A DNA stretch of 64,000 nucleotides from a bacterium (GTDB lineage: Bacteria; Bacillota; Clostridia; Lachnospirales; Lachnospiraceae). Under the pieces are notes generated by a model, which was given only the letters and a program-made list of their open reading frames with translations, searched no databases and was not told the origin of the DNA. Below are positions 1-64,000 of this stretch, in pieces. Every line of letters begins with the position of its first letter. Within the stretch, counting starts at the first letter, position 1. A program made the translations under genes and the position numbers. Where the stretch lies: the NCBI GenBank assembly GCA_030535455.1, contig JAUNJY010000004.1, positions 62,001-126,000 on the forward strand. Direction: 5' to 3'.

Positions 1-415
<415 letters not shown>

Positions 416-520
416 TGGTCTTTCCTCGCTTTCTAATTTTTATAATTAAACTGCTAGAAATATAAAATTAACATACTTAGTTGTTTGCAATTCAACAGGC
501 TATTATACATAATTTAGGAA

Positions 521-573
521 AAAAAAGAAGCTATCATCTACATAATAAAATTGTAGATAATAGCTTCTTTTCA
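521..573 (-). terminator. Hairpin terminator between dapL and the DUF3787/PFOR pair
   Basis: Arms 527-542 (GAAGCTATCATCTACA) and 552-567 pair with one mismatch. An A run at 519-526 gives a U tract on the minus strand, and a T run on the right allows plus-strand use too. A TATAAT-like -10 for the small gene and PFOR lies at 502-507 (minus); no good -35 is visible. Confidence 0.7.
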
Positions 574-1203
574 GCACACCCTTTTTCTAAAACGCAATGC
601 CTATTATGATATGTTTTTTGAATGATTAGCAAAGATTTATTTCCTATTGTAACAGAACTGAAATTATAATAATAAGCTGTCAAAATTCTTTCTATTCCCA
701 GCTCCTTTTGAAACAGAAATTCTAAACTCCAAACAAAAACTCCATTCTCTAATGACTAACGTCATATTTGTGCGATGATTTTTTATACCCTTGTAATCCT
801 TATAGAAAACACTTAAAGTATTCTAGCTGCTTTTTGTCACTCCGTCATCGTGACCTATGTTTATAAATGTGTGATTTCATTAAAGCATACTATTTACACC
901 AAATTTATCAGTTTAAAATGACAAATTCAAGCTTTAATTTCACGTTTGTTGAATTCTTTGACTATTTCTGTGAAGTTACATAAGTATAAATACAAAAAAG
1001 TCTTTTATATTTACCTAATTATTCATTCTATATTTGTACATTTTTTAGCTTTACCTTTGTTTCCTCTGTGTTCTTAGGAAATCATGCATATGTTTTTGAA
1101 CAATTTTCTTCTTTTCTATGTCACTTTTCACGTTTCTGAATAATTACCTGAGAGAAAAGCCCCTGACTGATTGGTAAGTACAGCATAATTCCTATAAATA
1201 AAC
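574..1203. other. AT-rich intergenic stretch with no gene recognised
   Basis: About 630 bp without a credible reading frame, tRNA, riboswitch or repeat. Plus-strand bases 760-1160 are T-rich with stop codons in all frames. It may be the remnant of decayed sequence, but nothing identifiable remains. Confidence 0.6.
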
Positions 1204-1270
1204 AAAAACTCCTATGTCATAAATCAAAGTACAAGGTTACATGCCTTACTTCAATCTATAACGTAGGAGT
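1204..1270 (-). terminator. dapL terminator, unusually long stem
   Basis: Arms starting ACTCCTA (1208-1214) and ending TAGGAGT (1264-1270) pair through about 28 positions, with several mismatches or wobbles, to a loop near 1238-1243. The A run at 1204-1208 becomes the U tract after the stem on the minus strand, just after the dapL stop. Confidence 0.75.
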
Positions 1271-1277
1271 CATTTAT

Positions 1278-2474
1278 TTAGAATAGTTCATCAAATCTCT
1301 TCATTGCTTCAATTGTATTTTCACGGTTACCAAATCCAGTTAAACGGAAATAGTTCTTTCCATTATTACCGAAACCAGCACCTGGAGTACCAACAACGTA
1401 AGCATTATTTAACAGATAATCAAAGAACGCCCAAGATTCCATCTCATTTGGACACTCAAACCAGATATATGGTGAGTTAATTCCGCCGAAATAACGAATT
1501 CCTTTCTTCGCTAAGCAGTCTGCAATAATTTTTGCATTTTCTTGGTAGTAACGAATATTCTCTTTACATTCCTTCATACCTTCTTCAGAGAATGCTGCTG
1601 CTGCACCTTCTTGAACAATGTAAGAAACGCCGTTGAATTTTGTAGTCTGTCTACGAGTCCACATAGCATTTAAGGACATCTCTGCTCCTGTACTTGCTGT
1701 AAACTTAAGATCCTTTGGCACAATTGTGTATCCACAGCGAGTTCCTGTAAATCCTGCTGTCTTAGAAAGAGAGCAGAACTCAATTGCACATTCCTTTGCA
1801 CCTTCAATGGCAAAGATACTACGTGGTAATGTAGGATCTGTAATAAAGCATTCATATGCAGAATCATAAAGGATTACTGCATCATTTGCTAATGCATACT
1901 CAACCCATACTTTTAGCTGCTCATGGTTATAAGCTGCTCCAGTTGGATTATTAGGAGAACACATATAGATTACATCTACATGTTGGTTAGGGTCTGGCAT
2001 TGGTAAGAAATTGTTGTCTGCATTTGCATTAATATAAGTAACGTTCTTACCATCCATAATATTTGTATCAACATAAACAGGGTATACTGGATCTGGAACA
2101 AGGATCACATTATCCTTGTCGAATAATTCAGTAATATTACCTGTATCACTTTTTGCTCCATCGGAAATAAATACTTCATCCGCATCGATAGAAACACCAT
2201 TTCTTTCATAGTAATCTACTACTGCGGTACGAACCATTTCATAGCCTTTTTCAGGACCGTATCCTTTGAATGTTTCAGGATTGGCCATGCAGTCCACACC
2301 ATTATGTAATGCTGTAATTACTTTCTCACCTAGTGGTAATGTAACATCTCCAATTCCTAAACGAATGACTTTCTTATCAGGATTTTCTTTTGTAAATGCA
2401 TCTACTCTATGTGCGATTTCTGCAAATAAATAGCTTTCTTTTAAATTCAAATAATTTTCATTTAACTTTGGCAT
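1278..2474 (-). CDS. dapL: LL-diaminopimelate aminotransferase
   Basis: A 398-aa PLP-dependent class I/II aminotransferase, the usual length for DapL. It converts tetrahydrodipicolinate directly to LL-diaminopimelate with glutamate as amino donor, giving a one-step route to the lysine and peptidoglycan precursor. The PLP lysine is in SLSKTAGFTGTRCGY. The start region VIRLGIGDVTLPLGEKV and the block CSPNNPTGAAY are typical of the family. The ATG follows GGAAAGGAG at good spacing. It has its own consensus promoter and a long-stem terminator, so it appears to be a single-gene transcript. DapL is typical of plants, Chlamydiae and many anaerobic Clostridia. Confidence 0.95.
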   Translation of the reverse strand: MPKLNENYLNLKESYLFAEIAHRVDAFTKENPDKKVIRLGIGDVTLPLGEKVITALHNGVDCMANPETFKGYGPEKGYEMVRTAVVDYYERNGVSIDADEVFISDGAKSDTGNITELFDKDNVILVPDPVYPVYVDTNIMDGKNVTYINANADNNFLPMPDPNQHVDVIYMCSPNNPTGAAYNHEQLKVWVEYALANDAVILYDSAYECFITDPTLPRSIFAIEGAKECAIEFCSLSKTAGFTGTRCGYTIVPKDLKFTASTGAEMSLNAMWTRRQTTKFNGVSYIVQEGAAAAFSEEGMKECKENIRYYQENAKIIADCLAKKGIRYFGGINSPYIWFECPNEMESWAFFDYLLNNAYVVGTPGAGFGNNGKNYFRLTGFGNRENTIEAMKRFDELF

Positions 2475-2502
2475 TTTAAAACTCCTTTCCTTCTGATTGT
2501 TT

Positions 2503-2531
2503 ATATTATCAAATTAATCCATTAGTGTCAA
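2503..2531 (-). promoter_or_regulatory. dapL sigma-A promoter
   Basis: On the minus strand, TTGACA (2526-2531), a 17-bp spacer and TAATAT (2503-2508), about 30 bp upstream of the dapL ATG. It is close to consensus. Confidence 0.7.
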
Positions 2532-2568
2532 TGAAACGCACTATAAACCGATATTTCTTAAGTTGAAA

Positions 2569-3237
2569 CTACATAATTCGTGCCTTTTTTTCCTCTTCAA
2601 GCTCTTTTTTTGCTTGTATTGTTGCCTCTCTGGCGCCTTCTACCTTTTGAAAGATTTTCAAGTAGCAAGAACTTGCAATATAAATTAACAATCCTGGAAT
2701 AATAAAGCTTCCAAAGATCAGCGTAATATTGGAAATAATATAGAAAAATCCAAAAATTGAAAGCAGTATTAACATTCCCACTGTATGTCCCAAATGACGT
2801 ACCGTTATCATATAGGAATTAATCAGCGTCTGTTTCAGTGTATTTTCATAACGTGCAATTAGAGGAAACACTGCAATAAATACGATTATGTATAAAAATG
2901 TAGCAATTATGGTTACTACATACAGTATGGTAGGTGCACTTTTCAAATTACCTAACAATTGATAATTTATATATAAAACTTCCCCAAGTAACGCCATGAT
3001 TATCCATACAATGGTGGACTGTTTAAAGTTTTCCTTAAATGCCTTTACGAAACTTCTTCCTATATAGCCCTCTTCATCATTCACCATCTTCATTGCCAGC
3101 TGAAATGCAGCTGTAGTGGAAGCTCCGATTGTAATGATTGGCAAGCTAAATAAAATCCATAAAATATTTAAGTACATAATATCCAACATCTTATTAAAAC
3201 TAGTAAATAATTTTCCGTCGACACTAAAAAATTTCAT
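2569..3237 (-). CDS. YesL-like DUF624 membrane protein
   Basis: A 222-aa integral membrane protein of the DUF624/YesL family. It starts MKFFSVDGKLFTSFNKMLDI and has about five hydrophobic segments, near residues 20-45, 75-95, 105-130, 145-170 and 175-195, and a lysine/glutamate-rich tail. YesL-type genes usually accompany YesM/YesN regulators and LplABC-type oligosaccharide importers in Firmicutes. It lies here as the last gene of such a locus, 18 bp after a binding-protein gene. The molecular role of the family is not established; an accessory role in carbohydrate uptake or sensing is an inference from context. Confidence 0.85.
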   Translation of the reverse strand: MKFFSVDGKLFTSFNKMLDIMYLNILWILFSLPIITIGASTTAAFQLAMKMVNDEEGYIGRSFVKAFKENFKQSTIVWIIMALLGEVLYINYQLLGNLKSAPTILYVVTIIATFLYIIVFIAVFPLIARYENTLKQTLINSYMITVRHLGHTVGMLILLSIFGFFYIISNITLIFGSFIIPGLLIYIASSCYLKIFQKVEGAREATIQAKKELEEEKKARIM

Positions 3238-3255
3238 TCCGTTTCCTCCTAAGAA

Positions 3256-4884
3256 TTATTTTTTTCCCTCTTCCCTTATGTATTCCGTGAGCATTTGCTC
3301 TGCCTTCTCTCTTCCTGCCTCATCTAAGTCTGACTGCAGCTTACTCCATTCCTCTTCAAACTGCTCCGGACTGCAAATAATACAGTCAATCAGTCCTTTC
3401 CAAGAAATCTTATCCAGTCTGTCTTGTATATTCTTAATTTCCTTTGGCAAGGTATCTGTCCAGACGGGAGAATATTCCTGTGTTGCAAACTCATCATTAC
3501 TAGGAAAGATATCTATCAGATTTCTCACATTCCATGCCTTTAGTCCTGCCCTCTGCTCCTCATCATACTCTTCATCAAGTAACATGCTGGTGGCCAGAGT
3601 ATAGGGATTTCCTGTAGAATCTAACACATGATCACCATAGCTTGGAAATGGATATCTGTGCTTTTCTATGCCTGTTTTCTCTTTATAACCAGTATCTTCA
3701 TTATAATTCTTGATCTCTTCTTCGGTGCGGTATCGCTTTCCTTCCTCATCAACAAAATAATTAACACCTTCCAAGCCCCAATTAAGAAGAATTTGTCCCT
3801 CTTCAGAACACAGATAGTCTATGAATTTAATTGCACGAACAGGATCTTTACAAGCTTTCGTTATTCCAATCCCCCATCCTACACTAAGTCCTTGATTCAT
3901 TAGCCATGAACACTTTATTGTCTCATTCATCGTCACCGGAAGCCCTGCATAGGTACGTTCATACTGGTTGCTTGCCTTTAAGGATGCAAGTGCTTTTTCG
4001 TAGTTCCAATCTGCATCCATAATGCCAAGTACCCTTCCTTCTGCAATTTTCTCAAGGTACTCCTCATTTGTCTGCGTTGCAAACTCGGGGTCTAAAATTC
4101 CCTCATCATACATCTGGTTTAACCATTTAAAATATTCTTTTTGCCCCTCATATGAGGTCTTGTAATTCGCTGTGTATGTACTATCCTCTATAATCCATTG
4201 TCCATTATCAGGAGAACCATTTGCTATAAAACCTGCAGGATTAGATAATGTGGTATACCAATGCCAATCAGAACAGCATAAAGATATTCCGATTGTATCC
4301 TTCCCATTAATGGTCTGGTACTTCTGCATATATGTCTTAATTGCCTTTTCATACATATATAAAGTCCTTGGAATTACATATTGATTTTCTTTTAAAACAG
4401 CCCATTGCAGCTGTGCTGTTCCTGAGCTCGATATTACCTCGCCTCCTACTTGTGAACTAGAAAGCTGATAAATACTAGGGTCTTCCTTGCTATACTTTAA
4501 TTTGTCAAATTCATCCCCATATAATTTCTTAATATTGGGTCCATATTGTTCAATTAACTCTGTCAGATCAATAAATGCTCTTGCTTCAATCAGGCTTTGA
4601 CTTTCTCCTTTTGCAAAAACGAAATCCGGGTATTCTCCTGAAGCAATCATAAGCTTGACTCTTTTCTCATCACTATTTACAGGATAATCCACATCAAGAG
4701 TTACTCCCGTCTTTCTTGTAATTTCTTTTGCTACTGGATCACTCCATGTTTCCTCAACACCATCTGCATTATAGAATACAAATGTTATAGGCTCTGGTGT
4801 GCTGGTATCTACTTGACTGCTACAAGAAATCAAAGAACAAACTAGTGTACTAAGCAACAGCACGCTAGAAAGTAACCGTTTCAC
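3256..4884 (-). CDS. Extracellular solute-binding lipoprotein (family 1), second of two
   Basis: A 542-aa sugar-binding lipoprotein. The signal peptide ends in the lipobox SLISC with lipidated Cys21. The rest matches LplA-type family 1 binding proteins, with KKIYG-like tracts absent but DPVRAIKFIDYLCSEEGQ typical of the C-lobe. It should sit on the outer face of the membrane and hand oligosaccharides to the permeases upstream. It is the second binding-protein gene of this locus: the 609-aa one precedes it by 120 bp with a 12-bp perfect hairpin between them. The two are diverged paralogues rather than a recent duplication. The substrate is unknown; no glycoside hydrolase lies nearby. Confidence 0.9.
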   Translation of the reverse strand: MKRLLSSVLLLSTLVCSLISCSSQVDTSTPEPITFVFYNADGVEETWSDPVAKEITRKTGVTLDVDYPVNSDEKRVKLMIASGEYPDFVFAKGESQSLIEARAFIDLTELIEQYGPNIKKLYGDEFDKLKYSKEDPSIYQLSSSQVGGEVISSSGTAQLQWAVLKENQYVIPRTLYMYEKAIKTYMQKYQTINGKDTIGISLCCSDWHWYTTLSNPAGFIANGSPDNGQWIIEDSTYTANYKTSYEGQKEYFKWLNQMYDEGILDPEFATQTNEEYLEKIAEGRVLGIMDADWNYEKALASLKASNQYERTYAGLPVTMNETIKCSWLMNQGLSVGWGIGITKACKDPVRAIKFIDYLCSEEGQILLNWGLEGVNYFVDEEGKRYRTEEEIKNYNEDTGYKEKTGIEKHRYPFPSYGDHVLDSTGNPYTLATSMLLDEEYDEEQRAGLKAWNVRNLIDIFPSNDEFATQEYSPVWTDTLPKEIKNIQDRLDKISWKGLIDCIICSPEQFEEEWSKLQSDLDEAGREKAEQMLTEYIREEGKK

Positions 4885-4952
4885 TTGTATTCCTCCTTTT
4901 TCGAATTATACTTGGTATAATTTACATTATATCTGGTTTTTTCTGTAAAATC

Positions 4953-4984
4953 AACATGGCAGTGAGTCTCCCCACTGCCATGTT
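4953..4984 (-). terminator. Perfect 12-bp hairpin between the two binding-protein genes
   Basis: Arms AACATGGCAGTG (4953-4964) and 4973-4984 pair perfectly around an 8-nt loop. The following U tract on the minus strand is weak (GATTTT). This suits partial termination or protection of the 3' end of the upstream mRNA, a common way of making binding protein in excess. Confidence 0.55.
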
Positions 4985-5004
4985 CTTTACTTAAAATTCA
5001 ATTA

Positions 5005-6834
5005 TTATTTTTTACTTGCATTGTCTGTTGCTGCAGTTGTATCAGTAGTTGCTGCTGATTTTACTGCATCTTCACATTGTTTTCTCTTCTCTGCTTCGCC
5101 TTCTTGGTATTTCGTACATTCTTCGTATCCATAACCATTTGCTTCTGAAATCATCTTATCAACAATTTGGTTATATTCATCGTCAGTTTTTGCAAAGATT
5201 GCATTCCAAGAATTCTTTCTAATACATGTCTTAACTTGTTCCCATTTTGTCTTTAAAGATTCACTCTTTTCAGTTGCTACATATGCTGTAAGTGGAGAAA
5301 CTGTGTATTTACATTTTTGTTCAATGAACTCGTCAGATTTGATATATCCGCCATTCCATTCTTGCCATTTCTTTTGGATGTCTGTCTGCTCTGTAGCAAG
5401 GTAGGATTTCCAGTATAAATAGTTATATGTTTCTTTTGATTTTGAGTCTGGGTTTGTATCATCAATACTCCAAGAAGTAATGTTCATTTGGTTTGTACCA
5501 TCACCATATTGGCCAGTGTAACCATCTTTATTTAATTCTGTCTTAGAGCTCTTCTTACATGCAAGACCTAACTCAGTTAAATATGTATCACCATTTTCAT
5601 CGTAATCCCAGCATACGCCCTTAGGACCATTGTAGTTAACAAGAGTTCCCTCTGGAGTTGCTAAGTAGTTGATAATAGCCATTGCTAATTCAGGGTTTTT
5701 ACATTTTGCACCGATACACCATTGTCTGTTACCACCTAATAAACTGTTACCATAGCAGATTGTCTTAGAATCTTTTGCTGGTAATGCAAACATACCTTTA
5801 CCTGCATTTAAATGTTCTGAACTATTGTAGTTTGTAGCACCATTAAATGTAAAGAGGTCAAAGAATGCAGCACCATCTTTATATTTTTCACCAGCTTCAG
5901 TAGCTGTCTGAGTCATTGAGTCAGGATCAAGTAATCCTTCTTGATATAATTTATTATAGAATTTTAAGCATCTTAAATACATACCGTCTTTTTCTAAAGC
6001 GCCTTGGAATGTCTGAGTATCTACATCATAAAGGCCAAAACCAAATTCATCATAGCCATATAAAGCTGCTGTAGCTTTAACATACATTACATAGTTATCA
6101 TCCCAGTCTTTAAATAAAGATACACCATATGTGCTCTTTCCAGAGTCAGACTTAGGACACGCTTCCTGCATTTTCTTTAATACTGGAATATAGTCTTCTA
6201 ATGTGTTTACTTCTGGCATTCCTACTTGTTCGTATAAATCCCAGCGGATATCAGGATGATAGAAGAAAGAACCATGTGAGTCAGAAGAAGATGCTACATT
6301 GTAGCCATAGCCATAAATCTTCTTTTCTTCTGGTGTAATTCCTCTGTTTTGCTCTAATGCTGTCTGCATATGGTTCCAAATATATGGTGCATACTGGGAG
6401 CAAAGATGTTCGTTTTGAGCATCCCAGTCATATAATTTACCGCTTGTTGCAGCTTGTTTATATTTATCACCGTTATCACCAAAGATAACGATATCACCTA
6501 AGTTGTCTTTTTCCATTAATGTATCAAAAATACCATTACCATCACTAATAATATTTAATTCAACATTAAACTTATCCTTCATAATCTTTGCAAACCATCC
6601 AGTCTGCATACCGTTGTAATTTGCTGTTTGAGTATACACGTCTAACTGTAATGTTTCTTTAGGAATAATATCCTGTAAATTATCTGCTTCTAGTTGTGTT
6701 GAATTTGGATCTGCTTTTGCTGCTTCTGTTGTATTCGTTGTTGTTGTTTCTGTTGATTTTGCACAACCAAGCATCATTGTGCTTGTTACAGCTACTAACG
6801 TTACTGCCGAAGCAATCTTTCTCAAGTTGAACAT
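5005..6834 (-). CDS. Extracellular solute-binding lipoprotein (family 1), first of two
   Basis: A 609-aa lipoprotein with signal peptide and lipobox TMMLGC (Cys24), then a Thr/Ala-rich linker to about residue 45. The large family 1 sugar-binding fold follows, as in LplA/YtcQ-type proteins of the YesMN-linked importers. A motif such as CKNPELAMAIINYLATPEG near residue 385 is typical. It ends in a low-complexity ATTDTTAATDNASKK tail. It follows the second permease by 68 bp and is the likely main receptor for an oligosaccharide. Length is at the high end for the family. Substrate cannot be deduced. Confidence 0.92.
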   Translation of the reverse strand: MFNLRKIASAVTLVAVTSTMMLGCAKSTETTTTNTTEAAKADPNSTQLEADNLQDIIPKETLQLDVYTQTANYNGMQTGWFAKIMKDKFNVELNIISDGNGIFDTLMEKDNLGDIVIFGDNGDKYKQAATSGKLYDWDAQNEHLCSQYAPYIWNHMQTALEQNRGITPEEKKIYGYGYNVASSSDSHGSFFYHPDIRWDLYEQVGMPEVNTLEDYIPVLKKMQEACPKSDSGKSTYGVSLFKDWDDNYVMYVKATAALYGYDEFGFGLYDVDTQTFQGALEKDGMYLRCLKFYNKLYQEGLLDPDSMTQTATEAGEKYKDGAAFFDLFTFNGATNYNSSEHLNAGKGMFALPAKDSKTICYGNSLLGGNRQWCIGAKCKNPELAMAIINYLATPEGTLVNYNGPKGVCWDYDENGDTYLTELGLACKKSSKTELNKDGYTGQYGDGTNQMNITSWSIDDTNPDSKSKETYNYLYWKSYLATEQTDIQKKWQEWNGGYIKSDEFIEQKCKYTVSPLTAYVATEKSESLKTKWEQVKTCIRKNSWNAIFAKTDDEYNQIVDKMISEANGYGYEECTKYQEGEAEKRKQCEDAVKSAATTDTTAATDNASKK

Positions 6835-6902
6835 TAAATCTCCTCCTTTTTTATGTTCCCTTAATTTATCTCAAGCCATATGACATGGCTAAAAGACATT
6901 CA

Positions 6903-7832
6903 TTAACCTTTTACTGCGCCTAACATAATACCTTCTTCAAAGTAACGGTTCATAAATGGATATACAATTAAGATTGGGATAATGGATACCATGGATACCG
7001 TATACTTGATTGCTTTTTCATTTAACTGATTTCCGCTGGCAACTAAGTCTGGATTTGACATCATTGCCTGAATATTCGTTGTCTTATTTAAATAGTTGTA
7101 TAAAATATGTTGTAGTGTATACCATTTTGGAGTTGATGACATTAAGATGATGGAATCTGTAAAGGAGTTCCAATGTCCAACTGCACCAAAGATTGCGATT
7201 GTTGCTAAGATTGGCTTGCTTAATGGCCAGATAATTTTTCTAAATACGGTCATATAAGAAGCTCCATCCATTTGAGCACTTTCTTCCAGCTCTGCCGGAA
7301 TTGACTCTATGTACGTCTTTACTAAGATAATGTTATACGGTGCTACAATACCTGGAATAATATATCCCCAGAAAGTACCGGTTAAGTTTAATGCAGATAA
7401 TGTAACAAACCATGGAATGATACCTGCATTGAAATACATAGTAATGATCATAAAACGATACCATAGCTTACGATGCCACATTTCTTGTTTGGTTACGATA
7501 TAACCGATAAATGCTGATGCAAGTACCATAAGCGCGGTACCAAGCACCGTCCTTCCTACGGTTACAAGGAATGCTCGTCCAAGTTCATCAACCTGACGTA
7601 ATGCCAAGTAGTTTTGAAGCTGCAGTCCTTTTGGAATTAATTTGATTGCACCTCTTTTTACTAAATCATTATTACTGATTGTATTAATGAAGATATAGTA
7701 AAATGGGAAGAAACATGCAGTTGCAAATATTCCGAACACTCCGTAGTTTACAATGTTAAATATAATATCTGACGGTTTTCTTCGATAAAACACTTTCTGT
7801 TGTTTGACTTTCTTTGCCATATTCCATTCCAC
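6903..7832 (-). CDS. Carbohydrate ABC transporter permease, LplC/YtcP type
   Basis: A 309-aa inner-membrane permease with six predicted membrane segments. The EAA loop reads ESAQMDGASYMTVFRKIIWPLSKP, where it docks to the shared ATPase (probably MsmX-type, encoded elsewhere). The C-terminus EEGIMLGAVKG is the hallmark of the CUT1 LplC group. It starts 3 bp after the stop of the partner permease, so translation is likely coupled. Starting at the internal ATG at 7820 (MAKKVKQ) gives better spacing to the GGGGGTGG ribosome site, so the first four residues are uncertain. Confidence 0.92.
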   Translation of the reverse strand: MEWNMAKKVKQQKVFYRRKPSDIIFNIVNYGVFGIFATACFFPFYYIFINTISNNDLVKRGAIKLIPKGLQLQNYLALRQVDELGRAFLVTVGRTVLGTALMVLASAFIGYIVTKQEMWHRKLWYRFMIITMYFNAGIIPWFVTLSALNLTGTFWGYIIPGIVAPYNIILVKTYIESIPAELEESAQMDGASYMTVFRKIIWPLSKPILATIAIFGAVGHWNSFTDSIILMSSTPKWYTLQHILYNYLNKTTNIQAMMSNPDLVASGNQLNEKAIKYTVSMVSIIPILIVYPFMNRYFEEGIMLGAVKG

Positions 7833-7835
7833 CCC

Positions 7836-9257
7836 CTATATGATACTTTCGCCACGAACAACTTTAGAAATCTTGTTCGCACCAAATAGTAATACGACAC
7901 TGACTATAGATTTCACCATACCTATCAATGTAGATAATGGAATACGACCATTTTGAATACCTAATTTGTAAACATATAGATCAAGTACTTGAATTGTGTC
8001 TTGGTTACGAGGATTTTCAAATACTAAGTACTGATCCATACCATTGCTTAAGATACCAGCAACTGCTAATAAAAGTAATACACAATAGGTAGGAACTAAT
8101 CCTGGAAGGGTAATATGTCTCATCCTTTGGAATCTTCCTGCACCATCAACGGTTGCAGCTTCATATAATTGCTGATCAATACCGGAAATAGCAGCTATGT
8201 AAATAATTGCGCTCCAGCCTGTACCTTTCCATAAGCCCCAAGCTAGCATCTTAAGCCAGATATGGCTTCCGTTCATTAAGTAGTTTGTTGTTCCACCTAC
8301 GATACTGTTGATAAAACCTTCTGTTGAAAACATTGCAAATGCTACGGCATAAACTAAAACCCAGCTAATGAAGTTTGGAATTGTAGTTAATGTCTGAATT
8401 ATTCTTCTAAATGGTTTGCATTTGATTTCATTGATGAAGATTGCAAATGCCATGGCGATCCATGAAGTACCAATTCCTAAGAAACTCATTGCCAATGTAT
8501 TTCTAAGAACTTTTACAATATCACTTCTTGTAGAAGCATTCTGGAATAACATTGTAAAATATTTAAACCCTACAAAGGAGTCTAAACTAAGTGTACCACC
8601 TGATTTATAATCAAAGAATGCATATCTCCAACCCCATAATGGCAAGTAAGAGAATACAAAGATTAATGCGATGAATGGTACAAATAATAAGAATAATTTA
8701 TATTTGCTTTCCATTCCATACTTTTCATCTTTCTCCACTTTAGGAGATAATACCAATACTATAATGCTCAAAATTAATATGATTGCGAGAATTGCCCAGT
8801 AAAAATAATAGCCGTAACTAAATATTGGCTGTAATTTTGCAACAAGTGGGCTGTCAAATAACTGACTATATGACATATAGATTCCAACGATAGATACAAT
8901 ACTTACTAAAGATCCACCAATGTTTAAATAAAGTCCTAATCTTTGTAACTTTCTAGTACCAACTGACATACAAGCTCCAGCTATTACTGCACAAACTCCT
9001 AAGAATGTTAATAAACTGGATACATATAACAATGTTATTGTACCTTGATTAATCCATCCTGCAGATAATGCTCTTGTAAAGCCTTCTTTTGTATTTGAAT
9101 AAGAAATTGCTGATGTGAATAGTGATGCTGTCTTACCGACTAAATCTGATATTCTTGCAGGATTTAATGAGGATACAAATAATCCAATACAAGCGAGAAC
9201 TGTCAAAAGACGTAACACAACATACATGATATTTACTGATTTTTTCGTTCGTTCCAT
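7836..9257 (-). CDS. Carbohydrate ABC transporter permease, LplB/YteP type, with extra N-terminal membrane domain
   Basis: A 473-aa permease. The C-terminal ~290 residues are a standard LplB/YteP-type CUT1 permease, from FLLFVPFIALIFVFSYLPL to the terminal GESII, with the EAA loop YEAATVDGAGRFQRMRHITLP. The N-terminal ~185 residues are additional: four hydrophobic segments (about 10-30, 60-85, 105-125, 150-170) absent from ordinary LplB proteins of about 300 aa. The ATG follows AGGAGGG. It is the first gene after the regulators, with a hairpin and possible promoter in the 170-bp gap. The role of the extra domain is unknown. Confidence 0.9.
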   Translation of the reverse strand: MERTKKSVNIMYVVLRLLTVLACIGLFVSSLNPARISDLVGKTASLFTSAISYSNTKEGFTRALSAGWINQGTITLLYVSSLLTFLGVCAVIAGACMSVGTRKLQRLGLYLNIGGSLVSIVSIVGIYMSYSQLFDSPLVAKLQPIFSYGYYFYWAILAIILILSIIVLVLSPKVEKDEKYGMESKYKLFLLFVPFIALIFVFSYLPLWGWRYAFFDYKSGGTLSLDSFVGFKYFTMLFQNASTRSDIVKVLRNTLAMSFLGIGTSWIAMAFAIFINEIKCKPFRRIIQTLTTIPNFISWVLVYAVAFAMFSTEGFINSIVGGTTNYLMNGSHIWLKMLAWGLWKGTGWSAIIYIAAISGIDQQLYEAATVDGAGRFQRMRHITLPGLVPTYCVLLLLAVAGILSNGMDQYLVFENPRNQDTIQVLDLYVYKLGIQNGRIPLSTLIGMVKSIVSVVLLFGANKISKVVRGESII

Positions 9258-9352
9258 TTTGCCCTCCTATTTTTTTTGAATAGTTTAATGACTTAACTAT
9301 AGTATATAGGAAATATAGATGAATTTACACCTGAGATATTATACATGAAATA

Positions 9353-9396
9353 CCTTAATTTTTAGTTATTGTGATTTCTATGACTAAAAATTAAGG
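9353..9396. terminator. 14-bp hairpin after the YesN gene
   Basis: Arms CCTTAATTTTTAGT (9353-9366) and 9383-9396 pair perfectly. On the minus strand the tail is only TATTTC, so termination may be partial. A TATAAT (minus, 9338-9343) lies just beyond and could be the -10 of the permease operon, without a recognisable -35, as expected for an activator-dependent promoter. Confidence 0.5.
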
Positions 9397-9428
9397 TTTT
9401 TTATCTCGCTATCGTAAATATCTCTTTT

Positions 9429-10967
9429 TTAAGAGTTTTTCTCCTTTTTAAACTCTTTTGGGCTAACCCCCACATATTTCTTAAACTTAGAACAGAAATA
9501 GTCAATATTGCTAAACCCTACTTTTTCAGATACCTGATACACCTTCATACTTCCAGACAATAAAAACTTTTTTGCATTTTCAATTCGAAGCTTATCTAAG
9601 GTTACGTTAAAGCTTTCGCCAAACTCCTTCTTAAATACCTTGCCTAAATACGCGCTATTATAGTTAAACATCTTGGCAATGTTTTCAAGTTTTAGCTCTT
9701 TATCATAGTTTTTCTCCATATATGCATACATTCTTTTGACAACATTATCTGATGATGTATTGCCGATGCAATCACAAAGCTGACAGGCGAATTTTGTAAC
9801 ATCCTCCTTTAGCTGCTCGATTGAAGTAGCTTCCATAATCATAGCGGTTACCTGACTTAGGTTTGGAAAATGATCCTTAATCTGTTCATAGCGTTTACAT
9901 AGGTTATTATGTAATAATATAAGATTTTGTGCTGTTAATACTTTAATCTCTGACTCCTGAATCAAGCTTGTCTTTATATGTTCTTCATAGCTTTCTATGG
10001 ATTGATGGATTCCCTCTTTATCTCCCACTTCTATCATATTACAAAGTCGTTCTACAAAGTTCTCAAGGTATCCCTGCTCCACATTTTCAAACATCTTAAT
10101 TGTGAGTGCTCCCTCTGAGTCATATAAAAACTCATAATCCAGTAAGAGTTTTGCACATTCATACGAGTATACTAAATCCCTCCAAGAAACGACAGTATGA
10201 CCAAATGTTAAGAAAAATGCTTCTCCATCTCTATTCTTTATCTTTCTGTTATTGGCACATAACAGCTTGCTTGCTTCCTCATACGTACGCCCTTTCAGAA
10301 TTAAGATGGCTTTGTCTTCCTCATTAATGATCTCGGTATTATCCATCCCTGCCAATAATACATCCAGCTTATCATCAACCACTGATTTTTCTAAAATACA
10401 TTCATCTTCTAACATCTGTGTATTGAACTTTGCAATACATACACAGTAGCAATCAAAGGTAAAATCAATCTCATATAGCGTCACGTCTTTTTGTAATAAA
10501 GACATTTCAAGCCTATGGGACAGTACTCTTCTTAACACTTCTTGTTTTGCTTTCTTTACACTGATTGATACATAAGATTCATGAAGTCTCTCCTGATCAA
10601 ATTCTTGCTTGATTTCATCAAGCATTCCATGCACCTCATCTTCATCAATTGGCTTCAAAAGATATCCCTTTACTCCTAAATTAATTGCCGCCTTGGCAAA
10701 ATAAAAGTCAGAGTATCCTGTTAGTATGAGGAAGCTTCCCTTAAATCCTTGTTTTCTTGCTTCTTCCACTAACTCAATTCCTGTGAGTCCTGGCATCTTT
10801 ATATCTGCCAGTACAAGATCCGGTTGATACTCCTCTATCTTTTTAAGTCCATCTTTTCCGTCAATGCCTTCTGCACAGATTGTAAATCCATGCTTCTCCC
10901 ATTCGATTAACTGTCTGATTCCCTCTCGAACAATTGTCTCATCGTCAACAATTAGTACATTATACAT
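9429..10967 (-). CDS. Response regulator with AraC-type DNA-binding domain, YesN type
   Basis: A 512-aa cytoplasmic transcription regulator. Residues 1-120 are a receiver domain with acidic pair D8-D9 and phospho-acceptor D55 in LADIKMPG. The middle ~280 residues are a poorly conserved linker. The last ~100 carry two helix-turn-helix motifs of an AraC/XylS domain, including YNSAYLGKVFKKEFGESF and VGFSNIDYFCSKFKKYVGVSP. It lies 24 bp downstream of the YesM-type kinase gene and upstream of the importer, so it most likely activates the importer operon on sensing its substrate. Confidence 0.93.
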   Translation of the reverse strand: MYNVLIVDDETIVREGIRQLIEWEKHGFTICAEGIDGKDGLKKIEEYQPDLVLADIKMPGLTGIELVEEARKQGFKGSFLILTGYSDFYFAKAAINLGVKGYLLKPIDEDEVHGMLDEIKQEFDQERLHESYVSISVKKAKQEVLRRVLSHRLEMSLLQKDVTLYEIDFTFDCYCVCIAKFNTQMLEDECILEKSVVDDKLDVLLAGMDNTEIINEEDKAILILKGRTYEEASKLLCANNRKIKNRDGEAFFLTFGHTVVSWRDLVYSYECAKLLLDYEFLYDSEGALTIKMFENVEQGYLENFVERLCNMIEVGDKEGIHQSIESYEEHIKTSLIQESEIKVLTAQNLILLHNNLCKRYEQIKDHFPNLSQVTAMIMEATSIEQLKEDVTKFACQLCDCIGNTSSDNVVKRMYAYMEKNYDKELKLENIAKMFNYNSAYLGKVFKKEFGESFNVTLDKLRIENAKKFLLSGSMKVYQVSEKVGFSNIDYFCSKFKKYVGVSPKEFKKEKNS

Positions 10968-10991
10968 TTGTCTCTCCTTTAAGAATATTGT

Positions 10992-12803
10992 TTAATCAGC
11001 TTCTATTGGAATTGCAATAACTACTGTTGTTCCCTGATTTTCAACAGTTTCAATCGTTACTCCATACTCCATTCCATATAAAAGTTTAATCCTTTGATTT
11101 ACGTTACTTAATCCGATATGACTTTTATCTAATTCATCTAAATCATTCATGGACGCTAAAAGTTCCTCTAAATATGTATCTTTTATACCTATTCCATTAT
11201 CTTCAACAATAATTTTAATTACCTTATTTTCCTCTTTGACTGCGATCTTTAGTATTCCTGGACCTTCTTTTGACTCAAGTCCATGAACGAATGCATTTTC
11301 TACAATCGGCTGAATTAATAACGGTAAAATTGGCCTGTTTTCTAATTCTTTCTCAACCTCAATTTCATACTGGATGCGGTCTCCAAATCGATAGTGCTGA
11401 ATTTTAAGGTAATATTCTACTAATTCGATTTCAGATTTTATTGATACAAACCGATCACCCACCTGAATATTCCTTCGCATTATTTTTGCAAGCATCTTTA
11501 CCAATTCCTCAATATCGCTTTGATTGTTCACTCTTGCCTTCATGCGAATTGTCTCTAACGTGTTGTAAAGGAAATGGGGATTGATCTGACTTGCAAGCAT
11601 TTTAAACTCTACATCTTTTTGTCTTGAATATATCTTTTCTTTTTGAACCTGCTCCTCAACAATTTTAGACATCAGTACTTGGATACTATCTATCATCTTA
11701 TGTAAATCCTCATACAATTCGCTAATCTCATCATTCTGACCAAGTACAGTTTCAATATGAAAATCTCCATTTGCTGCCTTATGCATTTCTCGCTTCAAAA
11801 TATTTACCCGATGACTAAACTTATGAGAAAATGTAATAATCAAAATTAGCGATAACGATACACATATGATAATAAACATAAATCCAGTTCGTTTGCTTCG
11901 GTCAGTGGCGGCCAAAATTTCACTATATGGCCGTATGCTTACAATTGTAAAATAAGAGTCAGAGTATGTAGGATGAATGCGCTCGTACGTCAGGATACAT
12001 GTCTCATCATTATATGTAACCTTCTTATAACTCTCATTTTCATCCTCCGGCATAGACTGGACAAGCTTGATCAGTTCTTTTACATCAATCTCATCATCAT
12101 TGGTATGTATTACTTCTTCATCATTTAACAACATTGCAGTCTTATTGGTGCGATTGGAAATTGGAAGTTCTGTCCGCTTATTCTGCATTACAATAGACAA
12201 TACACCTACTGTCTTTCCTTCTGCTGTCTTGATTACCCTGGTTAGGCGAAGTGAGTTTTTCATAGTGACATTGCTGTATGTATAGCTCCAGATAGGTTTT
12301 CCATCTGCCGAAATAGTATCGTTATACCATTTTGAGTTACGAATGTTCTGGTCTGCATAAACAAAACTTCCACTATTTGCAATTGTCTTATTGGTTAGGT
12401 ACATGGTGATACTGCTGATTTCTTGGTGGTAATCTGTAAGATACTCTGAAAACCTTGTATAATTTCGATAGTCTGTTAATAGTTCTTTATAGCTATTGTA
12501 ATTGTAAAATGCAATATGCTCGATTTCCTCATCAAAATATAGTTTCTTTGAGACATCGGTCACTACCCGTATATTTTCATTCAATGCATCTTGAATTAAG
12601 GATAACTCCACGAACTCAGATTGTTCTGACTGATTGATCAATGTGTTATTTGTACCATTGCTAAAATATACGCTGACTGCAACTAACGGAATAATTCCGC
12701 ATACTGTATAAACAATTAATAATCGCTCTTTTAGCTTTATATTCCTATGTAGTTGACAAAGTTCATAGTGCCATTTTTTTAAGTATTTCATTCTCCCACC
12801 CAT
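10992..12803 (-). CDS. Sensor histidine kinase, YesM type
   Basis: A 603-aa membrane sensor kinase. The order is a first membrane helix near residues 25-48, an extracellular sensor of about 250 residues, a second helix near 308-330, HAMP, then His_kinase with phospho-site SQINPHFLYNTLETIR, then HATPase with NAFVHGLESKEG and DNGIGI. The INPHFLYN motif defines the YesM/LytS-like group. It should sense an extracellular sugar or its binding protein and phosphorylate the YesN partner encoded next. The start is uncertain: the ATG of MKYLKKWHYE, four codons in, is also possible. Confidence 0.93.
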   Translation of the reverse strand: MGGRMKYLKKWHYELCQLHRNIKLKERLLIVYTVCGIIPLVAVSVYFSNGTNNTLINQSEQSEFVELSLIQDALNENIRVVTDVSKKLYFDEEIEHIAFYNYNSYKELLTDYRNYTRFSEYLTDYHQEISSITMYLTNKTIANSGSFVYADQNIRNSKWYNDTISADGKPIWSYTYSNVTMKNSLRLTRVIKTAEGKTVGVLSIVMQNKRTELPISNRTNKTAMLLNDEEVIHTNDDEIDVKELIKLVQSMPEDENESYKKVTYNDETCILTYERIHPTYSDSYFTIVSIRPYSEILAATDRSKRTGFMFIIICVSLSLILIITFSHKFSHRVNILKREMHKAANGDFHIETVLGQNDEISELYEDLHKMIDSIQVLMSKIVEEQVQKEKIYSRQKDVEFKMLASQINPHFLYNTLETIRMKARVNNQSDIEELVKMLAKIMRRNIQVGDRFVSIKSEIELVEYYLKIQHYRFGDRIQYEIEVEKELENRPILPLLIQPIVENAFVHGLESKEGPGILKIAVKEENKVIKIIVEDNGIGIKDTYLEELLASMNDLDELDKSHIGLSNVNQRIKLLYGMEYGVTIETVENQGTTVVIAIPIEAD

Positions 12804-12840
12804 AAGTTATCCAAATTCTATTTTTTTCCTTATATCTACC

Positions 12841-12868
12841 ATTGTACCTAATCTTCGCCTAATTTCAA
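12841..12868 (-). promoter_or_regulatory. Promoter of the YesM/YesN pair
   Basis: Minus-strand TTGAAA (12863-12868), 16-bp spacer, TACAAT (12841-12846), about 40 bp upstream of the kinase start. Confidence 0.55.
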
Positions 12869-12941
12869 GTTTCATACTTTACGATTTTTACACTTTATCT
12901 GATTTTTTTCCACTTTCACATTTTTCTAAAACAAAAAAATA

Positions 12942-12969
12942 ACCCCCTTCACAAAATAGTGACAGGGGG
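12942..12969 (-). terminator. Distal copy of the yjiH terminator hairpin
   Basis: CCCCC and GGGGG arms with inner TCAC/GTGA. A long A run immediately left (12931-12940) gives a strong U tract on the minus strand. The 28 bp are identical to 13206-13233; this copy is the one able to terminate minus-strand transcripts. Confidence 0.75.
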
Positions 12970-13205
12970 GCAGACTGTAGACAATTAAATTCTAGCAGTC
13001 ACTTCAACGCACTGCTTATAGGAAAGTTTGAAAACCATAGGTTTTCATTAAAATCGATATCCGGAAACCGCGCTTTTCGGATATCGGATTAGTGCGAATA
13101 GGTCCTTATTTTTAAGGACTTGCACGAGTGAGCACTAATCATTTCCTTCGGCACTGGATGAAAGCCTGATTTCATCCAAAGCTTGGCGACCTTGTCGACA
13201 AGCTG
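12970..13205 (-). repeat. Family 1 structured repeat, full-length copy (A)
   Basis: A 236-bp non-coding segment inserted between two identical terminator hairpins and read in the same direction as the upstream gene. It folds into at least six stems: CTTGGCGAC/GTCGACAAG (13182-13202), GGATGAAA/TTTCATCC (13156-13177), GATTAGTGC/GCACTAATC (13087-13140) enclosing GTCCTTA/TAAGGAC (13102-13119), CGATATCCG/CGGATATCG (13055-13086), GAAAACC/GGTTTTC (13030-13046) and AGCAGT/ACTGCT (12994-13016). It ends in TGTCTACAGTCTG on the minus strand. Shorter relatives lie at 26268-26330 and 46162-46273. No reading frame is present. It could be a mobile structured RNA or a relic of one. Confidence 0.75.
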
Positions 13206-13233
13206 ACCCCCTTCACAAAATAGTGACAGGGGG
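13206..13233 (-). terminator. Proximal copy of the yjiH terminator hairpin
   Basis: Same 28 bp as 12942-12969. It lacks a U tract on the minus strand (CAGCTTG follows) but keeps a T run on the plus strand. This is the expected result if one bidirectional terminator was duplicated by insertion of the repeat. Confidence 0.7.
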
Positions 13234-13243
13234 TTTTTATATT

Positions 13244-14605
13244 TTAAAATAATAAATGTGCAATTCCAGCTATGATTGGTAACGTAATTATTGTACGTTC
13301 AATAAAAATAATTACTAAATCTTTTAGTTTTACTGGGATTTTAGAAGCAAGTAATAATGCTCCAACTTCTGATAAATAAATTAATTGGGAAACCGATACG
13401 GCTGCTACAACAAATCTTGTTATGTCGCTTTGCACAGCATCTGCCACCATAACAGATGGAATTAACATATCTGCAAATCCTGCAAACATTGCCTGAGCAG
13501 CTGCATGTGCTTCTGGAAGTCCTAAGATCTGTAACAATGGTACAAATGGAAGTCCTAAGTATCTAAAGATCGGTGTATATTCTGCAATGATTAGGGCTGT
13601 TGTACCAACCATCATAACGATCGGAATTACACTTACCCACATATCAATTACATTTTTCATGCCATCGATTACGATACTGTCAAAGACTTTGACATCCTTT
13701 ACTTTGTCTAACGCACATTCAATGCCGTAAGATACGCTTGCCTTGTTCTCATGTTCTTCTAAATGCTCTGGTTTTGTTCCATCAATCAATGTATCGCGTT
13801 TTCTTGATAATGGTGGTAATTTTGGAATAACGATTGCTGCAATGATACATGCAAATGTTACAGTTAAATAAAACTGTAAAAACATACTGCCAAGTCCAAC
13901 CGTGTTGATTACCACAAGACTGAATGTAATGGATACTAATGAAAAGTTTGTTCCTATGATACAGGCCTCTTTTTCTGTGTAATATCCATCTTCATATTGT
14001 TTGCTTGTTAATAATACGCCGATTGTACCATCACCTAGCCAAGATGCAATTGCGTCAACTGCACTTCTTCCAGGTAATCCGAATATTGGACGCATGACTT
14101 TGATTAATAAGGTTCCTACAAACTCCAGTAAACCAAAATTTAATAGTAATGGCAGACATATTCCTGCTATTAAGAAGATGCTAAATAATACTGGCAATAA
14201 GTCTCTAAATACAAGACCGCCTGTTGCTGTTGATGCAATCATCTCATACTGTGGAAAGAAGTATGTAATAATTACATACATTGTTGATATTCCACGTATC
14301 ACTAAGCTGAGTGGCTTAATATCAAATAATGTCTGTATAAGCTCCAACTTTAATAATTTTATATTTGGATTGAATTTTTTTATAGTTTTTATAAGAATAC
14401 TTCCAAAAAAAGAAGTACAAATTAACACGACTAAAATAATATTAATATATTGTCTAAAAAAGTCCATTAATGAATTAGATAATATTGCAATTGGTATTGT
14501 AAACTGTCCATCTGCTTTAATTGGAAAAATAAACAAAATAATTCCGATTAAAGATGGAATAATAAATTTTAAATAATTCTGTATCTTATGATTAATATTC
14601 TCCAT
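13244..14605 (-). CDS. YjiH-family membrane protein with nucleoside-recognition (Gate) domains
   Basis: A 453-aa polytopic membrane protein with about ten hydrophobic segments. Two halves carry Gate-like features, for example FGLPGRSAVDAIASWLGDGTIG near residue 190 and EAHAAAQAMFAGFADMLIPS near 380. This is the layout of YjiH-type proteins of the nucleoside-recognition family. Members are thought to be transporters or transport regulators, but substrates are not established. It appears to be a single-gene transcript with a consensus promoter at 14646-14674 and a terminator that has been split by a family 1 repeat. Confidence 0.82.
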   Translation of the reverse strand: MENINHKIQNYLKFIIPSLIGIILFIFPIKADGQFTIPIAILSNSLMDFFRQYINIILVVLICTSFFGSILIKTIKKFNPNIKLLKLELIQTLFDIKPLSLVIRGISTMYVIITYFFPQYEMIASTATGGLVFRDLLPVLFSIFLIAGICLPLLLNFGLLEFVGTLLIKVMRPIFGLPGRSAVDAIASWLGDGTIGVLLTSKQYEDGYYTEKEACIIGTNFSLVSITFSLVVINTVGLGSMFLQFYLTVTFACIIAAIVIPKLPPLSRKRDTLIDGTKPEHLEEHENKASVSYGIECALDKVKDVKVFDSIVIDGMKNVIDMWVSVIPIVMMVGTTALIIAEYTPIFRYLGLPFVPLLQILGLPEAHAAAQAMFAGFADMLIPSVMVADAVQSDITRFVVAAVSVSQLIYLSEVGALLLASKIPVKLKDLVIIFIERTIITLPIIAGIAHLLF

Positions 14606-14645
14606 ACTTACTCCTATTTCTTGTCCGTTACGTGTGTCTTATTGC

Positions 14646-14674
14646 ATTATAGTAGCATAATACAGATTATTCAA
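14646..14674 (-). promoter_or_regulatory. Promoter of the YjiH-type gene
   Basis: Minus-strand TTGAAT (14669-14674), 17-bp spacer, TATAAT (14646-14651), 40 bp before the ATG. Confidence 0.65.
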
Positions 14675-14801
14675 GCAAAATATGAATATTTATTAATTTT
14701 TTTATAATTTTATACATATATATTCATACATAACAACCATTTATTCTCATTTTCTCCTAATTTCGTAAATATTAATACATTACACAACTTTATCTTATGA
14801 T

Positions 14802-14848
14802 AAAAAAAGAGCTATTATACATTTCATTGCTCTGTATAATAGCTCTTT
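14802..14848 (-). terminator. Bacteriohemerythrin terminator
   Basis: 16-bp perfect arms AAAGAGCTATTATACA (14806-14821) and 14833-14848, with an A run on the left that gives a U tract on the minus strand directly after the hemerythrin stop. Confidence 0.85.
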
Positions 14849-14854
14849 CTATTT

Positions 14855-15286
14855 CTATTGTCTTTGCTTCATTTTCTCTTTTATTTCTAATCCCATATGC
14901 TTATCTGCATTAAACATGTGTTCAAAGATCCAGTCTTGCGTACCATCTTTGATCTTCTTAAGCTCATCAAATGGCATTTCTCCCAATTTAGGAAGATCGA
15001 TTGATAAGACCATTTCATTCATTTTATTATGAGATGCAATATGAGCTTCCTTTAATGAATAATCAAATTCATTCATTACTTTTTCTTCCTCATAAAAATG
15101 ATACGATACAAACTCTCTTAACTGTCTTACTACGTCAATCAGCTGCTGATTGCTGACACCTATACATCTTGTTATGAGCAATTGCTCCATATCCCTAACA
15201 ATACGAAATAATTCCCTATGTTGCTCATCTATCTCTGGAATGCCTACTTCGAGCTCCTTTTTCCAATCAAACTTAAAATCAAACAT
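14855..15286 (-). CDS. Bacteriohemerythrin
   Basis: A 143-aa oxygen-binding di-iron protein. The start is taken at MFDFKFDWKKEL because GGGGAG lies 8 nt before it; an upstream in-frame start would add 26 hydrophobic residues unlike the family. Iron ligands are visible as DEQHRELF, YHFYEEEKVM, HIASHNKM and FEHMFNADKH, the usual H...HxxxE...HxxxH...HxxxxD set. In an anaerobe it likely binds or scavenges oxygen in the cytoplasm, or senses it. It stands alone with its own terminator. Confidence 0.93.
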   Translation of the reverse strand: MFDFKFDWKKELEVGIPEIDEQHRELFRIVRDMEQLLITRCIGVSNQQLIDVVRQLREFVSYHFYEEEKVMNEFDYSLKEAHIASHNKMNEMVLSIDLPKLGEMPFDELKKIKDGTQDWIFEHMFNADKHMGLEIKEKMKQRQ

Positions 15287-15388
15287 TTCATTTACTCCCC
15301 AGTTCTTCACCGTCATAACGATATTTATACTTATAATTATAACGATAAAAAGGGAATAATTCAATTTAATTAATACCTTTTTATTATT

Positions 15389-16132
15389 TTACTTTAGTAG
15401 TTCCTTAATATTAAGAAGTCCCCATCCTTGCTTACTCCAAGGCTGGCCCATATCGATGCAGCTATTCTTTATGCGAAGCTTTACTTCCTGGGTTGTCATT
15501 TCCGGATATTTATTGAGTAATAATACGATTGCCCCTGAAACCATTGGTGTTGCCATCGAAGTTCCGCTCTTGATCGTATAGAGTTGAATGTCTCTTTTTG
15601 GTGCAAAGAAATTAAATCCACCTCTTTGTTTCGTCACATTGCATGAAACAATATTAGATCCAGGTGCTACCACATCCGGTTTTTTTATACATGCATTGGT
15701 AGGTCCTCTTCCTGAATAATCTTTTGCCCTGCTACCTGATAATTCAACGCTTACATCATCATCAGAAGCACCTACTGTAATCACTTTCCTACTAATTCCA
15801 GGTGTTGAAATGGACTTAGGTTTTGGCCCGTTATTTCCCGCTGCTACAACTACAATTATCCCTGCATCCCAGACAGCATTCACACCTTTTACTAATGCTG
15901 AATTTTCATCATAACAATCAGATGATGTAGTTCCTACTGATATATTTACTACACGGATATTAAACCGTTCCTTATTATTTACTACCCACTGCAATCCTGC
16001 CAAAACATCTGATACATTACCATTTCCTTTATTATTTAATACCTTTACTCCAATAATATTACATGCTGGAGCTATTCCCATATATTCTCCACCTGATTCA
16101 TGACCATTTCCTGCGATGATACCACACACATG
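15389..16132 (-). pseudogene. Subtilase (AprX-like S8 peptidase), C-terminal part of an interrupted gene
   Basis: The distal part of a subtilisin-like protease. It contains the oxyanion-hole asparagine in VVAAGNNGP and the catalytic serine in SGTSMATPMVSGA, then a complete C-terminus. It lacks the catalytic Asp and His. Those are 8 kb away at 24107-24570 on the same strand. The reading frame enters at 16132 exactly at an attachment site; V156 (GTG) is the first codon wholly inside this part. The 246 residues plus 155 of the N-terminal part give an intact 401-aa intracellular-type subtilase without signal peptide. No ribosome site precedes it, so it is probably silent unless the element leaves. 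Confidence 0.9.
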
Positions 16133-16154
16133 TGCGTGATGTTTGTATTCCTAA
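16131..16154. other. Left attachment site of the element (core TG plus one attP arm)
   Basis: Core dinucleotide TG (16131-16132), then a 22-bp arm 16133-16154 that begins TGCGTGA and ends TATTCCTAA. This arm is the imperfect reverse complement of 24085-24106 (17 of 22 positions). The recombinase stop codon (16151-16153) lies inside it. Confidence 0.8.
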
Positions 16155-17698
16155 ATGTTCCAAAAGAAAACCAGTTTTACTTTTCCCGAGTCTTCTTTAA
16201 CACTAATTTCTATGGTCTGAATTAGCGATTGAATTAAATAATAATCTAACTTCTTAATCTCTAATTCCTTCTTTTTCTCTTCTTCTTTTTCATTCTTTGT
16301 AGCTGCTAACTCAGTAATCTCCTTTTCCGTCTGCTTCAGTGACTTATATAGCAGCTCTTGAATTTCAATTCGGTCATTTTTTGTAACAATTCCCTTGGAA
16401 AAATCAATGTATAGCGTGCTCATTGCCTTTAAAATATGTTCCTTTTCATTAATCAGCCGCCCCATATCTGCTTTCTTCATATCTTTTCTATGGAAATTCC
16501 CCTGCAGGACCTGTCGCTCATTCTTTGTAAGATAGTGTTTGATTAGCGCATTTATATTTTCTAAAACAATTTGTTCTAATTCGTCGGAGCGGATTGAATT
16601 ACGAGCACATTCCTTACCATTAGATCGCTTATATAGCTGACACATATAATAATAATATCCTTTATTCCTGCTCGTACTTGCTTTATACATGGATTTTTTG
16701 CATTCGCCACAAACTAGCTTTCCGGCAAATACATTTGGTTCCTTCTTCTGCTGCCCTTCTTTGCTAAATGACTTTCGGCGTTGTTTTAAAAGGCTCTGTA
16801 CCTGATCAAACATTTCTCTTGATATGATTGGCTCATGATTATCTTCAATCACATGCCACTGCTCTTTTGGTAAAAGTACAACCTTTTTATCTTTATAACT
16901 AACCTTTCGTTCTCTTCCTTGAATTAACGTTCCAATATAAATTGGATTGGATAGGATTCTCTTGATTGTTGAAATGCTCCACAAACCACTTTTACTGTAA
17001 TAACTATTTGGAGTCTGGTAATTTAGTCCCTGCATCTGCTTATACTGTAATGGTGTTGGTATTTGCTTGGATGTCAGTATCTTAGCAATCTTTCCAATTC
17101 CATTACCTGCTAAATACAATTGATAAATATAGGTTACAATTCCTGCTGCATTCTTATCTATAACAATCTTATGATGATCTGACTCATCTTTCTTATATCC
17201 ATATGCTGCAAATGCAGATATATATTGTCCATCCTCCATTTTCTTTTGTAATACTGCCTTAATGTTCTCCGATAGATCCTCACAATACCACTCATTTACA
17301 AGGCCATTGATCTGCCTTGCTTTTTTCCCCGAGCTAAATGCCGTATCCGTTCCATCTACTACCCCGATAAACCGGATTCCTAACAATGGCAATTCTTTAT
17401 GTAAGTATTTTTCTATATGTTCCATGTTTCTGGAAAATCGATTTTGTGACTTACACAATATAGTATCAAACTTTCCTTCTCTGGCATCCTTTAACATCTG
17501 ATAAAATGCCGGACGCTTTGTATCATAAAGTCCTGAAAAATCTTCGTCAATGTAAATATTATATACCTGATAGCCATGAGCACTGGCGTATTGCAATAAA
17601 AGCAAGCGTTGGTTCTTTATACTCTCACTCTCATCTTCCACATATTTCTTTTCCTCATCTTCCTTGGACAGTCTAATATAAAGGGCTGCCATGGTCAT
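16151..17698 (-). CDS. Large serine recombinase (element integrase)
   Basis: A 515-aa site-specific recombinase. The N-terminal resolvase domain (about 1-150) has catalytic Ser11 in YIRLSKEDE and the arginine motif SQNRFSRN. A Recombinase domain follows (about 165-280, GIGKIAKILTSKQIPTP). Next come a zinc ribbon with CGECKKSMYKAS and YMCQLYKRSNGKECARNS (about 325-375) and a charged coiled coil to near the C-terminus. This is the TnpX/TndX/phage-integrase architecture. The gene ends inside the left attachment arm, the usual position next to att. GGAGGAG lies 7 nt before the ATG. It should both insert and, with a directionality factor, excise the element. Confidence 0.95.
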   Translation of the reverse strand: MTMAALYIRLSKEDEEKKYVEDESESIKNQRLLLLQYASAHGYQVYNIYIDEDFSGLYDTKRPAFYQMLKDAREGKFDTILCKSQNRFSRNMEHIEKYLHKELPLLGIRFIGVVDGTDTAFSSGKKARQINGLVNEWYCEDLSENIKAVLQKKMEDGQYISAFAAYGYKKDESDHHKIVIDKNAAGIVTYIYQLYLAGNGIGKIAKILTSKQIPTPLQYKQMQGLNYQTPNSYYSKSGLWSISTIKRILSNPIYIGTLIQGRERKVSYKDKKVVLLPKEQWHVIEDNHEPIISREMFDQVQSLLKQRRKSFSKEGQQKKEPNVFAGKLVCGECKKSMYKASTSRNKGYYYYMCQLYKRSNGKECARNSIRSDELEQIVLENINALIKHYLTKNERQVLQGNFHRKDMKKADMGRLINEKEHILKAMSTLYIDFSKGIVTKNDRIEIQELLYKSLKQTEKEITELAATKNEKEEEKKKELEIKKLDYYLIQSLIQTIEISVKEDSGKVKLVFFWNI

Positions 17699-17855
17699 TT
17701 TCTATCTCCTCCTCTCCTTCCATATCCTGAATTGCTTGTAAATGTTCTTTATATTCCTGTAAGATTTTATATAGGTTTTCACTTCGTTCCTTTTCATCCT
17801 CACTCTTGAAACGATGGACTACTTCAAATTCCCGCTTGCTTCCTTCTCGCTTCAT
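17673..17855 (-). CDS. Small charged protein overlapping the recombinase start (60 aa)
   Basis: A 60-residue highly charged helical protein (YKILQEYKEHLQAIQDMEGE). It overlaps the recombinase start by 26 bp, suggesting coupled translation. A GGGGAT ribosome site sits before its ATG. I recognise no family. Position and size suit a regulator or directionality factor for the recombinase, but this is inference only. Confidence 0.55.
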   Translation of the reverse strand: MKREGSKREFEVVHRFKSEDEKERSENLYKILQEYKEHLQAIQDMEGEEEIENDHGSPLY

Positions 17856-17962
17856 ACCGTATATCCCCTAATTTATCGCTTACTATATTTTATGATGGAT
17901 TTATGGCATTATGCAAAAGGGATTACCCCTGTAATATTCCAATTACCTGGGCAACCCTTCTA

Positions 17963-19003
17963 TTAGAAACGGATTATATTTTTTGTCGAACCACCAATTG
18001 ATAATTCTGCTGAAAGCATCTTATGCTTATGTACTGACTTTCCCTTAATTACATCAAATAACATATGGATTGTTTCCTGGGCCAGCTGATTTACCGGCTG
18101 GCTGATCGTCGTAATCGACGGATTATAGTATCCGGCCATCTCAATTCCATCAAACCCAACCACAGAATAATCCTCAGGGATTGACTTTCCTGTCTCAAAA
18201 ATAGCTTTACAGGCTCCAATTGCTAAAATATCTGAAATTGCAAATACCGCTGTAAACCCCATCTTCTTATCTAATAACTCCTTCATGACCGCATACCCAT
18301 TCTTGTACGAATACTCTTTACAATCTTCCGGCATATAACCTATCAATTCTTCCTCCGGCTCTATGCCATACTTTTTTAAAGCATTTAAATATCCTTCCAG
18401 CCTAAGACGTCCAATACTCTGATCTGCTTTTGCTGCTGTTATAATGGCGATTTTTTTATGACCCTGATTAATCAGGTATTCTACTGCCTTATAGCTTTCC
18501 TTTCGATCATCTACTGCAATTGAGGAATACTTATTTTTATCCATATTCTCAACAATACTACTGACCGTACTTATAATAAATGGAACATTAATCAGCGCCA
18601 GCTTTTCTTCAGAATGTATAAACAGGCCTCCTAAGAATACAATCCCGCGCAAATGCCTTTCATTCTCAAGTTCAATTGCAACATCAATCTCATCTTCATT
18701 TGGCTTCACATGCCGAAGTACAAGAGCATATTTGTTACGCTTAATTTCTTCTTCCATAATTGTAAGCATTGTTGAAAATAGGGGATTATTCATCCCTTTG
18801 ACTAAGATCGCTATGGCTTTGGCATCGTATCTTTTTAAATTTCTTGCACTATTGTTGGGTATATAATTATACTCCTTTACTACTTCTAAAATCATCTCTT
18901 TAGTCGCAGTATTAATATCAGGATGGTCATTAATTGCCCTGGATACAGTGCTTACACCAACGCCACATAGCTTTGCAATATCTTTAATTGTAATTTGTTC
19001 CAT
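17963..19003 (-). CDS. LacI-family transcription regulator of the element's sugar operon
   Basis: A 346-aa repressor-type protein. The start is placed at MEQITIKDIAKL because AGAGGGGATTACT precedes that ATG; an earlier ATG would add six residues. The N-terminal helix-turn-helix IKDIAKLCGVGVSTVSRAIN and hinge NNSARNLKR are typical. A periplasmic-binding-protein-like effector domain follows to the C-terminus. It is the fifth gene of the sugar operon. Two palindromes of LacI operator type flank the -10 of the operon promoter (23911-23940 and 23965-23976), so it probably represses the operon in the absence of a maltodextrin-like inducer. Confidence 0.92.
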   Translation of the reverse strand: MEQITIKDIAKLCGVGVSTVSRAINDHPDINTATKEMILEVVKEYNYIPNNSARNLKRYDAKAIAILVKGMNNPLFSTMLTIMEEEIKRNKYALVLRHVKPNEDEIDVAIELENERHLRGIVFLGGLFIHSEEKLALINVPFIISTVSSIVENMDKNKYSSIAVDDRKESYKAVEYLINQGHKKIAIITAAKADQSIGRLRLEGYLNALKKYGIEPEEELIGYMPEDCKEYSYKNGYAVMKELLDKKMGFTAVFAISDILAIGACKAIFETGKSIPEDYSVVGFDGIEMAGYYNPSITTISQPVNQLAQETIHMLFDVIKGKSVHKHKMLSAELSIGGSTKNIIRF

Positions 19004-19053
19004 AGTAATCCCCTCTTGCATCTATTACGTAAGATTAATTTATCCTTACTAGC

Positions 19054-20535
19054 TTATTTTCTACCATATAGTGTAACTACATGTTTTATCTTTTTTACTA
19101 ATTCATCCGTAAATTCATCTTTTTTCATTCTCCACTTCCAGTTTTCCCCTTGCGAACCCGGACGATTAATTCTTGTCTCACTACCAAGTCCTAAATAATC
19201 CTGGATTGGTATGATACAAGTATCTGCAACACTGGCCAATGCCAAACGAATAATATACCAATGAAACTCCTTTTCATTACCATCCTGTAAATCTACATAA
19301 TCCTTTAAGAAGGCACGATCTTCTTTGCTAATCTCACTATACCAGCCAAGAAGTGTGTTATTGTCATGGGTTCCTGTATATACAACGCAGTTCTTATCAT
19401 AATTATGAGGCAGATAATCGCTGTCTTCTCTAGAGTCAAAGGCAAACTGCAATACCTTCATACCAGGATATCCACTTTTTCTTACCAGGCTATAAACTGC
19501 TTCATTTAAAAATCCTAAATCTTCTGCAATTATTGATACCTCTCCAAGTACTCGTTTTATTGTCTTAAAGAACTCAATTCCAGGTCCCCGTTTCCATGTA
19601 CCAACTTTAGCTGTACTGCTTCCTGCCGGAATTGCATAATATTCCTCAAATCCTCGAAAATGGTCCAGCCTGATAATATCGTACATGATTAAACTATGAC
19701 GAATTCGGTTTACCCACCATTCATAATCTGTACTCTTTAAATACTCCCAGTCGTACAATGGATTTCCCCATAACTGTCCATTCTCTGTAAATGCATCTGG
19801 TGGACATCCTGCCACATGGGTCGGATTATTCTTCTCATCGTATTGAAATAAAGATGGCTGCGAAAAACAGTCTGCACTATCAGTTGCAACATAGAATGGA
19901 ATATCTCCTATGATCTTAATTCCCTTGCTATTTACATAGTCCTTTAGTTTACGCCACTGTTTAAAGAACATGTATTGCTGGAATTTATACGATAGAATAT
20001 CTTCTGCCAGAATTTCCTCATAATGAAGCACTATCTCTGATTTTCTCAATCGGATGTCTTCTTCCCAAGTAACATAACTTGCTCCATTATGAGCCTTTTT
20101 CACAGCCATATATAAAGCATAATCCTGTAACCAGTAACTATTCTCTTCCTCAAATTTATAAAATCCATCTTCTATATGTTCCTTGAAACGCTGGAATGCT
20201 TCTTCTAATATTTCATTACGAGTATTATATACCTTCCCATAATCCACAGCTCTTTCATCATCGCCTACGTCTAGGCTCAAAACTTCCTCTTTTAATAAGT
20301 ATCCTTCTTCCACTAACTGGTCTAAGTCAATAAAATAAGGATTTCCCGCAAATGTAGATAGCGCCTGATATGGTGAATCTCCAAACCCTGTAGGTCCTAT
20401 GGGTAGAATTTGCCAATACTTTTGTCCTGCCTCATAGAGCTTATCAACAAACTCAAAGGCTTCTTTTGAAAAACTTCCGATGCCATACTTCGAAGGCAAA
20501 CTCGAAATAGGTAATAAAATACCGCTTCCACGCAC
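19054..20535 (-). CDS. malQ: 4-alpha-glucanotransferase (amylomaltase, GH77)
   Basis: A 493-aa GH77 enzyme, normal bacterial MalQ length. It transfers glucan chains between maltodextrins in the cytoplasm and releases glucose. Visible blocks are MRGSGILLPISSLPSKYGIG at the N-terminus, the nucleophile Asp in IIRLDHFRGF, the acid/base Glu in SIIAEDLGF and the third carboxylate in YTGTHDNNT. The start is GTG with GGAGAG upstream. It lies 17 bp after a permease gene. It indicates that the adjacent importer takes up alpha-1,4-glucans. No maltodextrin phosphorylase accompanies it in the element. Confidence 0.96.
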   Translation of the reverse strand: MRGSGILLPISSLPSKYGIGSFSKEAFEFVDKLYEAGQKYWQILPIGPTGFGDSPYQALSTFAGNPYFIDLDQLVEEGYLLKEEVLSLDVGDDERAVDYGKVYNTRNEILEEAFQRFKEHIEDGFYKFEEENSYWLQDYALYMAVKKAHNGASYVTWEEDIRLRKSEIVLHYEEILAEDILSYKFQQYMFFKQWRKLKDYVNSKGIKIIGDIPFYVATDSADCFSQPSLFQYDEKNNPTHVAGCPPDAFTENGQLWGNPLYDWEYLKSTDYEWWVNRIRHSLIMYDIIRLDHFRGFEEYYAIPAGSSTAKVGTWKRGPGIEFFKTIKRVLGEVSIIAEDLGFLNEAVYSLVRKSGYPGMKVLQFAFDSREDSDYLPHNYDKNCVVYTGTHDNNTLLGWYSEISKEDRAFLKDYVDLQDGNEKEFHWYIIRLALASVADTCIIPIQDYLGLGSETRINRPGSQGENWKWRMKKDEFTDELVKKIKHVVTLYGRK

Positions 20536-20552
20536 TATAATCTCTCCTTTGC

Positions 20553-21395
20553 TTAACCTTTTACTGCCCCTGCAACTACGCCTTTAATAATATATTTCTG
20601 ACAGCAAAGATAGAATATAATAATTGGAATAATCGCTAATACAAGAAGTGCCATTAAAGCACCATAATCTTTTGCACCATATGATCCCATCAGGTATTGA
20701 ACTACAACAGGAATTGTCTTATATTCTGTTGATAAGCCAATTGTCAAATATGGTAACAGATAATCATTCCATATCCACATTGTATTCAGAATTGCCACTG
20801 TAATTACTGTTGGTTTTAAAATTGGCACAATTATTGTAAAAAACATCTTTATTGGGCTGCATCCATCAATTAATGCTGCCTCCTCAATCTCTACCGGAAT
20901 GGATTTTACAAACCCGGAAAACATAAATACTGATAATCCGGCACCAAATCCTAAGTAAATTACAATCATCCCCCAAGGTGTATTCAGATGCAATGTATCC
21001 GTTAATTTTGACATTGTAAACATAACCATCTGAAAAGGAACAACCATTGAAAATACAAACATATAGTATAGAAATGAAGTCAGTTTTGATTTGACACGGG
21101 TAATGTACCAAGCTGTCATCGCAGTACATAACAGGATTACTAATACGGATCCTACTGTAATAAATGTGGACCATCCAAATGCATGAAAAAATGAAGTCCG
21201 CTCTATGCCTGTAGTGTAATTTGATAAGCTGGCAAACATCTCTCCCTTCGGAATACTAAAAGGATCACTGCTTATATAAAGTTTTTCCTTAAAGGAGTTC
21301 AGTATTACAAAGAATACCGGAGCAAAGAAAAGTACCACTAAGACACAAAGAATTAAATAGATAAAAAAGTTACAAATCTTCTCTTTCCGTATCAT
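20553..21395 (-). CDS. Sugar ABC transporter permease, MalG type
   Basis: A 280-aa CUT1 permease with six membrane segments. The EAA loop is EEAALIDGCSPIKMFFTIIVPILKP, and the C-terminus ends IKGVVAGAVKG, as in MalG/GanQ proteins. It overlaps the other permease gene by 4 bp (ATGA), so translation is coupled. Next to malQ, it most likely imports maltodextrins. The ATPase (MsmX-like) is not encoded in the element, so a host ATPase must serve. Confidence 0.93.
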   Translation of the reverse strand: MIRKEKICNFFIYLILCVLVVLFFAPVFFVILNSFKEKLYISSDPFSIPKGEMFASLSNYTTGIERTSFFHAFGWSTFITVGSVLVILLCTAMTAWYITRVKSKLTSFLYYMFVFSMVVPFQMVMFTMSKLTDTLHLNTPWGMIVIYLGFGAGLSVFMFSGFVKSIPVEIEEAALIDGCSPIKMFFTIIVPILKPTVITVAILNTMWIWNDYLLPYLTIGLSTEYKTIPVVVQYLMGSYGAKDYGALMALLVLAIIPIIIFYLCCQKYIIKGVVAGAVKG

Positions 21396-22237
21396 GACTC
21401 CACCTCCTTACTTCTAGTAAACCGAAGTTGTGCAAAGGCAATTACTGCTACCAAAACAAAGAACATGACAGCCTTTGCCTGCCCTACTCCTTCAAAACCA
21501 TTCCTTCCATAGAAGGTATTATAAATATCCAGTGCAAGCATCTGCGTCTGTTTAGCAGGTCCACCTCCGGTAAGAGCCAGATTCTGATCAAATAGTTTAA
21601 ATGAGTTGCTAAGTGTTAAAAAGGTGCAGATCGTTATTGATGGCATTACCATGGGTATGGTGATGTACCGTAATCTCTGTGTGGCACTTGCTCCATCAAC
21701 TTTGGCTGCATCGATCAAATCAGTCGGTACATTTTGCAATGCTGCAATATAAATGACCATCATGTATCCAACCATCTGCCAATTCATTAGAATAATCAAA
21801 CCCCAAAAACCATACTTGCTATCACTTAATAAATTCAAATCAAAGTTTGAAAGTACGCCATTAATAATACACTGCCATATGTAACCTAAAACAATTCCGC
21901 CTATTAAGTTAGGCATAAAGAAAACCGTTCGAAAAATATTCGTCCCTTTGATTTTCCTTGTTAATGCCAAGCTTAGTAAAAAAGCGAATACATTGATGGA
22001 AACCAGTGCTACAATTGCAAATTTTGCTGTAAACCAAAGTGCATTTAAAAATTCCTTATTGTTTGAAAAGGCCTTTATATAGTTATCAAACCACACCCAC
22101 TTTGTATCTGTTACTGTTGTAAAAGAACAAAAGGAAAGGTAAATACCGTAAACAAATGGAATGACAAATGCAATGGCAAAAGCAATCAATGTTGGTAGTG
22201 TAAACACAAAGAAATATTTCTTTAATATACGCTGCAT
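21392..22237 (-). CDS. Sugar ABC transporter permease, MalF type
   Basis: A 281-aa CUT1 permease with six membrane segments, lacking the large extra domain of enterobacterial MalF as usual in Gram-positives. The EAA loop is IDAAKVDGASATQRLRYITIPMVMP. GGAGGAG lies before the ATG. It pairs with the downstream permease in the importer. A leaky hairpin separates it from the binding-protein gene. Confidence 0.93.
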   Translation of the reverse strand: MQRILKKYFFVFTLPTLIAFAIAFVIPFVYGIYLSFCSFTTVTDTKWVWFDNYIKAFSNNKEFLNALWFTAKFAIVALVSINVFAFLLSLALTRKIKGTNIFRTVFFMPNLIGGIVLGYIWQCIINGVLSNFDLNLLSDSKYGFWGLIILMNWQMVGYMMVIYIAALQNVPTDLIDAAKVDGASATQRLRYITIPMVMPSITICTFLTLSNSFKLFDQNLALTGGGPAKQTQMLALDIYNTFYGRNGFEGVGQAKAVMFFVLVAVIAFAQLRFTRSKEVES

Positions 22238-22309
22238 AGATACGCTCCTCCTTATAAATAACCACTTATTTTTGTGATTTTTGCCATTACGATTCCCGTT
22301 CGGTTAAGA

Positions 22310-22374
22310 AAAGGGGCTACCCCAAAATACAATCTTCTTAAGAAGATATTCACGTATCTTGCGAAAGCCCCTTT
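22310..22374 (-). terminator. Intra-operon hairpin after the binding-protein gene
   Basis: Outer arms AAAGGGGCT (22310-22318) and AGCCCCTTT (22366-22374) enclose a palindrome ATCTTCTTAAGAAGAT (22332-22347). On the minus strand CCCCTTTTCTT follows, a modest U tract. This probably reduces permease expression relative to binding protein. Confidence 0.6.
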
Positions 22375-22481
22375 CCTATTCAGTCCTACACTTATGTCAT
22401 CTTGGAGTCAGCCTAAGATGTGCTTGATAATAAAGTAAGTCATATATGTCAACTAATGGTGTAGCATATTCAATTTTTCTG

Positions 22482-23831
22482 TTACTTCGTAGCAGCTTTC
22501 TCGCTTTCCCAATCCTTAATTACTGCTGTCTTTAACTCATCCCAGGACATCTTATTATTTGCATACTGTAATAAATCAGCGCCAAAATTATCTTTAAATG
22601 TCTGACTTGGGAAAGATGGGTATACCCATGATACTGTGTTCAAAGAGGTATCACTCATGAACTTAATTACTTCTTTTGCTAATGGATCTGTAGGTTTCTC
22701 GTCATCCTTAAATGTCGAGAATGGAGAAATAAAATTCAAGTCATTGGTTACAGCATTTTTGCCATAATCAGAATTGTATAGCCACTGTATAAAGTCAATA
22801 GAAGCCTGTTGATCTTCTTTTGATGCCTTGCTGTTAATACAGAAGAAGTTTTCTGTACCGATACATAAGCCTTGTGTCTCTTCTCCCTGCACTCCTGTAT
22901 AAATAGGTAAATATTTTACTTTGTCTTCTTTTACAACGTTACCCTTTGTTCCTGAAATCTGAGACCAAGCCCAGTTTCCGTTCTGAACCATTGCAACTTT
23001 GCCAAGTGCAAACTCAGCCATAGAGTCATTTACTGACTTGCTGCCTAACATCTCAGGCTTCGTACAAGAGTTATTAATATATAAATCAAATGTATTCTTG
23101 AAGTTATCTGCATATGTAAATTCAAGTTTATCTGTATCTACAATACCTTTGTCTTTGTATTCATAGTAAACAGGCATATTAGCTAAATGAGTCTGCCATC
23201 TCCAGTCATCTCCTGGTAATAAAGAAGTAGATGCGAAGACACCTTCAATATTCAGCTTATCTTTCTTTGCCGTCATGTCTTCCACAACTTTCTTTAACAT
23301 ATCAAAGTTTTTAATTTCTGTTGTTGAACTAATATCAACTGCTTTATCACTTAAAGCAAAATACTTGTCCATAATCTCTTCATTATAAATAATTCCATAT
23401 CCTTCAACAACATATGGAATGCCATAAACACCGTCACCATCTTTTACTGCCATGTTCTTATCAATTAACCAGCTATATAAATCTGTATCCTTTAAGTCCA
23501 TACAATAATCTTTCCAATTCTGATAGCCTACCGGACCATTAATCTGGAACAGAGTTGGTGCATCTGTTTTTGCAATTTCTGATTTTAATGTCTGTTCGTA
23601 TGTACCATTTGCTGCCGTTACAACCTTTACTTCTATGCCTTTTTCCTTTTCATACTCTTTGGCGATGTTCTGCCAAACTTGATCGGACTCAGGCTTGAAA
23701 CTCAAATAATAAACCTTGCCTTTCTTAGTCTCCTCATTGGATGTCTTCTCACTGTCACTGTTTCCGCAGCCAGTAAGATAAATTGCAGCTACAACCAGAA
23801 TCATGAGCATACTAATAAGCTTCTTTTTCAT
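22482..23831 (-). CDS. Sugar-binding lipoprotein of the element's importer
   Basis: A 449-aa family 1 extracellular binding protein. The lipobox is IYLTGC (Cys22). The mature protein begins with a polar linker and then KGKVYYLSFKPESDQVWQNI. The central block EFALGKVAMVQNGNWAWSQI is characteristic of maltodextrin/oligosaccharide receptors. It is the first gene of the sugar operon, 120 bp downstream of the promoter and operators. With malQ in the same operon, maltodextrin is the best guess for its ligand. Confidence 0.92.
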   Translation of the reverse strand: MKKKLISMLMILVVAAIYLTGCGNSDSEKTSNEETKKGKVYYLSFKPESDQVWQNIAKEYEKEKGIEVKVVTAANGTYEQTLKSEIAKTDAPTLFQINGPVGYQNWKDYCMDLKDTDLYSWLIDKNMAVKDGDGVYGIPYVVEGYGIIYNEEIMDKYFALSDKAVDISSTTEIKNFDMLKKVVEDMTAKKDKLNIEGVFASTSLLPGDDWRWQTHLANMPVYYEYKDKGIVDTDKLEFTYADNFKNTFDLYINNSCTKPEMLGSKSVNDSMAEFALGKVAMVQNGNWAWSQISGTKGNVVKEDKVKYLPIYTGVQGEETQGLCIGTENFFCINSKASKEDQQASIDFIQWLYNSDYGKNAVTNDLNFISPFSTFKDDEKPTDPLAKEVIKFMSDTSLNTVSWVYPSFPSQTFKDNFGADLLQYANNKMSWDELKTAVIKDWESEKAATK

Positions 23832-23910
23832 ACTTCTCTCTCCTTTATTATTGCTTTTTTTACTTTCTTAAGTAGCTTATTATTTTTTCAATTAGTGCGG
23901 CTGTATTTCC

Positions 23911-23940
23911 ATTGGAAACGTTATCGGGAACGTTTCCAAT
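23911..23940. promoter_or_regulatory. LacI-type operator 2 of the element's sugar operon
   Basis: A perfect 12-bp inverted repeat, ATTGGAAACGTT (23911-23922) and AACGTTTCCAAT (23929-23940), separated by 6 bp. It lies just downstream of the -10, about +7 to +37 of the transcript. Confidence 0.7.
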
Positions 23941-23953
23941 GTTTCATGGCTTT

Positions 23954-23982
23954 ATCGTAGCACCGTTTCGCGAAACATTCAA
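23954..23982 (-). promoter_or_regulatory. Promoter of the element's sugar operon with operator 1 in its spacer
   Basis: Minus-strand TTGAAT (23977-23982), 17-bp spacer, TACGAT (23954-23959). The spacer holds the perfect palindrome GTTTCGCGAAAC (23965-23976), a LacI-type site; a CcpA site is the alternative reading. Confidence 0.68.
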
Positions 23983-24084
23983 CCATTATTTGGAAGTTTT
24001 GCATTCTAATTATTTATTCATTTTCAAATGCCATTACTGCTACTTATAACGTGTCCTAGTTTTTACAATAACGTTTCTTTTTCG

Positions 24085-24108
24085 TTAGGAATATAGTGTT
24101 CACGCATG
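24085..24108. other. Right attachment site of the element (one attP arm plus core TG)
   Basis: A 22-bp arm 24085-24106, starting TTAGGAATA and ending TCACGCA, then core TG (24107-24108). It mirrors the arm at 16133-16154. Subtilase sequence resumes at 24109. Confidence 0.8.
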
Positions 24109-24570
24109 TGTTCCATGACCATTGTCATCATACGGATACCGCCTTCCATTTACAACGTCATAAAATGCTACAATCCGGTTCTTTCCGTATGTTAAATCTG
24201 GATGTGGATAAACTCCTGTATCAAGGACAGCAACTCCGACCCCTTCACCAAAGATCTGTTGTTGTCTTGCTGTATCCAACTGAATAATATGGGCAGCACG
24301 ATTCATTTGCGCATGAATAATGGTATCCATCTCAACGTTCATTTCATTCTTTATGTGGCAATCGCAAGTAAGCAGCGACTCTGTCAATCCCTTCTCTACT
24401 TCAATTACTACTGAATCTATCATTGGAAGAGCATATTTGATACAATAATTATTTGTAACCCTTGTTACACTCTCTTTCAGTTCGTGGTTGGTTACAATAA
24501 TCTGAACCTTCTCAGTGTTATTCCCTTTTTGCTTCTTTCCAAATCCCATATATTTCATTTCATTATCCAA
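24100..24570 (-). pseudogene. Subtilase (AprX-like S8 peptidase), N-terminal part of an interrupted gene
   Basis: The N-terminal 155 residues of the protease, then one foreign codon (Ala) and TGA inside the attachment arm. It has the catalytic Asp in GVAVLDTGVYPHPDL and the catalytic His in DDNGHGTH, at the exact break. There is no signal peptide, in line with AprX-type intracellular subtilases. It lacks the Ser and the oxyanion Asn, so this product cannot be a protease alone. The start is uncertain: TTG at 24570 or ATG at 24558. It faces away from the sortase gene. Confidence 0.88.
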
Positions 24571-24717
24571 ACCTACATTACCTTGCTATCTTACGATTAC
24601 GTATGATCAGTCCTAACAGCCGTAATGTAAATTATGCATATTTCACCTCATAGAGTTCATCACTAATATATTATTCAAGTCCCTCCTGTTTTGTTATTCT
24701 ATCAAAGGTCTATTTTA

Positions 24718-24746
24718 TGGACATTTTTGCCATTATTTGTTATAAT
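24718..24746 (+). promoter_or_regulatory. Sortase gene promoter
   Basis: TGGACA (24718-24723), 17-bp spacer, TATAAT (24741-24746) with an upstream TG (extended -10), about 60 bp before the ATG. Confidence 0.65.
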
Positions 24747-24804
24747 AATTGCAAATTATTTGATAGCATTTTGTTACTTACTGAAATCAGGAGGACGATA
24801 ATCT

Positions 24805-25860
24805 ATGAAGCTACATTTAATACATAAAGGAAAAGAGAAATCTGCAGACAAAAAGAAATTTAAGCCTGTTAATAAAGTCTTTAAGTCTTACACAATACAT
24901 AAAAACATAAAGAGGAAACGAAAGCGGAACAAACTTAACATTGCGATAAACCTAATACTGATCTGCGGCCTGTTCTACAGCCTTGGAGTAATCTTATATC
25001 ACAAATATACGAACTATAGCACGGATCAGATCAATAACCAGCTTGCAAATGCAGTTGCAAGTGCAAAAGATACCATAGATTATGATAAATTAAAACCTGG
25101 CACTAAATTACCTGAGGTAAGTCCCACGTCTACCGTAGCCCCAACTAAAACTCCAACTGCCAAGCCTTCTGCTTCTGGAAATAAAAAAAAGGCTACCAAG
25201 AAGCCTACAGAAACCGCAGATCCTACAATAACCAAAAGTCCAACGGAAACGGGCAAGAAGCATTCTAACATACTGCCACAATATCAAAAGGCATATGAGC
25301 AGAATAAGGATCTGATCGGTTGGATCCAGATAGACAATACTACGATTGATTATCCTGTTATGTATACAAAAGAAAAAGATTATTATGAGCGCCGTAACTT
25401 TAATAAGCAGTATAGTGAAAATGGCTCTATCTGGATTGACGAAAATAATACTCTCCAGTCGGACAAGCGGGATAACAACTTGATTATCTATGGACATAAC
25501 ATCTGGACCAGAGATACCATGTTCAACATTCTGCATGGATACGAAGAGGAAGCCTTCTATAATGCCCATCCTACCATTCATTTTGACAGCCTTTACGAAG
25601 AAGGGACCTACGATATCATTGCCTGCGCATTTACCAAAGTATTAATGAGTAATGAAGAAGGTTTCCGGTATTATTATTTTACCGGATATAATAATCCAGC
25701 TGAGTTTCATGAGTATATGGATTTCTTAGATACCAATAAGCTTTATGATACCGGTATTAAAGCTGATTATGGCGATGAATTGATCACGCTTTCCACCTGT
25801 TCCAAGCACATTCCTGATAACATGGGAAGATTTATTGTCGTTGCAAAACGCCGAAAATAG
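24805..25860 (+). CDS. Class B sortase
   Basis: A 351-aa membrane-anchored transpeptidase. After a basic N-terminus comes one membrane helix (about 50-68), then a Pro/Thr/Lys-rich extracellular linker (about 100-155), then the sortase domain. Catalytic residues are His in IYGHNIW, Cys in LSTCSKH and Arg in GRFIVVAKR. The blocks DLIGWIQIDNTTIDYPV and YYERRNF are typical of class B. It would attach LPXTG-like or NPXTN-like proteins to peptidoglycan. No sortase substrate is evident nearby; the Cys/Gly-rich gene downstream lacks a sorting signal. Confidence 0.94.
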   Translation: MKLHLIHKGKEKSADKKKFKPVNKVFKSYTIHKNIKRKRKRNKLNIAINLILICGLFYSLGVILYHKYTNYSTDQINNQLANAVASAKDTIDYDKLKPGTKLPEVSPTSTVAPTKTPTAKPSASGNKKKATKKPTETADPTITKSPTETGKKHSNILPQYQKAYEQNKDLIGWIQIDNTTIDYPVMYTKEKDYYERRNFNKQYSENGSIWIDENNTLQSDKRDNNLIIYGHNIWTRDTMFNILHGYEEEAFYNAHPTIHFDSLYEEGTYDIIACAFTKVLMSNEEGFRYYYFTGYNNPAEFHEYMDFLDTNKLYDTGIKADYGDELITLSTCSKHIPDNMGRFIVVAKRRK

Positions 25861-25915
25861 GGGCATGGACAAGCATTATGAAAATAAAATAATTTTTATT
25901 TTTCATTTTAGGTAA

Positions 25916-25942
25916 ACTAGTCAAGCCCTACCGCATAGTATA
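25916..25942 (+). promoter_or_regulatory. Possible sigma-K (late mother-cell) promoter
   Basis: AC (25916-25917), 16-bp spacer, CATAGTATA (25934-25942), matching the AC-N16/17-CATANNNTA pattern of sigma-K promoters, 30 bp before the Cys-rich gene. The pattern is short, so chance is possible. Confidence 0.4.
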
Positions 25943-25971
25943 GATTGTAAACATTATTAGGAGGAACAATA

Positions 25972-26229
25972 ATGAGTGATTTAACAACTACTAACTGTGG
26001 TAATGGCTGTGGCTGTAACGATGGATGTGGAAACAATGGTTTTGGATTTGGCGGAGATAATGGATGCTGCTGGATTTGGATCATAATCCTTCTTCTCTTC
26101 TGCTGTGGCGGAAACGGTTTTGGTGGTAATGACTGCGGATGTAACGATGGCTGCGGTAATAATGGTTTTGGCGGAAGCTGCTGGATCTGGATTATCCTTA
26201 TCTTCTTCTTCTGTGGTGGCTGCTGCTAG
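25972..26229 (+). CDS. Cys/Gly-rich small protein with internal duplication (85 aa)
   Basis: An 85-residue protein made of two tandem units. Each has a CGCNDGCGNNGFGG tract followed by a hydrophobic run, CCWIWIIILLLFCC then SCWIWIILIFFFCGGC. Fourteen or so cysteines dominate. The RBS is AGGAGG at good spacing. Similar short Cys-rich WIW proteins occur in Lachnospiraceae, sometimes annotated as chorion-like. A spore-coat or exosporium role is plausible because of the sigma-K-like promoter, but no function is proven. Its terminator has been duplicated by a family 1 repeat. Confidence 0.82.
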   Translation: MSDLTTTNCGNGCGCNDGCGNNGFGFGGDNGCCWIWIIILLLFCCGGNGFGGNDCGCNDGCGNNGFGGSCWIWIILIFFFCGGCC

Positions 26230-26243
26230 TTTTAATCAGCTGT

Positions 26244-26267
26244 AAGAGGGTGCATATGCACCCTCTT
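26244..26267 (+). terminator. Proximal hairpin after the Cys-rich gene, without U tract
   Basis: A perfect palindrome with arms AAGAGGGTGCAT, followed by ATATTC rather than a T run. It is the upstream copy of the hairpin at 26331-26354 and differs at two symmetric, mutually compensating positions. Confidence 0.7.
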
Positions 26268-26330
26268 ATATTCTTGGCGACAAAGTCGTCAAGCTTTGGA
26301 TGAAATCAGGATTTCATCTGTCTACAGTCT
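26268..26330 (+). repeat. Family 1 structured repeat, short copy (B)
   Basis: 63 bp with stems CTTGGCGAC/GTCGTCAAG and GGATGAAAT/ATTTCATC, then TGTCTACAGTCT at the end. It equals the two outer ends of copy A with the middle missing. It sits between two copies of the terminator hairpin in the direction of the upstream gene. Confidence 0.72.
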
Positions 26331-26358
26331 AAGAGGATGCATATGCATCCTCTTTTTT
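26331..26358 (+). terminator. Distal, functional terminator of the Cys-rich gene
   Basis: A palindrome with arms AAGAGGATGCAT (26331-26354) followed directly by a T run. Confidence 0.85.
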
Positions 26359-26363
26359 CTTTC

Positions 26364-26552
26364 TCACTTTCCTTGCAAATATTGTTTTCTCTCTTTCATT
26401 AAACATTCATAACAATCGTAATCAATTTCATAAATCGTATTTTCTTCAATAATCAACTCATCATTTTCATCATTATTGCATCTAGAGGAATGTTTTGAAT
26501 TATTTCTCAATTCACCTATCTCTTTTAATATATCATAATCTTCTCTAGACAT
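26364..26552 (-). CDS. Small hypothetical protein with Cys motif (62 aa)
   Basis: A 62-residue soluble, acidic protein. AAGGAG lies 8 nt before the ATG. It contains a single Cys near residue 25 and DYDCYECLMKERKQY near the C-terminus; a CxxC pair could bind metal. No family recognised. It is divergent from aroC and converges on the terminator of the Cys-rich gene. Confidence 0.6.
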   Translation of the reverse strand: MSREDYDILKEIGELRNNSKHSSRCNNDENDELIIEENTIYEIDYDCYECLMKERKQYLQGK

Positions 26553-26673
26553 TACGAACGCTCCTTCAAAATAATATTATGTCATTTTTTCACTACAAAT
26601 GACCAAAGTAAATCTTACTTTGTAAAAATATATCTACTTTAGTATATGAAAGAAGAAAAGAACTGCCCCTCAC

Positions 26674-26702
26674 TTGCACGCATTAATTTATTCAGTTATA
26701 AT
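26674..26702 (+). promoter_or_regulatory. aroC promoter
   Basis: TTGCAC (26674-26679), 17-bp spacer, TATAAT (26697-26702), 40 bp before the aroC start. Confidence 0.65.
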
Positions 26703-26742
26703 ACTCCTAAGCTTTTTACTAAAACAAAAGAGGTGACTTTAA

Positions 26743-27846
26743 ATGTCTGGTTCAATATTTGGAAAACAGTTTCAAATCTCAACCTGGGGAGAGTCCCATG
26801 GAAAAGGGATTGGCGTTATTGTAGATGGATGCCCTGCCGGTCTTGCCATCAGTGAAGAGATTATACAGCAGTATTTAAACAGAAGAAAACCTGGTAGCAA
26901 TCCGTATGCTACTCCACGCAAAGAAAGTGATACCGTGCATATCCTGTCCGGCGTATTTGAAGGAAAGACTACCGGTACAAGCATCTGCCTGCTTGTAAAC
27001 AATGAGACGCAGCGTTCTTCTGACTATTCAGAAATAGCATCTTACTATCGTCCAGGTCATGCAGATTATACTTTTGATGCTAAATATGGATTTCGTGATT
27101 ACCGCGGTGGCGGACGCTCTTCCGGACGTGAGACCATTGGAAGAGTTGCTGCCGGTGCCATTGCCATGGAACTTTTAAAACAACTAAAGATTAAAGTAAC
27201 TGCTTATAGTAAATCAATTGGACCAGTTGCCATTAATTATGACAACGCTTCTTTTGACAATATTAGCAAGAGTCCTCTATATATGCCTGATTTAGAAGCT
27301 TCTAAAAAGGCAGAGGCATATCTTAAGGAGCAAATGCATAACTTTGACTCTACCGGAGGCATAATTGAATGTATTGTCACAGGAATGCCTGCTGGGATCG
27401 GGGAACCTGTATTTGAGAAACTAGATGCCAACCTTGCCAAAGCCATTATGTCTATTGGTGCTGTAAAAGGATTTGAAATTGGAGATGGATTTGACGTTGC
27501 GACAAAGAAAGGTTCCGAAAACAATGATGCCTTTGCTTATGATAACGATGGCAACATCATAAAGGAAACCAACCATAGTGGTGGTATCTTAGGCGGTATC
27601 AGTGATGGCAGTGACATCATTCTTCGTGCTGCAATCAAGCCTACGCCAAGCATCTTCCAAACACAGCACACTGTAAATAAATCTGGTGAAAACATTGACA
27701 TCAATATAAAAGGACGTCATGATCCAATTATCGTACCTAGAGCTGTTGTCGTAGTAGAGTCTATGGTTGCCTTAACCCTAGTGGACATGCTCTTTGCTAA
27801 CATGTCCTCCCGTATGGACAAACTAAAAGACTTCTATGAACGATAG
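26743..27846 (+). CDS. aroC: Chorismate synthase
   Basis: A 367-aa cytoplasmic enzyme of normal length. It makes chorismate from 5-enolpyruvylshikimate-3-phosphate, the last step of the shikimate pathway, using reduced FMN. The signatures are all present: [12 protein letters not shown] at the N-terminus, [15 protein letters not shown], and [16 protein letters not shown]. The ATG follows AAAGAGGTGA. It is a lone aro gene with its own promoter and a very long hairpin terminator. Confidence 0.97.
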
Positions 27847-27903
27847 GCTTTTACATTGCTATCTAAATTAAGGCTTTTCATTAAAATAGTCTCAGTCTAA
27901 AGT

Positions 27904-28025
27904 AAAAGAAATGGAGGTTCCTAACCATACTGCTTGTACTTCCTCTACCTCTACAGTGATACTGAAATATTCACTGTAAAGGTAGCTAAAGAACAATAGT
28001 ATGGTAGGAAGCCTCCATTTCTTTT
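27904..28025. terminator. 122-bp long-hairpin terminator between aroC and potD
   Basis: Outer arms of about 30 bp, beginning AAAAGAAATGGAGG on the left (27904) and ending CCTCCATTTCTTTT on the right, pair almost perfectly. A second stem CTACC..TACAGTGA/TTCACTGTA..GGTAG lies inside. T runs on both strands make it bidirectional for convergent aroC and potD. Confidence 0.75.
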
Positions 28026-28086
28026 TCAATACACTACAACTATTTAAATGCAAAGTCGTTCAATAACTCCAGTGCAAAAGCCCCTA

Positions 28087-29130
28087 TTACTTAGACTTAA
28101 CTTCGGTCCAAGATTTTTGGAATAGCTTATCGCCTTCTTTGCCTAGATATTTGTAAGTTTCACAACGATCCATAATGTCTTGACCTGGGAAAAGGACTTC
28201 ACTTTCTTTGATTTCCTCATCCTCAATTAATTCTTGTGCTGCCACATTTGGAGTAGAATATGTGATATATTCAAAGTTCTGTAATGCAATGTCCGGTCTG
28301 CATAAGAAATTAATCCATTTCTCTGCATTCTCCTTGTTTTCTGCATTTTCAGGAATAACCCAGGAGTCAATCCAGATGTTTGAACCTTCTTCAGGAACTA
28401 CATATTCTAAATCTTCATTTTCTTCTTGAGTATATAGCACTTCACCAGAATAAATAATGCCGATGGCTGCTTCATTACCGATCATCTTATCACGAATCTG
28501 GTCAACAAAATATCCCTGTACCAGGCTCTTTTGCTGTTTTAGCAATTCCGTAGCCTGTTTCACTTCTTCTTCATTGGTAGAATTTAATGAATGGCCCTGA
28601 TATTTTAATGCAATACCAAGAGCATCACGGATACTGTTCATCATAAGGATGTTTCCCTTATATTTCTCATCAAAGATGGCAGACCAGCTTGTAATTGGCT
28701 CATCTACCATTGTCTTGTTATAAAGGATACCAACAGTTCCCCAAGTATATGGTACCGAATATTTATTACCCGGATCAAAATACTCTGCTTGCTTTAAATA
28801 ACTCTCTCCAATATTCTTAATGTTTGGAACGTTATTAAAATCTATTTCCTGAAGCAGGCCTTCCTGAATCATATGTTCAACCATATAATCGGATGGACAG
28901 ACTGCATCATAACTTACGGCACCGGAACGGATCTTGGAATACATATCTTCATTTTCTTCAAACTCGTCATATAGTACTCGAAGCCCTGTTTCTTCTTCAA
29001 ATTGAGTAATGACATCAGGATCTATATATTCGCCCCAGTTAAATACGTATAGGTCGTATTTCTGGCCACATCCTGAAAGCATTCCCACTGTCATGGCGCA
29101 TAATAAAAGTAATGCTGTAAAACGTTTCAT
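28087..29130 (-). CDS. potD: Spermidine/putrescine-binding lipoprotein
   Basis: A 347-aa polyamine receptor. The lipobox is GMLSGC (Cys21), then LYVFNWGEYIDPDVI, the start of mature PotD proteins. It has AVCPSDYMVEHMI and PYTWGTVGILYN, family blocks around the polyamine site. It is the last gene of the operon and overlaps the potC stop by one base. Located on the outer membrane face of the cell, it delivers polyamine to PotBC. Confidence 0.95.
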   Translation of the reverse strand: MKRFTALLLLCAMTVGMLSGCGQKYDLYVFNWGEYIDPDVITQFEEETGLRVLYDEFEENEDMYSKIRSGAVSYDAVCPSDYMVEHMIQEGLLQEIDFNNVPNIKNIGESYLKQAEYFDPGNKYSVPYTWGTVGILYNKTMVDEPITSWSAIFDEKYKGNILMMNSIRDALGIALKYQGHSLNSTNEEEVKQATELLKQQKSLVQGYFVDQIRDKMIGNEAAIGIIYSGEVLYTQEENEDLEYVVPEEGSNIWIDSWVIPENAENKENAEKWINFLCRPDIALQNFEYITYSTPNVAAQELIEDEEIKESEVLFPGQDIMDRCETYKYLGKEGDKLFQKSWTEVKSK

Positions 29131-29924
29131 TACGCCTTCTCCTTCACATCTGACTTTCTATTAATGATAATTAATAGGATTAATACTGCTACAAACATAA
29201 GCGTTGACAATGCATAAATCTCTGGCTTGATACCTTTACGCACTTCAGTATAGATCTTTGTTGATAGTGTATCAATTCCTGGTCCTGTCGTGAAATACGT
29301 AATTGTGAAATCATCAAGTGACATGGTAAATGCCAATAGGAATCCGGAAAGAATTCCAGGGAAGATTTCCGGCAAGATTACTTTATAAAAGGCATAGATT
29401 GGAGAAGCTCCAAGATCAAGTGCTGCCTCATAAGTATTTTTATTAATTTGTCTAAGCTTAGGCATAACGCTTAAGATTACATACGGAATATTAAACGTTA
29501 TATGTGCAAGAAGCACGGTTCCGAAACCAAGTCGGATTCTTGTATGGAAAAATAGGTTCATTGCAATAAATAATAACATTAAAGAAATACCTGTTACGAT
29601 ATCCGCATTTAACATTGGGATGTTCGTTACTGCCATTAAAAGGGCTCTTGGTTTCTTCTTCATGGAATTCATTGCGATGGATGCCATCGTTCCTAAAATA
29701 ACTGCAACCAGTGCAGATACAAATGCAATAATAAGTGTTGTATATAGGGCACTTAAGATGTCCTGATTGGAAAATAATTCTTTATACCATTTTAATGTGA
29801 AGCCACCCCATTTTGCACGGGATTTGGACGCATTAAAGGATAGTACGATTAATGTTACGATTGGTGCGTATAAAAAGATCAACATGATCATCAGATACGC
29901 ACGTCTTGATATTTTTCTTACCAT
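29130..29924 (-). CDS. potC: Spermidine/putrescine ABC permease
   Basis: A 264-aa permease with six membrane segments. The EAA loop is YEAALDLGASPIYAFYKVILPEIFPG, followed by AFTMSLDDFTITYFTTGPG, typical of PotC. It overlaps the potB end by 7 bp and so is translationally coupled. Confidence 0.95.
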   Translation of the reverse strand: MVRKISRRAYLMIMLIFLYAPIVTLIVLSFNASKSRAKWGGFTLKWYKELFSNQDILSALYTTLIIAFVSALVAVILGTMASIAMNSMKKKPRALLMAVTNIPMLNADIVTGISLMLLFIAMNLFFHTRIRLGFGTVLLAHITFNIPYVILSVMPKLRQINKNTYEAALDLGASPIYAFYKVILPEIFPGILSGFLLAFTMSLDDFTITYFTTGPGIDTLSTKIYTEVRKGIKPEIYALSTLMFVAVLILLIIINRKSDVKEKA

Positions 29925-30742
29925 ACGTTTGTACCCTCCATGTCTTTATCGTATTTTGCTATAAATGCCATACTGATTATGATAAATACCATTAACACGA
30001 TGGACAATCCGGAACCTGTATTCCAGTCGTATTTGAACTTGAATTCCTGTTCAATTACGTTACCAATCAGATGGACTTTACCACCACCGAGTAAGTCGGA
30101 AATAACGAATGTCGTTAAGGATGGCACGAATACCATGGTAATTCCACTGATTACCCCTGGCATACTAAGTGGGAAAATGACCTTTTTAAATGTCTGATAA
30201 CCATTTGCCCCTAAATCTCTTGCTGCATTGATTACGTTATCATCAATCTTTTCTAAAGTATTGTAAATAGGCAATACCATAAATGGTAAGAAGTTATATA
30301 CCATACCTAAGATAATCGCATATGGCGTATTGATAATATGAATTTTTGGCAAGTGCATCGTTGTAAGTATCGTATTGATTACACCATTGTTTTCAAGCAA
30401 TGTCTGCCAAGAAATCGTACGTAATAAGAAGTTCATCCACATTGGAAGAATGAAAATGAAGATAATAAAGCTTGAACTCTTTAACTTTGCATTTTTCAAA
30501 ATCATTGCAAGTGGATATGCAAGCAATAAGCAGATGATGGTACTGATACCGCTTAAAATCAAGGAGTATACAAGTGCCTTTAAGTTAATAGGATCAAACA
30601 TCAAGCTAATATTGTCTAGAGTAAATGCTCCGTCAATATCTGTTAAACCATAGTATAATACGATAAGTAGAGGGATAATAATAAACGCAGCCGACCATAC
30701 AATGTATGGAAATGCAAGATAGCGTTTCTTATTGTTCATCAC
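29918..30742 (-). CDS. potB: Spermidine/putrescine ABC permease
   Basis: A 274-aa permease with six membrane segments. The EAA loop is [26 protein letters not shown], then [19 protein letters not shown], a PotB hallmark. It overlaps the potA end by 14 bp. Confidence 0.95.
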
Positions 30743-31805
30743 TGATCACCGCCTCTTCATCTTCAGACTGTGGTTTCTGCATGATCTGAATATCAAATGG
30801 ATCCACCTTGATACCTACCATTGCCCCTACCGGACTAAGGTCTGTACTATGAACTAACCATTCATGACCATTTGCAAGTACTTCCATTTCATAATGAACG
30901 CCTTTAAAAATTAAGGATGTAACAACTCCTGTAAGTGTTCCCTCTTTTGGATCTACCAAATCGATATCTTCCGGACGGATTACAACATCAACCGGCTTAT
31001 TCTTTCCAAATCCTTTATCAACACACTTAAATTTCTTTCCGAAGATTTCAACTACTTCATCTTCAATAAAAGTACCATGTACAATGTTGCTTTCTCCAAT
31101 AAAGTCTGCTACGAACGCATTTTGTGGTTCATTGTAGATATCTTCCGGAGAACCAATCTGTTGGATATACCCTTGGTTCATAACTACGATGGAATCTGAC
31201 ATAGTTAATGCTTCTTCTTGATCGTGTGTTACATAGATAAATGTAATTCCTAGTTCATTTTTTAAACGAATTAATTCATATTGCATATCTTGTCGTAACT
31301 TTAAATCCAAAGCCCCTAGCGGCTCATCTAATAATAAAAGTTTTGGCTCATTTACAATTGCTCTTGCAATGGCAATACGCTGTTGCTGTCCACCACTTAG
31401 ACTGTCTACCGAGCGATTTTCAAATCCATCAAGATTTACTAACTTTAATGCATAGGAAATCTTATCTTTGATATACTGTTTACTTTTGTTTTTAATCTTT
31501 AAACCAAACGCTATGTTCTCAGCAATACTCATATGTGTGAATAACGCATACTTTTGAAATACTGTATTTAACTGACGTTCGTTAGGAGGAAGCTTTGTAA
31601 TGTCTGCCCCATCAAAAACTACCTTACCTTTATCTGGTGTTTCAAAACCGCCAATAATTCTTAATGTTGTCGTCTTACCACAACCACTTGGTCCTAATAA
31701 CGTTAAAAATTCATTTTCTTTTACATATAAATTTAAGTCATCTAAAATGACGTTTTCGCCATACGCTTTTGTTATATTTGATAAATCAACTAATTTCTTT
31801 GACAT
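30729..31805 (-). CDS. potA: Spermidine/putrescine ABC transporter ATPase
   Basis: A 358-aa ATPase. Walker A is GPSGCGKTT, signature [14 protein letters not shown], Walker [13 protein letters not shown] and the switch His THDQEEA. A C-terminal TOBE domain follows from about residue 270. It energises PotBC from the cytoplasm. It is 21 bp downstream of the regulator gene. Confidence 0.96.
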
Positions 31806-31826
31806 AATTGCTCGATATTCCCTTCT

Positions 31827-32366
31827 TTAAAAACTTGGAGGTGTCGATACCCAGATTAGACTGGCACCCGTTTTTCCTACTGCCTGTAAATAATGCTTTT
31901 TATTTGGTGTAAAATAGAAAGACTCGCCTTTCTTTGCCTTGTAACTTGTATTACCAAGTATTATCTTAATGGTCCCGCTTAATACATATCCAAATTCTTC
32001 TCCCTCATGTGGGTTGTCAGGGTATGTAGAGCCTTCTGGTTCAAGCTGCAATAATATCGGTTCCATCATATTCTTTTGTGCATTTGGTATAATCCACTCA
32101 ATTTTATTTTTTAATTCACTATCGATCTTTTCAAAATAATCCGACTTTTTAAATACAACCTGTTCACTGGTCGTATTGCTAAAGAACTCCTCTAAATTAG
32201 TTCCAAGGCACTGTAGGATATCCATTAATGTTGCAATCGATGGACTTGTTAAATCACGCTCTAGCTGAGAGATAAATCCCTTGCTTAATTCAGAACGATC
32301 CGCTAATTCTTCTTGTGTAAGGCCTTTTTGCGTTCGAAGTTCCTTTATTTTGTTTCCGATTTGCAT
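31827..32366 (-). CDS. XRE-cupin transcription regulator of the polyamine operon
   Basis: A 179-aa regulator. Residues 1-65 are a Cro/CI-type helix-turn-helix (LTQEELADRSELSKGFISQLE). Residues 105-175 are a cupin effector domain (HEGEEFGYVLSGTIKIILG). XRE-cupin genes of this type head potABCD operons in many Clostridia and are thought to respond to polyamines, like PuuR. AAGGAG lies 7 nt before the ATG. A palindrome just after the promoter -10 suggests it represses its own operon. Confidence 0.92.
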   Translation of the reverse strand: MQIGNKIKELRTQKGLTQEELADRSELSKGFISQLERDLTSPSIATLMDILQCLGTNLEEFFSNTTSEQVVFKKSDYFEKIDSELKNKIEWIIPNAQKNMMEPILLQLEPEGSTYPDNPHEGEEFGYVLSGTIKIILGNTSYKAKKGESFYFTPNKKHYLQAVGKTGASLIWVSTPPSF

Positions 32367-32481
32367 AAAAAGACTCCTTTTCTTATGTCTTAATTACATT
32401 TCTATTTATAACAGTATTAATAAACAAATGGTTTAGTCCTACTGTTTTCTTCTGAATATTTGTAGTAATAATAAACTTTAT

Positions 32482-32498
32482 GTTTAGTTTTACTAAAC
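32482..32498. promoter_or_regulatory. Probable operator of the XRE-cupin regulator
   Basis: Perfect 7-bp arms GTTTAGT and ACTAAAC with a 3-bp centre, at about +7 to +23 of the predicted transcript. A partial second site (TTTAGTCCTACTG) lies near 32430. Confidence 0.55.
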
Positions 32499-32512
32499 TC
32501 AGAACATAAAAT

Positions 32513-32540
32513 ATTATACACGCATTACTTATGATGTCAA
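32513..32540 (-). promoter_or_regulatory. Promoter of the regulator-potABCD operon
   Basis: Minus-strand TTGACA (32535-32540), 16-bp spacer ending TG, TATAAT (32513-32518). It matches consensus in both boxes, leaving a leader of about 140 nt. Confidence 0.72.
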
Positions 32541-32666
32541 TTAGTTTTATGCATTTTTATTACAAAATATAGTGTACCCTTTATATATTTTTATATGAAC
32601 GAAGAAAATTCTACATATATCCCTCCGTCAAGGCTAGAATACACGCTATAGGAGCCGCCTTCTATT

Positions 32667-32783
32667 CTTGAACAAAGTGCGTGGGACACACACTTTGCAC
32701 GCGCCGAACCTGGTTGCGCATGCGACATTCTCCTCTCAGGTGAGTGCGCATCGTGCGCCCTGTCTTTTCCAGGGCGTTTTTTT
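32667..32783 (+). ncRNA. Family 2 structured repeat, copy 1
   Basis: A 117-bp non-coding unit. It reads as hairpin P1 (AAAGTG...CACTTT), GCGCCGAA, stem P2 (ACCTG/CAGGT) enclosing hairpin P3 (GCG...GCGACATTCTCCT), GAGTGCGCAT and a terminator hairpin (CGCCC/GGGCG) with seven Ts. It is about 95% identical to copy 2. Outer flanks form an 11-bp inverted repeat (GCCTTCTATTC). No ribosome sites fit its reading frames. I cannot name an RNA family. Confidence 0.65.
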
Positions 32784-32820
32784 AATGAATAGAAGGCTGT
32801 TCAGAGAACAGCCTTCGCTT

Positions 32821-32936
32821 CTTGAACAAAGTGTGTGGGACACACACTTTGCACGCGCCGAACCTGGTCGCGCATGCGACATTCTCCTCTCAGGTGAGTG
32901 CGCATCGTACGCCCTGTCTTTTCTAGGGCGTTTTTT
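32821..32936 (+). ncRNA. Family 2 structured repeat, copy 2
   Basis: Same order of elements as copy 1, with a full P3 (TCGC-GCAT-GCGA) and terminator ACGCCC/GGGCGT plus six Ts. It lies antisense to both neighbouring genes. Between copies 1 and 2 is a GAAGGCTGTTC/GAACAGCCTTC hairpin, repeated in altered form after copy 2. Confidence 0.65.
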
Positions 32937-32977
32937 AATGACTAGAAGGCTGTTCGAAGAGCAGCCTTCTAGTCATT
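32937..32977. terminator. 16-bp hairpin after family 2 copy 2
   Basis: Arms AATGACTAGAAGGCTG (32937-32952) and 32962-32977 pair perfectly. T runs lie on both sides. It repeats the GAAGGCTG stem found between copies 1 and 2. Confidence 0.6.
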
Positions 32978-33013
32978 AAAAAAGCCAAATGCTCATATTT
33001 TGAACATTTGGCT
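32978..33013 (-). terminator. Terminator of the first GH25 gene
   Basis: Arms AGCCAAATG (32983-32991) and CATTTGGCT (33005-33013); the A run at 32978-32983 gives the minus-strand U tract, 15 bp after the stop. Confidence 0.8.
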
Positions 33014-33027
33014 CTCTAAAAATATTA

Positions 33028-35655
33028 TTATGTTGTTTTTACACTTGAAATTGCACTATAACTTGAATATGTTGTCTTCCCGTTTACAGTGCGATAGGAA
33101 CGTACTTTATAGTAATACGTTTTTGCTTTTTCTAATCCTGTATTGTTTACAGAAGTACCCGTCTTTGACGTTACTCTTTTATAAGTTCCATTTTTGCTTG
33201 TGGAACGGTATACTTCATATCCTGTTACGTTTTTCTCGGTTGACCATGTCATTGTAACTCTTTGGCTATATCCTTTGATTGAAGTAATCTTAGGAACCGG
33301 CAATGATGTCGTTGCTGTTGTAGATGCTGTTGCTTCAATTGATGCTGTTAGTGTTCTTACACTTGAGATCGTACTATATGCAGAATATGTCGTCTTTCCA
33401 TTTAATGTCTGATAAGATCGAACCTTGTAATAATACAATACATTTTTCTCAAGTCCTGTATTATTGACATAAGCTGCTGACTTTGCTACTACTCGCTTAT
33501 ACGTTCCGTTCTTACTAGTAGAACGATATACTTCATATCCTGTGGCACCACTTACGGTAGACCATGTCATGTAGACACGGTTATCATATCCAGTAATCGC
33601 TGTAATTTTAGGTGCTGAAAGTTTCGCTGGTGCTTTTGCAGTCACTTTTAAAACAGCAGTGTCTTTTGCTTGATACTCAGTCTTACCTACTTTCTTGATT
33701 GCACTTACCTTATAGTAGTATGTCTTATTCTTTGTTAAAGACTTATTTGTATAGCTATTGCCCGTAACAGTTGCAATACTTGTATATTTGCCATTTGAGC
33801 TGGTTGCACGGTATACTTTATAGGAAGTCGCTCCAGATGCTTTTGTCCAAGTTAACTTTATTGAATTATTCGTTACCGTGGCTGCTTTTAAATTAGTTGC
33901 AGATGCCTGAATTGGCGTTGCAGATGCATAGCCGGACAATGCCGACTCAATATCCTTATCTGTTCCTTTTACATAGGCTTTTACTTTATAATATACTGTC
34001 TTTTTATTTGTTAGTCCTGTATTTGTGAAACTTGTGGACGTAGTTGTCTTGATTAATTTATACGTACCATTTTTAGATGTGGATGAGTATAGTTTATATC
34101 CGGTTGCCCCTGTCACTTTTGACCAGCTGACCTTTACAGAATTATAACCATTACTAACCGCCTTAAGTCCTGTTACCTTGTCTACCGTTAGCTTACGGGA
34201 CACAATTGAAGACGTTGCTGTTTCATATACACCATTTAAAGTACGGTATGCTACAACTTTATAATAATTCGTTGCAGTCTGAGATACATTTGTATGAGTA
34301 TAGGACAAATTCTTTGTTGTTGCTATCTTCTTATATGTTCCATTTTGACTTGTGGAATGATAGATTTCATATCCTTCTGCCAAAGACACTTCTCCAAAAC
34401 TAATCTTGATTGAAGTGGAAGATGCCATTTCTGTCGTCACAGTTGGTGCTGTTAAGGCCAATGTGTTAATAATGACACTTTGTCCCTTTATAACCTGACT
34501 GGATACATTATATGTTGGATTTTGTTTTATAAGTTCCTCTGCTGTAATTCCAAACTTTGTTGCAATTGTCTTGATCGTGTCGCGATCCCCTGCAACATAT
34601 CTTTGCTGATCCTTTTTTAAATCTACGTATACAATACCTGTTGTTGTTTCGTCCAGGTCAAGTTCATAGTTCATATCAACATAACCTGAAATTCCGTTTA
34701 CGCTTCCACGTTCAGAATATTGCCAAAATCTTGTATAGTGATTGTAGTAAGGACACTTATTTTTATCACTTTCACTCTTAAAATGATAATTTCCCTTGTA
34801 TGGATAGTAGTAATCAGATGTTGCGTAATGTGGAATCCACCAGTCATACATTGATAATTCACTCATATTTAGTTTTCTTGTTGAGAAATTATCACCTGTA
34901 TACAATACAGTTTCAAGACCTGCTTTTTGGATTACGTCAGCAAATGCCTTTACAAAGCTTGTACATGTTGCTGCAGATATATCCTTATAGATTGTCTCAT
35001 CTTCAATATCATAACAAACAGGATACGTAATCTTATAATCCTTAATCAGGCCTAATACGAATTCTGCTTCCTTTTTAGCCATATCTACTGTTGTTGCAGT
35101 ACTGTAGATATATACACCAACTGGAATTCCATTCTTAATTGCGCCTTCAATATTTTGCTGATATTTCTTTTCTGATGCAGTACTTGGACCATAAGCTACT
35201 CGCACGATGGCAAAGTCTATACCATCTGCTTTAACTTTTTCCCAGTTAATGTCCCCTTGCCATTTTGACACATCGATCCCGATGCTATTGGATCTTTCCT
35301 TAATGACTCCTGATGATACGCCTTCTACTCTAGAACCATTCTTTACAGTGTAGGAAGCCACTTTGAAATAATAGTACGTATCGGTATCTAGGTTATCAAA
35401 GATTACAGAAGTATCTACAATGGAAGATACTAATTCATAGGTTCCATTCTGTGTCTTTGAATAGTAAATGTTATACCCTGCTGCACCACTAACCTTCTCC
35501 CATGAAAGCTTAATCGTATTCATTGCAGGATGCGTTGCTTTTACGTCAATTGTTGACGCAGCCTTCGCAGTTGTGGATCCATATCCAAATACGGAACCTA
35601 CAAGCAGCACCATAAGAAATAAAGATGCCAGAATTCTTGCTTTGCATTTTTTCAT
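33028..35655 (-). CDS. Secreted GH25 lysozyme with LysM and six FN3-like domains
   Basis: An 875-aa secreted cell-wall hydrolase. The signal peptide (1 to about 32) ends near TTAKA. Order: FN3-like domain (about 35-120); GH25 muramidase (about 125-345) with IGIDVSKWQGDINW and acidic pair in YDIEDE; LysM (about 350-400, AGDRDTIKTIATKFGITAEE); then five FN3-like domains to the end, each with STSKNGTYK and YYYKVR motifs. It should bind and cleave peptidoglycan glycan strands outside the cell. A paralogue lies immediately upstream. The repeated FN3 units differ enough to be stable but could recombine. Confidence 0.93.
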   Translation of the reverse strand: MKKCKARILASLFLMVLLVGSVFGYGSTTAKAASTIDVKATHPAMNTIKLSWEKVSGAAGYNIYYSKTQNGTYELVSSIVDTSVIFDNLDTDTYYYFKVASYTVKNGSRVEGVSSGVIKERSNSIGIDVSKWQGDINWEKVKADGIDFAIVRVAYGPSTASEKKYQQNIEGAIKNGIPVGVYIYSTATTVDMAKKEAEFVLGLIKDYKITYPVCYDIEDETIYKDISAATCTSFVKAFADVIQKAGLETVLYTGDNFSTRKLNMSELSMYDWWIPHYATSDYYYPYKGNYHFKSESDKNKCPYYNHYTRFWQYSERGSVNGISGYVDMNYELDLDETTTGIVYVDLKKDQQRYVAGDRDTIKTIATKFGITAEELIKQNPTYNVSSQVIKGQSVIINTLALTAPTVTTEMASSTSIKISFGEVSLAEGYEIYHSTSQNGTYKKIATTKNLSYTHTNVSQTATNYYKVVAYRTLNGVYETATSSIVSRKLTVDKVTGLKAVSNGYNSVKVSWSKVTGATGYKLYSSTSKNGTYKLIKTTTSTSFTNTGLTNKKTVYYKVKAYVKGTDKDIESALSGYASATPIQASATNLKAATVTNNSIKLTWTKASGATSYKVYRATSSNGKYTSIATVTGNSYTNKSLTKNKTYYYKVSAIKKVGKTEYQAKDTAVLKVTAKAPAKLSAPKITAITGYDNRVYMTWSTVSGATGYEVYRSTSKNGTYKRVVAKSAAYVNNTGLEKNVLYYYKVRSYQTLNGKTTYSAYSTISSVRTLTASIEATASTTATTSLPVPKITSIKGYSQRVTMTWSTEKNVTGYEVYRSTSKNGTYKRVTSKTGTSVNNTGLEKAKTYYYKVRSYRTVNGKTTYSSYSAISSVKTT

Positions 35656-35807
35656 ACTTTCTCTCCTCGTTACATTTATCCTTTTATATAAGAACTATAT
35701 GGTATGACCAAATTAGTTCTCCCCAAAACCCTCAATTACCGAGGGACTTGTTTCTATTTAACGAAACGCCGTCAACGTTTCTTCCTATAATCCCATACGG
35801 GATAAAA
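35656..35807 (-). other. Leader region of the first GH25 gene
   Basis: Contains minus-strand hairpin CCCTC/GAGGG (35729-35745) followed by TTTT and an inverted repeat GAAACG/CGTTTC (35762-35780). I looked for c-di-GMP and c-di-AMP riboswitch cores and could not recognise either. An attenuator is possible. Confidence 0.3.
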
Positions 35808-35894
35808 AAAAGACATAGTTTATTATTATATCGTCAATATTCCCCAAAAAATTTATAGGGATTTTTGTGTATAATATTGGTAACTATGTCTTTT
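35808..35894 (-). terminator. Long-hairpin terminator of the second GH25 gene
   Basis: Arms AAAAGACATAGTT (35808-35820) and AACTATGTCTTTT (35882-35894) enclose a further AT-rich paired region with CCC/GGG. The A run at 35803-35810 gives a U tract on the minus strand. Confidence 0.75.
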
Positions 35895-35904
35895 CTGTAT
35901 TGGT

Positions 35905-37944
35905 CTATTTTACTTTAACAGAAGTTATTTCACTATAACTTCCATATACTTTCTTTCCTTTTACTACTCGATATGCTCTTACCTTATAATAGTATTTCTT
36001 ATTACGTGTAAGGTAGGAATTGGTGTAGCTTGTCTTTGTCGTATACGTCAATCTTGTATATTTTCCATTTTTAGATGTGGATCTGTATACAGCATATCCA
36101 GTTGCTCCACTTATCTTTGAATACTTAATCGTAACTTTTCTTGATGATGTGGATATCTTGGTAATCTTTGTTTTTGCAACTTTTGGTTTCCCCGAAACAA
36201 TCTTGCTCGATGGTGACCAGTAGTTCTTATTGTTCCATATCTTTACCGCTTCCACTTTATAATAATATTGCTTTCCAAGTGTAAGCTTCGTGTGTTTGTA
36301 ACTGGTGCCCGTGGTATATCCAAGTTTCTTATAGGTTCCATTCTTAGATGTCGCCACAGTTACTCGATATTTCGTAGCACCTGTAACCTTTGACCACTTT
36401 AATGTTACGCTATTGTATTGAGTAGCAGATACTTTAAAATTAGTTGGTGCAAGCAGTACTGGTGTTGCACTAACAATCGTTGCAGCTGTTGAAAGGATAA
36501 TTGCCTGTTCACTTTGTTTATATCCATATACCTTATAGTAATATTTCTTTTTAGGCTGTAAATTCTTATTTGTATAACTTGTTCCTTTTACTGTTGCCAC
36601 TTTTGTATAAGTACCATTTTTTGATGTTGAGCGGTACACATAATAACCGTTGGAATAGTTAATTGCTGACCAAGTAAGCTTAATTGAGTCAAATCCGGCA
36701 CTCACTGCCTTAACATTGGATACTGTGGATACTTTTGACCCTTTCGATGCAAGTGCTTTGGAATCAATTACGATCTTATTTCCTTTTTTTAATACGCTGT
36801 TGGCGTTATAGGTTTGATCACTGGAAATCAGCTGACTTACTGAGACATTATACTTATCTGCTACTCCAGATAAGGTTTCTCCATTGGCAGTCACATAGGT
36901 TTCCTGCATCTTCGATACATCATAATGAGATATCCCATATATGCTCTCTTTTAAATCTAACTCATAGTTCATATCAAAGCGTCCGCTTACTCCACTAAGC
37001 GTACCAAGACTGGAATACTGCCAAAATCTTGTATTCTGATAATCACATTTGCTTCCAAAGTGGTATTTTCCTGTATAATGTGTGTACTCATCATTACTTC
37101 CGTAATGAGCAATCCACCAGTCATATGCAGTCAGATCTTCCATATTTAAATAATCTTTACTGAAGCTGCATCCCGTATAAATCATAGGGGTATAGCCTGC
37201 TTTTTTTATTACTTCACAAAAAGCCTTTGTAAGTTTTGTATTGGTTTCTCTTCCTGCCTTTGTCTTTCCTTGCTCGGATTGTACCTTATCTTCAATATCA
37301 AACGCTACTGGATACTGTAATTTATATCCTTTGAGTAATTGTAATACATATTCAGCTTCTTCTTTTGCTTTGGCTTCTGTGGTTGCCATACTATAAATAT
37401 AGACTCCTACTGGAATTCCGGCTGCCTGCGCACCCTCAATATTCTGCTTATAGCACTTTTCTGCCGTAGTACTTGTTGTATAAGCAACACGTACAATGGC
37501 ATACTCCACTCCAGCTGCTTTTACCTTTTTCCAGTCAATATTTCCATTCCATTTTGAAACATCAATACCAATCTTATTAGAACGAGCTTTTACATCACCC
37601 GAGTTTGCAACTACAACCTGTTTTCCATTTACTACTTGATAAGCTTGTATATTGAAGTAATAAAACTTATCACTTTTCAAGCTATCAAATATGATCTGGT
37701 TTTCCAATGTAGAAGACACTAACTGATATGTATCACTTGCACTTTCTTTATAGTAAATGTTATATCCGTATGCAGCAGAAACTTTATCCCATTTTAACTT
37801 AATCTGATTCATATTCGGATGTTTTACTGTGACTTTAATTGTAGATACCGCTGCCTGTACCTTTTTCGTAGTCCCTGTGAAACCACTGAAGGCCAATGTA
37901 AAAATCAACATGGATACCAACAATCTTCTCATAATACGTTTCAT
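35905..37944 (-). CDS. Secreted GH25 lysozyme with LysM and four FN3-like domains
   Basis: A 679-aa paralogue of the neighbouring lysozyme. The signal peptide ends near KKVQA (about 32). Order: FN3-like (35-120), GH25 (about 123-345; IGIDVSKWNGNIDW, acidic residues in FDIEDK), LysM (about 350-400, VTANGETLSGVADKYNVSVSQ), then three FN3-like domains. It differs from its neighbour by having two fewer C-terminal FN3 units. The two genes are tandem with a terminator between them, so they arose by duplication but are transcribed separately. Confidence 0.93.
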   Translation of the reverse strand: MKRIMRRLLVSMLIFTLAFSGFTGTTKKVQAAVSTIKVTVKHPNMNQIKLKWDKVSAAYGYNIYYKESASDTYQLVSSTLENQIIFDSLKSDKFYYFNIQAYQVVNGKQVVVANSGDVKARSNKIGIDVSKWNGNIDWKKVKAAGVEYAIVRVAYTTSTTAEKCYKQNIEGAQAAGIPVGVYIYSMATTEAKAKEEAEYVLQLLKGYKLQYPVAFDIEDKVQSEQGKTKAGRETNTKLTKAFCEVIKKAGYTPMIYTGCSFSKDYLNMEDLTAYDWWIAHYGSNDEYTHYTGKYHFGSKCDYQNTRFWQYSSLGTLSGVSGRFDMNYELDLKESIYGISHYDVSKMQETYVTANGETLSGVADKYNVSVSQLISSDQTYNANSVLKKGNKIVIDSKALASKGSKVSTVSNVKAVSAGFDSIKLTWSAINYSNGYYVYRSTSKNGTYTKVATVKGTSYTNKNLQPKKKYYYKVYGYKQSEQAIILSTAATIVSATPVLLAPTNFKVSATQYNSVTLKWSKVTGATKYRVTVATSKNGTYKKLGYTTGTSYKHTKLTLGKQYYYKVEAVKIWNNKNYWSPSSKIVSGKPKVAKTKITKISTSSRKVTIKYSKISGATGYAVYRSTSKNGKYTRLTYTTKTSYTNSYLTRNKKYYYKVRAYRVVKGKKVYGSYSEITSVKVK

Positions 37945-38005
37945 AAAAAAACTCCTTCTACTTCATTTTTTCCCTTTATGTATATTCTATATTACGTTTA
38001 TGACT

Positions 38006-38063
38006 AAAAAAAGTCATATAGGTATTTTTTTTGATATTTTTAAAAATACCCCTATGACTTTTT
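38006..38063 (-). terminator. trpS terminator
   Basis: About 22-bp arms starting AAAAGTCATA on the left and ending TATGACTTTT on the right, with one small mismatch. The A run on the left gives the minus-strand U tract. Confidence 0.8.
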
Positions 38064-38068
38064 ATTTA

Positions 38069-39085
38069 TTATCTTATTCTTTCAGGAAAACCTACTTTTT
38101 TCTGAACTTTTCTTAATGTCTTATTTGCAAAATAATTAGCTTTTTCAGCATTTGCTTTGATAATTCCATCAATATATGCTTTATCTTTTAATAAATCTGC
38201 CTGTCTTTCTTGGATTGGTCTTAAAAGATCTGCTACAGATTCACCAACTGCTAACTTAAAGTCACCGTAACCTTTTCCATCAAACTCGCGCTCGATTTCT
38301 TCATTACTCTTTCCTGTTGCAGATCGGTAGATATCAATTAAGTTACTGATACCTGGTTTTTCTTCCTTATCGTAACGAACTTCTGCAGAAGAATCTGTTA
38401 CTGCACGTTTAAACTTACGAATGATTGTATCTGGATCATCAGTAAGGTAAATACTTGCATTGATATTCTCATCAGACTTACTCATCTTCTTTGTTGGATC
38501 TTGAAGACTCATAATCTTAGCGCCTGTTTTTCCAATGTATGCTTCTGGAATTGTAAATACATCTCCATAAATATTATTAAATCGCTGTGCGATATTACGT
38601 GTTAATTCTAAATGCTGCATTTGGTCAATTCCTACCGGTACCACATCTGTCTGGTAAAGTAAGATATCCGATGCCATTAATACTGGATACGTATAAAGGC
38701 CTGAATTGATATTATCTGCATGTTTTAAGGATTTGTCTTTAAACTGTGTCATACGGTTTAACTCACCCATATACGTATAGCAGTTTAAAATCCAGCTTAA
38801 TTCTGCATGTGCACTTACATGGGATTGATAATAAATACAATTTTTCTCAGGATCTAAGCCTGCTGCAATATATAATGTCAATAGTGCTCTTGCACGTTTT
38901 CTTAGTTCTGCTGGGTTTTGACGAACCGTGATTGAATGCATATCTACAACGCTGTAGAAACATTCATATTCATCATTTAATGTTACCCAGTTTTTGAGAG
39001 CACCACAATAATTTCCTAATGTCAGATTACCAGTTGCTTGCATCCCACTAAATAAGGTCTTTTTTCCGTCTAGCATTTGTGTCAC
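38069..39085 (-). CDS. trpS: Tryptophanyl-tRNA synthetase
   Basis: A 338-aa class I aminoacyl-tRNA synthetase of the usual bacterial length. It charges tRNA-Trp with tryptophan. The HIGH-like motif is TGNLTLGNY and the second motif KKMSKSDEN. The annotated start is GTG (39085); the ATG three codons later (39076) has better ribosome-site spacing. I see no T-box in the ~85 bp upstream, where a family 2 repeat begins. Confidence 0.96.
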   Translation of the reverse strand: MTQMLDGKKTLFSGMQATGNLTLGNYCGALKNWVTLNDEYECFYSVVDMHSITVRQNPAELRKRARALLTLYIAAGLDPEKNCIYYQSHVSAHAELSWILNCYTYMGELNRMTQFKDKSLKHADNINSGLYTYPVLMASDILLYQTDVVPVGIDQMQHLELTRNIAQRFNNIYGDVFTIPEAYIGKTGAKIMSLQDPTKKMSKSDENINASIYLTDDPDTIIRKFKRAVTDSSAEVRYDKEEKPGISNLIDIYRSATGKSNEEIEREFDGKGYGDFKLAVGESVADLLRPIQERQADLLKDKAYIDGIIKANAEKANYFANKTLRKVQKKVGFPERIR

Positions 39086-39170
39086 ACTTCCTTTTTCTTG
39101 TCTTTTTACAGTATTACAAGTTTATCATACGAAAATTCGTTTGTAAATAAACATACTGTATTGTAAGAAT

Positions 39171-39299
39171 AAAGTGTCTTCTCTTCTGGCCCTCAATCCC
39201 CCGGGAGAAGGCACTTTGTCTGCGCCGAACTGGGGCACTCGAGCGACATCTTCCTCTCCAGTGAGTACGCATTCTGCACCCGCTTTTCAGCGCATTTTT
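39171..39299 (+). ncRNA. Family 2 structured repeat, copy 3
   Basis: 129 bp with the family 2 layout. P1 is AAAGTG.CTTCTC/GAGAAG.CACTTT with a larger loop. P2 has changed on both sides to ACTGG/CCAGT, keeping pairing. The conserved GCGCCGAAC, GCGACATCTTCCTCTC and GTGAGTACGCAT are retained. It ends with a GCG/CGC-type hairpin and five Ts. It lies between trpS and cysK, antisense to both. Confidence 0.65.
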
Positions 39300-39311
39300 A
39301 ATGCCTAGTCT

Positions 39312-40214
39312 TTATAGCAGACCTGTGCTAAAGTATCTTTCCATACGGTCTGCCAGGACAGTGGCCACTACTATGTCTTTTCCATATTTCCTTGTAATTT
39401 CTTTTGCAGCCCACACATTTGCACCTGAGGACGTGCCACATAATAATCCCTGCACTCTGGCCAGTTCTCTTGTTGTCTCTATGGCATCTTCATCTGTTAC
39501 CTCAATAATATCATCAATCAATGAGGTATCCAGAATATCAGGAATAAATCCATCTCCAATACCTTGAATGCTATGTAGTCCAGGCTCATCTCCTAATAAT
39601 GCAGATACGTTCTTTGGCTCAACTGCAACTACTTTAAGATTAGGATTTTTCTCTTTTAGATACTTTCCAATTCCCTGCAATGTTCCGCCGCTTCCTAAGC
39701 CTGATACAAACACATCTACCTTTCCATTCAGCTGTTCATACAGTTCTCTTCCTGTCTGTTTATAATGTATGTCTGGATTATCTTGATTTTTAAATTGCTG
39801 TGGCATATACATAGATCTATCATTTGCTACCAGCTCTTCTGCCTTCTTTACTGCCCCTCCAATGCTCAGCTTAGCTGGGGTAAGCTCCAATTCGGCACCT
39901 AATGCATGAATGATTTTCTTACGCTCCTCACTCATATTTTCAGGCATAACGATAATGACACGATATCCTTTCCTTACTCCTACCAACGACAGACCAATCC
40001 CTGTATTGCCTGATGTAGGTTCTACAATGGTCATGCCTTTTTTTAACTCGCCTCTTCGCTCAGCCTGCTCTATCATATTAAGTGCTACGCGATCTTTGAT
40101 GCTGCCTCCAGGATTTAAAAACTCTGCCTTTGCAAAAATATTAAGCCCAGTCGTATTTTTTAAACTGACTAATGGCGTATTTCCAATTAAATCAAGTATA
40201 TTCTCTGTATACAT
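39312..40214 (-). CDS. cysK: Cysteine synthase (O-acetylserine sulfhydrylase)
   Basis: A 300-aa PLP enzyme of fold type II. It makes cysteine from O-acetylserine and sulfide in the cytoplasm. The PLP lysine is in NPGGSIKDR, the substrate loop PTSGNTGIGL, and the phosphate loop GLGSGGTLQG. The ATG follows GGAGGG. No cysE or sulfate genes lie nearby. A serine-specific or cystathionine-type relative is less likely given the motifs. Confidence 0.95.
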   Translation of the reverse strand: MYTENILDLIGNTPLVSLKNTTGLNIFAKAEFLNPGGSIKDRVALNMIEQAERRGELKKGMTIVEPTSGNTGIGLSLVGVRKGYRVIIVMPENMSEERKKIIHALGAELELTPAKLSIGGAVKKAEELVANDRSMYMPQQFKNQDNPDIHYKQTGRELYEQLNGKVDVFVSGLGSGGTLQGIGKYLKEKNPNLKVVAVEPKNVSALLGDEPGLHSIQGIGDGFIPDILDTSLIDDIIEVTDEDAIETTRELARVQGLLCGTSSGANVWAAKEITRKYGKDIVVATVLADRMERYFSTGLL

Positions 40215-40336
40215 GCTCTCCCTCCAAAATACTTAAGACATATAACTATATTATACAATATATGGAAATATTTCAAATTTTAAAAATCTCTTTTCAAAAA
40301 ACTTTATATATAAATAAACATGATGTATTGCGTCCG

Positions 40337-40417
40337 CCAGCGCACCATGTCCAATGCCAAGTGGCTTCGACACTTGGCTCCGCGCCAATCGCCGTCGCGC
40401 AAGCGACATCTACCTTA
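40337..40417 (+). ncRNA. Family 2 structured repeat, copy 4 (truncated)
   Basis: 81 bp, nearly identical to 40448-40528. P1 is CCAAGTG...CACTTGG. Then come CGCGCC, CAATCGCC (5' half of P2), P3 TCGC-GCAA-GCGA with a GNRA loop, and CATCTACCTT. The 3' half of P2 is absent, so this copy is broken after 40417. Confidence 0.6.
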
Positions 40418-40447
40418 ACTCTTTTTGTAACAACACTTCTAGGTTCC

Positions 40448-40548
40448 CCAGCACACCATGGCCAATGCCAAGTGGCTCCGACACTTGGCTCCGCGCCAAT
40501 CGCCGTCGCGCAAGCGACATCTACCTTAGGCGATTGTGTGCATCCCCG
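40448..40548 (+). ncRNA. Family 2 structured repeat, copy 5
   Basis: Direct repeat of copy 4 plus the missing 3' part: GGCGATTG completes an 8-bp P2 with CAATCGCC, then TGTGCAT. P1 and P2 sequences differ from copies 1-3 but pair equally well, which is good evidence for conserved RNA structure. It has no terminator of its own but abuts the inverted repeat at 40549-40599. Confidence 0.62.
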
Positions 40549-40599
40549 CTTAGCCTGTTTTTTATTGCAGAATTTCTCTGCAATAAAAAACAGGCTAAG
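40549..40599. repeat. Perfect 23-bp inverted repeat downstream of the ABC exporter operon
   Basis: Arms 40549-40571 (starts CTTAGCCTG, ends TTGCAGA) and 40577-40599 pair without mismatch around a 5-nt loop; each arm contains a run of A or T. It may act as the operon terminator for the minus-strand exporter genes, although the U tract is inside the stem. Confidence 0.6.
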
Positions 40600-40797
40600 T
40601 ACCCGCTCAAGTACTTAACCTGCTTTCCTTCATCCAAAGGAGTATATATCACGACCTCCACCTCAATTAAAAACCTTTACACTCTACCAAAAAACACTAT
40701 AAACATATTTCCCGTTCGCTCTGAAGTTATCATACCTAAAATGTCAGCGCATGAAAAGAGGTTTTACTTAAATGTAGGTTATGATTACCCGAATGCA
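40600..40797. other. Region after the ABC exporter operon, no gene seen
   Basis: About 200 bp with no convincing coding frame or hairpin. Frames that run through it from the repeat copies lack ribosome sites and have no recognisable protein features. Confidence 0.5.
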
Positions 40798-42645
40798 TTA
40801 AGCAGTTCTTTCAAACTGTGAATTATAGAGATTTGCATAGAAACCGTTAAGTGCCATAAGCTCTTCATGGTTACCTTGTTCAATGATATCTCCATCTTTC
40901 ATAACTAGGATGACATCTGCATTTTTAATAGTAGAAAGACGATGAGCAATGATAAAGCTTGTTCTTCCTTCCATTAAGTTATCCATTGCTTTTTGAATTC
41001 TTTCTTCTGTACGAGTATCTACTGAACTTGTAGCCTCATCAAGAATAAGGATCTTGTCATCTGCAAGGATTGCTCTGGCAATTGTAAGAAGCTGTTTCTG
41101 TCCTTGGGATACATTGCTTGCTTCTTCATTTAATTCCATATCATATCCGCCTGGAAGTGTCTTGATGAAATGATGAGCATGAGCTGCCTTTGCTGCTGCA
41201 ATTACTTCTTCATCTGTGGCATCTAAACGACCGTAACGAATGTTTTCCATAATCGTTCCTTTAAATAACCAAGTTTCCTGTAATACCATACCGAACATTT
41301 CACGTAATTCACTACGATTGAAATCTTTTAGGTTATGACCATCAATTAGGATCTCACCACTTGTTACATCATAGAAACGCATTAGTAACTTAACCATTGT
41401 AGTCTTACCAGCACCGGTTGGACCAACGATTGCGACTTTCTCTCCTTGTGCAACCTTGCATGAGAAATCATTGATGATTGTCTTATCTTCGTTATAACCG
41501 AATTTTACATCTTTAAATTCTACATTTCCTTCAAGTCCTTCTACGCTTACAGGGTTTGGAACTGTTACATCTTCTTCCTCTTCACCAAGGAATTCAAATA
41601 CACGTTCTGCTGCTGCGATTGTAGATTGAAACATATTACTTACCTGTGCTACCTGGCCAATTGGTTGTGTAAATTGTTTTACATATTGAATAAATGCCTG
41701 AATATCACCAACTGTAATTTTTCCATTGATCATTAATATTGCGCCACCTACTGCAACTGCAACATAACCAAGGTTTCCTACGAATGTCATGACTGGCATC
41801 ATAACACCGGAAAGGAAAGAAGACTTCCATGCTGATTCATAAAGCTTATCGTTCATTTCATTGAAGTCAGCCGTTACTTTTTCTTCGCCATTAAATAATT
41901 TAACAACATTGTGACCGCCAAACACTTCTTCTACCTGACCATTTACATGGCCAAGGTTTACTTGTTGTGCTGTAAAGTGCTTTTGTGACTTTTTCATAAT
42001 GAAGCCCATAAATCCCATGGATATTGGGAGGATAATGATTGTGATCAATGTTAAAATTGGGCTGATGGTAAGCATCATAATTGCTACACCAATAATTGTA
42101 GTGATTGCTGATACGATTTGTGAAAGGGATTGATTTAAACTCTGTCCTAATGTATCAACATCATTTGTAAATCTAGATAATACTTCACCATTTGTCATCT
42201 TATCAAAATATTTCATTGGAAGACGGTTCATCTTCGATGACATTTCTTTTCTCATTCGATAACAGATCTTTTGAGAAATTCCGGTTACAACAAATCCTTG
42301 GATTAATCCAAACAGTGCACTGATTGCATAAAGGATTGTCATGATGATTACAATCTTACCGATATAGGTAAAGTCAATTCCATCACCGCCACGTAATCTG
42401 CTCATCATACCAGTTCCAATGGCTGTTGTAGCCTTACCTAAGATTTTAGGTCCAATAACGTTAAATAACGTACTTCCGATTGCAAACACGAATACTAATA
42501 AAAATCCGATTTTGTAAGAACCAAAATACTTTAATAACTTATTTACAGTTCCTTTTACATCTTTCGCCTTTTCTCCAGATGGACGACCGCCCATTGGGCC
42601 GCCACCCATTGGGCCATGTTTTCTTCCTCTTTGTTCATTACTCAT
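40798..42645 (-). CDS. ABC exporter half-transporter, catalytic-site subunit (BmrD/LmrD-like)
   Basis: A 615-aa fused membrane-ATPase half exporter. After a Gly/Arg-rich start (GRKHGPMGGGPMGGRPSG) there are six membrane helices (about 40-330), then the ATPase: Walker A GPTGAGKTT, signature VSQGQKQLL and Walker B ILILDEATSSVD with intact catalytic Glu. The non-canonical SQGQ signature pairs with the degenerate site of its partner, as in asymmetric BmrCD/LmrCD exporters. It overlaps the partner gene by 8 bp. Likely substrates are hydrophobic drugs or antimicrobial compounds. Confidence 0.92.
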   Translation of the reverse strand: MSNEQRGRKHGPMGGGPMGGRPSGEKAKDVKGTVNKLLKYFGSYKIGFLLVFVFAIGSTLFNVIGPKILGKATTAIGTGMMSRLRGGDGIDFTYIGKIVIIMTILYAISALFGLIQGFVVTGISQKICYRMRKEMSSKMNRLPMKYFDKMTNGEVLSRFTNDVDTLGQSLNQSLSQIVSAITTIIGVAIMMLTISPILTLITIIILPISMGFMGFIMKKSQKHFTAQQVNLGHVNGQVEEVFGGHNVVKLFNGEEKVTADFNEMNDKLYESAWKSSFLSGVMMPVMTFVGNLGYVAVAVGGAILMINGKITVGDIQAFIQYVKQFTQPIGQVAQVSNMFQSTIAAAERVFEFLGEEEEDVTVPNPVSVEGLEGNVEFKDVKFGYNEDKTIINDFSCKVAQGEKVAIVGPTGAGKTTMVKLLMRFYDVTSGEILIDGHNLKDFNRSELREMFGMVLQETWLFKGTIMENIRYGRLDATDEEVIAAAKAAHAHHFIKTLPGGYDMELNEEASNVSQGQKQLLTIARAILADDKILILDEATSSVDTRTEERIQKAMDNLMEGRTSFIIAHRLSTIKNADVILVMKDGDIIEQGNHEELMALNGFYANLYNSQFERTA

Positions 42646-44950
42646 GATCTGTCACCTCCTTATCACTATCATTTGCTAAATCATCTTGTAATTCTTTTTC
42701 TGATAATTGAGATAATGCAATTTGTCTGTATACTTCATTATTTTTGAGAAGTTCTTTATGAGTACCAATTCCTGCAATCTTACCATCTTCTAATACGATG
42801 ATTTGGTCTGCATGTAAAATTGTACTGATACGTTGTGCTACGATAATTACTGTACTGTCTCCAGTCTCTTCTTTTAATGCTTTTCTAAGCGTTACGTCGG
42901 TCTTATAGTCAAGTGCTGAGAAACTATCATCAAAGATATAGATTGGTGGCTGTTTTGCAATTGCTCTTGCAATGCTTAAACGTTGTTTCTGTCCACCTGA
43001 TACGTTAGTACCACCTTGAGAAATCTCGCTATCATATTTCTCTGGCTTGCTCTCAATAAACTCTGTTGCCTGTGCGATTTCTGCTGCCTTTTTAAGCACT
43101 TCTTCACTGGCATCCTGTCTGCCGTAACGTAAGTTGGAATCAATAGTTCCTGAGAAAAGGATACCTTTCTGAGGTACAAATCCAATGTTTTCACGTAACT
43201 CATGTTGTGACATATTACGAATATCTATACCGTCAATGCTAATGGAACCGTCTGTTACATCGTATAATCTTGGAATTAAGTTTACTAAAGTAGACTTACC
43301 ACATCCTGTACTACCGATGATTGCAGTTGTTTCTCCTGGTTTTGCAGTAAAGTTAATGTCTGCTAATGCATCTTCATCTGCATTTGGATATGCAAAGTTT
43401 ACATGATTGAATGCTACTGTACCTTTTACTTTTTCAATCTTTTCTTCTTTTTCTGGATCATGGATTGTTAATGGAGTCGTAATGACTTCATCGATACGTT
43501 TTGCAGCAACGCTTGCTCTTGGTAAGATAATGGATACCATGGTTAACATTAAGAAACTCATTACGATCATAACAGCGTACTGAGTAAATGCTACGATATC
43601 ACCAATCTGCATGTTTCCAACATCTACGCTCTTAGCTCCGAACCATATGATCAAGATACTAGTCATACTCATGATAAACATCATGATTGGGAACATAAAT
43701 GTCATAACACGGCTTGTAAATAATGTGTTAGCTGTTAAATCTCTATTTGCACCGTCAAAACGTTCTTCTTCATGTTTTTCTGTAGAGAATGCACGGATTA
43801 CTGGAAGTCCAGTAAGGATTTCTCTTGTTACAAGGTTCATACGGTCAACTAATTTTTGCATTTTGTTAAACTTAGGCATTGCTACGACTAACAATACAAG
43901 TACTACTGCTAAGATACAGCCTACTGCTAATGCAATGATCCAAGAAAGGCTGGCATTGGTTCTTGTTACTTTGATGATACCGCCAATACCTTGAATTGGA
44001 GCATATAATACCATTCTTAACATCATAAATACTAACATCTGTACTTGCTGGATATCATTCGTACTTCTAGTAATTAAAGAAGCTGTAGAGAAATGATCTG
44101 TTTCCTGGCTTGAGAAACTGACTACAGTTCCAAAGATTTCTTTACGTAAACGACGTGCAAGTTCACTTGCTACCCTTGCTGCAAGTAATGTAGTTAAAAC
44201 AGTTGCTACCATTGCTAGTAAAGCAATCCCTAACATCTTGACACCGGCTTTGATTACATATTGTAACTGTAAGTCATCAAGGTCAATTCCTGCAGTTGTA
44301 TAATAAGATGCAACCTGCATAACAGGATAGCTTTCTCTCATTGTATCTGGAGTTGTGGAAATAAAATTATCATATAATGTGCTTGTCACTTGTTCTCTTG
44401 TTGGCTGATCAAGTGTAGCAAGAATATCGTAAATTGTTTTTCCCTCTAACATAGATGGATCCGTGATATTCATTTGAGCTGCTAATGCCTGAGTAGTCAT
44501 TTCCATTACATTGATTTTCTGTCCATCTTGTTCAAATTCAAGTGATAAGGAATAAGTATAGGCTTCTTTACCTGAAAGTGCATTTTCTACTGCTTCCTTA
44601 TCTGCATTGTCTTTTAATAAATAGATATTTTCTTTGTCGATGGCTTCATAACTGCTCTTTAAATCCTTTAGCTCATCAGCTGTAATTGCGTTTCTATCTT
44701 TTAATTCATAGTTATTCTTGAAAGTTTCTTGTTCCTTCTCATTTAATAATAACAATAGTTTATTGGCATCGCTTTCGGTAATTACCGTTGGAGCCGAACT
44801 ATTAATACCGCTTTGTGAGATACCAACATTAATGATATCTGATGTATACGCTGGTAGTGATAAGTCACACCATGCTTGTAATACAAGTAATGCAATAATT
44901 ACAAGGATGGGACCAAACGCCGTTTTTAGGTATTTTAATAACTTTGACAC
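42638..44950 (-). CDS. ABC exporter half-transporter, degenerate-site subunit (BmrC/LmrC-like)
   Basis: A 770-aa half exporter. Helix 1 (about 10-35) is followed by an unusually long extracellular insertion (about 40-230) before helix 2, accounting for the extra length over typical 580-aa subunits. The ATPase has Walker A GSTGCGKST, canonical signature VSGGQKQRLSIARA and Walker B IYIFDDSFSALD, where Asp replaces the catalytic Glu. That substitution matches the degenerate site of heterodimeric exporters such as BmrCD. It lies 14 bp after the marR gene. Confidence 0.92.
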   Translation of the reverse strand: MSKLLKYLKTAFGPILVIIALLVLQAWCDLSLPAYTSDIINVGISQSGINSSAPTVITESDANKLLLLLNEKEQETFKNNYELKDRNAITADELKDLKSSYEAIDKENIYLLKDNADKEAVENALSGKEAYTYSLSLEFEQDGQKINVMEMTTQALAAQMNITDPSMLEGKTIYDILATLDQPTREQVTSTLYDNFISTTPDTMRESYPVMQVASYYTTAGIDLDDLQLQYVIKAGVKMLGIALLAMVATVLTTLLAARVASELARRLRKEIFGTVVSFSSQETDHFSTASLITRSTNDIQQVQMLVFMMLRMVLYAPIQGIGGIIKVTRTNASLSWIIALAVGCILAVVLVLLVVAMPKFNKMQKLVDRMNLVTREILTGLPVIRAFSTEKHEEERFDGANRDLTANTLFTSRVMTFMFPIMMFIMSMTSILIIWFGAKSVDVGNMQIGDIVAFTQYAVMIVMSFLMLTMVSIILPRASVAAKRIDEVITTPLTIHDPEKEEKIEKVKGTVAFNHVNFAYPNADEDALADINFTAKPGETTAIIGSTGCGKSTLVNLIPRLYDVTDGSISIDGIDIRNMSQHELRENIGFVPQKGILFSGTIDSNLRYGRQDASEEVLKKAAEIAQATEFIESKPEKYDSEISQGGTNVSGGQKQRLSIARAIAKQPPIYIFDDSFSALDYKTDVTLRKALKEETGDSTVIIVAQRISTILHADQIIVLEDGKIAGIGTHKELLKNNEVYRQIALSQLSEKELQDDLANDSDKEVTDHE

Positions 44951-44964
44951 TTCAACATCTCCTT

Positions 44965-45450
44965 TTATTGTTTATTTTTAGTACTGTCCTCTTCATGGAT
45001 TTCTTTTACAATCTCATATAGAGCATCCATACATTCAAACATCTGGTTAGTCTTTTCTACTCCAAGTCTCTCAAGGATTTTATTTGTATATGCGTCAGTT
45101 TCCTCTCGAAATTGGTCCGCACGCTCTCTTCCTTTTTCAGTTACTGTGATAAAGACTGTTCTTCGATCTAGTTTTGAGTAAATGCGTTCAATATCACCTT
45201 TTGCTTCTAATGTATTTAGCATTTTTGAGGTTGCTGGTTTGGAATGCATTAAAATCTTACTGATTTTTGAAGCGCTGATTCCAGGCAGCTCACTTCCTTG
45301 TTCCTTTTGCTCATCAATAGCACACGTAATTGCAGTGAGCATCTTCAGTTCTCCTGGAGAGCAATCTGACATCTGTGCCATATGAGTATGCATCAGTTTG
45401 TTAAATCGAAAAATTCGTTCTACTAATTGTTGCGTTTGCTTTGATTGCAT
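44965..45450 (-). CDS. MarR-family regulator of the ABC exporter
   Basis: A 161-aa winged-helix regulator, typical MarR length. The recognition region is ISASKISKILMHSKPATSKMLNTLEAKGDIERIYSKLDRR. It heads the exporter operon. An inverted repeat directly downstream of its promoter -10 suggests autorepression, relieved by a transported compound. Confidence 0.92.
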   Translation of the reverse strand: MQSKQTQQLVERIFRFNKLMHTHMAQMSDCSPGELKMLTAITCAIDEQKEQGSELPGISASKISKILMHSKPATSKMLNTLEAKGDIERIYSKLDRRTVFITVTEKGRERADQFREETDAYTNKILERLGVEKTNQMFECMDALYEIVKEIHEEDSTKNKQ

Positions 45451-45494
45451 ATTCGCATACCCTTTCTTACTATCATTACCAAATATGTCAATTA

Positions 45495-45525
45495 GGTAAA
45501 TAGTTAATTAAGTTAACCGTTTACC
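45495..45525. promoter_or_regulatory. Probable MarR operator
   Basis: Nested inverted repeats GGTAAA/TTTACC (45495-45500 and 45520-45525) and GTTAA/TTAAC (45503-45507 and 45513-45517), overlapping the transcript start of marR. Confidence 0.55.
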
Positions 45526-45553
45526 ATTATAACTAGTTATCAGTATATGTCAA
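45526..45553 (-). promoter_or_regulatory. Promoter of the marR-exporter operon
   Basis: Minus-strand TTGACA (45548-45553), 16-bp spacer, TATAAT (45526-45531); both boxes match consensus. Confidence 0.72.
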
Positions 45554-45627
45554 TCTATTACTTTACTTTTTTAGAGATTTTATATTTATTTTATAAATTA
45601 TTTTTTCATGGAGTAATGGTCAAAATA

Positions 45628-45636
45628 TGTTATAAT
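45628..45636 (+). promoter_or_regulatory. luxS extended -10 promoter
   Basis: TGTTATAAT (45628-45636), an extended -10; no good -35. It lies 45 bp before the luxS ATG. Confidence 0.5.
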
Positions 45637-45681
45637 ACACGAAGATATTAATAGAATAAGCAGTTCGAAAGGAGATATACT

Positions 45682-46161
45682 ATGAAACCAATAGCAAGTT
45701 TTACAATAGATCATCTCAAATTATTACCAGGTGTCTATGTATCAAGAAAAGATCATGTAGGACAAGAAGTCCTTACTACTTTTGATTTAAGAATGACTCG
45801 ACCAAATCATGAACCAGTAATGAATACGGCAGAAATGCATGCAATCGAACATCTTGCTGCAACCTTCTTAAGAAACCATGATCAGTACAAAGATCAAATC
45901 GTATATTTTGGTCCAATGGGATGCAGAACAGGCTTTTATCTTATCTTAGCCGGAGATTTCGAATCTAAACAAATCGTTCCTCTGATGATTGAGTTATTTG
46001 AATTTATCCGTGACTTCAAAGATGAAGTTCCTGGTGCTACAAAAGAAGGCTGTGGAAATTGCTTGGATATGAACCTTCCTATGGCCAACTATTTAGCTAA
46101 TAAATACCTTAATGAAGTGCTCTACAATATTACGGACGAACGTCTTATTTATCCTGAATAA
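45682..46161 (+). CDS. luxS: S-ribosylhomocysteine lyase (AI-2 synthase)
   Basis: A 159-aa metalloenzyme of normal length. It cleaves S-ribosylhomocysteine to homocysteine and the autoinducer-2 precursor DPD. Metal ligands are His53 and His57 in MHAIEH (with Glu56 catalytic) and the Cys in EGCGNCLDM. AAAGGAG precedes the ATG. It stands alone; no pfs or metabolic partner lies next to it. A family 1 repeat follows the stop directly. Confidence 0.97.
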   Translation: MKPIASFTIDHLKLLPGVYVSRKDHVGQEVLTTFDLRMTRPNHEPVMNTAEMHAIEHLAATFLRNHDQYKDQIVYFGPMGCRTGFYLILAGDFESKQIVPLMIELFEFIRDFKDEVPGATKEGCGNCLDMNLPMANYLANKYLNEVLYNITDERLIYPE

Positions 46162-46273
46162 TGTCTACAAGCTTTGGATGAAATCAGGACTTCATCCCAG
46201 TGCCATGGGAAATGATTAGTGCGTAAAGCCTGGCGTTGGAGTGAACAAAAGATTTCATTTGTGTACAGTCTGA
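46162..46273 (+). repeat. Family 1 structured repeat, intermediate copy (C)
   Basis: 112 bp starting directly after the luxS stop. It shares AAGCTTTGGATGAAATCAGG, TTCATCCCAGTGCC and GGAAATGATTAGTGC with copy A, lacks A's middle, and ends TGTGTACAGTCTG next to a terminator. Unlike copies A and B there is no upstream hairpin copy. Confidence 0.68.
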
Positions 46274-46302
46274 AACACCCTACATATAGGGTGTTTTTTT
46301 TA
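46274..46302 (+). terminator. luxS terminator
   Basis: Arms AACACCCTA (46274-46282) and TAGGGTGTT (46287-46295) followed by a run of Ts. Confidence 0.88.
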
Positions 46303-46339
46303 TATTAAAAATATTTTCTTATTATTATAAATAATTTAC

Positions 46340-46368
46340 TTGTAAGATAAAGGAATTTAATCTATAAT
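46340..46368 (+). promoter_or_regulatory. Promoter of the agr-like locus
   Basis: TTGTAA (46340-46345), 17-bp spacer, TATAAT (46363-46368), 70 bp before the first gene. Confidence 0.6.
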
Positions 46369-46439
46369 ATATAAAAATCTATTTTTCTTCAAAATAGTAC
46401 CATTTTTTACATATAATTACATAATGAGAGGATATTATA

Positions 46440-46985
46440 ATGCTTCTTTCGATATTAATTGCATTTATCATTGCAAAATATTACAAATTACGAGTGCAAC
46501 CACTATTTCAGTGTATCTGGATTTTGCCATTTGCAGTTTGCGAAGTCATCTATATTGTATTCCAGATTGCCACCGTGAATGGCTATTATGGATTTCTTCC
46601 TTATGCGCATTATCTAAAAAGTGCCTTCCTGTATACACTTCTTCTTCCGATCGTACGATATAAGTTATATAAGCCGTCGGTTGTTGGATCTGCTATGATA
46701 CTGATTGGTACTTATATGAACCGAGTAGTTATGATGGCTAACGATGGTAAAATGCCTATCTTTCCATCCCTTACAAAGTGGACCGGCTACTTTAGTTCAA
46801 CACCTCTTGGGGTAACGGATACAATTCATTGCATGGGAAATTCAGCTACAAAGCTAAAGTTTTTAGCAGATTATATCGATATAGGATATAGCATACTTAG
46901 TCCAGGGGACGTTTTGGTTCATTCATTTACCAGTATTATTATTTATTACATATTAAAGCAGTTAAATACTGAAGCTGCTAGATAG
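46440..46985 (+). CDS. DUF5317-like membrane protein
   Basis: A 181-aa protein with about four hydrophobic segments and a C-terminal region KFLADYIDIGYSILSPGDVLVHSF. The IDIGYSILSPGDV block resembles the DUF5317 family, widespread in Clostridia and of unknown function. GAGAGG precedes the ATG. First gene of an apparent operon with agrB and agrD. Confidence 0.72.
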   Translation: MLLSILIAFIIAKYYKLRVQPLFQCIWILPFAVCEVIYIVFQIATVNGYYGFLPYAHYLKSAFLYTLLLPIVRYKLYKPSVVGSAMILIGTYMNRVVMMANDGKMPIFPSLTKWTGYFSSTPLGVTDTIHCMGNSATKLKFLADYIDIGYSILSPGDVLVHSFTSIIIYYILKQLNTEAAR

Positions 46986-46994
46986 GAGTACATA

Positions 46995-47459
46995 ATGGAT
47001 GCATTGCTTTTATTTTTAAGTAAATATGTATTTGGCTATTTTCTACAAGATGTAGTTTTTATAATGGGAATATACACCTTCGGAAAAGAAAAGCTTGATA
47101 AAAAAACTTTTCTACTGATGATTTCTGTCTTCATTCCTACCAATATTATCGTAAAAGTACTTCCAATGAGTTATGGCATCAACATTCTCATAAACATTGC
47201 TGTTGTACTTTACATAACCTACAGATTTTGTGAATTTGAACTATATTCAATTATACGTTCAACGTTAACGACTACACTATTAGTTTTATTTACGGAAATG
47301 GCCTGTGTAGGCTGTCTTCTTATGCTATTTGGAAAAAATACGGCGGATTTAATATTGCAAACACCAGTATTAAAAGCTAGTGTATATATTCCTTTTAATT
47401 GCCTGTTAGCTTTTTTTATATATCTATGCTATCGAAGAATGATTTCAAAAAACTATTAG
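46995..47459 (+). CDS. Membrane protein resembling the sensor part of AgrC, without kinase domain
   Basis: A 154-aa protein with five or six hydrophobic segments and little soluble sequence. It begins MDALLLFLSKYVFGYFLQDV and ends CYRRMISKNY. I recognise no named family. Size, topology and place just before agrB resemble the membrane sensor of AgrC-type peptide receptors with the GHKL kinase missing, but the similarity is one of layout only. AGGAG precedes the ATG; it starts 9 bp after the previous gene. Confidence 0.7.
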   Translation: MDALLLFLSKYVFGYFLQDVVFIMGIYTFGKEKLDKKTFLLMISVFIPTNIIVKVLPMSYGINILINIAVVLYITYRFCEFELYSIIRSTLTTTLLVLFTEMACVGCLLMLFGKNTADLILQTPVLKASVYIPFNCLLAFFIYLCYRRMISKNY

Positions 47460-47472
47460 GAGATGATTGTTT

Positions 47473-48114
47473 ATGGAGAAGTTTTCATCCTACCTGGCAA
47501 AAAAAATAACGCTATCACTTGGATACACAAAAGAAAAAGAACAAGTTCTGAGCTATGGATTAATTGCAATGACACAGTTTTTCTCAATTCTATTAATTGT
47601 ATCCCTTGTAGGATGCATTGCAAACTTTGCCTATGAGTGTATCCTTATTTTCCTTGGTGTCGGCTTTTTACGAAAATCCACTGGAGGTGCTCACTCTGAT
47701 ACAATGCAAGGATGCATGATCATGAGTTGTACAAATATAACGTTCCTAGCATTTCTTAGTCGTTATATTTTAAAGTTTCCAACCAATACATATTATCCTT
47801 TATTTATCTACTTACTTTGCTATCTTATTTGTTTCTATATTATTTATACATATGTGCCTTTAGATTCTCCAAATAAACGAATTACTTCTAAAGCAAAAAT
47901 CGCTCGCTTAAGAAAGCAAAGCTTTTCGATGCTTGCTGTTTACTTTGTAGCAACCATATTATTTACCATATTATCTACTTACTCTATCCGTTTCCAAAGT
48001 ATAGCAAACAGTTTCTGTTTACTTACTTTATGGCAATGCTTTACCGTCACTCCCGCAGGTGCTAAATTTATCCACTTTCTTGACACTTGCCTTACAAAAA
48101 AGTTATCTAATTAG
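47473..48114 (+). CDS. agrB: AgrB-type peptide-processing endopeptidase
   Basis: A 213-aa integral membrane cysteine protease. The catalytic pair is His74 and Cys81 in RKSTGGAHSDTMQGCMIMSC, with the same spacing as in staphylococcal AgrB. It cuts the AgrD precursor at its C-terminal side and forms the thiolactone. The ATG at 47473 is preferred over the TTG two codons earlier because of spacing to AGGAG. The agrD gene follows 59 bp downstream. Confidence 0.93.
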   Translation: MEKFSSYLAKKITLSLGYTKEKEQVLSYGLIAMTQFFSILLIVSLVGCIANFAYECILIFLGVGFLRKSTGGAHSDTMQGCMIMSCTNITFLAFLSRYILKFPTNTYYPLFIYLLCYLICFYIIYTYVPLDSPNKRITSKAKIARLRKQSFSMLAVYFVATILFTILSTYSIRFQSIANSFCLLTLWQCFTVTPAGAKFIHFLDTCLTKKLSN

Positions 48115-48173
48115 TCCGAATAATCCTTACTTTTGTAAGATTATTATAAATTATTTTATGTGAGGTGATACCA

Positions 48174-48311
48174 ATGAAAAAACTTAATAAATCTAGTTTA
48201 TTAGCTGTTCTATCTTTAGTTGCTACATTTTTTGCAACTACTGCAGCAACTTCTGCTTGTTTATGGTACGTATATCAACCTGAAGAGCCAGAATGCTTAA
48301 AGGATTTATAG
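48174..48311 (+). CDS. agrD: AgrD-type cyclic lactone autoinducer precursor (45 aa)
   Basis: A 45-residue peptide read directly from the sequence. An amphipathic, Ala/Thr-rich leader (about 1-26) is followed by SACLWYV and the charged tail YQPEEPECLKDL. The Cys-to-tail arrangement and QPEEPE block are typical of clostridial AgrD. By analogy with the C. perfringens peptide containing CLWFT, the predicted signal is a five-residue thiolactone CLWYV. A GAGGTGA ribosome site precedes the ATG. It is followed by a strong hairpin. Confidence 0.88.
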   Translation: MKKLNKSSLLAVLSLVATFFATTAATSACLWYVYQPEEPECLKDL

Positions 48312-48318
48312 GTATATG

Positions 48319-48346
48319 GCTGTGTGGAGCACTGTCTCCACACAGC
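48319..48346 (+). terminator. Hairpin between agrD and the GGDEF gene
   Basis: Perfect 11-bp arms GCTGTGTGGAG (48319-48329) and CTCCACACAGC (48336-48346), then TATAATTCTTTT. The U tract is interrupted, so some transcripts probably continue. It argues against a GTG start at 48324 for the next gene. Confidence 0.65.
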
Positions 48347-48374
48347 TATAATTCTTTTAGGAGGTTTTAATACA

Positions 48375-50051
48375 TTGAAACTAAATAGCCAACTTAATAA
48401 TTATACAGACATAAAAAAAAGTAATATTCAAAACATGTTATTCCTTTTAAAAATATTTTCATTATTTTTTGCAGCAATCCCTTTCTTTCAACGGTATTCA
48501 TCTAACCAAATTGAAAACAATGTTTTTAACTCCATGCATGGTCTTACATTAAATATTGTTGCGATCACTATTATTGGTGCAGTTATGTTACTGTGGATTT
48601 CCTTAGACAAGGCTAAGAAAAACTATAGTTACATAAACAAAATTGAAATTCCACTATTATTCTTTATTTTCACCTTAGCTGTCTATAGTAATTTAACGTA
48701 TGGTAATGCATACAAATTTTTATATCTTATCATAATCATAACCTATACAATTGAAATAGGTGGTAACTACGGGCTAATTCTTGCTGCAATTTCTTCTTGC
48801 CTTATTTTAGCTCCTGGAATTATTAGTGATAATTATGCGTCATCTTTTGATGCTGATTTAGCCCTCTCCGCACTTTTCATCGTAATTGCGTGGACCCTTG
48901 GCTACTATGTTAAATTAGAACATACACATATCGATTATCTCACTCAAATTACCAATGTTGATGGGCTAACCGGAATTTATAATCATAGATACTTTCATGA
49001 ATGCTTAGAAAAATACTATACAAAAGATAAAGAACAAAATCTCCCTCTCTCACTAATTATGATCGATGTAGATTTCTTTAAGGAATATAATGATTTATTT
49101 GGCCATCGACAGGGAGATGACTTATTAAAATCCATCGTATCCGTCATTAAGGATAACATCCGGGAAGATGACCTTTTATTCCGATACGGCGGGGATGAAT
49201 TTTGCATCATACTTGATACCACACTGGAAGAAGATGCATTAAAGATTGCAGAACGACTTCGAATTGCCGTACGCGATTACCATCAAGAAGGCATGGAACA
49301 TCTGGCTAACAAACATTTATCCGTATCTGTTGGAATTGCCTCATTAAGCGATGAGATTGATAGTTCCTTATGCCTTATTGATAAAGCAGATTCAGCTCTT
49401 TATCGTGCAAAATACTTAAGAAAAAACCGTGTAGAAGCTTATGGTGCTGTTTGGCATACCTTTAAAGAAATGTCCAATCCAAATTACGAAGATATTTTAA
49501 AATATGTAAAGACATTAATCAGCGTTATTGATGCAAAAGATAAATACACCTATTCCCATACTGAACGTGTTGCCCATTATTCAGAACTGTTTGCTGACTA
49601 TATTCATCTTTCTACGGATGAAAAGACACTGCTTATCTTTAGTGCCTACCTTCATGACCTTGGAAAAATTAATATCTCCAAAGATATTCTGATTTCCGAT
49701 AAACTCTTATCACCAGAGGAATGGAATGAATTAAAAGCTCATCCTACCGAAAGTGTTACAATCATTGAAAAAATTGATGGATTTGAGGACGTAATTCCAG
49801 TTGTCAAACACCATCATGAGCGCTATGGCGGCGGCGGATATCCAGACAACCTGAAAGGTGAAGAAATCCCTGCTCTTGCGCGTATGCTATCTGTCATTGA
49901 CAGTTTTGATGCCATGACGCATAAACGTCCATATCAGAAGACCAAGACAGCCGAAGAAGGACTAAATGAACTAATACGTTGCAAAGGAACACAATTTGAT
50001 CCTCACTACGTAGATCTATTTGTGGAAATGATGCAGAATGTAGACGAATAA
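48375..50051 (+). CDS. Membrane GGDEF / HD-GYP protein (c-di-GMP synthesis and breakdown domains)
   Basis: A 558-aa protein. Start set to TTG at 48375 because AGGAGG lies 10 nt upstream and an earlier GTG falls within a hairpin. About six membrane segments (residues 20-180), then a GGDEF domain with intact YGGDEFC and fold start DVDFFKEYND, then an HD-GYP domain with YLHDLGKIN and HHERYGGGGYP. Both catalytic motifs are complete, so it may make or degrade c-di-GMP depending on signal. It lies immediately after agrD, in place of a usual AgrC/AgrA pair. Confidence 0.9.
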   Translation: MKLNSQLNNYTDIKKSNIQNMLFLLKIFSLFFAAIPFFQRYSSNQIENNVFNSMHGLTLNIVAITIIGAVMLLWISLDKAKKNYSYINKIEIPLLFFIFTLAVYSNLTYGNAYKFLYLIIIITYTIEIGGNYGLILAAISSCLILAPGIISDNYASSFDADLALSALFIVIAWTLGYYVKLEHTHIDYLTQITNVDGLTGIYNHRYFHECLEKYYTKDKEQNLPLSLIMIDVDFFKEYNDLFGHRQGDDLLKSIVSVIKDNIREDDLLFRYGGDEFCIILDTTLEEDALKIAERLRIAVRDYHQEGMEHLANKHLSVSVGIASLSDEIDSSLCLIDKADSALYRAKYLRKNRVEAYGAVWHTFKEMSNPNYEDILKYVKTLISVIDAKDKYTYSHTERVAHYSELFADYIHLSTDEKTLLIFSAYLHDLGKINISKDILISDKLLSPEEWNELKAHPTESVTIIEKIDGFEDVIPVVKHHHERYGGGGYPDNLKGEEIPALARMLSVIDSFDAMTHKRPYQKTKTAEEGLNELIRCKGTQFDPHYVDLFVEMMQNVDE

Positions 50052-50054
50052 TCT

Positions 50055-50090
50055 AAAAGAAGTGGCCTGCTAATGCAAGCCACTTCTTTT
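50055..50090. terminator. Shared terminator of convergent genes
   Basis: 12-bp perfect arms AAAAGAAGTGGC (50055-50066) and 50079-50090, T run to the right; it overlaps the stop of the minus-strand 92-aa gene. Confidence 0.8.
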
Positions 50091-50367
50091 ATTTTTTCAT
50101 GGAATTAATAAAATTCATCATCATCTGTGCCTGAGCCTGTTCTTTCGGATTCATATTGGCAGTCATAAGGGTAATGAGTGTCTTTGTTTCCTCTCGATTA
50201 AACGATAAGCCCTGGCTCTGTAATGTATTATTTGCTCCCATAAGTGCAGTAAAGCATTGTGACATAGGTTTTCCTTCTGTCTCCTTCATCAGCTTCTTAA
50301 TTACCTGCACTTTTCTTCCGTCCATCTTTTTTACAATGGGATCCTCTAACCAACTGCTTTGTAACAT
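50089..50367 (-). CDS. Hypothetical helical protein (92 aa)
   Basis: A 92-residue cytoplasmic protein, Met- and Gln-rich towards the C-terminus (EQAQAQMMMNFINSMKK). No family recognised. It follows the 266-aa low-complexity protein by 21 bp. Its NREETKTLITLMTANMNPKE stretch echoes a part of that neighbour, so the two may be distantly related or work together. Confidence 0.7.
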   Translation of the reverse strand: MLQSSWLEDPIVKKMDGRKVQVIKKLMKETEGKPMSQCFTALMGANNTLQSQGLSFNREETKTLITLMTANMNPKEQAQAQMMMNFINSMKK

Positions 50368-50388
50368 GGATAGCTCCTTTCTTTACGA

Positions 50389-51189
50389 CTACTCTGAATC
50401 ATCCTGCATGTCATTTTCTGATACATCCTGAGTCTTCATTACATTATCATCCTCTTTTAAATCCTGAGACTTAATATTTTGTCCACTCATACTTCCCATA
50501 TCAGAAGGCATGCTGTTCATCATCATATTAAACATTTCAAATGTCTTTCTTTGGTCTGGTGTCAGCTGAGACATTAAGAAATTCATAAAGTTTGGCTGCT
50601 GTCCATTTCCACCCATCTGGCCTGTTCCCCCGCCAGATGACTTATTTTGATCGGATGCTGCCTGGGAGTTCACACCTGCTGCCTGCTTACGAGCTGTATT
50701 CTGGCTTCCCCCTCCACTGGCATTCGTAGCACCTGAATTATTTTGATTCCGATTTCTTTGAGTATTATTCATTGGACCAAATGGATTTCTCCTATTGTTA
50801 CTGTTTCTGTTATTTCCGTAGCTATTTGACTGATTATTTCCAAAAGACTGTGCCTGCAATATATTATCACTGTAAGTCTGATATGCACTATATATTCTTC
50901 TAGCCTTCATAAAATTCAGCATCATATCAGCAATTTCAGTCTCGCCTTCATTTAGGACACTTTTTATGCTTACTAACAATTCCTCGGGATCGGCTTTCCA
51001 ATTTTGTAAATCCATTGTTGAAAGCTCATCACCGCTTCCCTGCCCACTGATGGTATCTATTAGGTCATTCGCCTTCAATAGGACATTCATCTCTGACTGA
51101 GCCCTTGGATGTACATGTGGCATAGCTGCTTTTAATATATCAAGAGTATGTTGGTCAAATAAATTATTTCTTCTCATCAATTCACCCAT
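50389..51189 (-). CDS. Hypothetical protein with Asn/Gln/Gly-rich central region (266 aa)
   Basis: Folded N-terminal part (about 1-110, mostly helical), then an Asn/Ser/Gly/Gln-rich low-complexity region (about 115-195) of prion-like composition, then a short helix (NFMNFLMSQLTPDQRKTFEMF) and an acidic tail. No signal peptide or membrane helix. I do not recognise it. The low-complexity part could drive self-association. It is in a run of minus-strand genes with the hybrid kinase. Confidence 0.72.
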   Translation of the reverse strand: MGELMRRNNLFDQHTLDILKAAMPHVHPRAQSEMNVLLKANDLIDTISGQGSGDELSTMDLQNWKADPEELLVSIKSVLNEGETEIADMMLNFMKARRIYSAYQTYSDNILQAQSFGNNQSNSYGNNRNSNNRRNPFGPMNNTQRNRNQNNSGATNASGGGSQNTARKQAAGVNSQAASDQNKSSGGGTGQMGGNGQQPNFMNFLMSQLTPDQRKTFEMFNMMMNSMPSDMGSMSGQNIKSQDLKEDDNVMKTQDVSENDMQDDSE

Positions 51190-51235
51190 CGTCTTTTTTA
51201 TACATTTATATTCGATGGATAGTAAATTATTCTAT

Positions 51236-51466
51236 TTACTCATCAAAATCCACAGATACATAATATCCTTTTTCCGTCTGCTTGATATCGCTTACGACTC
51301 CCTTTGTACTCTTAAGGCGTTCGCGAAATTTATAATTTGCAGACATTGCCACTGCTGGCTCTACTACATAGTAATAGGAGCTTGGAAGCTTGCCTTCTCG
51401 AATTTCTACTTCATCGCCAATTTTGACTAATCCATGTCGTTCCATTTTAAATTCTATTGTTCTCAT
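51236..51466 (-). CDS. Hypothetical small protein (76 aa)
   Basis: A 76-residue soluble beta-rich protein; the pattern [20 protein letters not shown] then [20 protein letters not shown] suggests a small beta-barrel. AAGGAA precedes the ATG. It lies 23 bp after the response regulator. Unknown family. Confidence 0.65.
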
Positions 51467-51489
51467 TGCTTATTCCTTCTTTTCTATTC

Positions 51490-51864
51490 TCATTTCATTT
51501 TTACCGACTCAATTGCCTTATCAATTCTTTCATTCATCACACTATAATCAAATGGCTTTACAATAAAATCAAAGGCACCTGCCTGAAGACACTTGGCTTT
51601 TGTCTCCTTATCATCATCCGCAGTTAAAATGATAATCGGTACATCTTTGCCATTTTGAAACTCCCTGATGTGCTGCATGGTAGTTAAGCCATCCATTTCC
51701 GGCATTAATAAATCCAATAATATCACATCCGGCTTCTTTTTCTCTATATAATGTAATGCCATTTTCCCAGAAAGTACAGGCACTATTGTATAATTTTTAG
51801 ATAGCAGCTGCTTGATCAGCAACAAATTCGTCTTGTTATCGTCCACCACTAAAATATTATGCAT
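51490..51864 (-). CDS. Single-domain response regulator
   Basis: A 124-aa stand-alone receiver. Acidic pair in LVVDDNKTN, phospho-acceptor Asp in VILLDLLMPEMDG, and conserved Thr and Lys in ILTADDD and VKPFD. No output domain. It lies 4 bp after the hybrid kinase, so it is probably its phosphorelay partner. Confidence 0.92.
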   Translation of the reverse strand: MHNILVVDDNKTNLLLIKQLLSKNYTIVPVLSGKMALHYIEKKKPDVILLDLLMPEMDGLTTMQHIREFQNGKDVPIIILTADDDKETKAKCLQAGAFDFIVKPFDYSVMNERIDKAIESVKMK

Positions 51865-51868
51865 CTAT

Positions 51869-54800
51869 TCACTCCCTATCCTCTAAATACTGATCTATAC
51901 TTTGGATAAACTCCTCGTATTCAAACTGGCTGTATATCGTCTCTAGCCTATTTAACAGATTTTGTTCTTCCTGCGCGTAGGTATATTTATTCAACCGTTC
52001 TAACTGTTCCTCTAATTCAACAAAGTCCATGTCATCACAAAGCGTTCTTAATAGAAGTAAAGTTTCCTTAGTTAGCCGTCCTGTCTGGCTTCCCTTTGTC
52101 TTTAGACTACTTTTATTCTTTTCTGTCAGATAAGCCTCTACTGCATCAGCAATCCTTTCCATCTCTTCAATATACTCATTGAAATTATGCCTTACCCAAT
52201 TATAATCCTTTTCCTTTGAGGCCTTCTCCAGTAATTCTGAATATTTCCCCAAGGTGTTGGCTCCCACATTATAACTGGCACTTTTCAGTCCATGCACGCA
52301 AATAATAAAGTTATCTACATCTTTCTCTTCATATAAAGAAATCAGTTCGATCTTAGCGTTTTTAATATCTTGTAAATAGGTTTGAAGCACATTCAAATAT
52401 AATACAACATCACCACCAAATTTTTCAATGATCTTCTTCATCTGAATGCCTTCAATCACATCCTCTGTAATTTTATAGGCTGCCACTTGTTCATTATCAT
52501 CCTGCTCTATCAGTGTCTCCTTATAATCTTCTGGTGCATTTGGCAACACTAGCTCACGTAAGACACGGTTTAATTCCTTGTACTCAATTGGCTTAGCAAG
52601 GAAGTCATCAAACCCTTGTGACATAAAGGTCTCTCTTGCGCCACTCATTGCATTGGCTGTCAATGCTACGATCGGTACACTTCGATAATACTCTCCTACC
52701 ATGCCACGGATTTTCTTTGTGGTATCTACACCATCCATCTCTGGCATCATATGGTCCATAAAGATCAAATCATACTTATGCTTTTGAACAAGAACCAAGG
52801 CTTCATATCCACTGATGGCAGTATCAATCTGCATTCGATAGGAGCTCATCAATCCTTTTGCAACATATAGGTTTGTCTCATTATCATCCACTACAAGGAT
52901 TCTTGCAAATGGAAGCGGATTAATCTGTCCTACCTCATAAGGCTGTTTTCCATAAGAATACACGACCTTTTCATTATTTAAAATATTTACAATCTGGAAA
53001 CAAAACAGAGACAGGCTTACATGACGCTGATTTAATGCCATGCTTCCCATTTCGTCGCCCTGAGTAAGTACAACTACTACCTTTGTCTCATCAATCAGCG
53101 GTATTAGCTTATTTTTAACCTGCTCATAGTAATCATATCGAATAATAAAGTGAGAGTATTGCTTGATTCTCTTAACTTGTTCAAAATTAGTGCATAAGAA
53201 ATAGTTTAATCCCATCTCATCGAATGTAGTAGTAAAATAATTAATCATAATTGGATCAGACTCATACAGTATGATCTGTATTTTATCCTTATCCTCTATA
53301 CTGGCAACGGTCTCAACCTGTTTCACCTTTTGTTTCAATGCAATCGTAAACACTGTGCCTTGCCCATATTCAGATTCAACTTCAATGCTTCCCCTCATCA
53401 GCTCACAAAGGTTTTTACTGATTGCAAGACCTAGCCCTGTACCCGTAATCTTTCGGTTTCTTCTCGTATCCACTTGATTGAAGATACCAAACAGGCTTGG
53501 TATGTCTTCTTTCTTAATGCCAATCCCGCTATCTTCCACTTCTATGATAAGTGTCAGTTCTTCCGGCTTTTCATACTTTCCTGAAATGCTTACCTGAATA
53601 TATCCCTTATGGGTAAACTTTATGGCATTTCCAATAATATTGATTAAAATCTGCTTAATTCGCAAATCATCACCTATCAAATGAGCAGGTAACCTAGTAT
53701 CTACCTTCACTAGGAAATAGATGCCCTTGTCATTTAAGCGGACTGACATCATATTCACCACATCCACAATTAGGGATGCTAACATATATTCACTTTCTAT
53801 AATTTCAAACTTACCCGATTCAATCTTTGAAATATCCAAAATATCATTAATGATATAGAGCAGTCCTGAGCCTGCATTACGAATCAGAAGTACTTCCTGC
53901 TTTACTTCAGCCTCAAGCTTTTTATTTAGTAGCAATTCGCTCATTCCAATAATCGTATTCATCGGTGTACGAATTTCATGACTCATGTTTGCTAAAAATG
54001 CACTTTTTGCCTTATTTGCACGAACTGCTTCCTCACGACTTTCATCCAATTCCTCAATCAGATTGATCTTATCTGTCATATCTGTTATGACCACGATTTT
54101 CCCCAGATATTCATCATAACGGTCTTTTATCTCATTCACGCTTAGATCACACTTTGCCTTATTGAACAGGCAATTTGCAAATACTGCTTTCTTTCCATCA
54201 CTGTCCACCCGTTCCTGCTCCATAGAAAAGAAATCGGATAAATACCTCCCTATGATCTGATCTGTAGGTAATCGAAAGAACATGCTTGAAGAGGTATTGG
54301 CAATCTGTATCTTTTCCTCTTCATCTAGAATTAAAATCGGAGTATCCACAAGAGAATAAATATACTCACTTACATTGGATAGGGTCATACGTGACATGTT
54401 ATAGCGAATGGACACGATATAGACGAATACTACGGATATGAACTGTGCAATTGCGCTGCTTGGAAAACTAGATATTCCCCACAATGGAAGTACGGTATCA
54501 AAGAGCATTCCAAACATAAAGAAGAGCAGACAAGTTATAATCGCCTTTGCCATCTTTCTTTTTCTTTTCTTATTCATATTATGTAGTCCATACACAAGCA
54601 TACATCCTACAATTATTACAATGGACCACACATAGTAGTTAAATATGCTTCGTCCTAAAAATGGCTCAAAGGTATAGTAATAGCCATATGGCGTATCTAA
54701 AAACACAATTCTATCCCGATCAATGATCAGAGGATAGATTAACAAACTTGCTATTGTTACGTACACATAGATTATTTTTTGAATTTTCTCGTTAATCTCC

Positions 54801-55072
54801 ATCCAGATAGAAACTAATACGACTGCCTTTGCAATTACAAATAATACACCGAACAATGCAAGACATCGTAGAAACGTTGAAATATTTTCATCAGGAATCA
54901 ATCCTACGCATCCATAACTAAAACTCCAAATACTGCTTGCACCACATAACTGTACATAGTACTGGTTATGTTTCTGATTAATATCATCGTATATAAAGAC
55001 ATTTACTCCTAACATCATCGTAATTGTAGCCATGATGACAAGAGAAAAAGACAATATGATATTCATACTCAT
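51869..55072 (-). CDS. Hybrid sensor histidine kinase with receiver and Hpt domains
   Basis: A 1,067-aa multidomain kinase. Order: seven-helix membrane sensor (about 1-225), PAS-like domain (235-340), HisKA with SHEIRTPMNTIIGMSELL, HATPase (DLRIKQILINIIGNAIKF, GTGLGLAISKNL), a degenerate receiver-like segment (about 600-700), a full receiver (RILVVDDNETN, FMDHMMPEMDGV) and Hpt (CVHGLKSASYN). This supports an internal His-Asp-His relay to the nearby response regulator. The second ATG (55066) has better ribosome-site spacing. The signal is unknown. Confidence 0.93.
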   Translation of the reverse strand: MSMNIILSFSLVIMATITMMLGVNVFIYDDINQKHNQYYVQLCGASSIWSFSYGCVGLIPDENISTFLRCLALFGVLFVIAKAVVLVSIWMEINEKIQKIIYVYVTIASLLIYPLIIDRDRIVFLDTPYGYYYTFEPFLGRSIFNYYVWSIVIIVGCMLVYGLHNMNKKRKRKMAKAIITCLLFFMFGMLFDTVLPLWGISSFPSSAIAQFISVVFVYIVSIRYNMSRMTLSNVSEYIYSLVDTPILILDEEEKIQIANTSSSMFFRLPTDQIIGRYLSDFFSMEQERVDSDGKKAVFANCLFNKAKCDLSVNEIKDRYDEYLGKIVVITDMTDKINLIEELDESREEAVRANKAKSAFLANMSHEIRTPMNTIIGMSELLLNKKLEAEVKQEVLLIRNAGSGLLYIINDILDISKIESGKFEIIESEYMLASLIVDVVNMMSVRLNDKGIYFLVKVDTRLPAHLIGDDLRIKQILINIIGNAIKFTHKGYIQVSISGKYEKPEELTLIIEVEDSGIGIKKEDIPSLFGIFNQVDTRRNRKITGTGLGLAISKNLCELMRGSIEVESEYGQGTVFTIALKQKVKQVETVASIEDKDKIQIILYESDPIMINYFTTTFDEMGLNYFLCTNFEQVKRIKQYSHFIIRYDYYEQVKNKLIPLIDETKVVVVLTQGDEMGSMALNQRHVSLSLFCFQIVNILNNEKVVYSYGKQPYEVGQINPLPFARILVVDDNETNLYVAKGLMSSYRMQIDTAISGYEALVLVQKHKYDLIFMDHMMPEMDGVDTTKKIRGMVGEYYRSVPIVALTANAMSGARETFMSQGFDDFLAKPIEYKELNRVLRELVLPNAPEDYKETLIEQDDNEQVAAYKITEDVIEGIQMKKIIEKFGGDVVLYLNVLQTYLQDIKNAKIELISLYEEKDVDNFIICVHGLKSASYNVGANTLGKYSELLEKASKEKDYNWVRHNFNEYIEEMERIADAVEAYLTEKNKSSLKTKGSQTGRLTKETLLLLRTLCDDMDFVELEEQLERLNKYTYAQEEQNLLNRLETIYSQFEYEEFIQSIDQYLEDRE

Positions 55073-55085
55073 TCCTCCTGTCTTT

Positions 55086-56441
55086 CTAGTTTGCTATCCT
55101 GATTGCTATGCATATAATGCAAAATATCACAATCATTGGCCAATAGCTGGTGATTTCCTTTTTTCTTCCTAAAAGGATCTTTAGTATCATATTGATCAGT
55201 ATTCCAAAGCTGACTGCCTCTCCTACTTGAAATGTCACACCTGAGTAAATCACGATAAATATAAAAGGAATGGCTTCACTTCTCCTCATTCCTTTTAATT
55301 GTCTCACGTTTGATAGAAACAAAATTCCAATATAAATCATGACCGGTGCAACTATATAGCCTGACATGGCTATAAAAACAGGAGAGAAAAACAAAGATAA
55401 TAGGCAGCATATACAAACTACGATGGCGCTCAGTCCGGTCTTTGCCCCTCCATCAATCCCTATCATATTCTCTGCATTGGTAGATACTGATGAAGTCCCT
55501 GCACATCCGCTTAACAAGGATCCAATCCCATTAACCATCATTGTCTTACGCTTTGCCTTCTGATCATAATTCTCATCATCCATTTGGATCTTTTCAAGCT
55601 CTGCAGTAGTCGTTCCAAAGGCATCAAAAAAGTGGATCAATGTAATGGTAAATACCATCATAATAAGTTTTAGAAACATCGTCCTGTCATTTATCAGTTC
55701 TTCTATATGAGGAAATTGATAAGCTACCTCAAGAATACGTTTTACCGAAATGCTGCTGGATATGTAGTTGCTAATAAATGACTTAACCCCTCCTGCCGGA
55801 GATTGTAAATATGTTATCAGCTCACTGAGGGCAGCTAGAGCGTAGGTTACTAAAATCCCAATGGCAATTGCACCTTGTCTCTTTTTCTTTCTTAAAAACT
55901 GCACTATGCCTATAACAAGTAGGCCAAATAAAATTTCTTTACTTAAGATTTTTGCGGAATGTAACTTTCCATTCTGGTCCAGTAAAAACAACTGCAACAC
56001 ATTTGTTCCTGCCAATAGTATGATTAATCCAATGCCTGCAATTATGCTATGCTTTACAAAAGATGGAATGCGAATGACGATTTGGTCATATGCTCCCGTT
56101 ATGACAACTACTACGATAACAATGCCCGATAAATAGGTTGCCAAGAGCACCATCCTATAATCCCCTCCGCATATATTATTCGTCATGGTTAAAAACATCA
56201 TATTCAGACTAAGCGATGGCGCATAGGCCAATGGCATCTTTGTATAAAAGGCTCCTACCAGGGTGGTAATTATAATAGATACCACGGTTGCTATAAATAC
56301 TCCCCCTGGATCCATGCCTGCCGATGACAGGATTACAGGATTTATACTTAAGATATAAGACATCGCAATAAATGTAGAAATGCCTGACAGTACCTCTTTT
56401 CGAATTGTTGTATTATGTAATTTCAAACTAAAAAAATTCAT
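55086..56441 (-). CDS. AzgA-type purine (NCS2) permease
   Basis: A 451-aa membrane transporter with about twelve helices. The TFIAMSYILSINPVILSSAGM and GTSSVSTNAENMIGIDGGAKTG blocks are characteristic of the AzgA-like hypoxanthine/guanine/adenine permeases. It imports purine bases using the proton gradient. It precedes the hybrid kinase by 13 bp on the same strand. Exact base preference cannot be read. Confidence 0.93.
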   Translation of the reverse strand: MNFFSLKLHNTTIRKEVLSGISTFIAMSYILSINPVILSSAGMDPGGVFIATVVSIIITTLVGAFYTKMPLAYAPSLSLNMMFLTMTNNICGGDYRMVLLATYLSGIVIVVVVITGAYDQIVIRIPSFVKHSIIAGIGLIILLAGTNVLQLFLLDQNGKLHSAKILSKEILFGLLVIGIVQFLRKKKRQGAIAIGILVTYALAALSELITYLQSPAGGVKSFISNYISSSISVKRILEVAYQFPHIEELINDRTMFLKLIMMVFTITLIHFFDAFGTTTAELEKIQMDDENYDQKAKRKTMMVNGIGSLLSGCAGTSSVSTNAENMIGIDGGAKTGLSAIVVCICCLLSLFFSPVFIAMSGYIVAPVMIYIGILFLSNVRQLKGMRRSEAIPFIFIVIYSGVTFQVGEAVSFGILINMILKILLGRKKEITSYWPMIVIFCIICIAIRIAN

Positions 56442-56523
56442 TTATCCTCCTTGTTTTATTCCTTTAAATCACCATACATAGCTGCCTAATACAAGCTGCT
56501 TTGCATGGCAATTTAAAGCTATA

Positions 56524-57381
56524 TCAAAATATTTCTGCATCAAGCGGAAGATAGATGACCCTCATTTCTGTAAGACCATCCGCCTTGCAGTCTCTGTTTT
56601 CAAAATAAATAGTTCTTCCGAACCGGACAAATTTACGTTCTTCCTGTACTTCCTCCAGCTCATACTCAATATGATGGCTTAGACATTCCACATTACACTC
56701 TGTGTTCGGACGAAACTTATCCTGAATTTCCTGGTCCACAGAGGAATATTCGCAAATCTGTCCAGTCGTCATATAGCAGTATGGCAGATGAAGTCCTATC
56801 AAGACGTCATCCGGCTTTTTTAAAAAGTCTAACTGCCTATGGGTTGGATCAAACTCCATGGCATGAACATGATAGGCTTTTACAAGTTGGCAAATATATT
56901 TGGTAAATACCCTTGGACGAAATGGCCCATTAAAATACTCAGGATACCTTGGATCCCTGTAATCCTTCATAAATAACCTGCCAAGATTAAGCTTCACCTT
57001 ATACTTCCTGTGGATATATGCTAGCATTCCATAATCATTTACTGTAATTTCATCAATCAATGTACCAAAATAATTAATAAAAGAGTCTATTCGTAGTTTG
57101 ACCCTCTTTAGATTTTTCTCAGTTACAATGGGAATTACCAACGTGACCTTACTGTTATGCTCTTTGGCATACTCTAGCACTTCTTTACAATCTGCTTCTG
57201 TCAAATGCAAGAAATACTGGCTGCAAAAATAAGATCCAATATAAATACGAGGAATAGAATTTGTATTCAGCGTCTTCTCCACCGAACCAATGACCTGCTT
57301 CAATGGAACTCCACTTACTTGTATGTGTTTTAAAAGTTCACATAAATTAATACAATACTCTTTCTTGATTTCTTCTTCCAT
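56524..57381 (-). CDS. U32-like partner protein (UbiV-like)
   Basis: A 285-aa cytoplasmic protein. It shows the barrel layout of U32-family proteins (VTLVIPIVTEKNL; KVKLNLGRLFM; FDPTHRQLDF). It has a cysteine pair in CNVECLSHH and another in CEYSS. Next to a U32 gene it forms the kind of two-gene pair known for UbiU/UbiV and similar. Ubiquinone is not expected in Clostridia, so a role in hydroxylation or another Fe-S reaction on an unknown substrate is more likely. Confidence 0.65.
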   Translation of the reverse strand: MEEEIKKEYCINLCELLKHIQVSGVPLKQVIGSVEKTLNTNSIPRIYIGSYFCSQYFLHLTEADCKEVLEYAKEHNSKVTLVIPIVTEKNLKRVKLRIDSFINYFGTLIDEITVNDYGMLAYIHRKYKVKLNLGRLFMKDYRDPRYPEYFNGPFRPRVFTKYICQLVKAYHVHAMEFDPTHRQLDFLKKPDDVLIGLHLPYCYMTTGQICEYSSVDQEIQDKFRPNTECNVECLSHHIEYELEEVQEERKFVRFGRTIYFENRDCKADGLTEMRVIYLPLDAEIF

Positions 57382-57412
57382 ACGAGCCTCCTACTCTGTT
57401 TCATGTATTTTC

Positions 57413-58378
57413 TTAAGAAAATCGAATTTCAGGATAGTAGCAGGACAAGCCTAACTTGCACATCTCTTTTCGACCTTCTGGAAATATCATTTTTTCTAAG
57501 TATTCTTCTCTCGTCTTACATTGTCTTGCAATCTTCTCGTTCTCATAGACATAGGAAATGTCCTTGCATACATATTCCCAATCATCGGAACGTCCAACAA
57601 TCTTTGCTGCTGATATACCGCACTTTACAAAGTCATAAATGGAACATAATCCACAGGTGTACTTATGAAACTGGTTTGTATAAAGTTCATCGTTTAACTC
57701 CGCACTGTGGATCGTGTGAAAGTTTTCCTTCCTTAAATGCATATCATGCTCCGCCTTAGCTAAGCTTCCACAGATTGCACAAGTCTCGGTCCGATGAAAT
57801 CCAAGGCAATTAGAATCCGAAAATGCACATCCATTTCGCATCATAAATACCTCGTACTCAGCTTCAGGTACTGCCTCTGCAATGGCACAGATCTCTTTCG
57901 TATTCAGGTCTCTTGGCAAAATCAGCCGTTTTGCACCTGCATCATAATAGATTTTAGCCAGATCTGAATTATAGATACCACAAATCGTACTTGCCACACT
58001 ATCTAATCCACACTCTTTGGCAAGCAGGACAAGTTCCATACAAGATACTATGACCCCATCTGCCTCTGTACTCTTTAATTGTAAGAAGTAGTTCTTGATC
58101 TCATCGAGCTGTTCCTCGGAATAAATACTTGCATTAAATGTCACATAGATCTTCTGACCTTTATCTTTTATCCTTGGGATTAGGGAAAGCACTTCCTCAA
58201 AGCTATAGGGATTGGCTTCTCTTCCAAATCCACTTAAGCGATTGATATCAATATATTTGCCGAACTTCTGTCTCCATGCTTCATCATAAAAGCCAATGTA
58301 AAACTCACTAGCACCGGCATTGATATACTCTGATAAATGTTCCAGATTATTTAATGGAACTAATACATTCAATTCCAA
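57413..58378 (-). CDS. U32-family protein (peptidase U32 / UbiU-like)
   Basis: A 321-aa protein. Opening LVPLNNLEHLSEYINAGASEFYIGF and RLILPRDLNTKEICAIAEAV are typical of U32 proteins. A Cys-rich set (NGCAFSDSNCLG; TCAICG; YTCGLCSIYDF) could bind a [4Fe-4S] cluster, as in related hydroxylases (UbiU, RlhA). The name peptidase is historical. It starts the two-gene operon, with the partner 31 bp downstream. Confidence 0.8.
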   Translation of the reverse strand: MELNVLVPLNNLEHLSEYINAGASEFYIGFYDEAWRQKFGKYIDINRLSGFGREANPYSFEEVLSLIPRIKDKGQKIYVTFNASIYSEEQLDEIKNYFLQLKSTEADGVIVSCMELVLLAKECGLDSVASTICGIYNSDLAKIYYDAGAKRLILPRDLNTKEICAIAEAVPEAEYEVFMMRNGCAFSDSNCLGFHRTETCAICGSLAKAEHDMHLRKENFHTIHSAELNDELYTNQFHKYTCGLCSIYDFVKCGISAAKIVGRSDDWEYVCKDISYVYENEKIARQCKTREEYLEKMIFPEGRKEMCKLGLSCYYPEIRFS

Positions 58379-58497
58379 CCCTCCAATTCAAAGAATTTTA
58401 TAATAACCTTATCTATTATTGGGCTAAATAACTGGATTTCATTCATCAATTTATACATTATTTCACTTATTTCTCATTCTTTGGCTATTTTTTATTT

Positions 58498-59772
58498 CTA
58501 GACTTCAAACTTAACAAACTTTCTGAATGTACCATTTTGATCATATCTTGCACCTAACACACGAACCTTTTTGTTCATAAGCTTGCGTACAACTGCAAAT
58601 GTAAGAACCGTATCTCCTTCAACGATTACTGCATTGGCGTCATATGACATGACCTTTTGTACACATTCATCTACCATAGCAGAGAATGCTTCTTGTCTTT
58701 TTTCTTTTTCATTCTTTGTAATGTCCATTCCGTCTTCTGGGAAGCTGATGCCACGATACGTACGAGCATTTACATCCGGTAACTCTATATCAATTACTTT
58801 TCCAAAGCTCATAGCACGTTCTAATTTTTCTTCTGACCACTCAGAAGAGCTTACATTAGAAAGATTTAAAACGATAGGTTCATCTGCTTCCTGTTCTTTA
58901 GACGCTCCCTCTGCTGCTTTTAGCGCTTCCTGTTTTTCACGGCTAAGATTACATGCCTTGATACAGTCTTCTAATGTAAGGGCAGAGAATAAAAATCCAC
59001 TGTTGTGACAGAATGTAGCTGTTTCGATTCCTGAAACCTGTTTGATTTCTTCCTCTGTCTTGCCACACCAGTCTGCATCAAATGGGCATTTTAATACTTT
59101 GTAATCAAAGTCACTTGGTACTGCCTGTGCACAGTATCCGCCTCGATTACTTGGATAGATGGCAAATACGATATCGGTATCTTTCACATATTTTTTCCAT
59201 GGCATGGACTGTTTTAAGATTAGGATACCATCCTTAGACTCTGCAAGTGCTGCTTCTACCAAATCTTTTGCTCTCTTACGGCCATCCATTTGAGCAAACT
59301 CACCTTTTAGGATGTCAAGTGCCCATTCACTTGCTTTGATAAATGCATCGTAAGCATCTTCTTCACTGTCCCAAGTAGGATTGAAGTTGCTGATTGCTCT
59401 TGCAATGATATGCTCTTCTCCAAAGTTGTCATTTACATCTAATGGCTCAATAAAACGCTGATCAAACTTCTTTGCTTCCTCTTCCCCGATCAAATCACTT
59501 CCAAGGCTGTCCCAAAGTAGTCCAAATGCTGCATAAGGAACTCCATTTTCACGAAGTCTCTTATCTTGCTGATGGTGGTCATATGCTCCAAAACCGATAT
59601 CAAATGCTAAGCCCGTATAATCTTCAGGCACTCTGTTTACGCGCTCAATCTTAATATCTGGATTAATATAGTGAAGTAATGCAACACTAAACACATCGTC
59701 TGCATGGAATTTTCCTGCATGTGTGATTGCATGGTCAATAGATTTTATATATTCAATAAATGGTTGATTCAT
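58498..59772 (-). CDS. MYG1/UPF0160-family hydrolase with extra C-terminal domain
   Basis: A 424-aa protein; start at the ATG 7 nt after AAGGAG. Residues 1-285 are MYG1-like (DHH-type exonuclease relatives) with THAGKFHADDVFSVALL, YDHHQQ and GYCAQAVPSD. The C-terminal ~130 residues are an additional domain with IVLNLSNVSSSEWSEEKLER at its start and AVIVEGDTVLTFAVVRKL near its end, Rossmann-like in layout. Ordinary MYG1 proteins end near 300 aa. Metal-dependent phosphodiester cleavage is expected of the first domain. The second is discussed in the findings. Confidence 0.85.
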   Translation of the reverse strand: MNQPFIEYIKSIDHAITHAGKFHADDVFSVALLHYINPDIKIERVNRVPEDYTGLAFDIGFGAYDHHQQDKRLRENGVPYAAFGLLWDSLGSDLIGEEEAKKFDQRFIEPLDVNDNFGEEHIIARAISNFNPTWDSEEDAYDAFIKASEWALDILKGEFAQMDGRKRAKDLVEAALAESKDGILILKQSMPWKKYVKDTDIVFAIYPSNRGGYCAQAVPSDFDYKVLKCPFDADWCGKTEEEIKQVSGIETATFCHNSGFLFSALTLEDCIKACNLSREKQEALKAAEGASKEQEADEPIVLNLSNVSSSEWSEEKLERAMSFGKVIDIELPDVNARTYRGISFPEDGMDITKNEKEKRQEAFSAMVDECVQKVMSYDANAVIVEGDTVLTFAVVRKLMNKKVRVLGARYDQNGTFRKFVKFEV

Positions 59773-59823
59773 TTTCATTCTCCTTAAAGTACATTTTATG
59801 TTATAGTGTATCACTAAATAGCA

Positions 59824-59872
59824 AAAAATGCACCCAAAAGCGATTCGTTCACCGCTTTCGAATGCATCTTTA
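59824..59872 (-). terminator. Terminator of the SufC-SufB operon
   Basis: Stem from AAATGCACCC..AAAAGCG on the left to CGCTTTCGAATGCATCTTT on the right with small bulges. The A run at 59823-59828 provides the minus-strand U tract. Confidence 0.75.
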
Positions 59873-59887
59873 TAAAGATTTACATAT

Positions 59888-60811
59888 CTATTTTAAAAAT
59901 CCATTGATAATCTGTGCTTCTGCCTCTGACTCTGTAAGTCCAAATGTCATAAGCTTTGTAATCTGCTCTCCAGCTATCTTGCCGATGGCTGCCTCATGAA
60001 TTAGGCTTGCATCCACATTATTTGCTGTCAGTTCAGGAATTGCACTTACACTGGCCTGATCCATAATGATTGCATCACACTCGGTATGTCCACTACATTT
60101 ATTATTTCCGTTAATCTTTGAAAGGAACTTTTGGCGGGAGGCGTTTTTTGCCACAGACCTGCTGACTACGTCGGCTCCTGAATTTTCTCCATTCAAGTCT
60201 ACCTCAAAGTTAGTCTCTGCTGTCTGTTTGTCATGAGTCATAATCTTTTCCCTGATTACAATCTTAGCATCCTCTAAAAGCGTTGCCTTTGTCTCACGAA
60301 CCGTAGAGTCTACCCCTTTAATCTGAACCGTTTCCATCTCCATATAGCTTCCTTGTTCCATATAGATGATAGTCTGGGGATTTAGCACACGTTCACCGGT
60401 ACCTTCTCCCTCTCCATAATGCTTTTCAATATATTTTACTTTTGCATTCTTATCGATATAAAACGTATGAATACCATCATGCTGAGACTTCTGATTACCA
60501 CAGTTATGGATGCCGCATCCTGCTACAATGGTTACATCTGAGCCTTCTCCTATATAAAAATCATTGTATACTAAGTCTGTTAATCCGGTTTCACTAAGAA
60601 TTACCGGAATATGTACGCTTTCATGGACCGTCCCTGGCTTGATGCGGATATCAATTCCTGGCTTATCTATCTTTGTGTCTATCTGAATATTCGCCGTACT
60701 GCTTCGTCCAATACTTTTGCCGTTGGATCTGATATTGTAGGCTCCTTCTGGAATTTCATGAATTCCTGATATTTCATCTAACATATGTTTTTGTAATTCA
60801 TCCATTTTCAT
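59888..60811 (-). CDS. SufB/SufD-like Fe-S cluster scaffold protein
   Basis: A 307-aa SufB/SufD-family protein, shorter than SufB (~470) or SufD (~430). The family core is present: FEVDLNGENSGADVVSRSVA and MDQASVSAIPELTANNVDASLIHEAAIGKI. Cysteines in GCGIHNCGNQ and NNKCSGHTECD may hold the cluster. With SufC alone next to it and no SufS/SufU nearby, it fits the minimal SmsCB-type machinery of anaerobes. The start may be either of two ATGs (M1 or M3). Confidence 0.85.
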   Translation of the reverse strand: MKMDELQKHMLDEISGIHEIPEGAYNIRSNGKSIGRSSTANIQIDTKIDKPGIDIRIKPGTVHESVHIPVILSETGLTDLVYNDFYIGEGSDVTIVAGCGIHNCGNQKSQHDGIHTFYIDKNAKVKYIEKHYGEGEGTGERVLNPQTIIYMEQGSYMEMETVQIKGVDSTVRETKATLLEDAKIVIREKIMTHDKQTAETNFEVDLNGENSGADVVSRSVAKNASRQKFLSKINGNNKCSGHTECDAIIMDQASVSAIPELTANNVDASLIHEAAIGKIAGEQITKLMTFGLTESEAEAQIINGFLK

Positions 60812-60827
60812 TTTCCTCCAGTACTCT

Positions 60828-61547
60828 CTAGGCTTTTTGATAAAATCTGCATGCTTCCTTGGATTTTGAAAGTAACTTTGGAAGAATGTCTTCTTTCTTA
60901 CCTTGATCTGTTACTTTTCCATCTGCAATTACAATGATTTCATCTGCAATATCTAAAATACGTTCCTGATGAGAAATGATGATGAGTGACCCTTTTGTCT
61001 GGCTATGTAACTTTTCAAATACACGGATTAAATTATTAAAGCTCCAAATATCAATTCCTGCTTCCGGCTCATCAAAAATTGACAGCTGAGATTTTCTAGC
61101 CATAACGGTTGCAATCTCAATACGTTTGATTTCACCGCCAGATAAGCTTGCATTTACTTCACGGTTAATATAGTCGTTAGCACATAACCCTACTTCAGAA
61201 AGATATTCACAGGCCTCTTCCTTGCTTATCTTTTCTCCTTTTGCCAGTGTGATCAGATCTTTTACTGTAATTCCTTTAAAACGGACCGGCTGCTGGAATG
61301 CAAAGCTGATTCCTCGTTTTGCACGCTCAGTAATGCTTATGTCTGTAATCTCTTCTCCATTAAATAAGATTTTTCCGGAAATTGGCTTCTCAATCCCCAT
61401 AATGATCTTTGCCAGAGTGGATTTACCGCCGCCATTTGGACCCGTAATGGCAATAAACTTTCCTTCGTCTATGGTCAAATTAATCTCTTTTAGTATCTCT
61501 TTGCCTTCATCGTCGACCTGAAAACTGACATTTCTTAATTCAAGCAT
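60828..61547 (-). CDS. sufC: SufC-like Fe-S assembly ATPase
   Basis: A 239-aa soluble ABC ATPase. Walker A GPNGGGKSTLAK, signature SLSGGEIKRIEIATVMARK, Walker B LSIFDEPEAGID and switch His IISHQER. The FDEPEAGIDIWS variant is typical of SufC. It drives the SufB-like scaffold encoded 16 bp downstream. AGGAGG precedes the ATG, and a consensus promoter lies 60 bp upstream. Confidence 0.93.
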   Translation of the reverse strand: MLELRNVSFQVDDEGKEILKEINLTIDEGKFIAITGPNGGGKSTLAKIIMGIEKPISGKILFNGEEITDISITERAKRGISFAFQQPVRFKGITVKDLITLAKGEKISKEEACEYLSEVGLCANDYINREVNASLSGGEIKRIEIATVMARKSQLSIFDEPEAGIDIWSFNNLIRVFEKLHSQTKGSLIIISHQERILDIADEIIVIADGKVTDQGKKEDILPKLLSKSKEACRFYQKA

Positions 61548-61606
61548 CTACATTCCTCCTGTATGTTATAACTTTATTATGTATGTAATTTATTTTCACT
61601 ATATAC

Positions 61607-61635
61607 ATTATATTTATTGTCGTTTGATAAGACAA
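61607..61635 (-). promoter_or_regulatory. sufC promoter
   Basis: Minus-strand TTGTCT (61630-61635), 17-bp spacer, TATAAT (61607-61612). A hairpin AACCAGA/TCTGGTT (61641-61676) lies just upstream and might be a regulator site. Confidence 0.6.
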
Positions 61636-61734
61636 GTATAAACCAGAAGAAACACGCTTTGTGAGTTTCTCTGGTTATCGTCACAGTCACCAAGTTCATG
61701 TTCACATGACTTTGACTCATTGTTTGCGTAAAAT

Positions 61735-61773
61735 AAAAAGCCGCCCTACCAATCTGGCAGAGCGACTTTTTTT
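61735..61773 (-). terminator. Terminator of the Big_2 surface protein gene
   Basis: Stem AAGCCGCCCTACCA / TGGCAGAGCGACTT with G-U pairs, T runs on both strands; 14 bp after the stop. Confidence 0.75.
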
Positions 61774-61786
61774 GCTGAGTCAGCTT

Positions 61787-62746
61787 TTACATTTCGTCTA
61801 AATCTAAACTAATGATTAATTTATTTGTTCCTGCATCATAGTAATTGTATACGAATTTTTCTTCTTCAAGTAATGTACCACTTAAATATTGATACATCAT
61901 CATGTTTACTGTTGCTGAAACTAAAGAGATTACGTCTGCATCATCGATCTCAGCGTCAACATTTCCATCTTTCACATAAAGATTTAATGCTGTACATTTG
62001 CTGTTTGTTGTAGCCTTTGTAATAGCGCTTGCACTTTTTGCAAATGCTTTTAAGTCTTGATCGACTTCAGATTTAATCTTCTTCATCATACTGTTATAAG
62101 ATTTTTCAGTAACTGTGTAAATAACATATTTTCCACTTACTTTTGTACTCTTAATCTTAAGCTTGTATTGATCTTTTAATTCGGATTTCATTTCAGAGTC
62201 TGCAAATAACTCTTTGTCTAATTTCACCTGAATTGTTTTTTCTTTGATTACGGTCACTTTACAAGTGTATTTTTTACCATTATGTTTTACAGTGATTTTG
62301 GCAGTTCCGGCTTTAATACCTTTCACTTTTCCATCTTTCACTGTTGCAACCTTAGGGTTGCTAGATGTATAAGTAACTTTTTTGTATGCTCCGTTTAAAG
62401 TTAATTTCTTTGTATCCCCTGTTCCTAACTTTAATTCTTTCGCAGAAAGGGATGCATTCTTAACTGTAACAACGCATTTGTAGGATTTGCCGCTTACTTT
62501 AGCAGTAATTGTTGCAGTTCCTTTTTTCTTACCAGTAACAACGCCATTTTTTACTGTCGCGATTTTTGCTTGGTTGGTCTTCCATGTTACTTTTTTGTTT
62601 GTACCATTCACTTTCAGTTTTGTTGTCTTTCCAACATAAACTGTAGCTTTTGTTTTGTTGATCTTAGCTGCTGCATTTGCTGTTGTAGTTGGTACCGCTA
62701 ACAAGCATAACAATAATACAGCTAAGGACATAAGATATTTTTTCAT
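61787..62746 (-). CDS. Secreted protein with two Big_2 (Ig-like) domains
   Basis: A 319-aa exported protein. The signal peptide (1-26) ends TTANAAA. Two bacterial Ig-like domains follow: about 30-98 (TVYVGKTTKLKVNGTNKKVT; GVVTGKKKGTATITAKV) and about 100-168 (GKVKGIKAGTAKITVKH). The C-terminal ~150 residues are a mixed domain (SEMKSELKDQYKLKIKSTKV) I cannot name. No LPXTG signal or transmembrane anchor is seen. Likely at the cell surface; function unknown. Confidence 0.85.
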   Translation of the reverse strand: MKKYLMSLAVLLLCLLAVPTTTANAAAKINKTKATVYVGKTTKLKVNGTNKKVTWKTNQAKIATVKNGVVTGKKKGTATITAKVSGKSYKCVVTVKNASLSAKELKLGTGDTKKLTLNGAYKKVTYTSSNPKVATVKDGKVKGIKAGTAKITVKHNGKKYTCKVTVIKEKTIQVKLDKELFADSEMKSELKDQYKLKIKSTKVSGKYVIYTVTEKSYNSMMKKIKSEVDQDLKAFAKSASAITKATTNSKCTALNLYVKDGNVDAEIDDADVISLVSATVNMMMYQYLSGTLLEEEKFVYNYYDAGTNKLIISLDLDEM

Positions 62747-62773
62747 TTGTATTCCTCCATTAACTCATGGACT

Positions 62774-62802
62774 ACAATATCATATTTCTATAACAATGGC
62801 AA
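62774..62802 (-). promoter_or_regulatory. Promoter of the Big_2 gene
   Basis: Minus-strand TTGCCA (62797-62802), 17-bp spacer, TATTGT (62774-62779), about 28 bp upstream of the start. Confidence 0.5.
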
Positions 62803-62855
62803 TAATTTTCGACATATTTTTGACACATCTTTTTCTTTATTTTACCATTTTTATT

Positions 62856-64000
62856 CTAAATTTCTTTAAACTTGTCGACTTCTTCGGATAATACCGCTAT
62901 GATCTCCTTGTTATTTTTCATTTCATCACCGATTTTACCAATGGAGGTTACCATATTATTTGTAGTCTCTGCAACATTTCCAACTGCAGTAGTTGACTCA
63001 TTAATTGTATTTTCAATTCCGCTTAATGCTTCATTTACTGTACCCATTGTCTCTTTTAACTCAGATGCATGATTTTTAAACTCACCCATGATCTGGTTAA
63101 ATTGCTCCGCATCATTATTATAATCTGCTGTTGTTTCAACAAATTGAAGATAATCGTCTAATACTTTGCCTTTTACAAACTCAATCATCTTAGTTGCATT
63201 CTCTACTAATTCATCTACGGAATCCGTTACTGTTTCACTGATCTGCTGAATGTTATTTGCAGTCTGTCTGCTGTTATCCGCTAACACACGAATTTCCTCA
63301 GCAACAACTGCAAAACCATGGCCAGCTTCCCCTGCCCTTGCAGCTTCAATGGAAGCATTTAACGCAAGTAAGTTTGTCTGTCCTGCAATCTCAAGGATTT
63401 CAGATGTCAGATCGTTGATCTTACTTACATTTTTACTATTTTCTAATGAAACCGATAATTGCGCATTGATTTGCTCTACCGTAGTATTAGTAAGCTCTCT
63501 ACTCTCTTCCGCCATAGAATGGACACTAGATGATTTCTCTTTGATCGTAGTTGCAAAATCAGAACCTTGTCCTGCACGCATTGCAATATCCTTAGTTGCT
63601 TCTAAAATCGTATCCGAACGGGATCCAATTTCTGCAATAGTTGCCGTAATTTCTTCCATGCTTGCAGATAATTCTTCTAAAGTTGCAGATACATCGGTTA
63701 CATCACTATTGAACTCATTTACCTGCTCATCCGTTGTTGCTACAGATGCTGTAATACTTACTGATTCCTGCTTAATCTTATCAATAATCATTCCAAGGTG
63801 CTGAATAAACACATTTACTCCCTGAGCCATAAGTCCAATCTCATCATTTGACTTAATCTCAATGCGTCTTGATAAGTCACCTTCTCCTCGGTCAATATCT
63901 TCTACCATAGTCACTAATTCATTGGTTACATGTTTAATTGGATTTACTACCAATTTAATTGTTAACCCTGTGATTACAAACAATGCTAATATAGTCGACA
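62856..64000 (-). CDS. Methyl-accepting chemotaxis protein, C-terminal part, cut by window edge
   Basis: The reading frame is open to the right edge, so the sensor domain and first membrane helix are missing. Visible are the end of the second membrane helix ([16 protein letters not shown]), a HAMP domain and the long coiled-coil signalling domain. The tip reads [33 protein letters not shown], which binds CheA/CheW. Without the sensor the ligand cannot be inferred. Confidence 0.93.

Follow-up and report, generated by a model that had tools for sequence, protein, structure and literature searches.

The 7,976-bp segment that interrupts a subtilase gene in the window analyzed here (a 64,000-nucleotide stretch of a Lachnospiraceae contig) is probably a non-phage gene-intervening element, which would be excised during spore formation to rebuild a sporulation-linked enzyme. 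As the first-pass annotation had proposed, a single subtilase is present as two parts on the same strand, and both open reading frames and Pfam matches bear this out. The N-terminal half (24100..24570, minus strand) carries the catalytic Asp and His and ends in DDNGHGTHA and a stop at the element, and the C-terminal half (15389..16129, minus strand) carries the Asn and Ser and begins with VCGIIAGNG, at the V of HGTHV. Both match Peptidase_S8, the first over profile positions 1-59 and the second over positions 60-288. The word CATGTG is common to both breaks (16129-16134 and 24105-24110) at a spacing of 7,976 bp, placing the serine-integrase element inside the HGTH catalytic motif to the base. 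When the flanks are joined, HGTHVCG returns within a single open frame of 401 aa that reads ...DDNGHGTHVCGIIAGNG... across the joint. In this reconstruction the gene is split in frame and restored by precise excision, and the attB site falls within the codons of the catalytic motif, as had been claimed; each measurable point of the first-pass annotation holds.

The two attachment sites are attR (24083..24130, minus strand), with the overlap dinucleotide TG at 24107-24108, and attL (16110..16156, minus strand), with TG at 16131-16132. The outer arm of attL includes the stop codon of the integrase (16151), in keeping with the earlier placement of the end of the recombinase gene inside an attP arm. 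Joining the element ends yields the predicted palindrome about TG (CA in gene sense), with 17 of 22 arm positions symmetric. When 100,000 junctions were drawn at random from window DNA, each scored at the best of five centers, only 4 were as symmetric. An attP site symmetric about a 2-bp overlap is that of a large serine integrase. Scored over 24 positions about CA, symmetry was 17 in the window genome (G000), 13 and 12 in two genomes of the same genus (G002 and G003), and 13 in another family genome with a split subtilase (G302), with chance probabilities of 2e-5, 0.004, 0.013, and 0.004, respectively (50,000 random junctions); attP symmetry thus persists in G002 and G003, though weaker than in the window. 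The attR of G003 reads CACAGG and its attL CACATG, a variant that fits an exchange inside the gene-sense CA. A 17-letter pattern fitting attL, attR, attB, and attP matched only attL and attR when the genome's own assembly was searched, with no copy of attB or attP; the assembled state is therefore the integrated one.

The element brings its own site-specific recombinase together with its att sites. The large serine integrase (515 aa; 16151..17698, minus strand) has Resolvase, Recombinase, and Zn ribbon domains, and its closest match among solved structures is the SPbeta integrase YokA. Overlapping its start is a 60-aa open reading frame (17673..17855, minus strand) with no Pfam or NCBIfam family match; an open reading frame of 54 to 60 aa is kept 5' of the integrase in all three species (window, G002, and G003), and we regard it as a candidate recombination directionality factor. 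The remaining genes, all on the minus strand, are the metabolic cargo that had been described, recognized here by profile matches: a LacI-type regulator (17963..19021), kept in G002 and G003, the GH77 4-alpha-glucanotransferase MalQ (19054..20535), two sugar ABC permeases (20553..21395 and 21392..22237), and an extracellular solute-binding lipoprotein (22482..23831). A further MalQ, 49% identical to that of the element, is encoded at another site in the genome. The open reading frames of the element thus comprise the integrase, the unmatched 60-aa frame, a regulator, an enzyme, and a transporter; their Pfam and NCBIfam matches include no phage structural or replication genes that would mark a prophage, and no conjugation genes that would mark an integrative conjugative element. 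A phage or plasmid origin was considered and rejected, as the top phage record matched at 45% over 65% of the integrase protein and plasmids at no more than 41%.

The subtilase follows the sporulation gene SpoIVA closely. Among 397 genomes of the family, 236 carry the subtilase and 256 carry SpoIVA; 228 have both, 8 the subtilase only, 28 SpoIVA only, and 133 neither (Fisher p 6e-66, for genomes that are not phylogenetically independent). The SpoIVA search matched Bacillus subtilis alone among 14 control genomes, and SpoIVA is present in 35 of the 36 genomes with an integrase match at E < 1e-90. The link between the subtilase and sporulation is strong but indirect, and the eight genomes with the subtilase only count against the sporulation model. 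Immediately before the subtilase start lies a sigma-K-like promoter, AC-N16-CATACGTAA (24597..24623, minus strand), conserved in G002 and one mismatch from CATANNNTA, the sigma-K-type -10 motif. Among 44 subtilases from the retrieved loci, 17 have CATANNNTA in the upstream region, compared to 3.6 expected and 4 with it on the reverse strand. A sigma-E-like promoter, GCATAAT-N13-CATAAAAT (17887..17914, minus strand), lies 5' of the small open reading frame and the integrase, with the same form in G002 and a variant in G003. This form is not enriched before integrases related to that of the window (3 of 49, where 0.88 would be expected, the pattern having been composed with these three cases already known). 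It is therefore weak evidence, and a sigma-E promoter as a general feature of these integrases is not supported. CATANNNTA upstream of the integrases is likewise uninformative, since it is equally frequent on the two strands (reverse, 17 of 49; forward, 16 of 49), and an apparent reverse-strand CATACA signal proved to be coding sequence of the small open reading frame in one integrase type (the Dac type described below). In Clostridioides difficile, the csp promoter matches sigma-E, and expression of the manganese catalase coat operons drops in a sigK mutant (PMC3789822).

The relatives of the integrase point the same way, as the clade appears devoted to spore-linked genes. Scanning genomes with the integrase as query gave 25 loci, the best of them (L001) in metagenome-assembled genome S3R_St_47 (G002). 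Subtilase halves were found at 1 locus, 3 were left unassigned, and at the other 21 a D-Ala-D-Ala carboxypeptidase (Dac; Peptidase_S11), cut within SANDACVA, is represented by one half or both. The family search found matches in 72 of 397 genomes at 1e-70, and 26 of the 30 loci kept (the window's own included) have target halves: subtilase (3), CspB-type protease (2), Dac (6), and manganese catalase (15). The other four comprise two short integrase forms and two unassigned loci. These calls count one or both halves within the stretch examined around the integrase, with the half at L107 and L111 visible only in a wider stretch, and the 25- and 30-locus sets share genomes. The cut sites lie in conserved, mostly catalytic codons; that in the CspB-type germination protease (CspB_prodomain) is the same HGTHV, and the Dac att sites form a separate palindrome, GTCTACTAT...ATAGTAGAC. 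Judged by family or profile, the three other targets are spore genes: the manganese catalases resemble those of the spore coat, and the Dac ortholog (defined as E < 1e-60) co-occurs with SpoIVA in 243 genomes, with 4 having Dac only, 13 SpoIVA only, and 137 neither. Against this background, it is unlikely that excision is regulated by growth or sugar signals and not by sporulation: the cargo serves catabolism and comes with a LacI regulator, but siblings of the element that carry different cargo interrupt other spore-linked genes, and the subtilase tracks SpoIVA.

In a 55-row tree, Dac integrases, manganese catalase integrases, and short forms each cluster, and those of the window, G002, and G003 group together (100/100); deep branches are long and unsure. 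Subtilase-splitting integrases occupy three positions (window/G002/G003, G302, and G383), and the splits in G302 and G383 are therefore likely to be separate insertions. By an automatic rule that missed the window's own frame and made some false picks (e.g., L002, L009, L012, and L086), a small open reading frame precedes 44 of 53 integrases, and its sequence type tracks the target. Several loci have features of their own. At L132 (G057:C29:15000-33000, 7238-14867) a CspB-type germination protease gene is split at HGTHV, and in the same genome the other subtilase is split at the AAGN motif (L090). At L141 (G267) and L150 (G275) manganese catalase genes are split, perhaps by nested elements; L141 has a second, broken-up integrase match, and at L150 the C-terminal half of the catalase is matched in two places.

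The element is not a recent arrival. Locus L001 in G002 has the same element at the same place with the same cargo, and the split with this cargo was found in three of four genus genomes examined (G000, G002, and G003). In the fourth (G001, a single-contig genome) the subtilase gene is intact and the closest integrase is only 29% identical. Between the window and G002, synonymous divergence (dS) near saturation ranges from 0.64 to 2.0 for seven element genes and from 0.48 to 1.9 for five flanking genes, with dS of a sixth flanking gene, sortase, saturated. Compared to G003, dS is mostly saturated, but element and flanks show overlapping ranges of protein identity. Most of the genomes are draft assemblies, the window's own being listed at 7.7% contamination. 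As dS of the element lies in the range of its flanks, the element has been resident since before these species diverged. Purifying selection acts on both subtilase halves and on the integrase (dN/dS in the G002 comparison: C-terminal half, 0.030; N-terminal half, 0.117; integrase, 0.059; small open reading frame, 0.068), and the subtilase gene is therefore probably rebuilt and used. The broken gene appears to have been selected as a protein throughout its residence; a dead gene or an idle integrase would look different. The contrary pattern to which the first-pass annotation had pointed, decayed halves and no empty sites, is absent, the halves being conserved and the G001 gene intact. Its suggestion of a currently mobile sugar-use cassette does not hold up, as three species share element and cargo and synonymous divergence is in the flank range; a recently moved cassette is rejected on the same overlap of dS and conservation of cargo.

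It is accordingly very unlikely that a selfish or mobile integrative cassette of sugar genes happens to use the HGTH codons as attB and does no more than inactivate the protease. An integrase, att sites, and cargo are all present, a VirB4-like gene (recognized by eye) lies near a related integrase in L004, and integrases 43 to 45% identical to that of the window occur in three viral contigs (L161 to L163, the first with tail-like genes), with no target-gene half within the stretches examined there. Against such a cassette stand the overlap in dS between element and flank across species, the dN/dS of 0.03 to 0.12 kept by the halves, and the identical cargo set in three species. Also very unlikely is a functional split protease put together from separately produced halves, although both halves are conserved and each has an open reading frame with a possible start. 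The Shine-Dalgarno-like word nearest to the GTG of the C-terminal half is at least 17 bases upstream, conservation of the integrase and of the att arms would then be superfluous, and most subtilase matches listed from other genera are a single open frame.

We therefore favor regulated excision. Starting from what is established (the anatomy, the restoration of the frame, long residence in a single lineage, purifying selection, the association with sporulation genes, and the target choice of the clade), we infer excision itself, when and in which cell it takes place, and what the small open reading frame does, as follows. The element would stay integrated in growing cells, leaving the subtilase gene divided. 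As a spore forms, the integrase and its 60-aa partner would recombine attL with attR across TG, probably in the mother cell and under sigma-E, releasing an 8-kb circle and restoring HGTHVCG. The rebuilt subtilase would then be produced late, perhaps from the sigma-K-type promoter. The germ line would retain the element and its sugar operon because the mother cell dies.

The element would work like skin, SPbeta in spsM, and gin, with which it shares the structural features that can be read from DNA; the likeness in logic to skin and spsM drawn in the first-pass annotation, and its assignment to the large serine integrases, are upheld. The gin element in gerE of Bacillus cereus ATCC10987 is likewise non-phage and has a symmetric att site; it rebuilds a sporulation gene, as proposed here, and pairs serine recombinase with a small factor, GirX, comparable to the integrase and the candidate directionality factor here (PMC5595907). 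It interrupts another gene, is identical in two strains, and is thought to have moved recently (PMC5595907), whereas the window element is old, vertically inherited, and loaded with a sugar operon. SPbeta in spsM of Bacillus subtilis also has a large serine integrase, with which it rebuilds a spore-envelope gene, but is an active prophage (PMC4191935), in contrast to the 8 kb without a recognized phage gene here. The skin element of C. difficile, a Clostridia species, splits a mother-cell gene and has a small directionality factor, both as proposed for the window element, but its target is sigK and it is prophage-like (PMC5025042); its CD1234 is listed under sigma-E (PMC3789822). Finally, yin in yabG of Clostridium botulinum splits a sporulation protease gene, as the window element probably does, and has a serine recombinase; its circle has been seen, but it is prophage-like, confined to one strain, and absent from its site in a fraction of cells at every time point tested (PMC10747680). 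The open-licence PMC literature yielded no account of the Lachnospiraceae elements described here; the closest paper (PMC6907783) concerns spore genes as cargo of mobile elements and not split genes. What is new is an old, vertically inherited, non-phage element with sugar-operon cargo, whose integrase belongs to a clade devoted to spore-linked genes. In print we found only a handful of gene-intervening elements in spore formers, mostly prophage-like. Here a single integrase clade interrupts several genes linked to spores throughout a major family of the gut. The reasons for which spore formers put up with broken genes, or retain them, thus become open to testing, and spore-linked genes and their recombinase partners become predictable from sequence alone.

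Subtilases are split in at least 9 of 225 genomes (out of 236 bearing the gene; those outside the count include G033, G038, G261, G354, and G390), seven at HGTH (G000, G302, G383, G099, G395, G286, and G250) and two at the AAGN motif (G057 and G006) with three recombinases, as in gin (PMC5595907). The G302 element is 11 kb long with different cargo, and in G383 the halves lie 57 kb apart on one contig, the N-terminal piece being a 49-residue match. At L091 (G006:C2:16000-34000, 3620-15126) the segment that splits the gene at AAGN contains three serine recombinases in tandem along with apparent genes of fatty-acid synthesis. In G099 and G395 (one genus), G286, and G250, no integrase was found within the stretches examined around the split subtilase. 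Each of these four genomes has, elsewhere, a short integrase 50 to 58% identical to that of the window (309, 318, and 325 aa in three; the fourth without a clear start). Separate halves with a short integrase elsewhere suggest, with moderate confidence, recombination in trans. In G099 the halves are separated by apparent topoisomerase IV genes and an ABC exporter (L081, G099:C20, 5447-13746) and the 309-aa integrase is on another contig (L127, 5946-6875); in G395 matching between-halves genes lie on two contigs. Where apparently essential genes (topoisomerase IV, fatty-acid synthesis) lie between the halves, excision might be tolerable only in a cell doomed to die.

The att arms still mirror each other in two of the short-integrase genomes, with symmetry of 18/24 in G099 and 16/24 in G395; as the letters differ between these species, the arms have changed together. 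Comparing the two, pN/pS is 0.42 for the N-terminal half (63 codons), 0.30 for the C-terminal half, 0.20 for the short integrase, 0.20 and 0.24 for two flanking genes, and 0.29 and 0.49 for two between-halves genes; selection on these halves is weaker but present. The split gene in G286, with halves on two contigs and att symmetry of 6/24, may be decaying. In G250 (L094, G250:C2:430000-443000, 7086-5953) the gene is circularly permuted: the C-terminal half precedes the N-terminal half, and attP-like arms flank the pair, so that recombination would release the complete gene on a 1.1-kb circle; symmetry there is 10/24 (chance 0.08) in a single genome, with no genus mate among the 31 searched. 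We advance only tentatively the broader idea that the clade might be a standing part of Lachnospiraceae sporulation, keeping four spore-linked genes split and in some genera acting in trans.

Elsewhere in the window, a small Gly/Cys-rich protein without a Pfam match is encoded near the subtilase (25972-26229) and resembles small spore or coat proteins. Two short open reading frames (32668-32979 and 40172-40821) have internally repeated stretches in their translations and are possible repeats.
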